Assembly (NCBI GenBank): GCA_027922465.2
Contig: BQMF02000069.1
Coordinates: forward strand, 372,001-436,000
Origin: Turritopsis dohrnii
Taxonomy: Eukaryota; Cnidaria; Hydrozoa; Anthoathecata; Oceaniidae
DNA length: 64,000 nucleotides
Direction: 5' to 3'
Shown in pieces: positions 1-64,000 of this stretch; position 1 is the stretch's first letter; every line of letters starts with the position of its first letter. The notes beneath the pieces were generated by a model, which was not told the origin of the DNA, searched no databases, and saw nothing but the letters and a program-made list of their open reading frames with translations. Made by a program: the position numbers and the translations under genes.

Positions 1-38
1 AAAATAATTAAGAGAAATAAATAAAAGAAACGACCATC

Positions 39-2882
39 TCAGAGGACTTTGCAAAGTTTGCACTGGCAATAAATTGGTGCACGGCGGACCTCAGTCTTGA
101 ATTCATTCAAGCCTGTTGCCTTTTTTGTTTCAGCCGACAAATGGTTCCAGGCTAATGTGGCTCCGAAAAGAAACGAATTTACACCAGCAATTCCTTTAGA
201 AGAGGGAATTTCTAATACACTACCAGAGCGCAGATTAAACATTGTTGCTTTTCGGCAGAAAGTATCCCACATAAATTGAGGATTAATTTTATGCAAGGAT
301 TTAAATACTTCAATCACTAGAAGTTCAAGGTTTCTAGCATGAATCGACTTTTGCCCTGTTTTAGTGAGAATATCAGTATAGCTGTGTCGGAACAAGCCAC
401 TTTTTGCACATAATGCTCTTCTATGAGTGATGCCGATCAGGTTGTGTGCTTGCTTGCTACAACACATCCATACTAATGGGCAATAGTTGAAACATGGAAT
501 GACGAAAGTATTAAATAACGTATCTACAATATCCTGGCTTACAAAAGGCCGTATTCGTAACAGAGCTTTTGTCTTCAAGGAAGCCTGATGACACATTCCC
601 TTAATATGGGAATAAAAAGAAAGCTTATCATCTAGTGTTATACCAAGGAGTTTAACTTCCTTTGAAGGGTTAATGGTTGTAGTACCAATTTTGAAAACAA
701 TGTCTTTACTATCAACACCTAGGAATAGCATCTGAAACTTTTCCGGGTTTGCGACAAGACCATTGTTGTTAAACCAGTTTAAAGCAGATGTCATGTCAGA
801 ATGCAAGCTTTCCAACACTTCATCTAAAGTGGCTTTACAACTGACAAGAGTATTGTCGTCGGCAAAGTTGCAGATGTCACACTCCAGTACCGAAAACAGC
901 AAATCATTAATAAAAACATTGAATAAAATTGGCCCTAGAACCGATCCCTGAGGAACACCCAAAAGAATGTCCAGCCATTCGCTGAAAAATGACCCTATAC
1001 GAACACGCTGCTTCCTATCAGACAAGTAACTGTACAGCAATTTTAATGTATCATATCCAACACCATATGCTGCCAACTTGGCTATCAATAGATCATGACG
1101 TAGACAATCAAAGGCTTTGGACAGATCCATCAAAATTGCACCCACTTTGTCGGAGTTTGAAAGGGACTTTTGCCACTGTATAAGCATATTTAACAATGCA
1201 TACTGACAGCTATATCCCCGACGAAATCCACAAAGGTATTTTGACAAAATAGAGTTCAAAAAAGGCTGCATTTGCTTGGCCATCAACCTTTCAAAAATCT
1301 TAGATACAACAGGTAGCAAACTAATAGGGCGATAATTTCCCTTATCAAGAGTATTTCCCTTCTTGTGTTGTGGAATGACATCGACGAGAGATAACTGGTC
1401 AGGAAACACAGAAGAACCAACGATAGAGCTATTAAAGCACTTCGTGAGCACTGGTGCGCATTCCTGAGCAGCAAGTTTCAAAATGTTCGTAGGAATTTGA
1501 CCGCTAACCTTCTTACTTTCATCCAAAGCTAGAATTTCCTTTAGCATATCTTCCTGAGAAACTTCAGCCAAATCAAAAGAAATATGCGATTTAAATCTAG
1601 ATCGAATAGATACAATACTTGGATGAGACGCATATTTCTCAATGGATGAGAGTACCGGGTCCTGGTGATGAATTGGAGAACCACACGGTATAGGAAGTAT
1701 ATCTAGGTTAGCAGTGATTTTGTTGAAGTGTTGATTAAATACACTTGCAACTTCCAATTCGCTTTTGAACATTTTGCCTTCGTCAACCAAAACAATGCTT
1801 TCTTTTCCGACCACAGCTTTTTCACTGAAAAACGGTTTCACGGTTTTCCAGAAATCTTTCTTCAATGTCCTTTTGCTGAAGTTGGTAAAGAAAACTTTTT
1901 TATCTAGCCTGTTTATGTTGACAACCAAGTTTCTCTGTCTCTTATAAGCTTTTAAATCATCAGGATTACTAGAACTGTTTGCAACTTTCTTAAGACGTGA
2001 GCGTCTCATAATGGCTTTCCTGAGAGCCTTAGAGACATGAGGCTGGTTATTGGCCCGGACAAACTTGGTTTTCATTGGAGCGTGCTTGTCTAGTACAGTA
2101 ATAAACTTTTGTTGAAAAACTTCATAATTTACTATATCATCAGAGTATCCAGAATATCCAGCATTCATGCAGCTACCTAGTTCTGCTAAAAAAAACATCC
2201 CTATCAAAGTCTTTGTATTTACGATAGAATACCTTTTTAGCAGAACCTTTTTCAAATGTGGTTTTCAGCATAGTGTAGATCAGAGAATGATGGTCACTTA
2301 ACCCAGTTTCGATAGTTCCTGTATTCATGAGAGAGTGTTTTCTGTTGGAAAGAATCAAGTCGATGCAAGATCCAGATGAAGCTTTCCAACAGGTTTTTTC
2401 TCTCATATGATTGTGAAGAGAGTGATTCAGAAGAAATTCACCCAAATCAGGGTTTGTCGGATCTAGGTTAAAATCACCATCTATTATAATATTGTCATAT
2501 TCAGCATAAAAATCAAGTGCATCAGAAAGCTGCCCTAGAAAAAACTGGATATTCTGTTTAGGTGGTCTATAAACATTACATAAAAGCCACTTTTGCTTGC
2601 GTAAATTTAGATCCACTAATATCACTTGCACATCAGGGTGAAAGCAGAACCTATCTAGGCGATGAGAGGGCAATTCATTTCGAACAAAAGTGAGAAGACC
2701 ACCACTATACTCTGACACGTCTAAACGATATGGTTTTGAAAAACCTTCCATCATAAACAAACCCGAAGGAAATGAAGCATCAAGTTTTGTTTCGGCGATA
2801 GTAAGGACATCGACCGAATCATTCAGTAGACACTTCAGATTTTCAAATTTATTTCTAATAGAATTTATGTTAATATCAGTCT
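39..2882 (-). pseudogene. LINE-A: non-LTR retrotransposon ORF2 (endonuclease + reverse transcriptase), frameshifted and 5'-truncated
   Basis: This is ORF2 of a non-LTR retrotransposon, read leftward. The upstream part (2173-2882) is the C-terminal two thirds of an APE-type endonuclease, with GDFN and SDHH motifs. The downstream part (39-2255, 738 aa) is a reverse transcriptase with LSKAFDCLRHDLL, GVPQGSVLGP and the catalytic FADD box, then the usual C-terminal tail ending in a short Cys cluster. The two parts lie in different frames and switch at a run of eight A at 2188-2195, consistent with a one-base indel. The endonuclease frame stays open to about 2882 without a start codon, where PLE-A begins, so the 5' end is lost. 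The 3' UTR runs off the window start. A sequencing error at the homopolymer cannot be excluded. Confidence 0.92.
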
Positions 2883-4649
2883 AATTTATCCCCCAGCGAA
2901 CAAGCTGCCCTTCGCAATTTGCTTAACAATGAAACCATTGTCATTCAAAAAGCTGACAAGGGTAATGTAGTTGTTATCATTAATAAGCATGATTATCATA
3001 ACGCCGTTAAATCGCTCCTTAAAGATGCCACTAAGTTTCGAAAAATTGATATACCAGCTGGAAAAGATATTAATTTTATTATTAGTATTGAAAATAAAAT
3101 CAAGAACGCTTGTAAACGTCTATACGAAAAAAATATTATTACTGAAACTGTTTACAAAAAACTTAGCCCTTGTGGTTCTCAGCCAGGTGTGTTATATGGC
3201 CTGCCTAAAGTCCACAAGCCTTGTGTTAACGGTGTGCCTCCATTTCGACCTATTTTGTCTGCTATTGGTACACCCAGTTACTCCTTAGCTAAGTTTTTTG
3301 TACCTTTGTTAGCTACTATTACGACCAATGAATTTACTGTCAAAGATTCTTTTTCTTTTGCTAATGACATTTGCACTCAGAACTCTCTTCATTATATGGC
3401 TAGTTTTGATGTTGATTCTCTTTTTACGAACGTTCCTCTTCATGAAACCATTGATATTTGTGTTGATCAATTGTTTCCTGAAGCCAATACTAAGGTCAAT
3501 GGGATTTCCAAAAAGGATTTTCGTAAACTTTTAGAACTCGCTTCTACTGAATCCTTTTTTATATTTGACGGTTGCTATTATAAACAGATTGATGGTGTAG
3601 CCATGGGCTCACCGCTAGGACCTACTTTAGCCAATGCTTTTATGTGCTATTATGAACGGAAATGGCTTGATGAATGCCCTGTTGAATTTAAGCCTACATA
3701 CTATAAACGATATGTAGATGATATTTTTGTAATGTTTTCTTCCCTGGATCATATAGACAAATTTTATAACTACCTTAACACGAGACATAAAAGCATTTCA
3801 TTTACTAAGGAGATTGAGAATAACTTTACTCTCTCCTTTTTGGATGTTTTTGTATCTAGGAAAGGGAATCAATTTGTAACTAATATCTACCGTAAATCAA
3901 CCTTTAGTGGTGTCTATACTAATTTTAATAGCTTTATACCTACATCTTATAAACATGGCTTAATGTACTCTTTATTACATCGCTGTTTTAATATTTGCTC
4001 TAACTATTGTAAATTCCATGAGGAAACGGTTTTTCTTAAAGATGTCTTTAAGAAGAATGGTTACCCCTCAAATATGATTAATTCTTGTATTAGGACCTTT
4101 CTCAATAGACTTTATCGACCTAAGTTGGAGGTTCACACCGTTCCGAAAAAACCGTTTTTGTTTGTTTTACCCTTTTTGGGTAATACTTCATTAAACATTC
4201 GTTCTCAGTTACATAGCCTTTTCCGAGAGAAGTTACCGCACTGTGACATTCGTGTTATATTTCGTGCCAGTGTTAAATTACGATCCCTTTTTCATTTTAA
4301 GGATAAGATTCCGATGTTGCTGCAATCTGGACTTGTTTATCGTTTTAAGTGTAGTAGCTGCAATGCTACTTATTTTGGCAAAACTAAACGCCATTTTAAA
4401 GTCCGAATTTGTGAGCATCTTGGAATCTCGCATTTAACTGACAAACAGAAATCACTACAGCCTAATCAGATTTCTGCCGTGTTAGAGCATTCTCGCCAGT
4501 GTCATGTCTCTCCTTCGTTTAACGATTTTGATATTTTGTCTCGTGAGTCTAACGACTTTAAGCTCACCATCAAGGAGAGTCTATTAATTAGCTGTGACAA
4601 ACCTAGCTTAAACAAAACTAGCCAATCTTTACCTTTAGAATTATTCTAG
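2880..4649 (+). CDS. PLE-A: 5'-truncated Penelope-like element, reverse transcriptase + GIY-YIG endonuclease
   Basis: A single open frame of about 590 codons encodes the C-terminal two thirds of a PLE protein. It starts with the conserved SNLS segment, then the QKADKGN motif, reverse transcriptase motifs (FDVDSLFTNVP, GVAMGSPLGPTLANAF, catalytic YVDD) and a C-terminal GIY-YIG-type nuclease core (VYRFKCSSCNATYFGKTKRH). The N-terminal domain of about 250 residues seen in the full-length PLE-C copy is missing. The first possible start is a TTG at 2919, and the frame is open upstream to the LINE-A junction, so no genuine start is present. The rest of the frame is undamaged. It is related to PLE-C and PLE-D and distinct from PLE-B. 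Confidence 0.93.
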   Translation, partial: SNLSPSEQAALRNLLNNETIVIQKADKGNVVVIINKHDYHNAVKSLLKDATKFRKIDIPAGKDINFIISIENKIKNACKRLYEKNIITETVYKKLSPCGSQPGVLYGLPKVHKPCVNGVPPFRPILSAIGTPSYSLAKFFVPLLATITTNEFTVKDSFSFANDICTQNSLHYMASFDVDSLFTNVPLHETIDICVDQLFPEANTKVNGISKKDFRKLLELASTESFFIFDGCYYKQIDGVAMGSPLGPTLANAFMCYYERKWLDECPVEFKPTYYKRYVDDIFVMFSSLDHIDKFYNYLNTRHKSISFTKEIENNFTLSFLDVFVSRKGNQFVTNIYRKSTFSGVYTNFNSFIPTSYKHGLMYSLLHRCFNICSNYCKFHEETVFLKDVFKKNGYPSNMINSCIRTFLNRLYRPKLEVHTVPKKPFLFVLPFLGNTSLNIRSQLHSLFREKLPHCDIRVIFRASVKLRSLFHFKDKIPMLLQSGLVYRFKCSSCNATYFGKTKRHFKVRICEHLGISHLTDKQKSLQPNQISAVLEHSRQCHVSPSFNDFDILSRESNDFKLTIKESLLISCDKPSLNKTSQSLPLELF

Positions 4650-4716
4650 CATTTAATTTCTATTGTATTATGTAACATATTTTAGAAAAAAATTTAATCT
4701 GTTTGTACACTATTGA

Positions 4717-4747
4717 CGTGATCATGGAGAGCGGTACGCCTCCGAAA
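4717..4747 (+). ncRNA. Stem-loop followed by GAAA in PLE-A 3' tail, hammerhead-like relic
   Basis: About 70 bases after the PLE-A stop there is a TGATCA box, a stem GGAG(a)GCG / CGCCTCC with loop GTA and one bulged A, then GAAAG. The order resembles a hammerhead ribozyme core (CUGANGA, stem II, GAAA). Hammerhead ribozymes are known in Penelope-like elements. The first core box is not canonical, since a G essential for catalysis is C here, so activity is not expected. The same stem with changed pairs occurs in the PLE-D tail. Confidence 0.4.
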
Positions 4748-4759
4748 GCTTGTTAGTCA

Positions 4760-5620
4760 AATATAAACATGGAATTGTCGAAAAACGTGTAGTTTTTAAT
4801 GGTATATTAACAGCAAAAGTTACTCAGAAAATAACGTAATAACTCGAAGAAGAACAAACGAAAATGAGGACTAGCAACACGAGGCGCGAGGAGAAATAAA
4901 GTACCGATCTTGTCGAAAGCAAAGTGGATACTAATAGGGCACGCAGTGGAAAACGCGCACAACCTCGAAATTCAATATGGTACCCCGACTGCTGCGAAGC
5001 GCGGCGCCCACCAGTTAACTTGAGTTAAGTAAACTTAACTACCATATTGATCTTTTCATATAAAACACTATGAATATATACATACAAAAACATTTATGAA
5101 AACGCAAATAGCTTATATATAAACTTGGATATTTCATGACAATAAATATTTTTGGAGTGTTTTTTAACTTCTACGATATACAATATTTCTTTTTTATATA
5201 GTACAAATTAAATTAAATGTTGGCTATATATAGCAATATAACTGTGAAAATACTATTTTTGAAACCAAGACATCACAATAGTTATGTATGTAAGTTTGTC
5301 CCCATAATACATTTCACCTATTTGTTGCTGTCCCATAAGTCATGTATACACTTGCGAAATAAAAGATGATTTTTTTCTTAGAAAGTCAACCAAATCAATT
5401 GTGGACCACCACGTTGTGGTTGTGGATTGTATTAAAGGTCAAAAAGCCTTTAATACAACGCTAACGATACCTGCCCCCATAATACAAAGTGTCCCCGCAA
5501 AACCTTTACGTGAGTATGTGTGTAGGTGAGTATGTGTGCGTCGTGCTGGCTGGTTGGTGTGTTTTTTGTGTGTGGCGTGGGAATGTGAAAAAGGTCGGTG
5601 AATGAGGATAATAATGGTGA
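4760..5620. other. Non-coding gap
   Basis: No coding sequence is recognised. About 80 bases at 4973-5050 are bounded by an inverted ATATGGTA / TACCATAT pair and may be a very short palindromic repeat. The rest is AT-rich. Confidence 0.4.
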
Positions 5621-5624
5621 TTCA

Positions 5625-5690
5625 GGGATACTTTTAATAAACAACATGAGGATTTAGGGATACTTTTAATAAACAACATGAGGATTGTAA
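5625..5690. repeat. Two-copy tandem repeat, about 31 bp
   Basis: The segment GATACTTTTAATAAACAACA plus its ATGAGGATT continuation appears twice in tandem. It lies just beyond the 3' end of the PLE-B reading frame. Confidence 0.7.
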
Positions 5691-5780
5691 CAAATAATGA
5701 TGATAGAGCAATTGTTTGTGGAATAGTTTGAATAATTAACAAGGTTTGTTAGTAAAACGATATGTACTGTCTAATGGAGT

Positions 5781-7680
5781 TCACTGATGTTGAGCGGAGT
5801 GTGTCAATATGTCTTTTAAAGATGGTGGGTTTTTGAATGCCTTTATGGGTGGTCGAGTCCAAATTCGTGATATGGTTGTGTCGTAGGATGGCCAATGACT
5901 TTGGATGTGGTGTGATAATGTTCTGTCTGTTTCGTTGAAAGTGGTGATGAATGGCAAGATGCGCGTGTCTTCCTTTTTGCGTTGTTGGTGAATGAGTTCT
6001 TCCTGTGTGAATGTGAGTGCTCGGGTTATTTGTTCGTTTATTACATGTAATGGGTAGTTCCGTACGATCAGAGTGCGTGTGAATTGATGCAAGTCTTCTT
6101 CCAAACGTTTGTCGTTAGCTGTGACCATGTTGTACCATGTTGGGCTTGTGAGTAGATGATGCTTTTTTTGATATGCGCAGGGTGATGTGAGTTGTAGTGG
6201 AGGAAACAGGAGCTGTGGGTGGGTTTCTTGTAGAGTTTTGTTTTTAGTATTCTGTCTTCATCTATGTATACGTGGAGGTCAAGGAAGTTTATTGATATCT
6301 GTGAATATTCGAACGTGTATTTTATGGTGGGATGTAGGTTGTTCATGTACTTAAAAAGGTCTTGTAGTTGGGTGAGAGATCCATCGAATATAAAAAAGAT
6401 GTCATCTATTAGGCGTTTCCAAAATTGAATGTGTGTTTTAAAAGTGTCGTTGTTCAAAATTTCTTTTTCCCGTTGTCCCATGTATAAGTTGGCGTAAGGT
6501 GGTGCCATGCGTGTTCCCATTGACGTTCCGTTGATTTGGTGGTAGTGATGATCCATGAATTGAAAGGTGCTGTGTTTTAGGATGAATTCTATGATTATGT
6601 GTAATGCGAGTGGGTTCGGCGTGTATGGTGGTAAGATGTTCTTGTGTTTTTTGATGTGGTACATTGCTGTGTGGGTTCCTTCGTCTTGTGGTATGTTAGT
6701 GTATAGTGATTTGACATCTGCTGTAACAAGGTATACGTTTGGAGACAGAGGTGGGAGTGCGTCAATGAGGGTGAGAAAGTGTTTGGTGTCGCGAATGTAT
6801 GACGGAAGCAGTTCAACCAGGGGTTGTAGAAAGTGTGTGATGTATCTAGAGAAGGTGTCTGTAGGACCATTGCATGCGGAGACGATAGGACGGAGTGGAT
6901 GAATTTTCTTGTGGATTTTAGGGAGTCCATAAAACAGTGGGGTTCGTGCAGGTGATGGTGGCAGAAGAAATTCCTTTGTTTCGTCGTCAATCATGTGTTT
7001 ATTGTGCAGATACGAAACTAGTGTTGTAGCGTCATGGGTGATGTGTGTAGTGGGATTGAAAGATAGGCGCTTGTAAGTGTTTTGGTCGTTTAGATGTTCG
7101 TTGTGGACTTTTTTTATGTAATCGTGTGCGTTCATGATGCATATATTGCTGCCTTTGTCGCTCTTTTTTATAGTGATGTTGGTGTTATGTTTTAGTTGGT
7201 TGAGTGCATGCTGTTCTTCATGGCTGAGATTTTGTCGTGGGTGTTGTTGTTGAGTATGTGTTAAATCGTTTAAGGATTCATTGATCTTTTGGAAATAAGT
7301 GTCCAGTGCGTTGTTGTTATTTGGTGGCGGATTCCACGTGGATTGTTTTTTGAGGGGTTTTATCCTTTCGGTGGTGTTGTTTTCTCCTGGTTGTGAAAGT
7401 AGTAGTGCTTGTTGATGCGTTTTTTGAAAGAGTGTACGTCGTTTCGTAGATCATCTTTGTTGTATCGAGTGGGGGTGGGTATGAATCCTAATCCCTTATG
7501 TAAGAGTTTCTTTTGTGCTGATGTGAGTATCGTTGATGATGTGTTGGCAATGAGGTTGGTGTTTGAGTTCTCGCGATGGTGTTGAATGGCAAGTTTGCAT
7601 CGTTTGGCGTAGTTGACGTGTTTAGATTTGAAGTATGGTATTTGAAGTTGTAAGCTATTTTCTCAGAATTCAACAATTGC
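5781..7680 (-). pseudogene. PLE-B: divergent Penelope-like reverse transcriptase, frameshifted, no GIY-YIG domain visible
   Basis: Read leftward, an N-terminal part (about 7440-7680) has the PLE-type segment LLHKGLGFIPTPTRYN. After a frameshift near 7385 comes a long frame with KKSDKGSNICI, FYGLPKIHK, LRPIVSACNGPTDTFSRYI, ADVKSLYTNIP, a GTSMGTRMAPPYANLYM box and catalytic LIDDIF, then LDLHVYIDEDRILKTKLYKKP. A second frameshift near 6100 leads into the tail ending at 5781 after PPSLKDIL. In related PLEs that tail is followed by a Cys-rich GIY-YIG nuclease, but none is seen between 5450 and 5780. The protein is His- and Thr-rich and clearly a different lineage from PLE-A, -C and -D. Its 5' end touches the otopetrin-like exon. 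Confidence 0.88.
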
Positions 7681-8132
7681 AAGCAAGCCATCTGTGTGAA
7701 AGTATAGATCAAAGAAAACAGAGCGAATGGTATGTCGCTCGAAAGATCGGAGCAGTAGGTATACGTGTATAATTCCTGGATTCGTAAAAATATCGTTCCC
7801 ATTCCAAAAACATAAACACTGGCAGTTAGGTATTGATTCGAGTGATGCTCAGTAGCTCCGTCGTCGTCATCGTCGTCGTTGTTTTCGTCAATGAACATCG
7901 GAGAAAAACGCAAAAATATCAACATGCCGACGACACCAAGCGACATGTAAATACATAAGAGAGATTGGCTCCAATCATGGTTTATGATGATGTCGCTTTG
8001 TGTCGGCAAGTACTCGGCAATGACGACACCTATGGTTATGACAATTTGAACAATCATCAATATGAAAGCCATTAAAATTTTTTTCCCCAGAATGCTTTGA
8101 GGTTGATCGGGTGCTAATAAATTCACACGCAT
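7670..8132 (-). CDS. Otopetrin-like membrane protein, N-terminal exon (partial)
   Basis: From an ATG at 8132 the frame gives about 154 residues before entering PLE-B sequence. Four hydrophobic segments are visible: LMAFILMIVQIVITIGVV, LLCIYMSLGVVGMLIFLRF, YLTASVYVFGMGTIFLRI and FALFSLIYTFTQMACLQLL. An acidic loop (NNDDDDDDG) lies between the second and third. The third and fourth resemble the otopetrin proton-channel signature in which a G-rich helix, an E and a TF-Q-M helix follow each other. This family match is from memory. Otopetrins have about 12 helices, so most of the protein is missing. The rest may lie in other exons outside the window or have been cut off by PLE-B. Confidence 0.5.
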
Positions 8133-8765
8133 TTTTTATCGTCAGTTATATCGTGAATCTTAAATATACAATATGGAGATCATAATAACGGGTCGTCAGA
8201 AATGGAAAAGCAGAAGGGCCTTGCGTCCGACCATTGATTTCCAACCATGTTTAATGTGCCCTATAAATGTGCTTGAACGTTTTCCTATTCGTAATTCTTC
8301 TACTGTCAGGCCAACAACGGTGCTTCAATGACTGATTATTGAAAAGTTCTTGGCACACAGACCCTATTTACACCCCTTAAGGGACCTAAATGAATTATCA
8401 CCCAGTGGGAAAAATTTTCAAAAATTCCCTGCGATGGAGAGTACTTTTTTTTGAAAAGTGTGTATATTTCTATGGAAATGCACTCCTTCGCAGTGAATTT
8501 TCAACAAATTTGCTCACTTTAATAAATGCCTGAAAACCTTCGAGGATCATGTAATATCGCTTTTTGTACTGAGCCATGTTTGGAGCTGATAAATGATAAA
8601 TGCACCAGATGCCGCATATAACACAAAGAAGATGCAGAAATAAATGGCTGCCAGTTTAAAACACCTCTGAAGCAAAACATAATCATCATGACGAAGACAC
8701 TGAACATAGATAACGTGAGAGAATGTAAGAACACATTTCTAAAACATCAAACCAAGCTAAAACCC
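8133..8765. other. Non-coding gap upstream of the otopetrin-like exon
   Basis: Possible promoter or 5' intron of the minus-strand gene. A small hydrophobic minus-strand frame at 8519-8734 has no recognisable family features, and I do not call it a gene. Confidence 0.35.
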
Positions 8766-9113
8766 GAGTTACAAAATCGAGTTGTAAAGTCGAGTTTTGG
8801 ATTAAGACGTCATAAATCGAGTTAGTAACTCGAAGTTTTTAACTTGCGATATCACTTCGACTTACTAACAGGAAAATATATTTTTGTCAACTTCAAAAGC
8901 CAAACTTTGATTTCAAGTTACTGACTTGAAATTTCTTTTTCAAATAAATCAAGTCGAGTTTTTAACGCGAGAGTAATTGTGAAATTTGTTCGTTTCTATT
9001 TAAAATTTACTGGTGGGAACAGTTTTGTAGCGCTAGTTAAAACTCGAAGTTAATAACTCAAGTTATGACGTCATAATCCATAACTCGACTTTATAACTCG
9101 ATTTTGTAACTCT
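8766..9113. mobile_element. MITE with about 60-bp terminal inverted repeats (GAGTTAC ends)
   Basis: The left end GAGTTACAAAATCGAGTT and the right end AACTCGATTTTGTAACTC are inverted copies. The similarity continues inward for about 60 bases, including TGACGTCA-type sites (GACGTCAT on the left, ATGACGTCAT on the right). The 348-bp unit has no coding capacity and repeats CGAGTT / AACTCG many times inside. Target duplication was not resolved. Confidence 0.8.
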
Positions 9114-9606
9114 CATATTTTTTTCTGCATGATCCTTATAGAACAAATTATTCATTTTGATTGGTTCGTGGAACAAAGTTCAATTCTTAAATGAAATTCT
9201 GCTTTCGTTATATAGTTTTATAAAAGATAAATAAGGAGTAATGAAGTATGCCTTAGTTTCCTTTTTGTTGAAAGGATTTTCCTTGAATTCAGAAACCGTT
9301 TTTGATCACGTGATAAATGACAAAAAACAACAACAAAAAGCCCCCCCCCCCCCCCCTCTCATTTCAGACATTTCATGCATTACATGCAGAATAATGTTGC
9401 TATGAAGACTATGTTTACACGATATGAAAACTAAATTGTTAATTGATTCTTTTCTTTTTAGAATCAAGCTATTTTCCTGCTAAGTCGAACTTTGGCAGAT
9501 ATTAGAACTTTTTTTGAACCATTATAATATCAAATACAATCTTTTTTTATATAAAACAAACGAATGGTTACACAATTAACCTCGAACCCAGGGTTTCTTG
9601 CCTTTT
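9114..9606. other. Non-coding gap with a poly-C tract
   Basis: AT-rich sequence with about 17 consecutive C near 9340. A short B-box-like stretch in inverted orientation (near 9580-9600) may be a fragment of a tRNA-derived repeat. No gene is seen. Confidence 0.4.
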
Positions 9607-10050
9607 CAATATACGGATAGTCTAACGGGCGCTTATTAGAGTTACAATGTTAGAGTCAAAATCCTAGATAAGCGCCCGGGCGCTTATTAGAAACTAGCCA
9701 AAACAGTCAGCCAACTGCTTGTAGATCTTTTCAACGAGACATGGAAGATGATCCAAACATTCTAATAGACTCCGATTAAGAAGAAGATGACGACATAGAT
9801 ATAAAGTTGGAAAACATTACATGAACCATACATGATATTTCTTCTGTTTTCTGTACATAGTTTTTATAGAAAATAATAAAAGTGGAAATAAGTATTTATT
9901 TTTAACACCTCTCACAATTTTTTGTAGGGGTTTTTTGAAATAATTTTATAAGCGCCCCCCTCTTTTAAGCGCCCCCCTCCAATAAGCGCCCTCCTAATTT
10001 TCGAAAAAATTTTATAAGCGCCCGGGCGATTAATAGAGGAAATACGGTAA
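9607..10050. mobile_element. Deleted DNA transposon with GGGCGCTTAT subterminal repeats
   Basis: The motif AAGCGCCC or its complement appears at least six times, clustered at the two ends (9625-9690 and 9950-10030). The ends are imperfect inverted repeats (ACGGATAGTCTAACGGGCGC on the left; the complement of GCCCGGGCGATTAATAGAGG on the right). The interior (about 9730-9800) reads as an acidic tail with the pattern EDDPN, DSD and EEDDD. This recalls the acidic C-terminus of pogo/Tigger-type transposases, which suggests an internally deleted copy. The family assignment is tentative. Confidence 0.6.
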
Positions 10051-11182
10051 TTAACTTGCTGTCAAGGCATAACTTAAAAGAATGTTATCAAGGATCACGC
10101 TCAACGGTTTGTATGGTGCATCATTTGGTGTCAAGATGAATTATGGTTAGCTTGAGTTTGGCTGTGGTTTAACATCATTAAATTTAGCAACCAAAAAATA
10201 TTTGATTTTCACGTTTTTGTTGCGTTCCAATTAAGCATCAAATCGCCAACCACAAGAATAGAATCGTTAACTGCATCTTTATTCTCAACAAAAGTTCGCT
10301 TATCATTTTTTGATTTGACAAAGTCAATATGTTTTTTCTTCTTAACCTCCAATAAAGCCTGGTTTACACCTGGCGATTGAAAAATAAATCAATCGTCGCA
10401 ATCGTCAATCGCCAGGTGTGAACACTCTCAAGTATCAAGTATACACTGATTCGCTTTATTAAACCTGGTCCGTACCTGGCGATTACGCATCCAACAGTGA
10501 TGTAAATTACGCAAAGTAACTCTGTTACCATTATCTGCGATAGTGGAAATAACACACCCTTGGACTACGACTATTACTACCTCCCCTCCGGCCAAAATGA
10601 AAGTTTAATCTGCACTTTAGAGTCTGCAAATTCCCTTAGTGAAAATATATAAATTGTCATGGACGTATGCAGGCTAGTTATTTCAGAACTCTTCCAAAAT
10701 ATTCATTATAAAAGTAGTTTTGGTGCAAAAAAGACAATTCCTCGTATATCTAACGGTTTTTTCGAAATAGTTTTAAATGAAAAATATCAGACTTATAGTA
10801 GAGGTTGCAATTCTTTAAGGAAAAAACGTATCGTTGCATAACATAACGTATCACAGTGTGAGCAATTATGATTGACTCACGTAAACTTGTTCTCAAATTT
10901 TCCGGTGAAAAGTAAACATTTACATGTTGTTATCAAATGAAAATGGATAAATTGAATAAATAGATTCAATAAAAATGCGTACAAATGGAAAACTAACATG
11001 AGAGATATAAAATCTATAGACTGTTTGCGAGTGTCGTGATGAGCTTATTCATTTTCTGATTTCAAAATCCAAACGATGGTTATCAGTTAAGTTCTGTTAG
11101 CATATCTCAAGTGCACAAAAACTTTCAAACCGATTTCCGTTCAATTTGGATACTGTTTGGATTCTCTCAATCGAAGTCTTAA
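10051..11182. other. Non-coding gap with a short hairpin
   Basis: An inverted repeat, CACCTGGCGATTGA / TCAATCGCCAGGTG, lies at about 10370-10420, with a further CCTGGCGATT copy near 10475. It looks like a remnant of a Harbinger-type MITE. No supported gene is present; the two small frames here look like chance. Confidence 0.4.
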
Positions 11183-11695
11183 GGTGTGAGTAAGGGAAAA
11201 AAACGTGTTTTTGTTTTTTAATTAATTCCTTTGACAGGAATATGTTTATATCAAGTATGATACATTTTTGGAAAGCTTATTTACATCTCTAAAAGCCCAT
11301 GTTAAAAATTTTAAGGTAAACTAAAAATGTAAGATTTTAGAACGAGTCAAAGAAAATGAACCTTGTTGTAAAAACGTAGCTCCATTTACAAAACGAGTTA
11401 AGTTTAACTTATGTTTTTTACACTTTTGTAATCACAAGAGATAGAGTAAAAAACGGTTTTTTCTTATTTTACTCAAACAAATTATTTTCAGAGTTATTTT
11501 CAATTTCTCAAAAGTATCGTTATCTGTTTTCATTTTTTTCGCTTTCAAGACTATAACTCATATTCTGTTCAAATTAAAAAGATAAAAAAACCCCGTTTTT
11601 AGATCTACCCTTCAGCTTTTCAATAAGCCAAGTCTCACTGTCAGAGCTTTTTTAGTTTTGTAAATGAAGCATCAAACGTTAGTGGCTCTGACACG

Positions 11696-14329
11696 CAGGG
11701 GCGGATCCAGGGTTAGGCAACTTAGGCAAATGCCTAACCCAAAATCAGTTAAATAATGTTTTTCATAAAATTGTATGAAAAAGGTATTGTATTACAATAA
11801 TCAGAAAATAATCGAAAATATCAAGAGATTCCCGCATCCAATCCGCCCGATCCTTTCTTTCCCAAATAGGGGATTATTATTCTCCCCGGCGGCGAGGCGC
11901 GGCGCGCGCCATGATGTTAAAAATTAATGTTTTTTACAGCTTGAGTTTATAGGTAGTGATCTCTGCCCCGAAAACGACTTCTCATAGTCACATTGACAAC
12001 ACAGACTAGTGCCTAACGCTCACCTTAGGCGAAGAAAATTTGCCTAAGGAGCCCCGGGTTTACACACTTTAATGAATGAACCAGAAGAAAATTTGCCTAA
12101 GGTACAACCATGGGTTTACACACTTTATTGAATGAATGGTCACCAAATCTGCACAAAACGACCGTGGGGGACCTTCGAATTAGACCCAGTTCAACATGGA
12201 TTCGCTAGAAAACATCGTTGCAGCTTTTGATAGCAATAATGAAGTATTAATTAGGAAATTTTGAATTCACTTATACATCTGTTGAAAACTGACTTCAAAA
12301 TCTAGGAAAAGCATTTTTTTTCGAGTTATGTCTCTTCTTTTGCTTTTGCGAAATGAAAACATTGTGGCTGCTTTAAAGCAAGTGTTTTATTATTTTATGT
12401 AATATAAATGGATTATTAGCACCATAATTCGTTGACAGTTAATTATTAGCTCAGCTATGTATAATAAGTTTGTTTGTGTCAACTGAACCGAAGCCTATTC
12501 TTTATTGATTAATGATGTATATAAATATTTTTGGTATCTGTTTCTGTTAACCAAAATGCATCTGTAAATGTTATGGAGTTACGTTTGAATGACTGAGTTT
12601 ATAATACACAAAGTCATTGTTATTTTTCTGAGTTGTTTTGCATAGGCAGCTGCATGGTTTTTTTAGCACCAGTATCTCTACCTGGTAACTTATTTCTACA
12701 GTTTATAATTTTTCTTGGTTCGAGATGACTGTCTGGTTTTGAATTAAAGAACTTTAAAAGGATCCTGTGTCCAAAATGATATGAACCAATATGATAGAGA
12801 TCAAAAAGACTCTTGTTAGTATTACTTACTTCCAGTTTCTGAGATATGAATATATATTTAATTTTCGAAATCTTACATTCACTTTATGCAATGCATATTT
12901 TATGATGTATATAACAGTGGTGGATCTAGAGGTATGTCGAAATTTGTGTAGGAGAGCATTAACATAATTTGTGAATTCAATTTACATTACCAATGGGATT
13001 ATTTGGACGCTTTTCTTTTATGGTTAGATTGCTAACACTCTCCTACACAAATTTCGACATACCTCTAGATCCGCCACTGTATAATAAGTTAGTATATAGG
13101 TTAAACTTCTCATCGAAAGTTGTCATTAATACTATATCTTTTTAATTTACTATAGAGAGAAAGGGCTTTCACTTTGAGTGAGTGATAAGAAAATGAAGTT
13201 ATAATATATTGAGAGTTTATACACATAAACAAAGAACAAAAATCTTATTCTTATACATAATTATACATCATAATTATGTATTGTATGATTTTATGATTTT
13301 TAAATCAAAATATCTGCCCAAGGAAACAGAATTTCCAAAAACTAAGACTTCTGAAACAACTTTGTGCATTCTATCATCCCTCGAAATATCATTTTGGATG
13401 CAGGAACACTTTAACATCTTGGAGTTATTCTTTCATTTTGTCTTCTTTTGAAAAAGGTAATTTACATAATGTTTTAGTTTGACTTCTTGTTTCCTATGCT
13501 ACATTAAATTCTGGAAAAAATGTTGTAGCTCTTATTTAAGAGGAAGCAGACATAATTTATCTGTTGTTGTGTAGTTTTATATATAGGTTCTTGGACTTGT
13601 CTCAGGGATTTCTGGAAACACCATCTTTTACTATATTGTGGTTGACATTAATTATTTAACCATGGATCATTTTTAGGGTAGGGTATACTATTTGATTTGA
13701 TGAGCGCCTAGTGCAAAAATCTGTTTTTATTTTGCTGCCGGATAATGATCAAGGAGCTTGTCTCTAATTTTGATTTTGGTCATTTTACTCTATTTCTTAA
13801 TATAATTTCTTTTCTTTTCTTTCTATCTGACCATCTTGACCAGTACATAGATGAAATATCATGTATTTATCTGAGTGCTCCAATCTATCATGGTATAGGT
13901 GATTGAAAATTTATTTATTTGATTCATTACAAGTATGTTTTCATTTGATGGATTCTTCCTGTTCATGTACAAGCAATCAAGAAAATGAAGAAGATAACAG
14001 ATGAAGTAATTTATTGGTTATTTACTTAACCTCCAATCTGGCAGAAAATATTATTTTGGCCTACATAAAGTAGTTCAATACATTCCATTCATACTCAATT
14101 AGTTTTCTTTTGTTTATTTCCCTTATTCCATTAGTGCAACAATACAGGCTTGCATTATAACACTCCTTACGTTAGGACGAATGAATTTGAGTTAATATAT
14201 ATTTTTTACATTTCGAAAAGTATGTATTAGATTGGGCGTAAACTGGCGTAAATTTCATCGATTGCGCCCTTATGTGTGTTTGGCAAAAAAAATTTGCCTA
14301 ACCCTTAAAAAATCCTAGATCCGCCCCTG
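11696..14329. mobile_element. hAT-like element, 2.6 kb, with 5-bp target duplication ACACG
   Basis: The ends CAGGGGCGGATCCAGGGTTA and the complement of AACCC...CTAGATCCGCCCCTG are inverted. ACACG flanks both sides (11691-11695 and 14330-14334). No transposase frame is visible inside the AT-rich interior, so it is non-autonomous or eroded. Its terminal GCGGATC(C/T)AG sequence is shared with the 165-bp MITE nested in it. Confidence 0.85.
12915..13079. mobile_element. 165-bp hAT-like MITE, copy 1 (5-bp duplication TATAA)
   Basis: The ends CAGTGGTGGATCTAGAGGTA and the complement of TACCTCTAGATCCGCCACTG form a nearly perfect inverted repeat of about 44 bp. TATAA flanks both sides (12910-12914, 13080-13084). 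It is the same length as, and closely similar to, the copy at 61315-61479. It is nested in the 2.6-kb element. Confidence 0.92.
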
Positions 14330-15439
14330 ACACGAAAAGTGAACACTGAAAAAAACAGCTTTAAAGATTTTTCTTTATTGCGTGAACTAATTAATTATTG
14401 CCCCCGCAACGAGCGTAAGCGTAAGTTTCACGAGATAGGCGAAAGTCAGTTTTGATTTTGTTCATCATTTTTCAACTTTTCGTGTTGCTGTTACACGGTG
14501 GTATACAATTATTAGCTGATTTTGCTTTTGGTACCGTAGGTGGGAGACAGAATTTTTTTTTCGTATCTTTTTCCTAATTTGTTATTATATTATACTATGT
14601 TGTTTAGGAAGTTCGTATGCTAAAATTACTTAGACATTATTTTTCATGTTACTTTTATGTTGTTTTAGTTGTTTATGTTGAAGTGAACGACAAGGATTTT
14701 GAAGCACAGCTTGAAATCCGAAATTTTGCCAACCATACATTTTATATTTGCATATGTTTTAGCTCCAAATCTTCCATTCAATAATTTTATTTTATGCACT
14801 GATTTTTTGGGGGATCTTGCCTTAAAAAGATTTTAATTGGATTTCTGTATAGACGAGAAAGCCATATTACAAATTGTCGTTCTTCGTGTTTTTATTCTTT
14901 AACTGTCTTCCAAACCTAGTGTGATCATGATCAATAAAACCTTCTTATATTTTCTTCTTGTCTTTTTATGTAAACTTTGGTTACTTTTTGTTTTAAATCA
15001 AAGTTTGAAACGCAGATTTCTAATGGATTTTTCGCTTTAATTTATTTTTTTGAAAAAGTTTGCTTTTTTTTCTTTTGGCTCTTACAGAATGTTTAACAAA
15101 TTTTATTTTGATTATAAAATACGTATCCACGGTTTCAGTTCACACATTTCTTTTGTTTGTAGCAAATACTTTCTGATATTACTTGTTAAGCCTTATTTAC
15201 ACTTTTTGAAAGGTATATTAGCATCAGTGTGACTTAGGCCTAAGAGATAACAAAAACTAACAAAGTTTTGTGCAGATTTTCATCTGTTTAAGTGTAGATC
15301 TATTTGGTTTGCATATTGCAACTTGGTTTTGCATTGCCGCCAGGCAGGGAGCCTGATTTTGTCGAAATATTTAGTTTGACTAATATCAGGTCTCAAATCA
15401 ACCAAAACATTTTTTGTTAGGCCAAAAACTTGTTTTCGT

Positions 15440-15890
15440 TTCTGTTGTTAATGTATAGAGTAGTTTCATGGGACAATTTGAGTTCATCAAACTTTTTGCA
15501 GGAAAGTCTTACAAAAATGTTTGAAAGAACGAGGCATGACGTAACTTTATGCTCACTGACCCAAGCAAATTTAACAAGGTTTTCACCATGAAGTTTTAAT
15601 GAACTCAATTTGTCACATGAACTGTATGTATAGTTTGCTATCTGTACAAATTGGAATGCTTGAGCGCGGGGCCATTTTTAGCTAAAGCTACATGCCAGTT
15701 TATGAAACGGAATTTTGAAACAAAAGGATCAATACGCAACATGATCAATATGTTTTATTTTTTCATGGTCTTTAATGTACACAAATTAGCCGCTAATACA
15801 ACGGTTTTGGAAAATAAATGGACTTCACATCCACTTCCTGAAAAAATAGTTTCACCATTGGAAAATTCAGAGTTCCTTTCATCCTGATGT
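15440..15890 (+). pseudogene. Eroded coding segment, possibly P/Kolobok-type transposase
   Basis: The plus-strand translation at 15490-15600 contains ERTRHDVTLCSLTQANLTRF followed by SFNELNLSHELY, broken by stops. A homologous stretch is found at 63140-63310. The layout (LT motif, F-x-x-L-x-L, then an A-rich helix) resembles the middle of THAP/P-type transposases, but only weakly. The following open frame at 15651-15887 could be a continuation. It lies at the right end of the TTAA-flanked element, where a transposase exon would fit. Confidence 0.35.
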
Positions 15891-15945
15891 GCAAAAAAAC
15901 TTTTTTTCAAAAAAGTCAATGATTTTTCCCTTACTCACACCTTAA

Positions 15946-16960
15946 TTTTTAAATTGTCACTTTTGAATGACTGGCTCAATGCCAATAAAATTGCACTAAA
16001 TTCTGCGAAGACCGAATACATTTTATTCAGAAACAGATTTAAGACTTTCGTAGACAACCTTGACCTCTATTTGGGTGGGAGCAAACTGAATCCTAGTTCT
16101 AGTCCTAAATACATCTTGATGAGCACCTAACTTGGAACCCTCACATTTCCGAACTTGCCAAAAAACTTAGAATAACAAACGGTGCATTATCTAAAATCTG
16201 GCATTATATACCTCAACCTATTTTAATGAATATTTATCATGCACTTTTTGGCTCACAGTTGAGGTATGCTTGTCAACTCTGGAGGCTGTATCCAAACAAC
16301 ATTTCTTGCAGGATACTCATACTCCAAAAGTGTGCCATTAGGCTTATTTTCCTTTTCGCCTCCTCGTTCTTCAACTTCTTCTTTGTTTTCAAATCTCAAA
16401 ATCTTAAATATTTTTGATCTTGTTAAATTGCTCAATATTCTTTTCATTCACCAGTATTTGAAATCTAAACTTCCTTCTGACCTTCATAATACTTTCAGAT
16501 TCAGAAAGTTGAATCATTCTTATCCCACTCGTGGTCCAAATTTGGGTTTACTAGAGCTTCCGAAAAATGAGGACTACTAAGTATGGTTCCAGCTCCCTCA
16601 GTTATCAGACAATTAATGTTTGGAATCTTTTCCAGTAACGGTACCCAAATGTTTTACTTCCCGAAATGACTGTGTCGGATCTGAAATCGTTAGTGACCTC
16701 CTTTGTTTTAGATCAATCTTAATGCTCGTTGATGTTCTACTCTAAAGCGGATAAATGTTGTGCCCTTTCTTTCTTTTTTTATTTTATTTTATTTATTTTA
16801 TTTTATTTTATTATCCTTATGTTTGTCATTATTATTGTTCTATATTAGGTGGCCACCTCCGTTTAGGTGTGACTATTGTGAGGGTCTCCTAACCATAGTG
16901 TATTTTTTTGTATAAAAATATCTACTGGCAAAATAAATATATAAATGAATGAATGAAATG
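15946..16960 (+). pseudogene. LINE-C: 3' fragment of a non-LTR retrotransposon reverse transcriptase
   Basis: The translation gives NDWLNANKIALNSAKTEYIL, then after a frameshift near 16120 a thumb/C-terminal region (HISELAKKLRITNGALSK, YHALFGSQLRYACQLW), and after another shift KILNIFDLVKLLNILFIHQY and FRKLNHSYPTR, all typical of the C-terminal part of CR1/RTE-like ORF2. The 3' UTR has a hairpin-forming GC segment near 16850-16900 and ends in (AATG)n-like repeats near 16940-16960. The 5' boundary coincides exactly with the TTAA of the neighbouring transposon. Confidence 0.82.
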
Positions 16961-16964
16961 AAGA

Positions 16965-17535
16965 TTTAGAACATTTCAAGACGATGTAACATGGTTTAAA
17001 CGCATGTTCAATTTGTAAGGACCGCAGTATAATTTACTTGAATACGTAAGTAAAACGTGTGTCTATGGTGGAAATAATATGACAAAAACGTCATGAAAAT
17101 CTTATTAACTAAAACATTAGCATGGCAGGCGAAAAACGCTAAACGCTGCAGCTCAAGATGTCGATAAAGTCTCTTCTTAAACAAGAAGGGGGTGGATGAG
17201 AGGTTCTATCTTTTCATGAAAAAGAAGACGTTGAAGCAAAAATCGTAAGGTAAGAATTATTTTGTCCTATCTCCAATTTGTTTAAAATGAGAAAATTAAG
17301 TTTTAAATTTCATAACCTCACTGAATCTCTAAGAAACCAACAAGATAAGACCGGCGTTTGAAGAAGATTTTGCGCTTGTTTTTGGAAAAAGCTCACTGAA
17401 AAAGAACAAAATAATCCTGAAAAACTTGGAAACAAACGGGGCTCATTTTTTTTTGTTTAAAAAAAAATTTATTTTTTACATTCTTGAAATTTATTAAAAA
17501 GTAAAAATAAAAATACCAAACATTGTTATTTGATC
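16965..17535. other. Non-coding gap
   Basis: No coding sequence or clear repeat is recognised. It becomes very AT-rich after 17440, toward the kinase/transposase unit. Confidence 0.4.
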
Positions 17536-17539
17536 GAAA

Positions 17540-17645
17540 TCAAAAGTTAATAAATGTCAACTTTACATTAAATTTAAATAAAAATCATACTTCGAAAAAA
17601 TTAAATTCAATTTGTTGATGGCCGAGGGCTGCCAAAATGTAGCTT
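17540..17645 (+). repeat. Left inverted repeat of the kinase/transposase unit
   Basis: Pairs with 20895-20990. The inner 50 bases are about 85 percent alike by eye, and similarity fades outward into AT-rich sequence. It ends about 65 bases before the alpha-kinase ATG, so it probably contains that promoter. Confidence 0.7.
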
Positions 17646-17709
17646 CCAAGTATAGCTTATAATTTAGTAAATTGCAAAGCACGTGCAAAGATAAGTATAG
17701 CGAACAAAC

Positions 17710-19106
17710 ATGGCGAAACGTGAAAGTGATGCGGACAAATGGAACAAATTTGCACAGGGTGTGAAAAATAAACGTGTAAAAAGAAACACAGAAATTGGAA
17801 AAAAAGACATAGGAAGCAATATTTTGAAAAATCAGGAGATGGTGGTGCAGTTATTGGAGAGCGAGACATCAGGAAAGGCAAAGAATTACGAGAGAGCTGG
17901 CCCCCAAGAATTTGTTGAGTTTCTCTATGATGAAGTGACATTGGAGAATATACAAGAATCTTGTAACAAACATTTTAAACCTAGGCTTTTGCCAGGCATG
18001 TTTTGCGATATTTTATCAGGGGAGAGAGGCCCGTCATGTTCAAAAACAAGTCACATACCTAACTTCAAGATTATTCACGTAAGGTTTGTAAAAAAGGAAG
18101 TCCTCGACAGTCAATCGTCCAATGTTCCATGCTATGGCAGTAGTTTGCAAAGTGATTTTTTCGGAAGATCTCCATTTTCTGGACCATCAGTTAAGAAAAC
18201 CCAAACACAATCCACAACTGTCTCATCTACAACTGGGTTTCAGCAATCTCCTATACCAAGTAAAACAGCTAAGAGCATCTCTATTTCAACTATGTTGAGA
18301 CTTGGCAAAGCAATCATTAAAACAGAGAGACCTGCAGAGACTATAGAAGTATCAGAATTTGATTTGAATAATTTAGAATGGTCTACACCAAAGGCATTGC
18401 AGTTTGTTGTAGATGATACCCCATTAGCTCAAGGTGGATTTCGTTCTGTTTTTAAAGCAAGGAGCAATGGGAAAATATTTGTTGTGAAACATTTTTTGCC
18501 AAAAACATTGGAAGAAATGGATCGTATGAATGAGAACTTGGAATCTCAAGAAACGCCTGAAATATTATCTCGTAAAGCCGTACAAAAGCATGTTCTGGCT
18601 AAAAATTTTGTGGACAGAATGAACAAACAAATAAATTCGTCAAAAGCCTTAATGTTGGTTTACGGCCATCAATTTAGTTACAATGTGGCCATGCTTGGTA
18701 AACGAAATAATGAGTTTGTTATGATTGAAGAGTTCATCCATGGTAATTTCGAAAAGTATGTAAACAACGATGGCTCACTTAGCACTGTGAAAGGAGCAAG
18801 GACTTACAGATGAAAGCAGAATGTCTTGCACATTATACCTATGCCAAATCCGAGAAAACACTGATGCTCTTGGATATCCAGGGTTGCAGATACACTTTGT
18901 TTGATCCAGAAGTGGCTTCTTTGCATGCAAATGTGAATGAAGGTTCTCTTTTGTTTGGATTAGGGAACTTATCAATAGTTGCAAAAGAAACATTTTTTAA
19001 AGGACACTCATGTAATATATTTCGCAAATCTTTAGAATTACATGATTGCTTGCAATCTCATGCAACATGTTTTTGGACTTTAAGACTGTTGTGTGAATAT
19101 GTCTGA
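17710..19106 (+). pseudogene. Alpha-kinase family protein, one frameshift
   Basis: From ATG 17710 the frame encodes an N-terminal region with a segment (residues 64-127) reading FVEFLYDEVTLENIQESC and CDILSGERGPSC, a Ser/Thr-rich linker (150-190), then an alpha-kinase domain. The domain shows QGGFRSVFKA, the presumed ATP-binding Lys in KIFVVKHF (Lys260) and the hinge-like MIEEFIHGNFEKYVNNDG. At about 18783-18800 the frame shifts by one base and continues to 19106 with ECLAHYTY, LMLLDIQG, FDPEVAS, the LFGLGNLS loop and GHSCN. The last Cys of the usual zinc-binding CNxxC motif is replaced by Arg. No introns are apparent. Alpha-kinases phosphorylate proteins; the target here is unknown. It is either a recent pseudogene or a sequencing error in an intact gene. 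Confidence 0.85.
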
Positions 19107-19384
19107 ACTCTTAGTATTTTGTTGTAGATATTTAACTCTTTAAGTTATCAGAACAGATTTTTACACATGTATAAGTATAATATATATATTGAACTATGTA
19201 CTCTCAGGTGCCAAAGATTGAAGACTAAAAGTACCTCCTCTGCTCTATAACTGTTAATTCTTGTTGTTAGCATGAATAAAGGTTATGAGGAATTGTTTAT
19301 AGAACATGTTCTTGAGGGATCTGAAATTTCAGCTAAAATGATATCCCCATGTTTGACACCTGAGAGTAGGATACTCATTTTTAT

Positions 19385-20866
19385 TTATACACTTGTTTTC
19401 AAAGTCAGATAACTCTGTACATATTCAGTTGCCTTTATTAAGCTAGGATCAGGCAGTATTTGTTCAAATGTCTTTCTCAGATCTTCGCTTAAAAAATCTT
19501 CATCTTCATCAAGAACACCTGAAAGTTCAGCAACACATTTGAGGTCATCTTCTGTCACAGTTAAACCTAAAGCATTGTACAATCTTCATTTTTGACATAT
19601 ATTTTAAGAAGAAGTCATTGAACAATCTATAGGGTTATGAATTAAAAATATACCACAGTTTTCAAGTCCATAGTGTTCAGGAAATGCATATACTTTTAAA
19701 GGCATAAAGAAACAGTATCGTAGGTTAGACATTTTGGTTATCTTATATTTGTTGCCTAGTTTTTTATAAGTATAAATACATATAAGGACCTTTAAACGGA
19801 AAATTTTCAGTTTAAAGGTCCTAGTTTGATTTATTGTATTCTTACATCCAGAAGAAATGTTCATCTCCTGTTTTTATATTTTCAGTAAAAAATCTGTTGA
19901 AAAACTTTTTACCTGTCTTCATGATTGCTGCTATCATAATGACCCTGCTCTTTTAACCAAGACAGACCGGTTTTGAAAAACATTTCTAACCGTTCGTGTA
20001 ACTCACGCCACCACCGCTCAATCTAGGGAAGAAAAATGTCTTACTATTAATTAAACCTAAAAAGTATTGGTTTATATTTATATATATCAATAACAATGAA
20101 GTATTCATTATAATACTTGATTAGCTGTAGATGGGCCATAGATGATGGAATCAGTTGGATCTTTAAGGTCATTATGTTTACCCCTCAGAAATGCATGCAT
20201 TGTTGCCATGATACCAGTCTCTGTTCCATGATCCATTCTCAAATTTGCAGGTAAGATTCTGGTCTCATAAAGATACTCTAAATACCACTTTGCAATAACT
20301 TCTGGTTTAGAATTAGTGGTCCAAATACGTAACCATAGAATTTTGCGACTGGCTGAATCGATACAACCATACACAGCTAACGGGAAAGTCGAATTCTGAT
20401 ATCCCATAAGCTTATCATGGCCATCGACTGAGAAAACCCAATTAGTTCCCTTCGTGGTAAAATGTCCTTTCCTTTTTGGTTTGTTAGATCCTGGTCTTCT
20501 GTTTTCAAGTATGGTAGGATTGACATCATACATTAAATCATGTATTCTGTCACGCGGGAGTTTGAGATTATACTTCTGTCTGACTTTATTTTGCATAGCT
20601 CTATAACCAAGTAGCTGTTCGGGTCCTTCCATCTCAGTTTTAATAACGTTTCTTGCATCGTCCATAATCACCCGTTTGTCTGTATAGTAGATTTCAAATT
20701 CACGTAATCTACGATCTAATGTGCGGATACTCCACTGATAATGAGAGTAATCTCGTTTCATAAAATCTAAAATCTCTTTGCGCTGCAATCCTTGTAGCAC
20801 GTACTTTTCAAGGTCAGCTCGAGGATCTGCATCCTCTTTCCACGTGCTATTGCAGACGCCAGCCAT
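19385..20866 (-). CDS. Integrase-type DDE transposase, spliced
   Basis: Exon 1 (20117-20866, 250 aa) has an N-terminal helical region (LEKYVLQGLQRKEILDFMKR), GPEQLLGYRAMQNKVRQKYN, then an integrase-like core with NWVFSVDGHDKLMGYQ (Asp148), YGCIDSASRKILWLRIWTTN and RMDHGTETG (Asp212). Exon 2 (19913-20022) joins in phase at the conserved sequence ending in ANQ / IERWWRELHERLEMFF, supplying the catalytic Glu252. Two further exons are likely: about 19620-19740 (FPEHYGLENCGIF) and 19385-19600, ending with VQSYLTLKTSV and a stop at 19385-19387. Their exact limits are uncertain. This protein type is widespread in animal genomes as an integrase-core transposase. It converges with the alpha-kinase gene. 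Confidence 0.82.
19785..19822. repeat. 38-bp near-perfect palindrome in a transposase intron
   Basis: AGGACCTTTAAAC pairs with GTTTAAAGGTCCT, and the centre GAAAATTTTC is itself palindromic, with only one mismatched pair overall. It lies between the second and third exons of the transposase. Confidence 0.85.
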
Positions 20867-20894
20867 CTTGATTACCTTTTCTATTAGTTATAAC

Positions 20895-20990
20895 TCAAAA
20901 CTATGTTTTGGCAGTTCTCGGCCATCAACAAATTCAATTTAGTTTTTTCAAATTATGGTTTTAATTCAATCAAACTTCAAAGTTGATTAA
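20895..20990 (-). repeat. Right inverted repeat of the kinase/transposase unit
   Basis: Inverted partner of 17540-17645 with the core TTTTGGCAGTTCTCGGCCAT. It ends about 30-40 bases before the transposase ATG at 20866. Confidence 0.7.
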
Positions 20991-21014
20991 TTTTTATTCA
21001 AAGTAAAAATAAAA

Positions 21015-21931
21015 ATGCATTGGAATTTACAAAACAAAACAAAACAACTGTTTTTGAAAAATAAAACAAGATTCGCAAAAATGCGACTATATATTTCCCC
21101 AAAGTTGCAAACATTTTATCAATTTGTGTGTACATTGATAAGAAAAATGTATCATTATAATTACAGTGGTATATATATCTACTATCAAGCTGATGTTCAG
21201 ATAAAAATGCTGTCCATACTAATCAGGGTTAATAATACTAAACGACTTATGAAATGAAGATGTACATGGTCAAATGATAAGATTTCTCTCAATGTTTGCC
21301 AAGGAGATAAAAAGTGACTTAGAATTTACTATGGACATAGCGAAAAACTGTAAGACCTAAAAGCGACTAATATTTCCCCTTAAACAACTGGAATAGTCTT
21401 TTTGCAGAACAATCTATAAAGCAATTTCGTCATAATAAACATAAGATCATTATCTATGCTGAAGACAAGCTTCATATTCTTTTAACCATAAAATCACAGA
21501 TCAGATGTAATTCAACAGAGCACTTGCTTAAACTCAGATGAAACCATCTTACAAAATTATAAAATCAAATTTGTATAAAGGTTAACAAAAGAAGAAAAAA
21601 AAATTGTCAAACCTTTGGGGGTGCGCATTTTAGCAAATAACTATAAAAAGCAATCAAAAACCAATTTTTACTAAAAATTATTATGTGTAGCATTTCAAAT
21701 TTAGGAAGAAAAAATCTCAATTTATAAAATTAAATTCAAGTATATATTCAAAATAAACATCTCTGATTCAAAAAAATATATTCACATACTATCATGTCAT
21801 ATATATTACATTAATGTAACTGACTTTTGTAAATCCCAAATAAAAAAAAAGATATTTTGGTAGTGAAAATATACACCCACTGCATATCTGGAAGTAGAAG
21901 TTTTTGTTTCGGCTTGATTTAAATTATATAC
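21015..21931. other. Non-coding AT-rich gap
   Basis: No coding signal or repeat boundary is recognised. The plus-strand frame at 21015-21257 is Lys/Tyr-rich from AT bias and is not supported as a gene. Confidence 0.4.
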
Positions 21932-24844
21932 CTTAAAAGAAGAAAATGTTTGCGGAAGAAATTTTTGTGGAATATATTTTTGCCGATAAATTATTTAGAG
22001 ATTTTTCAGAACATAGTCACAAGAAAAATAGTCTGGAAGATGCGGCCCTAAACGACCGATTTGCAGCATGAACCTCAAATTGATACGGCCCGTACAATTA
22101 TGGTGCAAAAAACAAGCAGGAGTAGCAGCAAGACAGGAAGATTTCTTTTCTGGAGATGCTCCTTGATGCAATTTTTGCGGCTATTGATCACAATCTGAAA
22201 TCAGTAAGTGGTCAGTCAGATGAGGGATGTATTTTAGTTGTTGGTGATATGCCTGTATGACTCTTCTTGTTGGGCATCGTTTACTTGTAAACATTTCAAG
22301 AAAGGTTTGCCTGGTAGAACGTGTTCTAACTCCTGGTTTAATTTCCAAACATGATAAATTCTACGTCCTCTAAAATTGCAGAAAAAATGCTTCACACGTT
22401 TTTGAAAGGAAAATCATGGAAAAAACTGGTCGAAGAGGGTTGTTATCCTGACCTACAGTTAATAAAATGTGATGTTGTTTGGCTTTATACTTTCAAAGAT
22501 CATCATGGAGATACTGATAAGTTTTATTCAAAAATTTATACATGTGCATTGAACAAGTTTCAAGGGATCAGTAAGAAGTGTTCTGTAGTTGTGGGCTTTT
22601 AAATTATAAATCATATTTTGGCTCACTTAACTGATGTTAAAAGCTTTCAAGAAGAATTTTAACTGCAAAGATACTGAAAGATTTTCAATTATTGCTTATT
22701 TGAATGGATATGTATTTGGGAATATATGTCAATGAATACGTTTCAAGAAAGCTTAATAATCGACATTGTTTATCAGTTCTCTTGCTGGAAAATTTGACGA
22801 TATCACTGCATGTTTTCTGGAGCACAAAGTGATTGACGTTCATGATTAAAATGGATTTTGGAATGTACGTCTTAATATATTTTTACTGCTGTTGACAACA
22901 AGGAAAGCACTTGGTGAAAGATTCCTACATCCTTGACTTATTTCTAAAATAAGGACCAGAGATGACCATGTTATGAGATAATGAAGCAGCTTCATATTTC
23001 TTTTTGTCATAATAGCATAACAGGGACTGCAGAACAGAAGTTTATTTTTTGTTGTTAAAATTTCTTATGTTAAGGAAAAAAGATATATAATTATAGATTG
23101 TCTTGTTGTGGAACTTGATGGTGGAATACTTTTGACTGGTAGGGTTTAAAGTAGGGATATATCCTGAAATCAAAGTTGCATATGGGAAAACAGGAAGAAA
23201 TGGGCTTATCATAGATATATACTTTGTAAAGGAATACATTTTTGTTAGATATTTTTTAAAACATTTTGTAACAATTTTATTTAAAAGACTTTGTAAGTAA
23301 TAAATGACACTTGTAAATCAAATGATAGAAAATGATAAAATTCTATAAAAGTATATTGCAGAAAGCTTTTCGTAAAATTTTATAAGTAGAGCACCTAAAC
23401 AAATACAAGAATGATCAATGGATAATGGTCATTATCTTTGTCTTTGTAGAAATAGAGTTATCTGATTCTCTAAGGGCCTTGTCTAGAAATTGGCTGTTAT
23501 ATATAAGAAGTTTAATAAATATATATAATAAGTTTTTCAGTTTAATATTTTTTAGCAGACGAAGATTTCTTTGCAATAGAATTTCATAATTTTATTTATT
23601 TTAATTTCATTTATTACTTACATTGTTGAAATAGCATATTTTGTAACAAGAGACTTTATAAACACAATATATTGTACACATATACTTCTAGCTGTAGCTG
23701 GCTATATGCATAAAAATAGTAAAGAAAATTTCATATGATAGAACCTATTCCCCTTCCCAATTGTTGTTCTTCGAAATAACATTCACATAACATATTGTGT
23801 ATATTCATTTTCTTAATTTGCTCGAGGGTTATCAACGAACCATCCTGTCTCTCTGTGTCACAACATCCACCCATTTCGATCGCTAATTCTCGCTATACTC
23901 TTCGTCTCCTGGAGGAAGACGAAATATAGGGATACCTTGAGTTTATTTAACAGCCAAAAATGGTGAAACTTGCAACTGGAAGACCAGAGGAAGTGAAAAA
24001 TAATTCAAAAAATCTAAAGCTTCCAGCCTGATTTAAAGATTTTTTGCACCATAAAAAAGCATGGGTTCTAGTTTTTCACGGAACCCGACTTATTCATAAG
24101 AAACGGCCCGAAAACGGCCCTGATTCCAGACTAGTTTTTTTCTTGTGACTATGTTCAGAATTAATTTTTGTGGATGCAAGAAATTTTTAATAAATTCGAA
24201 AGTAGGGAAACACCTAATTCAGTGCCTGGGTGTATTGTATATATATATACAAACTTTAGTTGGAACGGAAATAGCAGATTTATGGAATAACATCTATTTC
24301 TCACCAGCTATAATATCAAAACAGAATACTAAACTGTAACAAACAGATAATGTTGCTGGGTCTTATCTTTGTTCAGGGAAGGTTAATCAGTCTAGGTCTA
24401 CTTTCCATAAAGGTAAAGTGCAAATAACAATAAAAACTATGATACCTCCACAGACATCGTTTCTCAAAGTAAAGGCAACAGTACGAAGCACGAAGAAACC
24501 TGTTGCAAGTGCAGATGCTGATTCTATTGTTATTTACAAAGAGTAATAAATATATAAGTCCTTAGATGTTAAATAACCTTGACTTCTTTCCTTATCATTT
24601 TCCAAACGTTTTGTAAACACAAGACTTTCATGCAAAGTGAAACGTGAAAAACCAATTCTTTACGGGTAAAAAAGTTTGAGCATTTTGCAGCAGGGTAAAT
24701 CTTTGCGGATGAAAAATTTTCGAAAATTTTGCGGAATACCAATATTTATTCATTTTTGCGGATTTGAATAAAATCCGCAAAAATAAATTCCACAACAAAA
24801 AGTTCCGTACAAATTTCTGCCGCAAACAATTTCTTCCTTTTAAG
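21932..24844. mobile_element. Probable DNA element defined by two nested pairs of inverted repeats
   Basis: Outer pair: CTTAAAAGAAGAAAATGTTT at 21932-21995 against its complement near 24770-24844. Similarity continues through TGCGG, AGAAATTT and TGTGGAAT-TATTTTTGC. Inner pair: GAACATAGTCACAAGAAAAA plus TAGTCTGGA at 22009-22037 against 24125-24156. The interior holds no recognisable transposase. A small plus frame at 22351-22602 (83 aa, KMLHTFLKGKSWKKLVEEGC) has natural-looking composition, but I do not recognise it. It may be a non-autonomous element or two nested ones. Confidence 0.5.
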
Positions 24845-25914
24845 ATACAGACTGTTATGTTGGAATGTGTTTTGATTTACGTTTGCTCTTGTAAGGAAAA
24901 TTGACATTATATATACGAAATAAAATATCATATACAATATCAAAACAGTATACGTGATCATGGAATAGAATGAATATTGTTGGATTACATGACTATCCCA
25001 GGAGGAGGCACATTCAACCAGATTCTTTCTATAAATGTCTCAATCCTGTGTGTATTTAATATTTTACGTATTAATTGGTTTCCTGAACTTCTTTTTGCAA
25101 AATGCAACATCAGGTTTTTACTTGCAATTCTTGTAATGTACTCCTTGAATTAACAACTGGTTGTTGTCCACCACATGTAAAAAGGAGGTTTCCTTCATAT
25201 GGTTGTACATCTATTACGTGTTTTCAGCAGTTGGGCTACATTTACATCAGGATGTAAAATACAAATAAGTCTTCAGCTTGGTTTTTAATGATGAACTTTC
25301 AAATTTGCACTGAAATCACAGATTCAATGCTCTACTGTTCCAAGCATCTAATTACCATCCATCATATCAACAAAAAAAACGTCTGTAACATTATCTCCAT
25401 TTGTTTTCTCTTTTACGTTCATTCAAAAGTGTTAACAAAACTTTTAGAAAAACATTGAATTAAAACGTTTTTATTTCCATCGTTTAACGTTTGAATCTCT
25501 TGAATCATCTTAAAAGCTGGGAGACAATATGCAAAACTCTTCCACTGCCCAACTGCACTGACTGAAAAAAATGGCGCACTACTTCACTGAAGACTAGCCT
25601 CTATTCTTATCTATCTTGAGTAGGCCTAAGTTCAATACTGAACCGAGGCTATAAAAGTGAACGGAGAAGATGATGAAGAAGGAAACTGCCGGTTTTAACA
25701 TATATTTCGCCCTATGGGGAAATATATAAAAAATATTAAATGTAAAAAATAGATGGCAGTTGTCGGCCACCATACATAAGTATGTTTAATCACCTTCTCC
25801 ATTCTGTTTGAGCTTCAAAGAGTCTCTTACAACACTAAGTGCTCAACCGACAGTCAATTTTATCTTGTACCCTTCATTCATTTTTCGATAAAAATAATTT
25901 CAAACAGCGTCATT
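24845..25914. other. Gap upstream of the ShKT-trypsin gene
   Basis: No coding sequence is recognised. The last few hundred bases are the likely promoter region of the gene starting at 25915. Confidence 0.4.
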
Positions 25915-27029
25915 ATGGAATACTGGTTATTGTTTGGGATATTTCTCTTTGCTTCAAAATTTTCTAGTATGTTTACAAGTACAATCACGGTAGACTAAAA
26001 TGTACATAATGTTTTTCAATAATATTTTCAGGAAATTTGTCTGCGGTGATAATGATATCGTTATATTTGTATTTTAACTTTTGAACTGTTTAGAAGCCTG
26101 CAAGGACAGGGTAAATGAACAGACTTGTCTTTTGTGGAAGTACAGAGGAGAATGCAAAGTTTCACATTACTTCTGCGAAAAACCATGCGGATTTTGCACA
26201 ACGAACACACTTCCTCCAGCCAATTCCTCATCTGCTCCAACAACATGCGGCAAATCAAGTGTTACACAGAGTCGTATTATCAACGGTGTGGATGCTAAGC
26301 CTGGTGCCTGGCCATGGATTGCATCGTTACAAAGTATGATGACCATTTCTGTGGAGGAACGTTGATAGCTTCAAACTTGCTAAGTACTATTTTGTCTTTA
26401 ATATCTATACTGAGAGTTGGGGAAAAGTTGAAGCATGTTTTAATTTCATCTCATTTTTAATTTCGTAATTTGAGTTTGAATTTCTTTTTATTTAGGTTCT
26501 GACGGCTGGCCATTGCGTCAAAAAAATCAAAAGCGACTATCACCTATACAATGTCAAACTTGGTGCACACAATCACACTAGTCGTAGTAAAGCACACTTA
26601 CAAGTTAGGTACATCAAAGCTATTGCAACACATCAGAAATTTAGCATGAAAACGCGCATTGCTGATTTGGCAGTGATTGAATTAAGAAGACCAGCAACAC
26701 TTACTAACCGAGTAGGTTTGGTGTGCCTTCCAGAAGAAAATAAATATCCATCTCTTGGTAAACAATATTATCTTGCAGGTCAGTTTCACGACCTTAATTC
26801 CATCACTATCTCACTGGACGGTTCTCGTCATGAACATCAACCACTCCCAATCTAAATAGACTGAGCAATAGTACTTATCGACGGCTATTTAAAATCAGAG
26901 ACGTGCCACTCGTAATCCTGGTGTTGTTAAGCCTTGAATGGTCAGTTGCGTAACTGCATCATGACACTACTCCTTACTTTCCATCTTAACATCCTCTTCG
27001 ATATAATTCAATAAATGTTATCTCTAAAG

Positions 27030-27685
27030 CTTGGTTCCCACTAGAGCAAAAATGAGATAGAAATGAGATAGAAATGAGACAGAAATGAGATAAGATTTGA
27101 GATGAGCGATCGATCATTCACACTATATCTCAAATTGATATCAAAAGCACCCAGACAAGCTACATAAGTGAAAAAGGAAATATGGACGATATCAGTCTAT
27201 AATTTTGAGAAAGAAACTCTTAGTTATTTTATTTTTACGACGAATGCGAAGAAAACGCTTACTAAAACAAAAAGATCGGCAACGTAGACGAATTTCGGTT
27301 CGTGTAATATTTCAGAGACGAGGAAAACATGCAGAATTTCATCGTCTTGTTCAGGAAATGAAGTTTCACGATATAGAACTTTTTTCTGTACGTGCCACGT
27401 GAAGTTCTTGTTCGTCGAAATCTATAAAGATTCTGTTTAAAAAGTCATTATAATTCTTTAGATACCTAAGAATGTCACCAAACCTTTTTGAGCACTTGCT
27501 TTCTATAATAGCTCCCCTAATTCAAAAGCAAGAAACAAAGATGAGAAAACCAATATCATCAGCAGAAAGACTTGTTTTTACCCTGAGGTATTTGGCAACG
27601 GGTGATGCTGAGATCAAATATTCTGAAAATTACATAGAGCATTCTCATTACATTCGAAAATTATCTCATCTCATCCTATCTCATT
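27030..27685 (+). pseudogene. Harbinger (PIF)-type transposase, 5' fragment
   Basis: Two exon-like pieces are seen: 27205-27390 with RRISVRVIFQRRGKHAEFHR and LVQEMKFHDIELF, and 27464-27640 with YLRMSPNLFEHLLSIIAPLI and PISSAERLVFTLRYLATGDA. Both match the N-terminal part of HARBI1-like nucleases. The likely left terminus CTAAAGCTTGGTTCCCACTA is at about 27026, followed by repeats of AAATGAGATAG. The catalytic C-terminal part is absent. A short matching end, AACCAAGCTTTAG, at about 31943-31955 suggests LINE-B landed inside this element, but the match is only about 13 bases. Confidence 0.72.
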
Positions 27686-28042
27686 TTTTTTTTTTTTTTT
27701 TATTTTTTTTATTTCGCCAATATCATATACAAATCTCAAATATAATCGTATATAATGGCTGGAGCAAGCAGAAGGCAGAAGTGCCTTATCATCAAGCCCC
27801 GTGTTATAACAACTAGTTTACTTTTTCAATATACTACTACTAATAATATAATATATACAAAAACAAGAAAACAAAGTACCTATCTGGGCAGAAATATTTA
27901 CAAGCAAAACGTATGTACAGTGTGAAATGAAAAGGAAAAAACAAACAAACAAATATAAAAATGAAAATGAAAAATTAACGAAAGATACCAACATAACTAG
28001 AGAGGAAAAATGGCATGCTAGGCGTTGTTGAAATATAACAGC

Positions 28043-31000
28043 CTAAAAAAACTGAGAAAAATCAATGTCACTGTTAAGCAACTTCATTTTTACAGATCTT
28101 TTGAAATGGTAAACAGACCTAGTGTTCTTTTCTGCATTTTGCAAGATATTGTTCCATAGGGCTGGGCCACGATGGGCAATGGAAAAGGTTGTTACTTTAA
28201 GGTGTTTTTGAGGAATTTTGTAGTTATTCCTTGAATATCTAGTATTATATTTATTTTGGACTCTGGAAAATTGGTTACGGAAAGTTATTGGGGTAAGCTC
28301 GAGCTAATTTTTAAACATGAAGGTTAATACTTGGTATATGTTTAATTTGTAGATACTAAGAAACCCAAGTTTCTTTAATAAAGGTTCGGAGTGTGTAAAT
28401 CGATCTACACCGAAAATAATCCTGCAAGCGTGTTTTTGTTTGCAGTAAAGTTTCTTAAGCTTTGTTTGGTTAGTACTTGCCCATACTATGTTGCAATAGG
28501 TTAGGTAACTATGTATAAATGAGAAATATAGTAATTTTAAGGATTTTAAGTTGACATATGGTTTTGCTATGCGAAGTATTCCGAGGTTTTTAGAAATCTT
28601 ATCTTGGATAACATTTATATGATTCTTCCATGTCAAATTTTCATCAAGAAGAACTCCTAGGAATTTGATGAATTTTTCCCTTTTTATCTCATTATGGTTA
28701 ATTAACAGTTTCGGTAATTTCAATGGCAAATCATCCACACTTGAAGGCTTACAAAACAAAATATATTTAGTTTTATTTATATTTAGAGAAAGTTTATTAC
28801 TTCTGAACCATTCTTCAATATTTCTAAGCTCTTTGTTCACTATATCAAAGAGTGATTTTATATTTTTATGTGAATAAAATAGGTTAGTGTCATCAGCGAA
28901 AAGAATGAAGTTTAAAGTATTAGATGCTCTGTAGAGATCATTTACATATAATAAAAAGAGCAAAGGGCCAAGAATGGATCCTTGGGGTACACCACATGTT
29001 ATAAGTTTAAGAGATGTTCTTTTTGATCCATACGAAACACATTGTTTTCGATTAGTGAGGTAGTCTTTAAACCACAAGAAGTTATTATTGCGTACACCAT
29101 AGTGTTTTAGTTTCGATAGAAGAATTTTATGATCAACTGTATCAAATGCCTTCGAGAGATCGATAAAGACTCCTAGTGTGTATAGATTATTATCAAAAGC
29201 ATCACTGAGATCGTTCACTAGGTTTAATATTGCATGGTCAGTAGAATGCCCTTTCTGAAACCCAAATTGTTTCTGGTACAACATGCTGTTGTCAATAAGA
29301 TATTTATAGAGTCTATTGTACATTATGCGCTCCAGGATTTTTGAAAAGCAAGGAAGTATCGATATCGGTCTATAATTCGAGATATTAGACTCTTCTCCTG
29401 CTTTGAAGCTAGGAATTACTTTTGCAATCTTCATACTATTTGGGAATTTCCCTGTATTGAGAGAAAGTCGAAAAATATGCAATAGGGGAATTTTGATGAT
29501 ATCAAAGGTGTGTTGAATAACATTTACGCTGATGTCATCAATTCCTGGACTTTTATTGGATTTAAGACTTTTAAAAGCGTCAAGTAGTTCAGTTTCTGTC
29601 AAGTTTGACTCTTGCATGATGTTATCGAACTCTTCAAGAAAGAACATCGGTGGCTTATTTGAGGCAGGGATTTTTTCAGCTAAATCACATCCTACTCTTG
29701 CATAAAAATCATTAAAAGCACTTGCAATTTCCCTTTTACCATATACAAGTTTTTTATTAGTTTCAATAAATTTTGGTAAGCTACTTTTCGAACTTTTTGT
29801 TTTCCCTAAAATTTCCTTGATAACGCCCCACGTTTTTTTGGTATTTGCACTATTTTGGATCAATAATTTCGAGTAATATTCTTTTTTAGAATTTTGTTTA
29901 ATTTTATCAAATAGATTTTTGTAAGTTTTATATTTACTTTCATTTCTGTATGTTTTGCTCTTTAGAAATTTTTCGTACAGTCTTTGTTTTCTTTTCGATG
30001 ATTTAAGTAGACCTGACGTCATCCATGGGCTGAGGAGACTTTTTGGCATTAGGTTAAACTCTTTTACAGGAAAAACTTTGTCATATTGTATAGAAAAAAG
30101 CTTCAAAAACAAGTCATATGCGCAATCAACATCACTGGACTTCTGAATTAGTTCCCAGTTCATCTCAAGGAGAAGATCACGAAAATAGGATATCGATCTT
30201 TTATTGATAAAACGTTTTGAAATAGATGTGGATGTGTTAGATGTGTCTTTAATTATGTCCTTGATTAATAGAAAGGTTGGAAAATGATCAGTCAGATCAG
30301 TCTGTATTACACCAGAACATAAACCGTTTTGATTATAATGATTATTCGTAAAAATATTATCAATCAAAGTTGATGTGTTCCTAGTAACTCTTGTTGGTTT
30401 ATTTATTGTCGGAATTATGTTATACTGAAGGATCAAGTTCACAAAATCTTTAATTTTTTTGTTTGCATAATCTAATAAATTTAGATTTAGGTCACCAGAA
30501 ATGAAAATATGCTTGTTTGAGCGACTTACGTGAGAAATATGAGATTTTAAGTGATCTTTGAAGAGTTTAAAGTTACCAGCAGGTTGTCTATACATGGTTG
30601 TAATTATAATATTTTTACCGCTACCATTTATGATTTCGACACTTAGAGACTCACAATCAGAATTGTTAATTGTTAAATCCTTGCGCAACTTGAAAGAAAT
30701 GGAGTTATGAATGAATACACACAGACCTTCCCCAACTTGGTTCTCACCTGTACGTGCTTGATGAGCTACTGAGTAGTTAGGTATGTAACTCGTCTCCTTT
30801 ACACCAGGTTTCCGTAAGTGAAATAATTTTAAATTCATAGTTAATATTACCCAGCATTGATTTGAAGTTGTCAAAATTCTTGTGCATGCTTCGAATGTTT
30901 ATGTTTAGTATTGAAAAATTCAAAGGATCGAAATTTGTTAAATAGTTTGAGAGATCAGCAAGAGAAAAACTTCTAGTTTCGAGATTTTGTCGATCAAAAA

Positions 31001-31079
31001 AGTTTATATCTGGGTCAGAATCATCATTTAGAGTGATGTGACCAAGTTGGCCAAAAATTGAGAAGGTTGAATCATCCAT
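28043..31079 (-). pseudogene. LINE-B ORF2: APE endonuclease + reverse transcriptase, two lesions
   Basis: The start region (31079 leftward) encodes MDDSTFSIFGQLG and the endonuclease beginning LNINIRSMHKNFDNFKSML and SLTETW. A one-base shift near 30800 moves into the long frame (856 codons) with ISGDLNLNLLD, TDHFPTFLL, the reverse transcriptase motifs FIDLSKAFDTVDHKILLSKL, CGVPQGSILGPLLFLLYVND and catalytic FADD. An in-frame TAG at 28304-28306 interrupts the C-terminus, but the same frame clearly continues (TPITFRNQFSRVQNKYNTRY, HRGPALWNNILQNAEKNT) to a natural stop at 28043-28045. The element is therefore only lightly damaged. Confidence 0.9.
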
Positions 31080-31126
31080 TTTAAAAACAAATCACTCCTG
31101 AATAATTATTAACTATTTGCTCGTTC

Positions 31127-31819
31127 CTAATTTATTTTAACTATTTTGTCATATTTCAGACGAAATCGTTCACCTCTTTCCCTTCTGTCTTTAACATCAT
31201 TCCATAATTTTCTTCTGATCTCCACCGTCTTTTTCGAAAAATCTTCATAAATGCTAATATTTGTGCCCTTCAACTTATGTCCTCTTTGAAGTATTCGTTC
31301 TTTATCTTTGTAGCTTAAAAGTTTCAGGACAATCGTACGTGGACCTCTTTCAACGTTTCTCTTTCCTGTCCTGTGCGCTCTTTCTATGTTCACATTTTCA
31401 ACACCCAACTTATTCACAAACATATTCAACACTTTATTTTCGCAATCTTGCCAAGTTTCTTCTTCGCTTTCCTTGATGCCGTCGACTCTCAAATTGTTCC
31501 TCCTACACCGATCTTCCAACATTCTGTACCGGTCTTTTGCTTCTTCCGAATCTTTCTGCATCTTGTCAAACTTTTCATGTATGGTTTTAATTTTTTCATT
31601 AAAATCCTCTTCCTGAAAGTTAATTGTCCCTTTCATATCATCCACATCTTTTTCCACTTTTTCTATTCTCTTCACTGTATCAGTCAACACTTTTTCCAAG
31701 TTTCCAAGTCGATTATTTAAAATTGTAAAGTTAGCACTGATTATATTCGTTAGATTTTCTTCCTGTGTCTTCAATAACTCTTTCATCATTTTTTGTACAT
31801 TTTCCATTGTGAACTCCAT
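31127..31819 (-). CDS. LINE-B ORF1: L1-type nucleic-acid chaperone
   Basis: An intact 230-residue frame. An N-terminal coiled coil (about residues 10-105, heptads rich in Leu, Ile, Glu and Lys) is followed by an RRM-like segment (RRNNLRVDGIKESEEETWQD) and a basic C-terminal domain (ISIYEDFSKKTVEIRRKLW). This is the layout of L1-type ORF1 proteins, which trimerise and bind the element RNA. It lies 48 bases upstream of ORF2. Confidence 0.9.
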   Translation of the reverse strand: MEFTMENVQKMMKELLKTQEENLTNIISANFTILNNRLGNLEKVLTDTVKRIEKVEKDVDDMKGTINFQEEDFNEKIKTIHEKFDKMQKDSEEAKDRYRMLEDRCRRNNLRVDGIKESEEETWQDCENKVLNMFVNKLGVENVNIERAHRTGKRNVERGPRTIVLKLLSYKDKERILQRGHKLKGTNISIYEDFSKKTVEIRRKLWNDVKDRRERGERFRLKYDKIVKIN

Positions 31820-32456
31820 GATTTTGTAAAAGTAATAAAAAAATTAGTAAAGTAATATTGTAGCATAAATATAGTTAAAAAGTTATATGAATTGCGCTCG
31901 TAAAAACACGTCTGTACTCAATGAGAGTCCAAAGATCTCTATAACCAAGCTTTAGTAGACAAAAAAGAGAAATATTTAAGAATCTTCGTGCCACTGCCAT
32001 ATTGAAATTGCATTTAAATATAATTGAACACTATGTTAAATATTTACAAAACCAAACCAAAACAAGGCATTTTGATCCCATTGCATTGAAGTTCAACTCA
32101 GTTGCAGAAAGACAAAGTTGAAAATCCTAAGACAATACCATTAGAACTTCATCGTATTAATTTGGGGAAGTATCAAACATCCTGGTCGCTCTCACCACAC
32201 TTTCCAACAAACAATGCTATCAGTAGTCGAAAGTTGGCATTGCAAGTATGAACAAGAGGTGTTTTGTGTCGGTAATGGTTTCAAGAACTAAACTGATGGA
32301 AAACAACAACCAAATGCATGTCGTGGCGATTCTGGTGGTCCTTTGGTCTGTCAACAAAGCAAGGGATCCTGGCAGTTGGAAGTTGTTGCTAGCTTTGTGC
32401 ACAACTACTGCAAATATTACACAGGATATGCACCAGTTAACAAACATCTTTCGTGA

Positions 32457-34904
32457 ATCAAGAACTTATGAACTAGTCTTGTAATTAAATTATAATATCG
32501 CATAAAATATTTAATTCGATACTAATCAACCAACAATGTACTTCATTTTATTTAGAATATATTTCGATCATCTCGTGATCATCATCAGCTAAAATAAATT
32601 TAAAAACAAGAGGCCTTTGGGCCTTAAGGTCAGCGCAAAAGAAAACTAAGAAATTAAAAGCAATTATATTAGGAAGGCTTATCGTTCAAGGATTAATGCT
32701 AGGAATCTAAGTTTCAGATTTTGAACTGAAAAATTTAAAGGTAACAAAAAAGGGCGTTAAAGAGGGCGCACATAACTGCAAACTAATTACACACAGAATG
32801 TGTGACCAGTGAGGGGAACTGAAAGACCAGTAACGTTAACCAAAGGGAAGAATAAACACTAGACTTCCTTTCAAACATGAGCAATTTCAAGGAGGCTAAT
32901 ATTCGTCGTCATCGAGTTCAAATTCAACAATTGTATCAAATTTTCAGGTACACATACATTTGGAAGATGAATTTTGCTAATGCTCGTGTAATGCACGTAA
33001 ATGTACTGATTACCATACATTATAACAATCAGAAACCATTGACAAACTGTTTACAAAAAGTGCTAGGATCAGATCTTAGACATATAGCTTTCATAAAATT
33101 AATTATATATATAAAAATGAATTTTTAGATTAATACTTTTTAACAAATGCTATATATATCCACTATATTCTCATACTCTGTATGAAAACCTTTAACCTGC
33201 TCTTACATGCTACTTAATACTGTAATAATGACATTTTTCAAGACAATAACATCAAAAAAAAAAAATAATAAAACATTGGGTAAAACTATGAATTTCTTGT
33301 TAATCGAAACACAATTTGCCTTATGAATCATGGAAAATCACAAATTAGTTTCCGCTCTACCTTTTCATAAAAGAAAAGGAATACACTTTCATAAAATTAC
33401 AAACAAACTTTATATGATTGATAATCATACAAGTCTGCCAATAACAAAATATGACATGAAAGAGCACCTATATAGCAGGAAATGTTATTGAAACATTTTT
33501 GAATTCACTAGTCATATTTATAAACAAATGTGCGGAAATTTCAGTACAAATATATCAATTATCTCTGCTCTTAACTTCAAATCTGTTCCCCATGAAAGAA
33601 ATAAAATTCCATTCATCTATAAAATTACTAACCTCTAAAGTAGTATATAAAGTACAATTTTTTGACAATACAGGTTATGATCATCAGAATTACAAAGGGT
33701 TATTCAGCATCAGAGATGAATATAAATAGAAATACTTGATATATTATATTATACTTGTGATACTAACAATAAATAACAATGAATACCAGAACAACTTTTA
33801 TATGGACGACTTTCCGAGTGATGCAATGTTTATAAACACTGACATTGTTTACTTGATAATTGCCGCATAAAAACTTTCATCATCATAGAACACTATTGAT
33901 CAAGTCCTTTTCCTCTAAGCATGTGCATGCACTTTCGTAGGAAATAAAATATTATATACATTTCAAGCTGTTTTTATCCGTTTATTGGTATATACTCTAG
34001 AAGACCCAAAAACACAATAGAAACTCAAGAAAGTCAAAGTCACTTTGGATATTTCTAAACAGCTCGAACCGTTTTCGTTATGTATATATTATCTGAAGCT
34101 GAAGATGATTTAACCGAAATTGATTCTCAAATAATAATGCATTGTTGGTTGGTATTGAATCTCATTGTCTTTTACTGCAAGGTTTTTATAAACAAAAAAC
34201 AATAAAATTTAATTGATCCCCTATCCAATCAGTCATTTTTCTTTGATTAGGCAGAAGTAACAGCATTTCATAAAAAACATGATAATAAAAACGAGACATA
34301 ATAACAAATGAAAACATGTAAATCCAAGAGAATATGGACCCTTGGAAGCAGCAGAGCTATCATATCCATTAGGTCATTTAACCTATCCCCACACACCACC
34401 ACAAAAAACTGCGCAAAATTGAGTATATATATAACCTAAGGTTACTCAAAATACAAAGTTGAAACTATAAGAATTCCTTCGCCTTCTTAGAAGCATAGAT
34501 ATAAAATGTATGTCTGGAGGCATTCTTGTTTCATTATCAAAATTTCGCAAACAAACTGGCTTGAATGCTGAATCTTTCTTCTGGCAAGTTCGCATTCCAA
34601 TTTTTCATTTTACGCCGCACTTACCATGAAAACAAATATGTGACTACTCAATCATGAACGTTTCTTAATTAAACCATGGAACAAATTAGCCTAAGTTCTG
34701 ACAGCCTGCACGGTATCAGCCTAACACTGCGACATTACACACAGAATGACTGACTGACAGGCACGGGGAAATGAAAGATCAGCTTCCTCGCGGCGCTGAC
34801 CAACAAGTTCAAAAGCTGTTCAGATAAAAAATATATCACACTATTCACAATAATTACAACGTAAGACTGAAGATTGAAAACACATCCTATAGTCCGTTCA
34901 CCAC
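32457..34904. other. Long non-coding gap
   Basis: Beyond the trypsin stop I see no coding sequence. It contains the hammerhead-like motif (separate entry) and an imperfect palindrome AAGAGGCCTTTGGGCCTTAA at about 32608-32630. The rest is AT-rich with no recognisable element ends. Confidence 0.4.
32553..32602 (-). ncRNA. Hammerhead-ribozyme-like motif
   Basis: On the minus strand the sequence reads TTTATTTTAG, CTGATGA, T, stem GATCA / TGATC with loop CGAGA, GAAA, a short stretch TATATT, then CTAAATAAA. The two invariant core boxes (CUGAUGA and GAAA) are exact. Stem II has five pairs. The flanking stem I strands can pair over about nine bases with one bulge. Stem III would be minimal, as in many retroelement hammerheads. 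No associated protein frame is nearby. Confidence 0.5.
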
Positions 34905-35930
34905 ATTCATGGCCAAAGTGGTTCAATACAATGCTTGTTTAGCTATTACTGGCTGCTTTCGTGGGTCATTTAGAGAAAAGTTATATTCTGAGCTCGGTCT
35001 TGAAAGTTTAGCTGACCGGCGTTACAGCAGGAGGCTATTTTTCTTCTATAAAATCTTAAACGGTCTTGCTCCACAATGTTTATTTAAATAATCTACCAGC
35101 TCAGAATTCAGCTTTACTCAACCTTAGAAAGCGACCTCCTTTTCTAGTGGAAGGTCGTACATAACGGTACCTCAACTCCTTTTTTTTCTTTTTGCATGTC
35201 GCAGTGGAACAGCCTGAATAGTCATATAAGAGAACTTCCATCTGTTTCTTGTTTCAAACGTGCTATTTTTGAATTTTTGAGACCAAAAGCTACACCGTCT
35301 TATAATCTACGAAATGATCTACCTTGCTCTCACATTACTTACACTGATGAGGTTGGCTTCAGTCACTTATGTGAGCATAAGTTTAGACATGGCTTTTTAG
35401 ATACTCTTGATCCTTTTTGTACATGTCGCACTAATTCTATTGAAACCACTGAGCACTACCTATTGCATTGTCCCAACTTCTCTAATGAACGGCTTGCTCT
35501 TTTCAACAGACTTCACAATCTTGACATAATAATGCCTGTACTGCTCAATCCTCATTATTTATGTCGGATATGGTTAGATGGTGATCAGTGTCTTACATGT
35601 AAATTAAATTTTGAGATTTTAAGATCTACCATAAAGTTCGTATTAGATTCCAACAGGTTGTGGACCTCTCTTTTGATACGTTAGATGTATCTCTTTTGTT
35701 TTACTTTAATATGTGTAGTTACCAATATAATAATTTATGTATTTATTTGTTGTTTATTTGTTTGTTTTTTTTTTATCATTTACTTTTTATTTCATCCTCC
35801 TGGCGACATCACTTTAATGGCCTGCGGGAGGATGGAAAAATTGTATTTTTTATTTTTGTATTTTTGTGATTTGTATTTTTGTACTCGCATTTGTGCGTCT
35901 TGTAATAAAAATTTCATATAAAAAAACCCC
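34905..35930 (+). pseudogene. LINE-D: 3' fragment of a non-LTR retrotransposon
   Basis: A plus-strand frame (34909-35091) gives FREKLYSELGLESLADRRYS and FFYKILNGLAPQCLF, typical of the ORF2 C-terminus. After a damaged stretch, 35196-35684 gives WNSLNSHIRELPSVSCFKRA, FSHLCEHKFRHGFLDTLDPF, CTCRTNSIETTEHYLLHCPN and a stop. The Cys/His cluster is the usual C-terminal motif of this LINE type. The 3' UTR has a GC-rich segment (CCTCCTGGCGACATCA near 35795) and an A-rich end near 35930. Confidence 0.87.
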
Positions 35931-37057
35931 CAAATAAAACAAAACAAAAAAACACAAAAAAGATAGCTCATGTTCTTCACACCATTTCAAGAAAGCCACT
36001 ATATACTCACATTCGACTCCGTGTTTTGTATATTATATTGATAATTATAGAGCAAGTAGGTAATACATGAAAAGGAATATTTTCATGCTACAAGATTCAT
36101 TGAGCAGACTGGCAGAAATCTATATACCCGTTTGAATTTTGTGAAAAAAAACTGTTTTGATTGACTTGGATCTCAAAAAGTATCCAGTGCCAGATAATTT
36201 GACAAGATCCTACATTATAGGAACTTCTTGTCATAAATAGTCTAACCACAAGAACCAGTTTGAGCATCAGATTCTCCCCTCTGAAAGAAAAATCTTTGTA
36301 AAACTGTCGTGTTATTAAAAGCAACACTGAATCAAAGCCAGGTTCCTAAGCGAATCCAATGAAACCTCCGAATAGCAATTATTCCATCTAGCAGATCCTT
36401 TCAAATAACGGGCAGACCGTTAAGACCAGAAATTTTTACTATAAAATCTTTATGAAAATCTCTTTACAACAGACAGTAAAAGGGGGCACCTGTCATTAGT
36501 GGACGGATAAACCAAGTCTTATTTGAACTTTTCTTGTGAAATTTACTTCTAAACAGCGGAAAGTGGTATGGAAAGTGTTGTGCTGCAGGGATTTACCTGT
36601 TTGGGTCAATACTACTAGAAGAAGCATCAAAAATTAAAGAAAGTTGTATAGTTGAGTGGTTGGAAAAATGGAAATAGAACATACGAAGAAATATATCTCA
36701 ACTACAGATTTCTGTAGTTCCACACTATTTATAGCCTCTTTCTTTGCCTTGTACTCCTAAAACGTTTAAATAACGCCTTAGATTGAATATAAGAGCTAAA
36801 AGCGCACCAAATGTCGATTACATAGATTACAGAAGTGCAAACCTGGAGTAAGTTTCAAAATCAAATCAAATTTTCTGATTGAACTTTTATTTTTGGTGCA
36901 TTGCGAACTCCCCATTCGTATGAAACTTGCCAATAACTTAAGAGCTCTATTTGTCGTTGTTCTGGAGGGTGACAGCGAAGGTAAAAAGGTTAAACAGTAT
37001 GAACATGCAAACAGGCCTTGAGAACAAGGCTAAGCTTTATCCTGCTTTTTATTATCA
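35931..37057. other. Non-coding gap
   Basis: No gene or clear repeat is recognised. Confidence 0.4.
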
Positions 37058-37553
37058 CCAGCGGGCACAAGACGTCTTTGAGACGTCTTATTTTAATCGT
37101 AAAGTGGTCGTTTGCTTTCCAGATCATTTTGGGACGTCGTAGGGACGTCTGAAACGGGACGTCGCAATTGGGATCCTTTTACGACGTTTTTGGGACGTCT
37201 TTATACGGATTGAATAACGATCTTTGAAACAATTATAGACTTTCAAAAGCAATCAGTCTGTACAGAATGATTTATTGTAAATGTTTTTAAACGTTTTGGC
37301 AACAAGCAGCGGTGGCATAACGGTTACGAGTTCGGCTGGCACACCAGAGGTTCCAGGTTCGGGTCCGCCTGTGGCCTATAACAATTTTTGAAAGAGTAAA
37401 TTTCATAATCCTGCGACGTCGTTACGATGTCGTTGGGATGTCATCGAGACGTCTCAGTGAAGATGTAATTGGGACGTCTTTTGAGATTCCCACTTCGCGA
37501 CCATTTTGCGACGTCTTAGGGACGTCTTGAAAAGACGTCTTTGTGCCCGCTGG
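37058..37553. mobile_element. GACGTC-rich MITE with a tRNA-like core
   Basis: The ends CCAGCGGGCACAA and the complement TTGTGCCCGCTGG are inverted, and both continue into AGACGTCTTT-like sequence. The hexamer GACGTC occurs about twelve times in 496 bases, spread over both arms. The centre contains a tRNA-like segment (37307-37376). Target duplication was not clear. Confidence 0.8.
37307..37376 (+). repeat. tRNA-like segment with A and B boxes inside the GACGTC MITE
   Basis: GTGGCATAACGGTTACGAG resembles an internal A box and GGTTCGGGTCC a B box at normal spacing. The outer bases do not form an acceptor stem, so this is a SINE-like or captured tRNA relic rather than a functional tRNA gene. 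Confidence 0.55.
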
Positions 37554-39145
37554 GCATTGCATTTTGCTCAAAATTTTGTCATGAAACGATAGAAAAGCTA
37601 TTCCTATAGTCATTATTTAACTTACATTCTTATCTTTATTCAGTTTTAACCATCAACCATCTCTTGAATACAACATTGATATCAATTGAAAACTTGAATG
37701 ATTTGTGTAATGGTAACAAAATTTGTTCATTCATTCGATTCGAACAGGTGTATAGGAAAATATAAAAGAGAATGTATATTTATCTTCTTATCATATTGTA
37801 CAGTGCAGAGAAATGGATCACAAGTAGGTACATATTCGTTCAGAAAGCCGAGTGTGTTCATCTTACAAATCGTTACCATTACATTGATAGGTTGAAAACT
37901 CTTATAAAAGTATTTAATATAAGCCAGCCCTGAGCCTTACCCTTACTAACTCAAATACAATTCACAAGGTTTGCAGCGTAAAGAATCATGGTAACGATTT
38001 CAGACGAACGTATTAAGCCACAAAAATCACTGTCTTCTCCAATTTCCTTTTTCTTTCGAGGTGTTTTCACATGTGCTTGATATGGACATTTTATTGACTT
38101 TTCAAACATAAAATACAGTCTGTGAAAATATCGATGTACTTTGAACATTTTGTTTCAACGATAATTTGATGGCAACCCTTTAGGTTATAACTACCCATTT
38201 ACATGAGCGGCTTGCAGTTTTAAGTGACTGAGGGAAAAAAAGGTTTTTCCTGAAACATAATTGCCCAATATGGTTATACGACGGAGAAAATTTTGGGTTC
38301 AAGAAACTCTTAAAACGACTCAGAGGCTTTTAAAAAACGCATTTTATTTGTTGATAATGCACACAAATGTACTAATGAAATTAAATCATTCTTATGAAAA
38401 GTCACTGGAGATCCTTTGAGTTCCGACGCCTTGCTGCTTCTATCAATGATATTTTATCTGCTATATCAGTTTGGACATTTAAAATTGACAACGAATTGAA
38501 TCCTTTTTGACCCACAGTTCATCTGATCCAAGTTTCGATAATCTTTTGTTTAAAAAAGAGCGTTCAGACTTGTCAGTGTGATCAGAATTATGGTCAAGAC
38601 GTTCCTTATCAATTGTCGTTTTCGCATATTTCGCGAAAATCAGCTGGTGCAGACTGATAAAAAATGGAGGGAAGGAGATGTTGGAGGTGGATTTCGCCGG
38701 AGATTTCGATCGTGTTCATTTGGAAAGCAATTTCATCTCCTTCACTCCATTTTTTATCAGTGTGAATAGACCGTACTCGAATTTTTTTGTGCTTTGTCTA
38801 AACCAACAAGTATGGTCTCCTTTTAAAGATGTAAATTGCTTTTAATTATCCCACCACGGAATGGAAATAATAAATGAATAAGTAAGAAGAAATATAGAAT
38901 AAAAGTAGAATGTACAGAAACGAGGGGAAACTTGATAACAGGTGTATAAACAGAAAGGTTTAATAGTGTTCGGCAAACGATTAAGTTGATCTATATGCGA
39001 ATTTTCAAATAAATGAAATGAAAGCACTTTGGTTTGCGTCCGAGAATTGAAATGTTTATGGAATCAAGTCAAATGTCGAATTTGTTGGTGATGAGATTTT
39101 AACCATTCAATTCTTCTACATCTTCTGGTATCTTTATCATTTTAG
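37554..39145. other. Gap upstream of the PAN gene
   Basis: No first exon for the downstream gene could be fixed here. It contains a hairpin MITE at about 38652-38762. Otherwise nothing is recognised. Confidence 0.4.
38652..38762. mobile_element. Short hairpin MITE
   Basis: ACTGATAAAAAATGGAGGGA followed by AGGAGATG (38653-38681) is repeated in inverted orientation at 38734-38762, with one mismatch over about 27 pairs and a loop of about 52 bases. Outside the arms the similarity decays quickly. A miRNA-type precursor is an alternative reading. Confidence 0.6.
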
Positions 39146-40736
39146 AATTCTTGTCTTTGTGTGTTGTTGGTTCGTTGCGATTTGCAAGATATTGCGGTTA
39201 CCTTGCAAGTTTGACGCTGACTTTTCAGCCATCAATCCAGATACATATCTACAAAGCAATTTAACTGCACTACACGAAGATGTTGTTGTGACAGAGTGCA
39301 TCAAGTTATGTATTCTGGAAACGACATGCAAATCATTTAGCTACAATAAGGTAGAAAGTAAATGTGCTTTGTTTGACGCTGTCTTGGAAGATGTTAGTGC
39401 TGAAGATGTCGAACGTCTGGGTTGGATTCATTATCAAACTGAAGCAAAGAAAACAAAGGTAACCGTCATTTTCTTAGTGACTAAGCTATTGAATCCGAAA
39501 CAACGTTTGACCTTGAGAAGGTTTGAATCTCAGATGTAGCATTAAAACATTAATTCTTTCACATTAATCTAAGTCTTCCGAAACTAAAGTTAAATTCACG
39601 TCACCAGTTTAAAGTTTTATAAGAGGTCTTGATAAAATAACAGCTACACAGCGGCGTATCGTGAAAAATAAATGGAGGGTCCAATTAAAGAATAAAAAGG
39701 GCACTGAATTTTAAAATTATAGCTTAATACTTATTTGTGTTATGAGCATCGAACTTCTATTTTTGATTGTTTTTAGAATTCAAAGCGGTATAACAATTTA
39801 TTAGAACAACTAATTACATCTCTTAATATTTTTTCTACGAGAAAATCTCCAACAAGATAGGCTTGATTACCTTGTTTGTTTGAGATGTTGTTATTAATAA
39901 TACCTGCTCGTTCCAATCCCGTCTCTTATTGTTCAAACTTATTGTTCTTTCTAGTTATGACAGTTCCCATAAAAGCCGTTAAAAGTATTCACTGCAATTT
40001 ACATATACACACCGTACATAGCTAAATGACAGTGAATCCCAATAGAAAGAAATTACCAAGAAGAATAAATTTCAGAATGAATGTTCTCATGTTGTTTTAT
40101 TATTTGAGATAATGTCGAGTAAATCATTTTTGCAAAAGTATCTGATACTCATTTTTTACAGGTTGGTGAAGTTTGCCAAGAATTAGATCCATGCCCTCTT
40201 CAGTATTGCGAAGATATATGCGAAGCGCCGGGATTTCATTGTGGCTTAGGTAATCTTAAACGCATATTCAGTCAATTTTAGGACAGGATATTTCCCCCTC
40301 CCTTGAAGATGAGTGAGGTCTTTTACCAACGCGATATGAAGCAACTCAACAATTTCAATTTATTAGTGGGTCTAACATTGTCATTCTACTAAAAGCAGTC
40401 TCTGAGTAGGTTAAAATGCAAATAGCTTTCTGTCTAGAAGCTGTTAGATTGAGAAAAAGCTGACTAAACAGTAATATTAAATTTGAAACTAAAAACTATT
40501 TTTTAGTATTATGCGAATTCAAAGCCGGCGATGGTCTTGGCAGTAGTGAAACTTACATTGGTGATGGTTTCACTGAAAAACAATGCGTTGAAAGGTGTTG
40601 GAACACTAAGAAAAAGATTTCTACAACAAATGGGGCAACTATCAGCACCGATGGTCAAGGAAGGTGTTATTGTGAAAGAAACATGTCAAAAAGAGAGGAA
40701 AACCCATTGTACAACAGCTGCATCTTTGGAGAATGA
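39146..40736 (+). CDS. Secreted PAN/apple-domain and cysteine-rich protein, copy 1 (5' exon missing)
   Basis: Three exons join in phase. Exon a (about 39146-39458, acceptor ATCATTTTAG) encodes a hydrophobic signal-like stretch (ILVFVCCWFVAICKIL) and a PAN/apple-like domain with CKFDADF and ECIKLCILETTCKSFSYNK. Exon b (40162-40249) encodes a Cys-rich segment (VCQELDPCPLQYCEDICEAP). Exon c (40507-40736) encodes FKAGDGLGSSETYIGDGFTE, CVERCW and GRCYCERNMSKREENPLYNS, then CIFGE and a stop at 40734. Exon c is read in a frame different from the longest ATG frame. Donor and acceptor phases (0, then 1) fit perfectly. The starting Met is probably in an upstream exon that I could not identify. Likely an extracellular adhesion or lectin-like protein; function unknown. 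Confidence 0.72.
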
Positions 40737-41255
40737 TAGAACTACAACCATGATATGTTCTTGCAGGTTTTTCGTGTTCTCTACTTTCAATATATAGAGA
40801 TTTGCTAAGAGGTCGTTGCATTTGGTTCCTTCCAAATGCTGAACAAGACGACGTTAAATGTCTTACACCATGAAGCTGTGATGCCTCAATGTGGCGATTT
40901 TAACAGGGCTCCTAATAAGAAACGTATCACACACAACAGTGAATATTACAAACCCGAACTGAGTCTACAAAACTTTTTGTAAGAAACAAAAGATTGTTGT
41001 TATAAGAAAAAACACGAAAATTTCTTATTTTTCGCTGACGTCAGCACGCAAAATTTTTTTTTTCAATTTTTGCTTTGGTTTCCCGATTTCTCACACTTTG
41101 AACAAGCTCTGTACAAAATTTGAAGAATATATCTTCAATTGACATAGAGTTACGGCTGTTTTTCTTGATAATCTAGGTATTTATTAATTCTCGTCTGTAA
41201 CATACACACCCTGAAGAAATTTGAAAACTGCTTACATTGTTATTTTAATTTAACT

Positions 41256-42735
41256 CAATTTAACTGCACTACACGAAGATGTTGTTGTGACAGAGTGCAT
41301 CAAGTTATGTATTCTGGAAACGACATGCAAATCATTTAGCTACAATAAGGTAGAAAGTAAATGTGCTTTGTTTGACGCTGTCTTGGAAGATGTTAGTGCT
41401 GAAGATGTCGAACGTCTGGGTTGGATTCATTATCAAACTGAAGCAAAGAAAACAAAGGTAACCGTCATTTTCTTAGTGACTAAGCTATTGAATCCGAAAC
41501 AACGTTTGACCTTGAGAAGGTTTGAATCTCAGATGTAGCATTAAAACATTAATTCTTTCACATTAATCTAAGTCTTCCGAAACTAAAGTTAAATTCACGT
41601 CACCAGTTTAAAGTTTTATAAGAGGTCTTGATAAAATAACAGCTACACAGCGGCGTATCGTGAAAAATAAATGGAGGGTCCAATTAAAGAATAAAAAGGG
41701 CACTGAATTTTAAAATTATAGCTTAATACTTATTTGTGTTATGAGCATCGAACTTCTATTTTTGATTGTTTTTAGAATTCAAAGCGGTATAACAATTTAT
41801 TAGAACAACTAATTACATCTCTTAATATTTTTTCTACGAGAAAATCTCCAACAAGATAGGCTTGATTACCTTGTTTGTTTGAGATGTTGTTATTAATAAT
41901 ACCTGCTCGTTCCAATCCCGTCTCTTATTGTTCAAACTTATTGTTCTTTCTAGTTATGACAGTTCCCATAAAAGCCGTTAAAAGTATTCACTGCAATTTA
42001 CATATACACACCGTACATAGCTAAATGACAGTGAATCCCAATAGAAAGAAATTACCAAGAAGAATAAATTTCAGAATGAATGTTCTCATGTTGTTTTATT
42101 ATTTGAGATAATGTCGAGTAAATCATTTTTGCAAAAGTATCTGATACTCATTTTTTACAGGTTGGTGAAGTTTGCCAAGAATTAGATCCATGCCCTCTTC
42201 AGTATTGCGAAGATATATGCGAAGCGCCGGGATTTCATTGTGGCTTAGGTAATCTTAAACGCATATTCAGTCAATTTTAGGACAGGATATTTCCCCCTCC
42301 CTTGAAGATGAGTGAGGTCTTTTACCAACGCGATATGAAGCAACTCAACAATTTCAATTTATTAGTGGGTCTAACATTGTCATTCTACTAAAAGCAGTCT
42401 CTGAGTAGGTTAAAATGCAAATAGCTTTCTGTCTAGAAGCTGTTAGATTGAGAAAAAGCTGACTAAACAGTAATATTAAATTTGAAACTAAAAACTATTT
42501 TTTAGTATTATGCGAATTCAAAGCCGGCGATGGTCTTGGCAGTAGTGAAACTTACATTGGTGATGGTTTCACTGAAAAACAATGCGTTGAAAGGTGTTGG
42601 AACACTAAGAAAAAGATTTCTACAACAAATGGGGCAACTATCAGCACCGATGGTCAAGGAAGGTGTTATTGTGAAAGAAACATGTCAAAAAGAGAGGAAA
42701 ACCCATTGTACAACAGCTGCATCTTTGGAGAATGA
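41256..42735 (+). pseudogene. PAN/cysteine-rich gene, 5'-truncated copy 2
   Basis: Same exons as copy 1, shifted by 1,999 bases: exon a remnant to 41457, exon b 42161-42248, exon c 42506-42735. The unit starts inside exon a, so the signal-like stretch and first PAN cysteine are missing, and an in-frame TAA lies a few bases upstream of the junction. It could only be expressed as extra 3' exons if spliced from exon b onward, which phase would not prevent. Confidence 0.75.
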
Positions 42736-43254
42736 TAGAACTACAACCATGATATGTTCTTGCAGGTTTTTCGTGTTCTCTACTTTCAATATATAGAGAT
42801 TTGCTAAGAGGTCGTTGCATTTGGTTCCTTCCAAATGCTGAACAAGACGACGTTAAATGTCTTACACCATGAAGCTGTGATGCCTCAATGTGGCGATTTT
42901 AACAGGGCTCCTAATAAGAAACGTATCACACACAACAGTGAATATTACAAACCCGAACTGAGTCTACAAAACTTTTTGTAAGAAACAAAAGATTGTTGTT
43001 ATAAGAAAAAACACGAAAATTTCTTATTTTTCGCTGACGTCAGCACGCAAAATTTTTTTTTTCAATTTTTGCTTTGGTTTCCCGATTTCTCACACTTTGA
43101 ACAAGCTCTGTACAAAATTTGAAGAATATATCTTCAATTGACATAGAGTTACGGCTGTTTTTCTTGATAATCTAGGTATTTATTAATTCTCGTCTGTAAC
43201 ATACACACCCTGAAGAAATTTGAAAACTGCTTACATTGTTATTTTAATTTAACT

Positions 43255-44734
43255 CAATTTAACTGCACTACACGAAGATGTTGTTGTGACAGAGTGCATC
43301 AAGTTATGTATTCTGGAAACGACATGCAAATCATTTAGCTACAATAAGGTAGAAAGTAAATGTGCTTTGTTTGACGCTGTCTTGGAAGATGTTAGTGCTG
43401 AAGATGTCGAACGTCTGGGTTGGATTCATTATCAAACTGAAGCAAAGAAAACAAAGGTAACCGTCATTTTCTTAGTGACTAAGCTATTGAATCCGAAACA
43501 ACGTTTGACCTTGAGAAGGTTTGAATCTCAGATGTAGCATTAAAACATTAATTCTTTCACATTAATCTAAGTCTTCCGAAACTAAAGTTAAATTCACGTC
43601 ACCAGTTTAAAGTTTTATAAGAGGTCTTGATAAAATAACAGCTACACAGCGGCGTATCGTGAAAAATAAATGGAGGGTCCAATTAAAGAATAAAAAGGGC
43701 ACTGAATTTTAAAATTATAGCTTAATACTTATTTGTGTTATGAGCATCGAACTTCTATTTTTGATTGTTTTTAGAATTCAAAGCGGTATAACAATTTATT
43801 AGAACAACTAATTACATCTCTTAATATTTTTTCTACGAGAAAATCTCCAACAAGATAGGCTTGATTACCTTGTTTGTTTGAGATGTTGTTATTAATAATA
43901 CCTGCTCGTTCCAATCCCGTCTCTTATTGTTCAAACTTATTGTTCTTTCTAGTTATGACAGTTCCCATAAAAGCCGTTAAAAGTATTCACTGCAATTTAC
44001 ATATACACACCGTACATAGCTAAATGACAGTGAATCCCAATAGAAAGAAATTACCAAGAAGAATAAATTTCAGAATGAATGTTCTCATGTTGTTTTATTA
44101 TTTGAGATAATGTCGAGTAAATCATTTTTGCAAAAGTATCTGATACTCATTTTTTACAGGTTGGTGAAGTTTGCCAAGAATTAGATCCATGCCCTCTTCA
44201 GTATTGCGAAGATATATGCGAAGCGCCGGGATTTCATTGTGGCTTAGGTAATCTTAAACGCATATTCAGTCAATTTTAGGACAGGATATTTCCCCCTCCC
44301 TTGAAGATGAGTGAGGTCTTTTACCAACGCGATATGAAGCAACTCAACAATTTCAATTTATTAGTGGGTGTAACATTGTCATTCCACTAAAAGCAGTCTC
44401 TGAGTAGGTTAAAATGCAAATAGCTTTCTGTCTAGAAGCTGTTAGATTGAGAAAAAGCTGACTAAACAGTAATATTAAATTTGAAACTAAAAACTATTTT
44501 TTAGTATTATGCGAATTCAAAGCCGGCGATGGTCTTGGCAGTAGTGAAACTTACATTGGTGATGGTTTCACTGAAAAACAATGCGTTGAAAGGTGTTGGA
44601 ACACTAAGAAAAAGATTTCTACAACAAATGGGGCAACTATCAGCACCGATGGTCAAGGAAGGTGTTATTGTGAAAGAAACATGTCAAAAAGAGAGGAAAA
44701 CCCATTGTACAACAGCTGCATCTTTGGAGAATGA
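43255..44734 (+). pseudogene. PAN/cysteine-rich gene, 5'-truncated copy 3
   Basis: Exon a remnant to 43456, exon b 44160-44247, exon c 44505-44734. It has the same truncation as copy 2. The coding segments look identical to copies 1 and 2; the two differences I noticed are in the intron between exons b and c. Confidence 0.75.
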
Positions 44735-45244
44735 TAGAACTACAACCATGATATGTTCTTGCAGGTTTTTCGTGTTCTCTACTTTCAATATATAGAGATT
44801 TGCTAAGAGGTCGTTGCATTTGGTTCCTTCCAAATGCTGAACAAGACGACGTTAAATGTCTTACACCATGAAGCTGTGATGCCTCAATGTGGCGATTTTA
44901 ACAGGGCTCCTAATAAGAAACGTATCACACACAACAGTGAATATTACAAACCCGAACTGAGTCTACAAAACTTTTTGTAAGAAACAAAAGATTGTTGTTA
45001 TAAGAAAAAACACGAAAATTTCTTATTTTTCGCTGACGTCAGCACGCAAAATTTTTTTTTTCAATTTTTGCTTTGGTTTCCCGATTTCTCACACTTTGAA
45101 CAAGCTCTGTACAAAATTTGAAGAATATATCTTCAATTGACATAGAGTTACGGCTGTTTTTCTTGATAATCTAGGTATTTATTAATTCTCGTCTGTAACA
45201 TACACACCCTGAAGAAATTTGAAAACTGCTTACATTGTTATTTT

Positions 45245-45931
45245 GAAACTTCAGATATATACCTTCAATATGGCATAGGTCCCAATCTGTTCAATTGACA
45301 GTCAAGGTTGACTGACACTGACACTAGCTGACAGACTATAAGTGGCTGTAATCTCCAACACTCTCAAGCAAGGTAAAAAACAATGAAACAATAGCTGAAA
45401 TATTTTGTATGTAGCTAGGTGCTACCACACTCAGTGATAGTGCAAACATTAGGCTTGCCAAAAAATAAATGCATTTTTTTAAGAAACACATTATCCTAAG
45501 ACGAAATCCTAAACAAAGGAAGCAAGCTGATTGATATCGAAACTCCGCATCATTCGCAACACTGCACAATGTTAGTGTAGTAGACAGTACCTGTTGTAAG
45601 TCGACAGGCGGAAAAAATAATCGGAAGAGATTACAATTACTTAATAACCAATGCAGGGCCAATTTTCAAGGTTGAAAATAATTTAGAGGAGGTACTATTT
45701 TGCTGGCGAGAATCATGAATGAATATGGAAGGATTATTTTGAGATAACGAGACAACAGACATCCGTGATAAGAATTATTGACTGGTAGCCTTATGATTGA
45801 GTGCTCGCTTTCTGCTGCAGAGGTTGTTGGTTCAATATCAGCGACTATAAAAGTGTGAATCATTCCTCTAGCGCGAGGGTAGAAATGAAGTCTATGTTGG
45901 CTGTCTAGTTGGGCGCTTCTTGTCACTACAT
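45245..45931. other. Gap between the tandem array and PLE-C
   Basis: Mostly unrecognised sequence. A tRNA-like segment lies at 45783-45845. The last ten bases before PLE-C belong to its target duplication. Confidence 0.45.
45783..45845 (+). repeat. tRNA-derived SINE-like segment
   Basis: TGGTAGCCTTATGATTGAGT resembles an A box region, and GGTTCAATATC fits the B-box pattern at about 35 bases spacing. The sequence around them does not close an acceptor stem, so it is read as a SINE head or relic. Confidence 0.45.
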
Positions 45932-47880
45932 CTTCTTTACGTGCCTTCAATAACCATGGGATTGAAAGTAATTTGTCTAATGAGGAACTGGATGCCTTAA
46001 AAAAGCTTTCTAAAAAATTGGATATAGTCATCCAGAAGTCAGATAAGGGGAATTCTGTTGTCATTGTGGACAAAGCTGCATACGTTAATCGGGTCGTTTC
46101 GCTTTTGAGTGACACTGACAAATTTCAATCTCTTGATATTGAAGAGCACAAACAATTAAATTTTATAATCAATCAAGAAAAACGAATTAGATCGGTTTTT
46201 AAGTCTCTATTGGATAGTGGTACTATTAGCAACGAAGTTTATAATAAGTTATGTCCCACAGGTTCACGTTTTGGTACTATGTATGGCTTACCTAAAGTCC
46301 ACAAAAAGATCATCGACAATTGTCCCCAGTATCGCCCTATTTTGTCGGCTATAGGTACGCCTACTTACAATCTTGCTAAGTTTTTGGTCCCTTTGTTATC
46401 TGGTTTGACCACTAATGAGTTCACTGTTAAGGACTCTTTTACTTTTGCTAAAGAGGTAGTTAAACAAGACGCTGGCTTATTTATGGCTAGCCTCGACGTT
46501 GACTCTCTCTTTACAAATATTCCTCTGGAGGAGACTCTCGATATTTGTGTTAACAGTTTGTTTAACAACACGGACTCTGTGGAGGGACTCTCACGTAGAG
46601 ACTTTAGGAGGCTTCTTTGTCTTGCTGTTTCCGAATCGTATTTTGTTTTTAATGGGAAGTGTTACAAGCAAATTGATGGTGTAGCTATGGGCTCCCCCTT
46701 AGGCCCCACTTTAGCCAACACTTTTTTATGTTATCATGAGAAGAACTGGTTAGAAAATTGTCCTTCTAACTTTAAGCCATTATATTATAGACGTTATGTT
46801 GACGATATTTTTGTTCTTTTTTCTTCACAAGAACACGTTTCTCTGTTCAAAAGTTATTTATCTAGTCGCCATGCTAACATCAATTTTTCATCCGAGGAGG
46901 AGAGTGGTAATAGGATGCCTTTTCTAGATGTTAGCATTGAAAGAGTCAACGGCCAATTTGCTACTTCTGTTTATCGGAAACCCACTTTTAGTGGATTGTA
47001 TACTAACTTCACTAGTTTCATTCCCATATCATATAAGATTGGTTTGGTTTCCACCTTGATTTTTCGATGTTTTTCGATTTGTTCCGATATGTCACGTTTT
47101 CATGAAGAGCTTGTTAAGCTCAAAGAAATCTTTAAGAAAAATGGGTATCCTCTATCTCTGATTGATAAGTGTATTCGAATATTTTTTGAAAAATTATTTT
47201 CTGTACGGGAGACTATTGTTACAGTCCCCAAGAAGGATCTTATTATTGTTATTCCTTACCTGGGTAAACTTTCCTTGCAAACTAGATCCAGGTTGTCCAA
47301 GGTTTGTAGGGATAGTTTACCTTGCTGTAAGTTACAGGTTATTTTTAAAACTTCAGTTAGGTTATCTAGTTTTTTCAAATTCAAGGATAGAGTGAAAAAG
47401 GAGCTCTTGTCCGGAGTCGTTTATAAATTTACGTGTGGTTGCTGCAATGCTACCTATATTGGTAAAACTAAACGACATCTCAGGGTGAGAGCTTCTGAAC
47501 ACTTAGGCACATCCGCACTCACTGGCAAACGTGCAGTTTCTTGTAGAACGGCCATTAAGGACCATTTATTGTCATGTGATCACTCTCCTTGCTTTGACGA
47601 TTTCAGTATTCTCGCTTCTTCTAGTAACAATTTTCGTTTGGAATTGATGGAGAGTCTTTTAATCTCTCGGGACTGTCCTGTTTTAAATCGTAATTTAACT
47701 TCTATACCATTATTTCTTTACAGTTGAATACTCTGTATTTGCTTTATCACCTTATATGGTTATTTCTGATATTTATTATTGACACATCAAGGCGTGTTTT
47801 TTTTTAGTATATATAGACTGAAATTGTAAAAAATATTTACTTGAAAATGCTGGCTGTGGCCAGCGAAACGTCGTAATACT
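45932..47880 (+). repeat. PLE-C partial upstream copy (head-to-tail)
   Basis: These bases repeat 48746-50695. The only difference I noticed is one base in a T run of the 3' tail. The copy encodes the last 584 residues of the PLE protein (45973-47727) with all reverse transcriptase and GIY-YIG motifs. It is followed directly by the complete copy. Such a partial copy in tandem with a full one is the classic PLE arrangement and acts like a long terminal repeat. Confidence 0.93.
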
Positions 47881-48021
47881 GTGTTATACTTTGTTTACCT
47901 TATTTCGCTGCCGTGCAGGAAATCAACATGATTAACACACTTTACAAGTTTCTGCTATCGCTGTTATGGTAACGTAAGTCGAATATGCAACCACGTTCTT
48001 GGATTAGTCAATTAAATTATC

Positions 48022-50541
48022 ATGATTTTCGTCAGAGTTTTCGCTTTGGTGTTTTTATTCCTGGCTCGTCTTCGTTTTCCAACCAACAAGTCTATTTGCT
48101 GCGTGATACGTGAAAGATATGGAAATGAGACTGTTAAACTGGTAAGAAGGTTTGAAAAAGTCGATTTCAAGTTACGAAAAGCTTCGCTGGACCTAGAATT
48201 TTTAGAACAGTGCCAGAAAAATAACTACATCCCAAACTTTTTGAATTTCCGTGTTTCGTCCAAACGATTGAAGGACTCTAAAGCTTACACCGCATGTCAG
48301 ACCCGTTTGCTGAAGGAAGAGATCTCGCTCAAGAAGTCTGCAATACGACAACTTAAAACCGAATTTAAATCTTTGAAGGACGTCCTCCTAGTTAAACTCA
48401 ACTCAATCGATTATGCTCATATCTGTTCATTGTTCCTGACTTCAAACGATAAATCAATAAAACGACATCGTGAAACACATCAGAAGAAAATTGCAAGTTT
48501 AACATTGATCTCATCTAGAAATAAAGACACTCGTAAGATCATTTTTAACTATTCGAGTTATAGACTGTCTGAGCATGAAAATTCCTTATTGTCTAAAGGG
48601 CTTAATTTTGCTGTCCCTCCATCACAGTTGAATTACGCCGAATATTTGGTTAACTTTGAGTTACTTTTCCGGGACATCAAAAGTTTAGACCTCTCACGAG
48701 AGGATTACGACTTTGTTAAAACTAAAATTAAGGACACTGCTTTGACTTCTTTACGTGCCTTCAATAACCATGGGATTGAAAGTAATTTGTCTAATGAGGA
48801 ACTGGATGCCTTAAAAAAGCTTTCTAAAAAATTGGATATAGTCATCCAGAAGTCAGATAAGGGGAATTCTGTTGTCATTGTGGACAAAGCTGCATACGTT
48901 AATCGGGTCGTTTCGCTTTTGAGTGACACTGACAAATTTCAATCTCTTGATATTGAAGAGCACAAACAATTAAATTTTATAATCAATCAAGAAAAACGAA
49001 TTAGATCGGTTTTTAAGTCTCTATTGGATAGTGGTACTATTAGCAACGAAGTTTATAATAAGTTATGTCCCACAGGTTCACGTTTTGGTACTATGTATGG
49101 CTTACCTAAAGTCCACAAAAAGATCATCGACAATTGTCCCCAGTATCGCCCTATTTTGTCGGCTATAGGTACGCCTACTTACAATCTTGCTAAGTTTTTG
49201 GTCCCTTTGTTATCTGGTTTGACCACTAATGAGTTCACTGTTAAGGACTCTTTTACTTTTGCTAAAGAGGTAGTTAAACAAGACGCTGGCTTATTTATGG
49301 CTAGCCTCGACGTTGACTCTCTCTTTACAAATATTCCTCTGGAGGAGACTCTCGATATTTGTGTTAACAGTTTGTTTAACAACACGGACTCTGTGGAGGG
49401 ACTCTCACGTAGAGACTTTAGGAGGCTTCTTTGTCTTGCTGTTTCCGAATCGTATTTTGTTTTTAATGGGAAGTGTTACAAGCAAATTGATGGTGTAGCT
49501 ATGGGCTCCCCCTTAGGCCCCACTTTAGCCAACACTTTTTTATGTTATCATGAGAAGAACTGGTTAGAAAATTGTCCTTCTAACTTTAAGCCATTATATT
49601 ATAGACGTTATGTTGACGATATTTTTGTTCTTTTTTCTTCACAAGAACACGTTTCTCTGTTCAAAAGTTATTTATCTAGTCGCCATGCTAACATCAATTT
49701 TTCATCCGAGGAGGAGAGTGGTAATAGGATGCCTTTTCTAGATGTTAGCATTGAAAGAGTCAACGGCCAATTTGCTACTTCTGTTTATCGGAAACCCACT
49801 TTTAGTGGATTGTATACTAACTTCACTAGTTTCATTCCCATATCATATAAGATTGGTTTGGTTTCCACCTTGATTTTTCGATGTTTTTCGATTTGTTCCG
49901 ATATGTCACGTTTTCATGAAGAGCTTGTTAAGCTCAAAGAAATCTTTAAGAAAAATGGGTATCCTCTATCTCTGATTGATAAGTGTATTCGAATATTTTT
50001 TGAAAAATTATTTTCTGTACGGGAGACTATTGTTACAGTCCCCAAGAAGGATCTTATTATTGTTATTCCTTACCTGGGTAAACTTTCCTTGCAAACTAGA
50101 TCCAGGTTGTCCAAGGTTTGTAGGGATAGTTTACCTTGCTGTAAGTTACAGGTTATTTTTAAAACTTCAGTTAGGTTATCTAGTTTTTTCAAATTCAAGG
50201 ATAGAGTGAAAAAGGAGCTCTTGTCCGGAGTCGTTTATAAATTTACGTGTGGTTGCTGCAATGCTACCTATATTGGTAAAACTAAACGACATCTCAGGGT
50301 GAGAGCTTCTGAACACTTAGGCACATCCGCACTCACTGGCAAACGTGCAGTTTCTTGTAGAACGGCCATTAAGGACCATTTATTGTCATGTGATCACTCT
50401 CCTTGCTTTGACGATTTCAGTATTCTCGCTTCTTCTAGTAACAATTTTCGTTTGGAATTGATGGAGAGTCTTTTAATCTCTCGGGACTGTCCTGTTTTAA
50501 ATCGTAATTTAACTTCTATACCATTATTTCTTTACAGTTGA
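48022..50541 (+). CDS. PLE-C protein: reverse transcriptase with C-terminal GIY-YIG endonuclease
   Basis: 839 residues, uninterrupted. The N-terminal domain (1-250) is basic and helical, with the PLE-typical SEHENSLLSKGLNFAVPP near 195. Then QKSDKGNSVVIVDK (about 276), GLPKVHKK, ASLDVDSLFTNIP (about 430), GVAMGSPLGPTLAN (about 495) and catalytic YVDDIF (about 530). The GIY-YIG nuclease is near the C-terminus: VVYKFTCGCCNATYIGKTKR (about 737-756), with R and EH residues following. The first Met at 48022 precedes a hydrophobic stretch (FVRVFALVFLFLARLRF) that is unusual for the family, so the true start or an upstream intron may differ. Confidence 0.95.
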   Translation: MIFVRVFALVFLFLARLRFPTNKSICCVIRERYGNETVKLVRRFEKVDFKLRKASLDLEFLEQCQKNNYIPNFLNFRVSSKRLKDSKAYTACQTRLLKEEISLKKSAIRQLKTEFKSLKDVLLVKLNSIDYAHICSLFLTSNDKSIKRHRETHQKKIASLTLISSRNKDTRKIIFNYSSYRLSEHENSLLSKGLNFAVPPSQLNYAEYLVNFELLFRDIKSLDLSREDYDFVKTKIKDTALTSLRAFNNHGIESNLSNEELDALKKLSKKLDIVIQKSDKGNSVVIVDKAAYVNRVVSLLSDTDKFQSLDIEEHKQLNFIINQEKRIRSVFKSLLDSGTISNEVYNKLCPTGSRFGTMYGLPKVHKKIIDNCPQYRPILSAIGTPTYNLAKFLVPLLSGLTTNEFTVKDSFTFAKEVVKQDAGLFMASLDVDSLFTNIPLEETLDICVNSLFNNTDSVEGLSRRDFRRLLCLAVSESYFVFNGKCYKQIDGVAMGSPLGPTLANTFLCYHEKNWLENCPSNFKPLYYRRYVDDIFVLFSSQEHVSLFKSYLSSRHANINFSSEEESGNRMPFLDVSIERVNGQFATSVYRKPTFSGLYTNFTSFIPISYKIGLVSTLIFRCFSICSDMSRFHEELVKLKEIFKKNGYPLSLIDKCIRIFFEKLFSVRETIVTVPKKDLIIVIPYLGKLSLQTRSRLSKVCRDSLPCCKLQVIFKTSVRLSSFFKFKDRVKKELLSGVVYKFTCGCCNATYIGKTKRHLRVRASEHLGTSALTGKRAVSCRTAIKDHLLSCDHSPCFDDFSILASSSNNFRLELMESLLISRDCPVLNRNLTSIPLFLYS

Positions 50542-50656
50542 ATACTCTGTATTTGCTTTATCACCTTATATGGTTATTTCTGATATTTATTATTGACACA
50601 TCAAGGCGTGTTTTTTTTTTAGTATATATAGACTGAAATTGTAAAAAATATTTACT

Positions 50657-50690
50657 TGAAAATGCTGGCTGTGGCCAGCGAAACGTCGTA
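50657..50690 (+). ncRNA. Hammerhead-like fold in PLE-C 3' tail
   Basis: The sequence reads TTGAAAA, T, stem GCTGGC / GCCAGC with loop TGTG, then GAAACGTCGTA. The stem followed by GAAAC is exactly the stem II and second core box of PLE hammerheads. The first box TTGAAAA departs from CUGANGA at two positions, so self-cleavage is doubtful. The same fold is at 47842-47875 in the partial copy. Confidence 0.45.
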
Positions 50691-50874
50691 ATACTACATC
50701 TTCCGTTACCCAAATCGTGACTCCAGAATTTACTTCGCGGGACCCTTATTTATAAAAGTACCTTGAGGAATTGAAGAGGCCATAAAAGGAATAATCGGAA
50801 ACACTAATAATACAACTTTCAAACAAAAAGATGCAAATTATTAAAAAGGTAAAAATAATTCATCTAGTTGTAAT

Positions 50875-53800
50875 TCAGTCGTCTGTTGGTGGCATTTCCA
50901 TATTTTGAACGAGAAACACGTTGTAACGCGTCACATAGCCGACAAGCTCAAAATACACAGACGATCCAATGTACCACATGCCATACTTTCCTTGAATATC
51001 TATGATTTTCCAGAATACGCCATTGTCGATATCCTTAACGGAATGACGTGGAAAGTACCTCCAGTACTTGCAATACACGATGTTCACGCCACTTGACGAA
51101 ATACCTCGGAAATAATCTGTTAATAGTTTGTTTAAGTCCATTGACGAACGCTTAGGTATGCTCTGTTGGTAGGTAACATACGTAGTGACGTTTTTGCCGT
51201 CTTCTCCCATGGGATACCGACTACTTTCATACTTTGATCCGGCGTAATTTTGTATTGCAGAGTACGTATCGCCGTACATGCTTATTTTTCCATCGCCTGG
51301 TATATCCAAGTTGCCACCTATTATTCTAATTGGTGTTAAACCATGTTGCTCATCTTTTGAATCCACAACACAAACTCTATAATGTGTCGGTATTGTTTTA
51401 CCTAGAAGTTCCCTTTCATCAGGAATATTATTCATCCATTGATCCATGCTTATCTCCATTTCAGGACTCCAGATTAAAAAGTCAAACTGTTCCCACTTAG
51501 CCTGCTTTTTTCCTTTTGTCATGTACAACCATACTTTTGAATGATCATCTTTGTATTCACGATAAACTTTGTGAATATCAATATCGAAAGCTACATCCAA
51601 GCCTTCCTCCTCAACTACGACCTCCCATAGCTTTTGGTATCCATTTTTCAGGAAAAACGCCTTAACTATAATAGCAGATATATAAAAAAAAAGAAACTAT
51701 AAGTGGAAGTATCAGATCTTTATCTTGCAAAGTAATAACCAAACCCAAAACAACATACAAAACAATAAGTCATAAACAGAAACTGGGAATTAAGTTAGTA
51801 AACTATGCAATGCATCAGACGATCTGTGAATAATCAGTGCCGTAGACACGAAATTTTTTTTAGGGGGGCCCTGATGTTTAGTATCTAAGGAGGCCCCACC
51901 ATGGTTGGGGCCAAGGGGGCCGAAAATGGGATTTTATACCCCCTCTAGATTAGCTAAAACTGCATTTTCGAAAGTCAATTTTAAACAATAGGATATCCAA
52001 AATGACATAAAATTCTAGTATATTTTCAAGTTTCTAAGACTATCTTTGTTATAAACTCTGCATATATCCAAATACATTTTTGATAAGTACTACGATGGTT
52101 ATTGAAACAAAAATAGTAGCAAATGCTTTATAGCGCGAAGTGTTCAAAGATGTTTTTTCTTGTGTCATATTTGTCGATGAACTCATTCGCAACAGCTTTT
52201 AAGTCCAGTTTATCAACAGCATCTTTGTGGATGTGAAGAACGAGTAAGTTATCTTTCCTCTTTATTGTTGTTATCATTCCTTTGAATCACCATAATGCAA
52301 CACTTGCTGCATTGATTTATCCTGTTATTTCGTTGTGTCACCTCAAATGCGCAGTAAAAGGGGGAAATATTAAGCAAATATAAAGGAAATAAGGAAATAC
52401 AGACAACTCGAGAAGAAAACGTTATTTCTGATCTAAATCAAAAAAAAAACCATAATCTGAAAAAATTTTTTGGGGGGGCCGGGCCCCCCGGGGCCCCCCC
52501 CCCCCCCCCGGTGTCTACGGCACTGATAATACTCTGCAATACCCATATTCCGCCTTTCATGAACTTAGAATATTTAACTTTGATTTTTGTCTTAGAAAGC
52601 CCACAGGAGAAAAGAAGCAATCTAAAAATTATCAGGTGATGAAATCCAAGTTGTATTTGCAACCACGTATGGTATCAGACTTGATGTCAGCGGAATAGGA
52701 ACTCGTTCATAAAATGAAAAACGTTTTGTCATTCGGCCACTAAAATAGTAATAACAGAACAGTGGAAAAGTTAGACAAGGTGCACAAAGCTTCTTCTTAC
52801 TTCGGAGATATTTCGTCACCAACTTGAATGGTGAAATGATGTGAATGGATTGGCGATAAAAATGTTTATTGTTTGAATAATAGTTGTGTTCTAGTTTTAA
52901 AAACTGATTTCTTTGACTTACATGACACTGAAACATTGTATGTTGAAACTACAAATTTATTGAACCATGGAAATATGAAAGAAAATCCTTAAGGATTCAT
53001 GAACAGAGCTAGAACTACCACATTTTAATGAAAACTTACTTACCATCCACAGGAAAAGGCGGCAAAAATTTGACAATCAACAAATAAAATGCTGGAATTA
53101 TTGTTTGGTAACTATATCCGTAGACTTGAATGTAACAAAGAAAGATTGGATGTAGGATTGTAAGGTTGTTTCGCTCAAGAAATTCTTCAGCAGTCCCTCT
53201 GATCAAGTCCATGTTCTAAAAACAAAACTGAAGATAAACATAAAATGGAAAATGAATATTGAATAGGAGATTAGTTGTTGATGGAAGAGATAGTCAAAAC
53301 TGCACTTTCCCAGTAGTCAAAACCGTTAAAAAATTACTGCGTTGAAGGACATTAAAATAGTGTGTTTATTTCTATATAAATGCTCTGCTTTATAGTGATT
53401 TTTTAACAAATTTTCCTACTCCGTTAGATTTAACGGAGTAGGAAAATTTGTACACTGCTATACAGACAGGTTTCTTAAAGTATAGGAATTTATTTATTAA
53501 TCAACTCTAGATCACTGTATTTTTCGTTTGAAATTCTTACAATTGTGTTTGAATAAATAATCATAATCATAATAATCATAAAATAAGTAAAAAACAATTT
53601 GTTTTTAGCCAAAACGTTTCTAACACGCCGAACGTTTCAATGATTTTTAAGCCATAACCGTTCAAGGGGCCAATATCAGCATTGAAAATGTAAAAAAATA
53701 TTCTCAGAATGACGGATAAGCATATGTATAAAAACAACAGAACCACGAGAATTCGAAGCACAGCTTAAGTATTCTATAGAACAGGAACCGGTCAGCTAGA

Positions 53801-54899
53801 AAACCACACTAGACATCATTCCCACTTTGTTGCTGATATCAACAAACAATGATCATAAAAACGAATGATTCACTTGTTATAAACAATGTCATAACTTGGT
53901 CGGGGATTAAACCCAAGACCATTTCGAACAGGGAAAGCTAGGACCGCAAGAATACCAATCAATGAAGAAGGACTTTGATGTTAATCTTCACCGGAAGAAG
54001 TGGCGTGTTACAGTTGAATTTTAATCGCAAAGACAGTTTCTTTGAAACTTCAGATCTACCGAAATAGGTCTTTCACAATACTATCTGAAAGGATACGAAC
54101 TTCACGTGAGCTGTTTGAAAAGGATTGTAAAGAGAACGTGTATTAAAACAATCTGGGGGTGCATGTACTCACCATTGTACTTAGCTGTATTAGGTGTATG
54201 TATTATTTCTATATATTTGCCTAAAATACTACGTAAGAATAAAATGTTCCGTGATACCTTTGGTTTTGGAAGGACATGTCCATCAAATCTGCCAAAGATT
54301 TCACCATGCAATTTGTTATATCTTTTTGCAGCTTCAGCATACTCAGCAAGAATACTATCATCATCCATATTTCTGTAGTTCCCCCCAATATCCCTTCTGA
54401 TGTAATTGATCACGAACTCGGTAATGGTCATTTGCTTGTTGTCATACCAAAATGTTTTTTGTGGCATTCTGAGTAACTCATTTGGCAAAAATTTTTTTAC
54501 AAGTTCCAAAACGTGAACGTAGTCTTGAAGTATCATAATTGCGCCCATATTTAAGGCGGTATTTCGATGATACATGGTGTACACCTTCCCACCTATTCTC
54601 GAAGACTTTTCCAAGATATGAACATTTGTGAAGCCTTTTTGTTTGAGTAAGTAAGCCATGTGAATACCAGAGGCACCAGCTCCAACGATAGCAATTCTAT
54701 CATGATAAGAGTTTGGGCCCTTGATTTTATAAGGTAGATTCCTCTCAGAAAGTAATATGCTTTCCACTACATGTTTGTATGAAAACATGAAACACATGAA
54801 GAGACTCATATTTACTTCCATATGCAACATCTCTTTAATGTTCACTAAAGAAGTAACAATCTTTTGAATCAATACAATTAACAGATATAATAACGTCAA
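50875..54899 (-). CDS. FAD-dependent amine-oxidase-like protein (polyenoic fatty acid isomerase-like), three exons
   Basis: Exon 1 (54258-54899) encodes a hydrophobic N-terminus and a dinucleotide-binding fold: RIAIVGAGASGIHMAYLLKQ (GxGxxG), HILEKSSRIGGKV, then RYNKLHGEIFGRFDGHVLPK. It ends at AAAG/gtatca. Exon 2 (53044-53215) has DLIRGTAEEFLERNNLTIL and is followed by gtaagtaag. Exon 3 (50875-51665) starts within KAFFLKNGYQKLWE, continues with FLIWSPEMEISMDQWM and ends with the FAD-site motif MWYIGSSVYFELVGYVTRYN and a stop. Phases 0 and 1 match and the total is 1,605 bases (534 aa) without a lesion. Met at 54821 or 54809 are alternative starts. The reaction is probably oxidation or isomerisation of a small substrate; the exact substrate is unknown. 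This is the best-preserved host gene in the window. Confidence 0.85.
51835..52525. mobile_element. hAT-like non-autonomous element in the FAD gene intron (5-bp duplication ATAAT)
   Basis: The ends CAGTGCCGTAGACAC and GTGTCTACGGCACTG are perfect inverted repeats. ATAAT flanks both (51830-51834, 52526-52530). Both subterminal regions hold G/C homopolymer blocks (GGGGGGCC, GGGCCCCCCGGGGCC and a long C run near 52495). No transposase is encoded. Confidence 0.9.
53406..53451. repeat. Perfect 21-bp hairpin with a 4-base loop
   Basis: ACAAATTTTCCTACTCCGTT plus A, loop GATT, then the exact complement. It lies in the intron between exons 1 and 2 of the FAD oxidoreductase gene. No flanking element was recognised. 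Confidence 0.95.
53890..53965 (-). repeat. tRNA-derived SINE-like segment (minus strand)
   Basis: On the minus strand TGGTATTCTTGCGGTCCTAG resembles an A-box region and GGGTTTAATCCCC a B box. It lies in the first intron of the FAD gene. No functional tRNA fold is evident. Confidence 0.45.
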
Positions 54900-55180
54900 A
54901 CTTTAGCTTCATTCAAATTTCTATTCAATTTTCAAACAATGCGGATCCGTGTGTGTTGCCTCGCCTCATTCTCTTTTATGCAATAATCATTATTTTTCAA
55001 ATACTCGGTAAATCGTGAATGAAAACCGACCAACTTGAATGATTGCAGAGAATAAAAAAGAATGTAGACAATCCAATTTTATTGATACAAATTTTTGGTG
55101 GCTTCCGCACACCATGATCACGTACAATTTTTTTTCGTAAAAGTTCGTAATTTATAAAACATTAACAATAGAAAATTATA
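54900..55180. other. Upstream region of the FAD gene and orphaned 3' tail of PLE-D
   Basis: About 55070-55178, read leftward, aligns with the PLE-A 3' tail: CGTGATCATGG, a stem GGTG(t)GC / GCCACC, then an A-rich stretch. This is the 3' end of PLE-D, cut from its body (61067-63050) by the pogo insertion. The rest is probable promoter of the FAD gene. Confidence 0.65.
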
Positions 55181-56725
55181 CAGTGAACTCTCTATAACTC
55201 GAATACCCACGGGGAATTGGAAACCGTTCGAGTTATAGAGAGTTTCGAGTAATAGAGAGTTGGGAGTTTTTCCAAGATTTTGTTGAAACTTTTATACAAA
55301 TGGCCAATTAAGCTTGATTTTTTCCTTATATGGATTGGGGAGGAAAGAATTAAAAAATAAATACCAAATATTATATCTCGACAATTTATCCTTGGGAAAA
55401 GAAATCAGAAATTACAGTTTGCTTTTGTGCATTAAGGACATCTTTCTCGACAATTTGATTCAAGTCCTTAAGTGATTTCATCATTGCCTCCCCGAAATTT
55501 GAAAAGAGGCTGAAATCTTCAAGAACACTGATAGCTCTCCGCACTTCTGTATTCGTTGGTTTAGTTACTGTATCTTCATTCTCTTCGTCGTTATTTTCTT
55601 CGTCCGCTTCGTTTTGTTGTTGAGTTCCTGTTACTTCGGCAATTATATCAGCAGTTGTTAGTCTTCCATGCGATGTGGTTACCTCGATATCGAAATCTAC
55701 ATAATCGTCGGTTGTGATGTCGGTGTCGATTTGGTCAGCAAACCTTTCTTTAAGAACCGATAAATCAGCATTCAGAGTCTGAATAACGTCTTCTTCTACA
55801 TCTTCATCTCCTAACCCTTTAAATGGATCATCCTCTTCATTAATGGATTTTTCAGCATCCTTCTGCGAGATTCCAGATTTTTTGAAGCAGTTGGTGAATG
55901 TCTGATTGGAAACCTCGTCCCAGGCTTTCTTCAACATGTACATTGCTGATAGAATGGAGAATTTTGGGATAGGCTCATTTTTTTCCAAAGCATTGATGAG
56001 CTTACGAACGGCATGTGAACGATACTTTGCTTTCAAGGCTCGAATGATACCTTGGTCCATTGGTTGTGTGTGTGATGTGGTGTTTGGAGGTAGGAATATC
56101 AATTCTATCCATTTCAGATTTTGAACATGCGGATGGGCTGTGCAATTGTCGATAATCAAGGCGATCTTACGTTTAAAGACGGCAAATTTACGATCGAGCT
56201 CACGTACCCATTCCTCAAAGAGTTCTCCTGACATCCAACTTTTGTTCTGTGCACGGTATCGGCAAGGCAAGGTTTTAACTCCCTTAAAACAACGAGGTTT
56301 GACGGATTTCCCAATCACAAACATGGGTAATCTCTCTCCGTAGGCATTTCCAGCAGCCAAACCAGTGAGTCGGACTTTACTGAGTTTCCCCCCAGAACAT
56401 TTTTTTCCTTTTAGATGTAGGGTTTTGTTAGGCAAACACTGGTAAAATAAGCCAAATTCATCCGCATTGAAAATATTTTCCAATGCGTATCGGGAGAGGA
56501 TAGTTGGCAATGTTGTCTCCGTCCATGGCGCTGTCATCTCTTCAGTTACCGATTTCGATTCCCCAGCGATACTTTTAAACGATATACCGTACCTGAAAAA
56601 ATAAGAAGAATGAAAGTTTGAAGACATCTTACATTTTCTTTCTCGTGTAAATACAACTTAAAAATTCGAATTGGAAAACATTCGATTTTCGTATGCAAAA
56701 TTTTGTGTTGTGAAAAAAATAAGAG

Positions 56726-57178
56726 ATGAATGAAATGGAAAGAATGATGGCAGTCGAAGCAAAGTTAGAAGACATTCTTTCTTGTGAGGACATTCCAATT
56801 GTCAGACTTATTCAATATGAAATTAATGCTTTTGTCATGGGTTACCACGTTTATAAAAATAATTGGACCCCCTCAGTGGGAGATGAATTTCAAAGTTTCA
56901 TGGAGTCGACAAATATAATGGACAAATACGCAGTAGCTGTTAAAAAAGACGATGGAGAAGTTATTGGTCATCTCCCGCTTGAAAGATCTGGAAAGTTTGC
57001 AAAAACTGTTTTTTATTTTCTAAAAGCTGACAAAAGTCATGGGTGTACAATAACCGTCACTGGAAAGGCCATAAATGCTGGTGATGGCCTCGGGATGAAA
57101 GTTCCATGTAAACTATTTTTTCTCGCCGAAAAAAAGTTTATTGATATTTTACAAGAAAAGCTAGCAAAACTTTTGTAA
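56726..57178 (+). CDS. HIRAN-like domain protein encoded antisense in the transposase intron
   Basis: An intact 150-residue frame on the strand opposite to the transposase, wholly inside its 674-bp intron (56593-57266). Residues 30-140 match the HIRAN pattern: FVMGYHVYKNNWTPSVGDEF, then N-x-x-D-K-Y-A-V-A-V, GEVIGHLPLERSGKFAKTVF, the TVTGKAINAGDGLG stretch and VPCKLFF. HIRAN domains bind DNA 3' ends in HLTF-type proteins. Here it stands alone with a short acidic N-terminal helix (MNEMERMMAVEAKLEDIL). Several Met codons could be the start; the first is given. Its location suggests a passenger gene of the transposon. Captured host DNA is an alternative. Confidence 0.75.
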   Translation: MNEMERMMAVEAKLEDILSCEDIPIVRLIQYEINAFVMGYHVYKNNWTPSVGDEFQSFMESTNIMDKYAVAVKKDDGEVIGHLPLERSGKFAKTVFYFLKADKSHGCTITVTGKAINAGDGLGMKVPCKLFFLAEKKFIDILQEKLAKLL

Positions 57179-57473
57179 AACATTATACATGTTACATGTT
57201 ATTTACATGATATGTACATTATTTTGTTTTTGTATAAAACAAAATGAAAATAAAAAGTTGACACACCTGTCTTTCCATCTTGTAAGCCATCCATCTGACG
57301 CTTGAAACGATTCAATACCCAACTCTTTAGCGAACTCCAGGGCTTTCTCCTTAAGCATCGGTCCACTAATAGGAATATTTTCACTTCGCAACAACACCAA
57401 CCATTTGTAGACGGCTTTGTTTACTTGCTCGTATTTTTCTGGTTTAACACGTTTTGACAACTGCCCACTGTTA

Positions 57474-60400
57474 TAGACAGGCAGCTGATGGCCAAAAAAT
57501 GTTGGAAATGTCTGGGACAAACCCGATTTACTGTAAGACCATCATTTTCATCCTTGGAAACAAGAATCTGAAACCCGATTTTCGAAATTTTCTTTAAGGC
57601 GGATTTTAGGGTCAATTTTAGGTTCTGATGACGTCACTCCATAGGACGAAAAAATTTTTACTCAAAATTTAAGATTGTTATATATCAATCGATAGATTTT
57701 TTGATACTGATTAAACTTTCATAAAAAACATTAAAGTCAAAATTTATGTATCAAAAGTTATCAAGCTCCAAAGTTTGAATAATGACGTCATCAAACCATT
57801 AGTATAATCGCTTACCGCACAACATATTTGGAAGTTTTCAATGAAAACGCTTATTTAAAACTTACTTAAATCTTCGTGGGAGTAAAATTTCATGGATACT
57901 ATGTAAGAATGGGCTTTTTATGCATTGTTTACGAAGTATTCTAGTGAAAAATCCTTGAAATTGCTAAGTTTTTCCAAATAATAATATATCGTTATAGAAA
58001 GAATATCTTGAAAATTTCAAAAACCACGAAAACCGTAAACGCAGAAATCATAATTTACAAGCTTTCAAAGTTGCTGTTAAGATATCATTTTTCAGGAAAA
58101 AATTGTAAATTGTCAAAATATTTAAGATTACAACACTGCGCGTAAAGGGTCTGAATACGGCACGGAATTTTTGGATATTTTTCGCGCAGTGCAAGTTGTA
58201 GATCTAAAAAAATAAACACATAACTGAAAACAATCATGCTTTAGTCAATCTCGTCATCGCTATCACTATCATTCTCATCGCCAGAGCTTTCGTAATTCGC
58301 TTCCTCATCGTCATCTTCATCATCAATTCCGTCCTTTTGGTTTACACAATCTTTGCATGACCAAAGATCAGTGCAAGGTAACCCATGAACAGGCGAGGGT
58401 GAGGCATCCTTTTTTGCAATTAAAAGTTATTGAATGTAAAAATTGCTCAGGGGCTGGAGGTAGTAACATCCATCGAATTTCAAGATTGCCATCCTCATCA
58501 AGTAACCATCCATAGCCATCTTGGGGATCGGGTACGTCTGGAAAGCTTTCCAACGAGCCTTTCACCACAGCATTAACATACGCAACCCTTTTGCAATGTT
58601 ATAAAAGAACATCTTTTGTCGGAGGGAGCTTCTGTGGCTCGGAGGCTTTCTCACTGCTGCAGAATTTATAATATCTGGCCTCGTTAACATCGGAGCACTG
58701 TTTGGCACCTTATAGATCGCATACAAACTTTTCGATGCTGTTAAAAGGACCCCAAATCGAAGATAAAGGATTTACCCACTTTTTTGAACGCATTCAAATA
58801 CTCATCTTACTTGAGCATTGTCTTATACGCCTTAACCTTGCCTAAACCATGAAAGGCACTCGTGTAATCGTTTCCTGTAAAGTCGTGCATAAAGGAAAGG
58901 GCCTTGCAACAGTCAACTCCACGTTCTCTAGAAATTTTTGTCTAAATGTCTAAAACTAGTCGTTTGTTGCCTGCAACAAACATTTGTGCATGTTGTTAAT
59001 TAAGCCATTGAACAGTTTTACCCAGATGGAAATGAAGAAAGAGATTGGAAACAAAACTACGAGACAAATTGGGTGAAAATCTTGATTACCCTTCAAAATT
59101 ACATGGAACGAACAGGGTTTTACACCTCAAAAAGTGTTTTTACACTAATCACAGGTGATGATGATAGGTGCAATGCAAATGTTATTAGTGACATTTCCAG
59201 TGATTCTGATGCTGACGATCTAATGGATGGTGCAAGTGATGACTTGATAAACTCAACACCAAACATTTGGAAAAAAGGAAAACTGATAATCAACCAGAAT
59301 TGATCGAATTTTCTGAAACCGTTCTGCAATTTGATAATTTCCATAGGTTCAAGCCTGAGACATTTCGTGAAGGCATAGAAATGCATATTGCTTTATTAAC
59401 TACCATTGAAAAGTATTCATGGCTTTTCAATTAGAATAAAGTCTATTTCGTTAAGTCAGATCAATTTTCCTATACCTTTCGGTCAAAAGTATAACTCACA
59501 GTCAGACATTTCTGTAGTTCTAACTTCAAACATTCGAATGTTCGAAAAATGTTTATATAACTGAAGATTAAAGTTTATTTATATGGTATTTAAAAGGAGG
59601 TAAATGAGGTATTGAAAAATACAAGATTTGAAAACTGATCTAATGCTACGAGAACCAACCATGCGTTTGATTTCACCTTTCACAGTTTTAAAGGATATTT
59701 CTGATTGACACTATCTATTTCTGACACAGGTTTCATTATGGAATACATTGCTCTTGGCATAAGAGAAGCGCGCAGAATAGTCGATGATAGCGAGCACTGT
59801 AATGCCACACAAGAGGGCGCACTAAAAGGGAAGCGCGCAGTGTTTCTTGAAGTGCGCGCAGTTCGATCCTCCTGGGCCATCGTACATTGATGGGAAGAAA
59901 TACCCCGTGGGGTTGCTTTTCGCATCCCACACTCAGCATCTTCCAAAAATATTTCCCGCCAAGATGATGTTTTCGTATATTTATAATGATATTTTGCTTT
60001 TTATTTGATATTTTGCTATACGGGAACTGCTATACGGGGTAATACGGGGTAAAAGTTTTATTTTTTCACACTTTTATTGAAAAAAGAGGCAAATGAATTC
60101 AGTCTGACTTTTTAAATATCATTTTATTTCAAACGTTAGTTAGTTATATGTAAATCAATTTTAAAAGAATTGCGTAGAATTAAGTGTATTTTTTTGTTTA
60201 TTACCCCCGTCTTTAAATACTGTAGAAGGAAATGTTTTGAAATTCGAATTCGAAAATAAAAGCTTCTATGATGTAAAGATGGTGTACATGAAGTGAGGAA
60301 TGACGAGTAAAACTTGACATTGCTTTTTTGTTATATTTTGATCCTTAAAGAAAATTTGGATAATCGGGTTTTGGTTTTGGTTTATATTAAGTAGATGGCT

Positions 60401-60477
60401 CATGAATTTTGTATTTTCAAATTGTCCCTAGAGTTTGCATTGTTTCCATTTTTTTTTGGCCATCAGCTGCCTGTCTA
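57474..60477 (-). mobile_element. 3.0-kb element nested in the pogo transposase, TTA target duplication
   Basis: Inverted ends TAGACAGGCAGCTGATGGCC plus AAAAAA lie at 57474 and 60477, perfect for about 26 bases, flanked by TTA (57471-57473 and 60478-60480). A 3-bp TTA/TAA duplication is typical of PIF/Harbinger elements, but no Harbinger nuclease is visible. The only coding relic is the minus-strand pseudogene at 58243-59010. Confidence 0.88.
58243..59010 (-). pseudogene. Degraded multi-copy family protein (HDFTGNDYTSAF-type) with Cys cluster and acidic tail
   Basis: Read leftward: MFVAGNKRLVLDI, a stop, CKALSFMHDFTGNDYTSAFH, then frames with EYLNAFKKVGKSFIFDLGSF, SDVNEARYYKFCSSEKASEP, FPDVPDPQDGYGWLLDEDGN and LEIRWMLLPPAPEQFL, a Cys cluster (CKKGCLTLACS, PCTDLWSCKDC) and a strongly acidic end. 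At least three frameshifts and stops break it. Proteins with this order of motifs (TGCD-T-S-like, VNEAR, PP-T, W-L-P, Cys cluster) are dispersed in high copy in cnidarian genomes. Their role is unknown to me. Confidence 0.68.
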
Positions 60478-61066
60478 TTATATTGTTTGAATATTTTCTC
60501 CTTGTTTTTTTTCCAAGTTGAAAGTGTGCTGCTAGGAACTCCAAATTGGGCAGCGACATCTTTTAGCGAGGTTCCTTCCTCTAACTCCTTTAAAGCTTTA
60601 TATTTCAGCTTGCAGGACTTGTTTTCTGCTTTCCGTTTTGTCCCAGCAACAGACGCCATGATTGTAAAACTCCAACTGTTCAATACCAAAGAATCGTGTT
60701 TACGTTTTGTTTGAATGTTTGTTCGAATGACATTCGAATCATTTAAGACCCCCACCATGTAAATTTGAAACATTCGAATTAGTTAAGACTCCATTTACAT
60801 TTACGGAGTCAAAACAATCGAAAAAAATCCTACTTGTATCATAAAAACTTCTAGATACATGCTGCGACATTCGGGTTATAGAGAGGAAATACATCAAGGG
60901 ACCACAGAATTTGTTCGAGTTAAAGAGAGTTTCGAGTTATAGAGATTCGAGTAATAGGGAGTTTTTTATGAGAGTTTATTAGGAAATTCCCACCGTGCCA
61001 ACGAAATCGTTCGAGTTAAAGGGAGATTCGAGTTAAAGGGATTCGAGTTATAGAGAGTTCACTGTA

Positions 61067-63050
61067 TGCCAGAATGATTCTAAAGGTAGTGAAGTAATAG
61101 TTCTATTAAGAGAAGGTTTGTCTCGGTTGATTAGCAAGCTCTCCTTCAGAGTTAATTTAAAGTCATTACTATCACTACCTATGCTAGTAAAATTACAAAA
61201 CGATGGAGTATAATCACAAACAAATCTATGGTCCCGAACCGCAGAAGGATGGTATAGACCGCTCACGGGTTTATCAGTGAGATGCGATATACCTAAGTGT
61301 TCACACATTCTGACCAGTGGCGGATCTATAGTAATGTCGAAATTTGTGTAGGAGAGCGTTAGCAATCTAACCATAAAAGAAAAGCGTTCAAATAATCCCA
61401 TTAGTAATATAAATTGAATTCACAAATTATGTTAATGCTCTCCTACACAAATTTCGACATACCTCTAGATCCGCCACTGCTGACCTTAAAATGGCGGATA
61501 GTTTTGCCGTAATAGGTGGCGTTGCAGCCACCACACTTAAACTGATAAACAACGCCAGAGCGTAGTAGCTTAGGAATGCGATCCTTAAACTGAAAAAAAT
61601 TCCTGAGTCTACATGTAGAGCGGAATACAAATCGAACCGAGCAGTGAGGTAAATTGCTACGGAAAATACGAGACAAACGAGTTCGAACTTGCAAAGAGCG
61701 ACTGCCAAGAAACGGTAACATAATAAACAATTCTCTCTTAGCAACCGTGGGAATAGCTTCTTTACTAGGAAGACGTATCTTGTTGAGAAAAACTTTGATA
61801 CAAAAATCTATGACATTCCTAGGATATTTGTTTTTACATAATATGATTCTGAGGTAACTAACTTCTTGATGGAACCTATCATAATCCGAACATAAACGAT
61901 AACAACGGTACAAAAGTGAAAAAATTAGTCCGTGCTTATTCGGGAATGAAACTATCAAAATGGCTATAAACACCACTAAATGTGGGTTTACGATAGACAT
62001 TGGTACAAAAACTACCACTCTCAATATCCAAGAAAGGCAAAACAATTATTATGCTCAACCTCCTTGGTGAAACGAATATTAGGATGGAGAGAGTTCATAT
62101 ACGTAACAAAAGATGCAACATGTTCAGCAGAGGAAAATAAAACAAATATATCATCAACATAACGTCGATAATACAAAGGTTTAAATTCAACAGGACACAC
62201 TTCAAGCCATTTCTTTTCATAATAACACATGAAGACATTAGCTAAGGTTGGCCCAAGAGGACTACCCATGGCCACGCCATCGACCTGTTTATAATAAACA
62301 TCATTAAAAACAAAAAAAGATTCAGTGGCGGCTAATTCAAGAAGTTTACGAAACTCTTTTTTAGGTAAACCGTTAACTCTTGTGCTATCGTCATCAAAAA
62401 ACTCATTAACACATATATCAATAGTCTCTTGAAGAGGGATGTTAGTGAACAGGGACTCAACATCGAGACTAGCCATAAACATAGAGTTCTCTTTCAAAAT
62501 CTCTTCAGAAAAAGTGAAGGAATCTTTAACTGTATATTCATTGATAGTAAGGCAAGCTAAAATAGGTACAAGAAACTTGGCCAAGCTGTATGTAGGAGTG
62601 CCTATAGCAGAAAGAATGGGTTGAAAAGGAAGCACACCATTCTTGGGTTCTTTATGAACTTTAGCTAAACCATAAAGAACACCAGGTCTAGAGCCAGTTG
62701 GACTGAGTTTCTTGTAAGTAGCATCGTCAATATAGCCATTATTGAGCATGCTTCTAAACGCAGATTTCAATCTATTTTCCATATTAATAATAAAATTAAT
62801 ATCCTTTCCAGGTGGAATATCATTCTTAACAATTTTAGATTGATCTGTGAGTAATGACTCAACAGCATTAACATATACAGATTTATCAATGATAACAACA
62901 GTGGTACCCTTATCAGCTTTTTGAATGACGAGGTTCTTTTGTTGAATAAGATTAGAAAATGCCTCAAACTCCTCTTTAGAGAGATTAGAGGGCCTAGAGC
63001 TGTTAGAATTATAATCGTGAAATGAAGTGAGACAATAACAACTCATGCCA
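61067..63050 (-). pseudogene. PLE-D: Penelope-like reverse transcriptase + GIY-YIG, 5'-truncated and interrupted
   Basis: The frame from about 63050 starts at LTSFHDYN with SNLSKEE, then IQKADKGTTVVIIDK, GVLYGLAKVHKEPKNG, DVESLFTNIP, GVAMGSPLGPTLANVFM and YVDDIFVLFS. A frameshift near 62035 leads to the following frame with KRELFIMLPFLGSRSLQVRT and the nuclease core VYQFKCGGCNATYYGKTIRH. There a 165-bp MITE is inserted (61315-61479). The remainder (EHLGISHLTDK ... SLPLESF) runs to about 61079, where the stop TAG seen in PLE-A is TGG. The 3' tail is displaced to 55070-55178 by the pogo insertion. Clearly inactive. Confidence 0.92.
61315..61479. mobile_element. 165-bp hAT-like MITE, copy 2 (5-bp duplication CTGAC)
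   Basis: Ends CAGTGGCGGATCTATAGTAA and the complement of TACCTCTAGATCCGCCACTG. CTGAC flanks both sides (61310-61314, 61480-61484). Same length as the copy at 12915-13079 and in inverted orientation inside. It interrupts the GIY-YIG domain of PLE-D. Confidence 0.95.
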
Positions 63051-63139
63051 CTTTCTGGTGGACACACTGTACAAAATATTACATCTTATCACCAATCTTT
63101 AGTAGCTAATTAAAACAAAAGTTTTCTCTACTGAGATCC

Positions 63140-63345
63140 AGGAGTATGTTTATCTGCCAATATGAGACCATCAAGCTTATTGGTGAAAATTCTTATAAAA
63201 GCGTTTGAAAAACTTAGGCATAGCCTGACCCTAACCTCACTGACCCAAACAAATTTAAGAAGGTTTACACTGTCAAGTTTTGATGGCCTCAAATTGGCAG
63301 TTAAACTGTATGCCAAAGTCTATCAGGTAATTGTTGACGCAGCAA
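63140..63345 (+). pseudogene. Exon-like segment related to 15440-15610, possibly P/Kolobok-type transposase
   Basis: Translation LIKAFEKLRHSLTLTSLTQT then NLRRFTLSSFDGLKLAVKLY resembles that at 15490-15610 residue by residue. A donor-like AG/gtaatt follows at about 63328. It is open without stops here. The family assignment rests on a weak resemblance to THAP/P-type transposases. The flanking element ends were not found. Confidence 0.4.
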
Positions 63346-63955
63346 ATAATCTTAGACAAAATCAAAATTTTATTCGTCGCTCTTCATTTAATGACAACAA
63401 GAGCAAATCGCTGTGTTCAGAGAAGTGCGGGACATGTTAAAAACAGCTTAAAATTTTGTTTTTTTATGGAATCGCTGTAAAAATCGCTGAAATCTGATGT
63501 GTGAAAAGTTAGAAGCTGTTAAAATCACAGACTGAACTTCTCTGTGACACACTGTATATGTTTTCAAGTTTGTGAAAATTGCAATCGTCTGGTGTGCAGA
63601 GGTTGAGTTATAAGATAATTCTGTACTGTATTATCTCTATGCGGCCTTACTGTTAAAATGACTCTGATGATCATCCATTGAGAGTAGAAAAGAATCACTC
63701 GTTAGTAAATTCAATTACCACAAATTAAAGTGAAAATTTATTTTACTTTGTACCTATGGGATAGTTAGTCACGAGAGAGAGCAGCTTTTTGAAATTTTAA
63801 CTGACAAACCTGTCTTTTCTGACTAAACAACGTTGTGGTAGCTTACAAACTGGTCTATCTTTCAACTGTATCTTGCGCATGAAATTTGAAAGAAAGATAT
63901 ATAGGTTAAGCATTGCGGGAATGTTCTGACCGCCATGTCAGATTGCATAAATAAT
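63346..63955. other. Non-coding gap at the window end
   Basis: Nothing is recognised apart from the start of the element at 63958. Confidence 0.4.
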
Positions 63956-63957
63956 TA

Positions 63958-64000
63958 CAGTAGAATCCCGGTAACTTGAACCCCCGATAACTCAAACTTT
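63958..64000. mobile_element. Left end of another pogo/Tigger-type element
   Basis: TA is followed by CAGTAGAATCCCGGTAACTT and then GAACCCCCGATAACTCAAAC, the typical CAGT start with repeated GATAACTC-like motifs of Tigger termini. It runs off the window. Confidence 0.7.

Follow-up and report, generated by a model that had tools for sequence, protein, structure and literature searches.

A unit between positions 17557 and 20986 of the window (the whole 64-kb stretch of DNA that was analysed) is best explained as a decayed IS3EU-type DNA transposon with two genes, in which an integrase-type DDE transposase gene faces an alpha-kinase gene and the kinase is predicted to serve as an accessory factor, phosphorylating the transposase or host proteins while the element transposes. 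We consider this explanation the probable one. Two inverted arms, the two genes, a frame break in the kinase gene, a missing segment of the transposase gene and many relatives of both proteins were directly established. The frame break and the missing segment, together with the loss of a zinc-ligand cysteine from the kinase, indicate that this copy has decayed. The following features were located, with the evidence for each in brackets:

17498-17514, plus strand: 17-bp word, copy 1 (direct repeat; possible target duplication)
17557-17661, plus strand: left inverted-repeat arm (arm comparison, BLAST, shuffle test)
17710-18780, plus strand: alpha-kinase gene, part 1 (Pfam Alpha_kinase 3.2e-08; relatives; tblastn with P0121 and P0125; fold model)
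18804-19106, plus strand: alpha-kinase gene, part 2, which lies in a different frame and runs to the stop codon (Pfam Alpha_kinase 1.8e-13 at 18783-19106; tblastn)
19385-19566, minus strand: last transposase exon, with stop codon (tblastn; splice sites by eye)
19654-19705, minus strand: remnant of transposase exon 3, start uncertain (tblastn)
19772-19834, no strand: imperfect palindrome of 63 bp in the stretch that separates exon 2 from the exon 3 remnant (self-inverted BLAST match, 84%)
19913-20022, minus strand: transposase exon 2 (70% identity to P0001; catalytic glutamate, IERWW)
20023-20116, minus strand: transposase intron 1 (GT..AG, read from sequence)
20117-20866, minus strand: transposase exon 1 (Pfam rva_4 9.8e-08; 64.6% identity to P0001; first two catalytic aspartates)
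20882-20986, minus strand: right inverted-repeat arm (arm comparison, BLAST, shuffle test)
21000-21016, plus strand: 17-bp word, copy 2 (direct repeat; possible target duplication)

Structure of the Unit

The two 105-nt arms (17557-17661 and 20882-20986) displayed 76% complementarity in an ungapped comparison. BLAST of the segment 17400-21100 against the 64-kb window matched the two arms to each other across 88 bp (79.5%, E 4e-16); no second copy of the unit was found within the window. Local alignment of the two ends scored 58, whereas the highest score among 1000 dinucleotide shuffles was 22 and the best among 830 random window pairs, none of which reached 58, was 32. A sequence-only reading of this DNA had proposed that inverted repeats bracket two convergent genes, and the arms, at a score far above the shuffles, bear this out. 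The same reading had placed the start codons inside the repeats; they lie instead beyond the inner edges of the aligned arms, by 49 bases for the kinase (17710) and by 16 for the transposase (20866). A TATAA word was read upstream of each start codon and, as the start codons adjoin the arms, the arms may act as both promoters.

The outer ends of the unit are AT-rich and diverged, and a scan for TA..TA termini gave several candidate ends among the matches listed. A scan for a 6-bp target duplication likewise returned many 6-bp matches among those listed; the flanks are AT-rich, and many such short matches are expected of AT-rich DNA. The 17-bp direct repeat that flanks the unit is exact and A-rich, and a repeat of this length was reached in none of 2000 shuffles (a length of 12 was reached in 95). 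It is a possible target duplication, although it fits poorly as one since it would leave roughly 42 and 13 bases between the ends and the arms. For comparison, duplications of 15-17 bp are described for IS481-like and IS1202-like elements (PMC10045372).

The DDE Transposase

Pfam confirmed the two proteins that had been read from the letters alone, an integrase-type DDE transposase and an alpha-kinase, with the integrase-core family rva_4 matched in the minus-strand gene and Alpha_kinase in both pieces of the plus-strand gene. Database searches identified 684 relatives of the transposase, 120 of which were listed, with none found by profile search in viral and prokaryotic contig collections and no match to the transposase profile when solved structures were searched by sequence. 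DGH, the first catalytic motif, was present in 116 of the 120 listed relatives and the second, scored with a narrow pattern, in 84, while NxIExWW was found in 25, a low count that reflects the fact that most rows end at the intron. This intron follows GPSTxNQ; after this motif the translation runs into a V in at least 86 of the 120 listed relatives and goes on into the next exon in 24; the other 10 were left unclassed by the pattern, and several of these show a variant motif with the same V.

Within the window copy an internal segment of the transposase is missing, with 23 residues of the relative P0001 and 39 of P0003 unmatched by tblastn before the exon 3 remnant. The 63-bp palindrome in this part of the gene could be a small hairpin element.

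Judged from profiles and published descriptions, the transposase likely belongs to the IS3EU superfamily. IS3EU/GingerRoot elements are described as having an integrase-like DDE transposase without an HHCC finger, with IS3 and IS481 as relatives, and as having TA..TA termini and a 6-bp target duplication (PMC10045372). An integrase-type DDE transposase without the HHCC finger was found here. Pfam analysis of 17 aligned relatives matched rva_4 in all 17, HTH_21 in six and rve in two, and no zinc finger, OTU or Ulp1 protease was among the eight Pfam families of these relatives, three of which stop at the intron; P0001 has no cysteine before the first catalytic D. NCBIfam models of IS481 matched 2 of the 17 relatives (best 5.9e-06), those of IS3 matched 3 (0.0017) and those of IS630 matched 1 (0.012), with the IS3 matches lying near noise, as an unrelated lipoprotein model scored 0.0039 in the same scan. 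The first member of the transposase set matched no NCBIfam family. These sequence comparisons point, though not strongly, to the IS3EU/GingerRoot/IS481EU corner as laid out in PMC10045372. Inverted repeats of more than 30 bp are stated for the IS3EU families of rusts (PMC12730594), and both arms exceed this length.

The Alpha-Kinase

The two pieces of the kinase gene scored 34.3 and 51.5 bits against PF02816 (family cut-off 21.3), and Alpha_kinase was matched in all 18 relatives scanned with Pfam. Part 1 of the gene holds an N-terminal domain (approximately 17818-18114), tentatively predicted from modelling to adopt a ubiquitin-like (beta-grasp) fold, and the first part of the kinase domain. 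tblastn with relatives places the gene in frame 1 to approximately 18780 and in frame 3 from 18789-18804, and the match of P0121 to part 2 stops at 19022. The break may be an assembly error. In addition to this, the last cysteine of the motif H.CN..C is an arginine in the window kinase, a motif whose zinc-binding role we take to be that known from TRPM7.

A total of 125 different kinase relatives were identified (30 by sequence, 103 by profile), with none found by profile search in viral and prokaryotic contig collections. Of the 125, 93 covered both NNxG and D[ILV]QG, and among these 93 the glycine loop was kept in 90, DPE in 91 and the zinc motif H.CN..C in 84. The closest solved structure by sequence profile was 1ia9, the kinase domain of an animal TRP channel (1.2e-28). 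Some clusters contained many near-identical members, up to 132 for one kinase, which may represent repeat sequencing of one locus. Cnidarians and a hemichordate have related proteins that are annotated as TRPM6-like, vwkA-like or myosin-heavy-chain-kinase-like, and some of these annotated genes may be transposon genes.

Probable Co-occurrence of the Two Genes

The kinase and transposase genes probably travel together in marine-invertebrate elements, as indicated by three size-matched pairs and by the two gene trees, both of which group the window with these pairs. Contigs of exactly 6387 nt (kinase P0125, transposase P0024), 5357 nt (P0132, P0053) and 26658 nt (P0230, P0017) occurred in both result lists, with source labels that agree within each pair; the pairs were judged by exact contig size in nt alone. 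The comparison covered 123 kinase and 117 transposase rows, these being the listed rows that give a contig (for the transposases, from the 120 of 684 relatives listed). In 20,000 controls, in which kinase contig sizes were jittered by 0.5-10%, three matches of at least 5,000 nt occurred in none and two in 9, with the 5,000-nt cut-off set after the matches were seen; when contigs of any size were counted, three or more matches occurred in 1,458 of the 20,000.

Of the 120 listed relatives, 119 entered the transposase tree beside the window; the other was dropped as it did not contain the trimming motif. The window and the three paired transposases fell in a supported set of 40 of the 120 rows (98/92), with a narrower set of 33 rows weakly supported (75/71). 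The kinase tree consisted of the N-terminal piece of the window kinase and 100 of the 125 relatives, with 25, mostly short, omitted. The window and the three paired kinases fell in one clade of 33 of the 101 rows (SH-aLRT 99, a quick support method used with no bootstrap). Hydrozoans (Clytia, Hydractinia) lay on the window's side of the 33-row splits for three of four transposases (the exception being P0072) and for both kinases. On the opposite side lay all eight transposases from Dendronephthya, Actinostola, Exaiptasia and Ciona and all five kinases from Saccoglossus, Actinia, Dendronephthya and Paramuricea. This distribution of species in the sequence trees fits joint inheritance of the gene pair, with the transposase split being a weak one, and gives a faint hint of a hydrozoan-like animal as the source of the window.

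Overall the inverted ends, the three size-matched contigs and the matching tree groups support the proposal that a mobile unit pairs the kinase with the transposase. The difference between 125 kinase and 684 transposase relatives suggests that many of these transposases may have no kinase partner.

Proposed Role of the Kinase

The pairing of an alpha-kinase with a transposase is not new, as it is already in print for fungal IS3EU. According to PMC12730594 (2025), all TET-bearing fungal IS3EU families carry a TET/JBP gene between oppositely oriented transposase and alpha-kinase genes, and the suggestion of an undescribed system is therefore not supported. This was the only source on DNA transposons with an alpha-kinase among the literature matches listed. 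A search by phrase for transposon-encoded kinases found nothing, no study of the kinase's role in such elements was found among the literature matches listed, and no alpha-kinase is named in the excerpts of PMC9587614 and PMC5225508. The match to PMC6505742 was one of words only, the 'alpha kinase' of its excerpt being EIF2AK3.

Based on the positions of the genes and the families of their products, the following mechanism is proposed. Each arm would supply the promoter of the gene that starts beside it, and the transposase would bind the arms and cut and join them like other DDE enzymes. The predicted ubiquitin-like N-terminal domain of the kinase would guide the kinase to a partner (the transposase, chromatin or a silencing factor), which the kinase domain would then phosphorylate. 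As the active-site motifs are conserved and the pair recurs in fungi, we think the kinase is a conserved accessory factor and not recent passive cargo; on the same grounds, its earlier description as a cargo gene is doubtful.

One branch of this explanation is that the kinase counters host defence, phosphorylating for example silencing or chromatin proteins and not the transposase. The kinase-bearing fungal IS3EU also carry a TET/JBP gene, which is thought by the author of PMC12730594 to aid escape from methylation-based silencing, and the predicted ubiquitin-like domain could direct the kinase to host proteins. Taken alone we regard this branch as rather unlikely, and we give action on the transposase no preference over it.

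It is unlikely that the kinase is a passenger, i.e., a captured host alpha-kinase gene with no role in transposition. Most of the kinase relatives that cover its catalytic and zinc motifs retain them, the pair recurs in fungi and, by exact contig size, in three other contigs, and both trees put the window with the three paired sets, although a host origin is plausible given that the closest solved relative by sequence is an animal kinase domain, TET/JBP genes have been acquired by fungal transposons from several superfamilies (PMC12730594), and the kinase of the window copy is broken. That a long-inverted-repeat transposon came by chance to lie over or beside one host-family kinase gene is consistent with the single copy examined but highly improbable, as each of the two genes has an arm directly upstream of it, both genes are shared, by exact size, by three further contigs, some kinase clusters are many-membered and the same pairing occurs in fungi (PMC12730594).

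Returning to the kinase as an accessory factor, we tentatively put forward a broader proposal, in which IS3EU elements ancestrally possess a second gene dedicated to them, encoding an alpha-kinase that is targeted by its ubiquitin-like domain. This gene would have been retained since fungi and animals split or passed between them with the element, its product would license the element's own transposition, and it would be the source of the alpha-kinase expansion of rusts. Rusts show a strong expansion of the alpha-kinase family (PMC4469406), which the proposal, if true, could help explain and for which we infer a transposon source. Should the kinase prove to function within the element, a transposon would thereby have an enzyme for controlling its own movement, or its host, via phosphorylation.

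Other Features of the Window

Several other features were observed elsewhere in the window. A Tc5/pogo-like transposase at 55386-57541 consists of DDE_1 (55386-56657, minus strand) and HTH_Tnp_Tc5 (57203-57541, minus strand), with a HIRAN-like ORF on the plus strand between these parts (56723-57178; below the Pfam cut-off at E 0.00054) that is possibly another accessory gene. At 39001-44998, a unit of approximately 2 kb with a PAN-domain ORF is present in three head-to-tail copies, of which 1744 bp are 99.9-100% identical, representing either a very recent duplication or an assembly artefact. Two long plus-strand ORFs (45889-47727 and 48016-50541) have a long C-terminal part in common, and a similar ORF at 2874-4649 scores RVT_1, so all of these may be retroelement remains.

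Comparison With Known Systems

The TET-bearing fungal IS3EU families resemble the unit in that their transposase and alpha-kinase genes are opposed, as here. They differ in having a third gene between the two, whereas here the 278-bp gap between kinase and transposase (19107-19384) holds no TET/JBP gene and no ORF of at least 80 aa. Their hosts are fungi, whereas the host here, going by the relatives that carry a species name, is likely an animal, and their ends (TAYGG..CCRTA with a 6-bp duplication) were not recovered among the candidate ends listed. IS3EU/GingerRoot elements have the same integrase-like DDE transposase without the HHCC finger; however, the excerpted account in PMC10045372 does not mention a kinase, which is present here, and their TA..TA ends and 6-bp duplication compare with ambiguous candidates in the window.

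Ginger1, a eukaryotic DNA transposon, has long inverted repeats and encodes integrase-like transposases in which a zinc finger and a GPY/F motif accompany a protease domain of the OTU or Ulp1 type (PMC2836005). The unit shares the integrase-like transposase and the long inverted repeats, but Pfam lists neither the zinc finger nor the protease domain for the relatives here. Ginger1 was rejected on the protease domain, which was absent from the Pfam families listed for the 17 relatives, three of which stop at the intron.

MuDR of maize contains two convergent genes, a transposase gene and an accessory gene of unclear role, each of which starts beside an arm of a long inverted repeat. Its likeness to the unit lies in this arrangement; MuDR was rejected as its transposase is of a different family and its accessory gene is not a kinase. 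Finally, the solved alpha-kinases (1ia9, myosin heavy chain kinase A, eEF2K and ALPK1) have a kinase domain like that of the unit, judged by profile and by the modelled fold of a relative, and the kinase of the unit differs from them in its N-terminal domain and its transposon setting.
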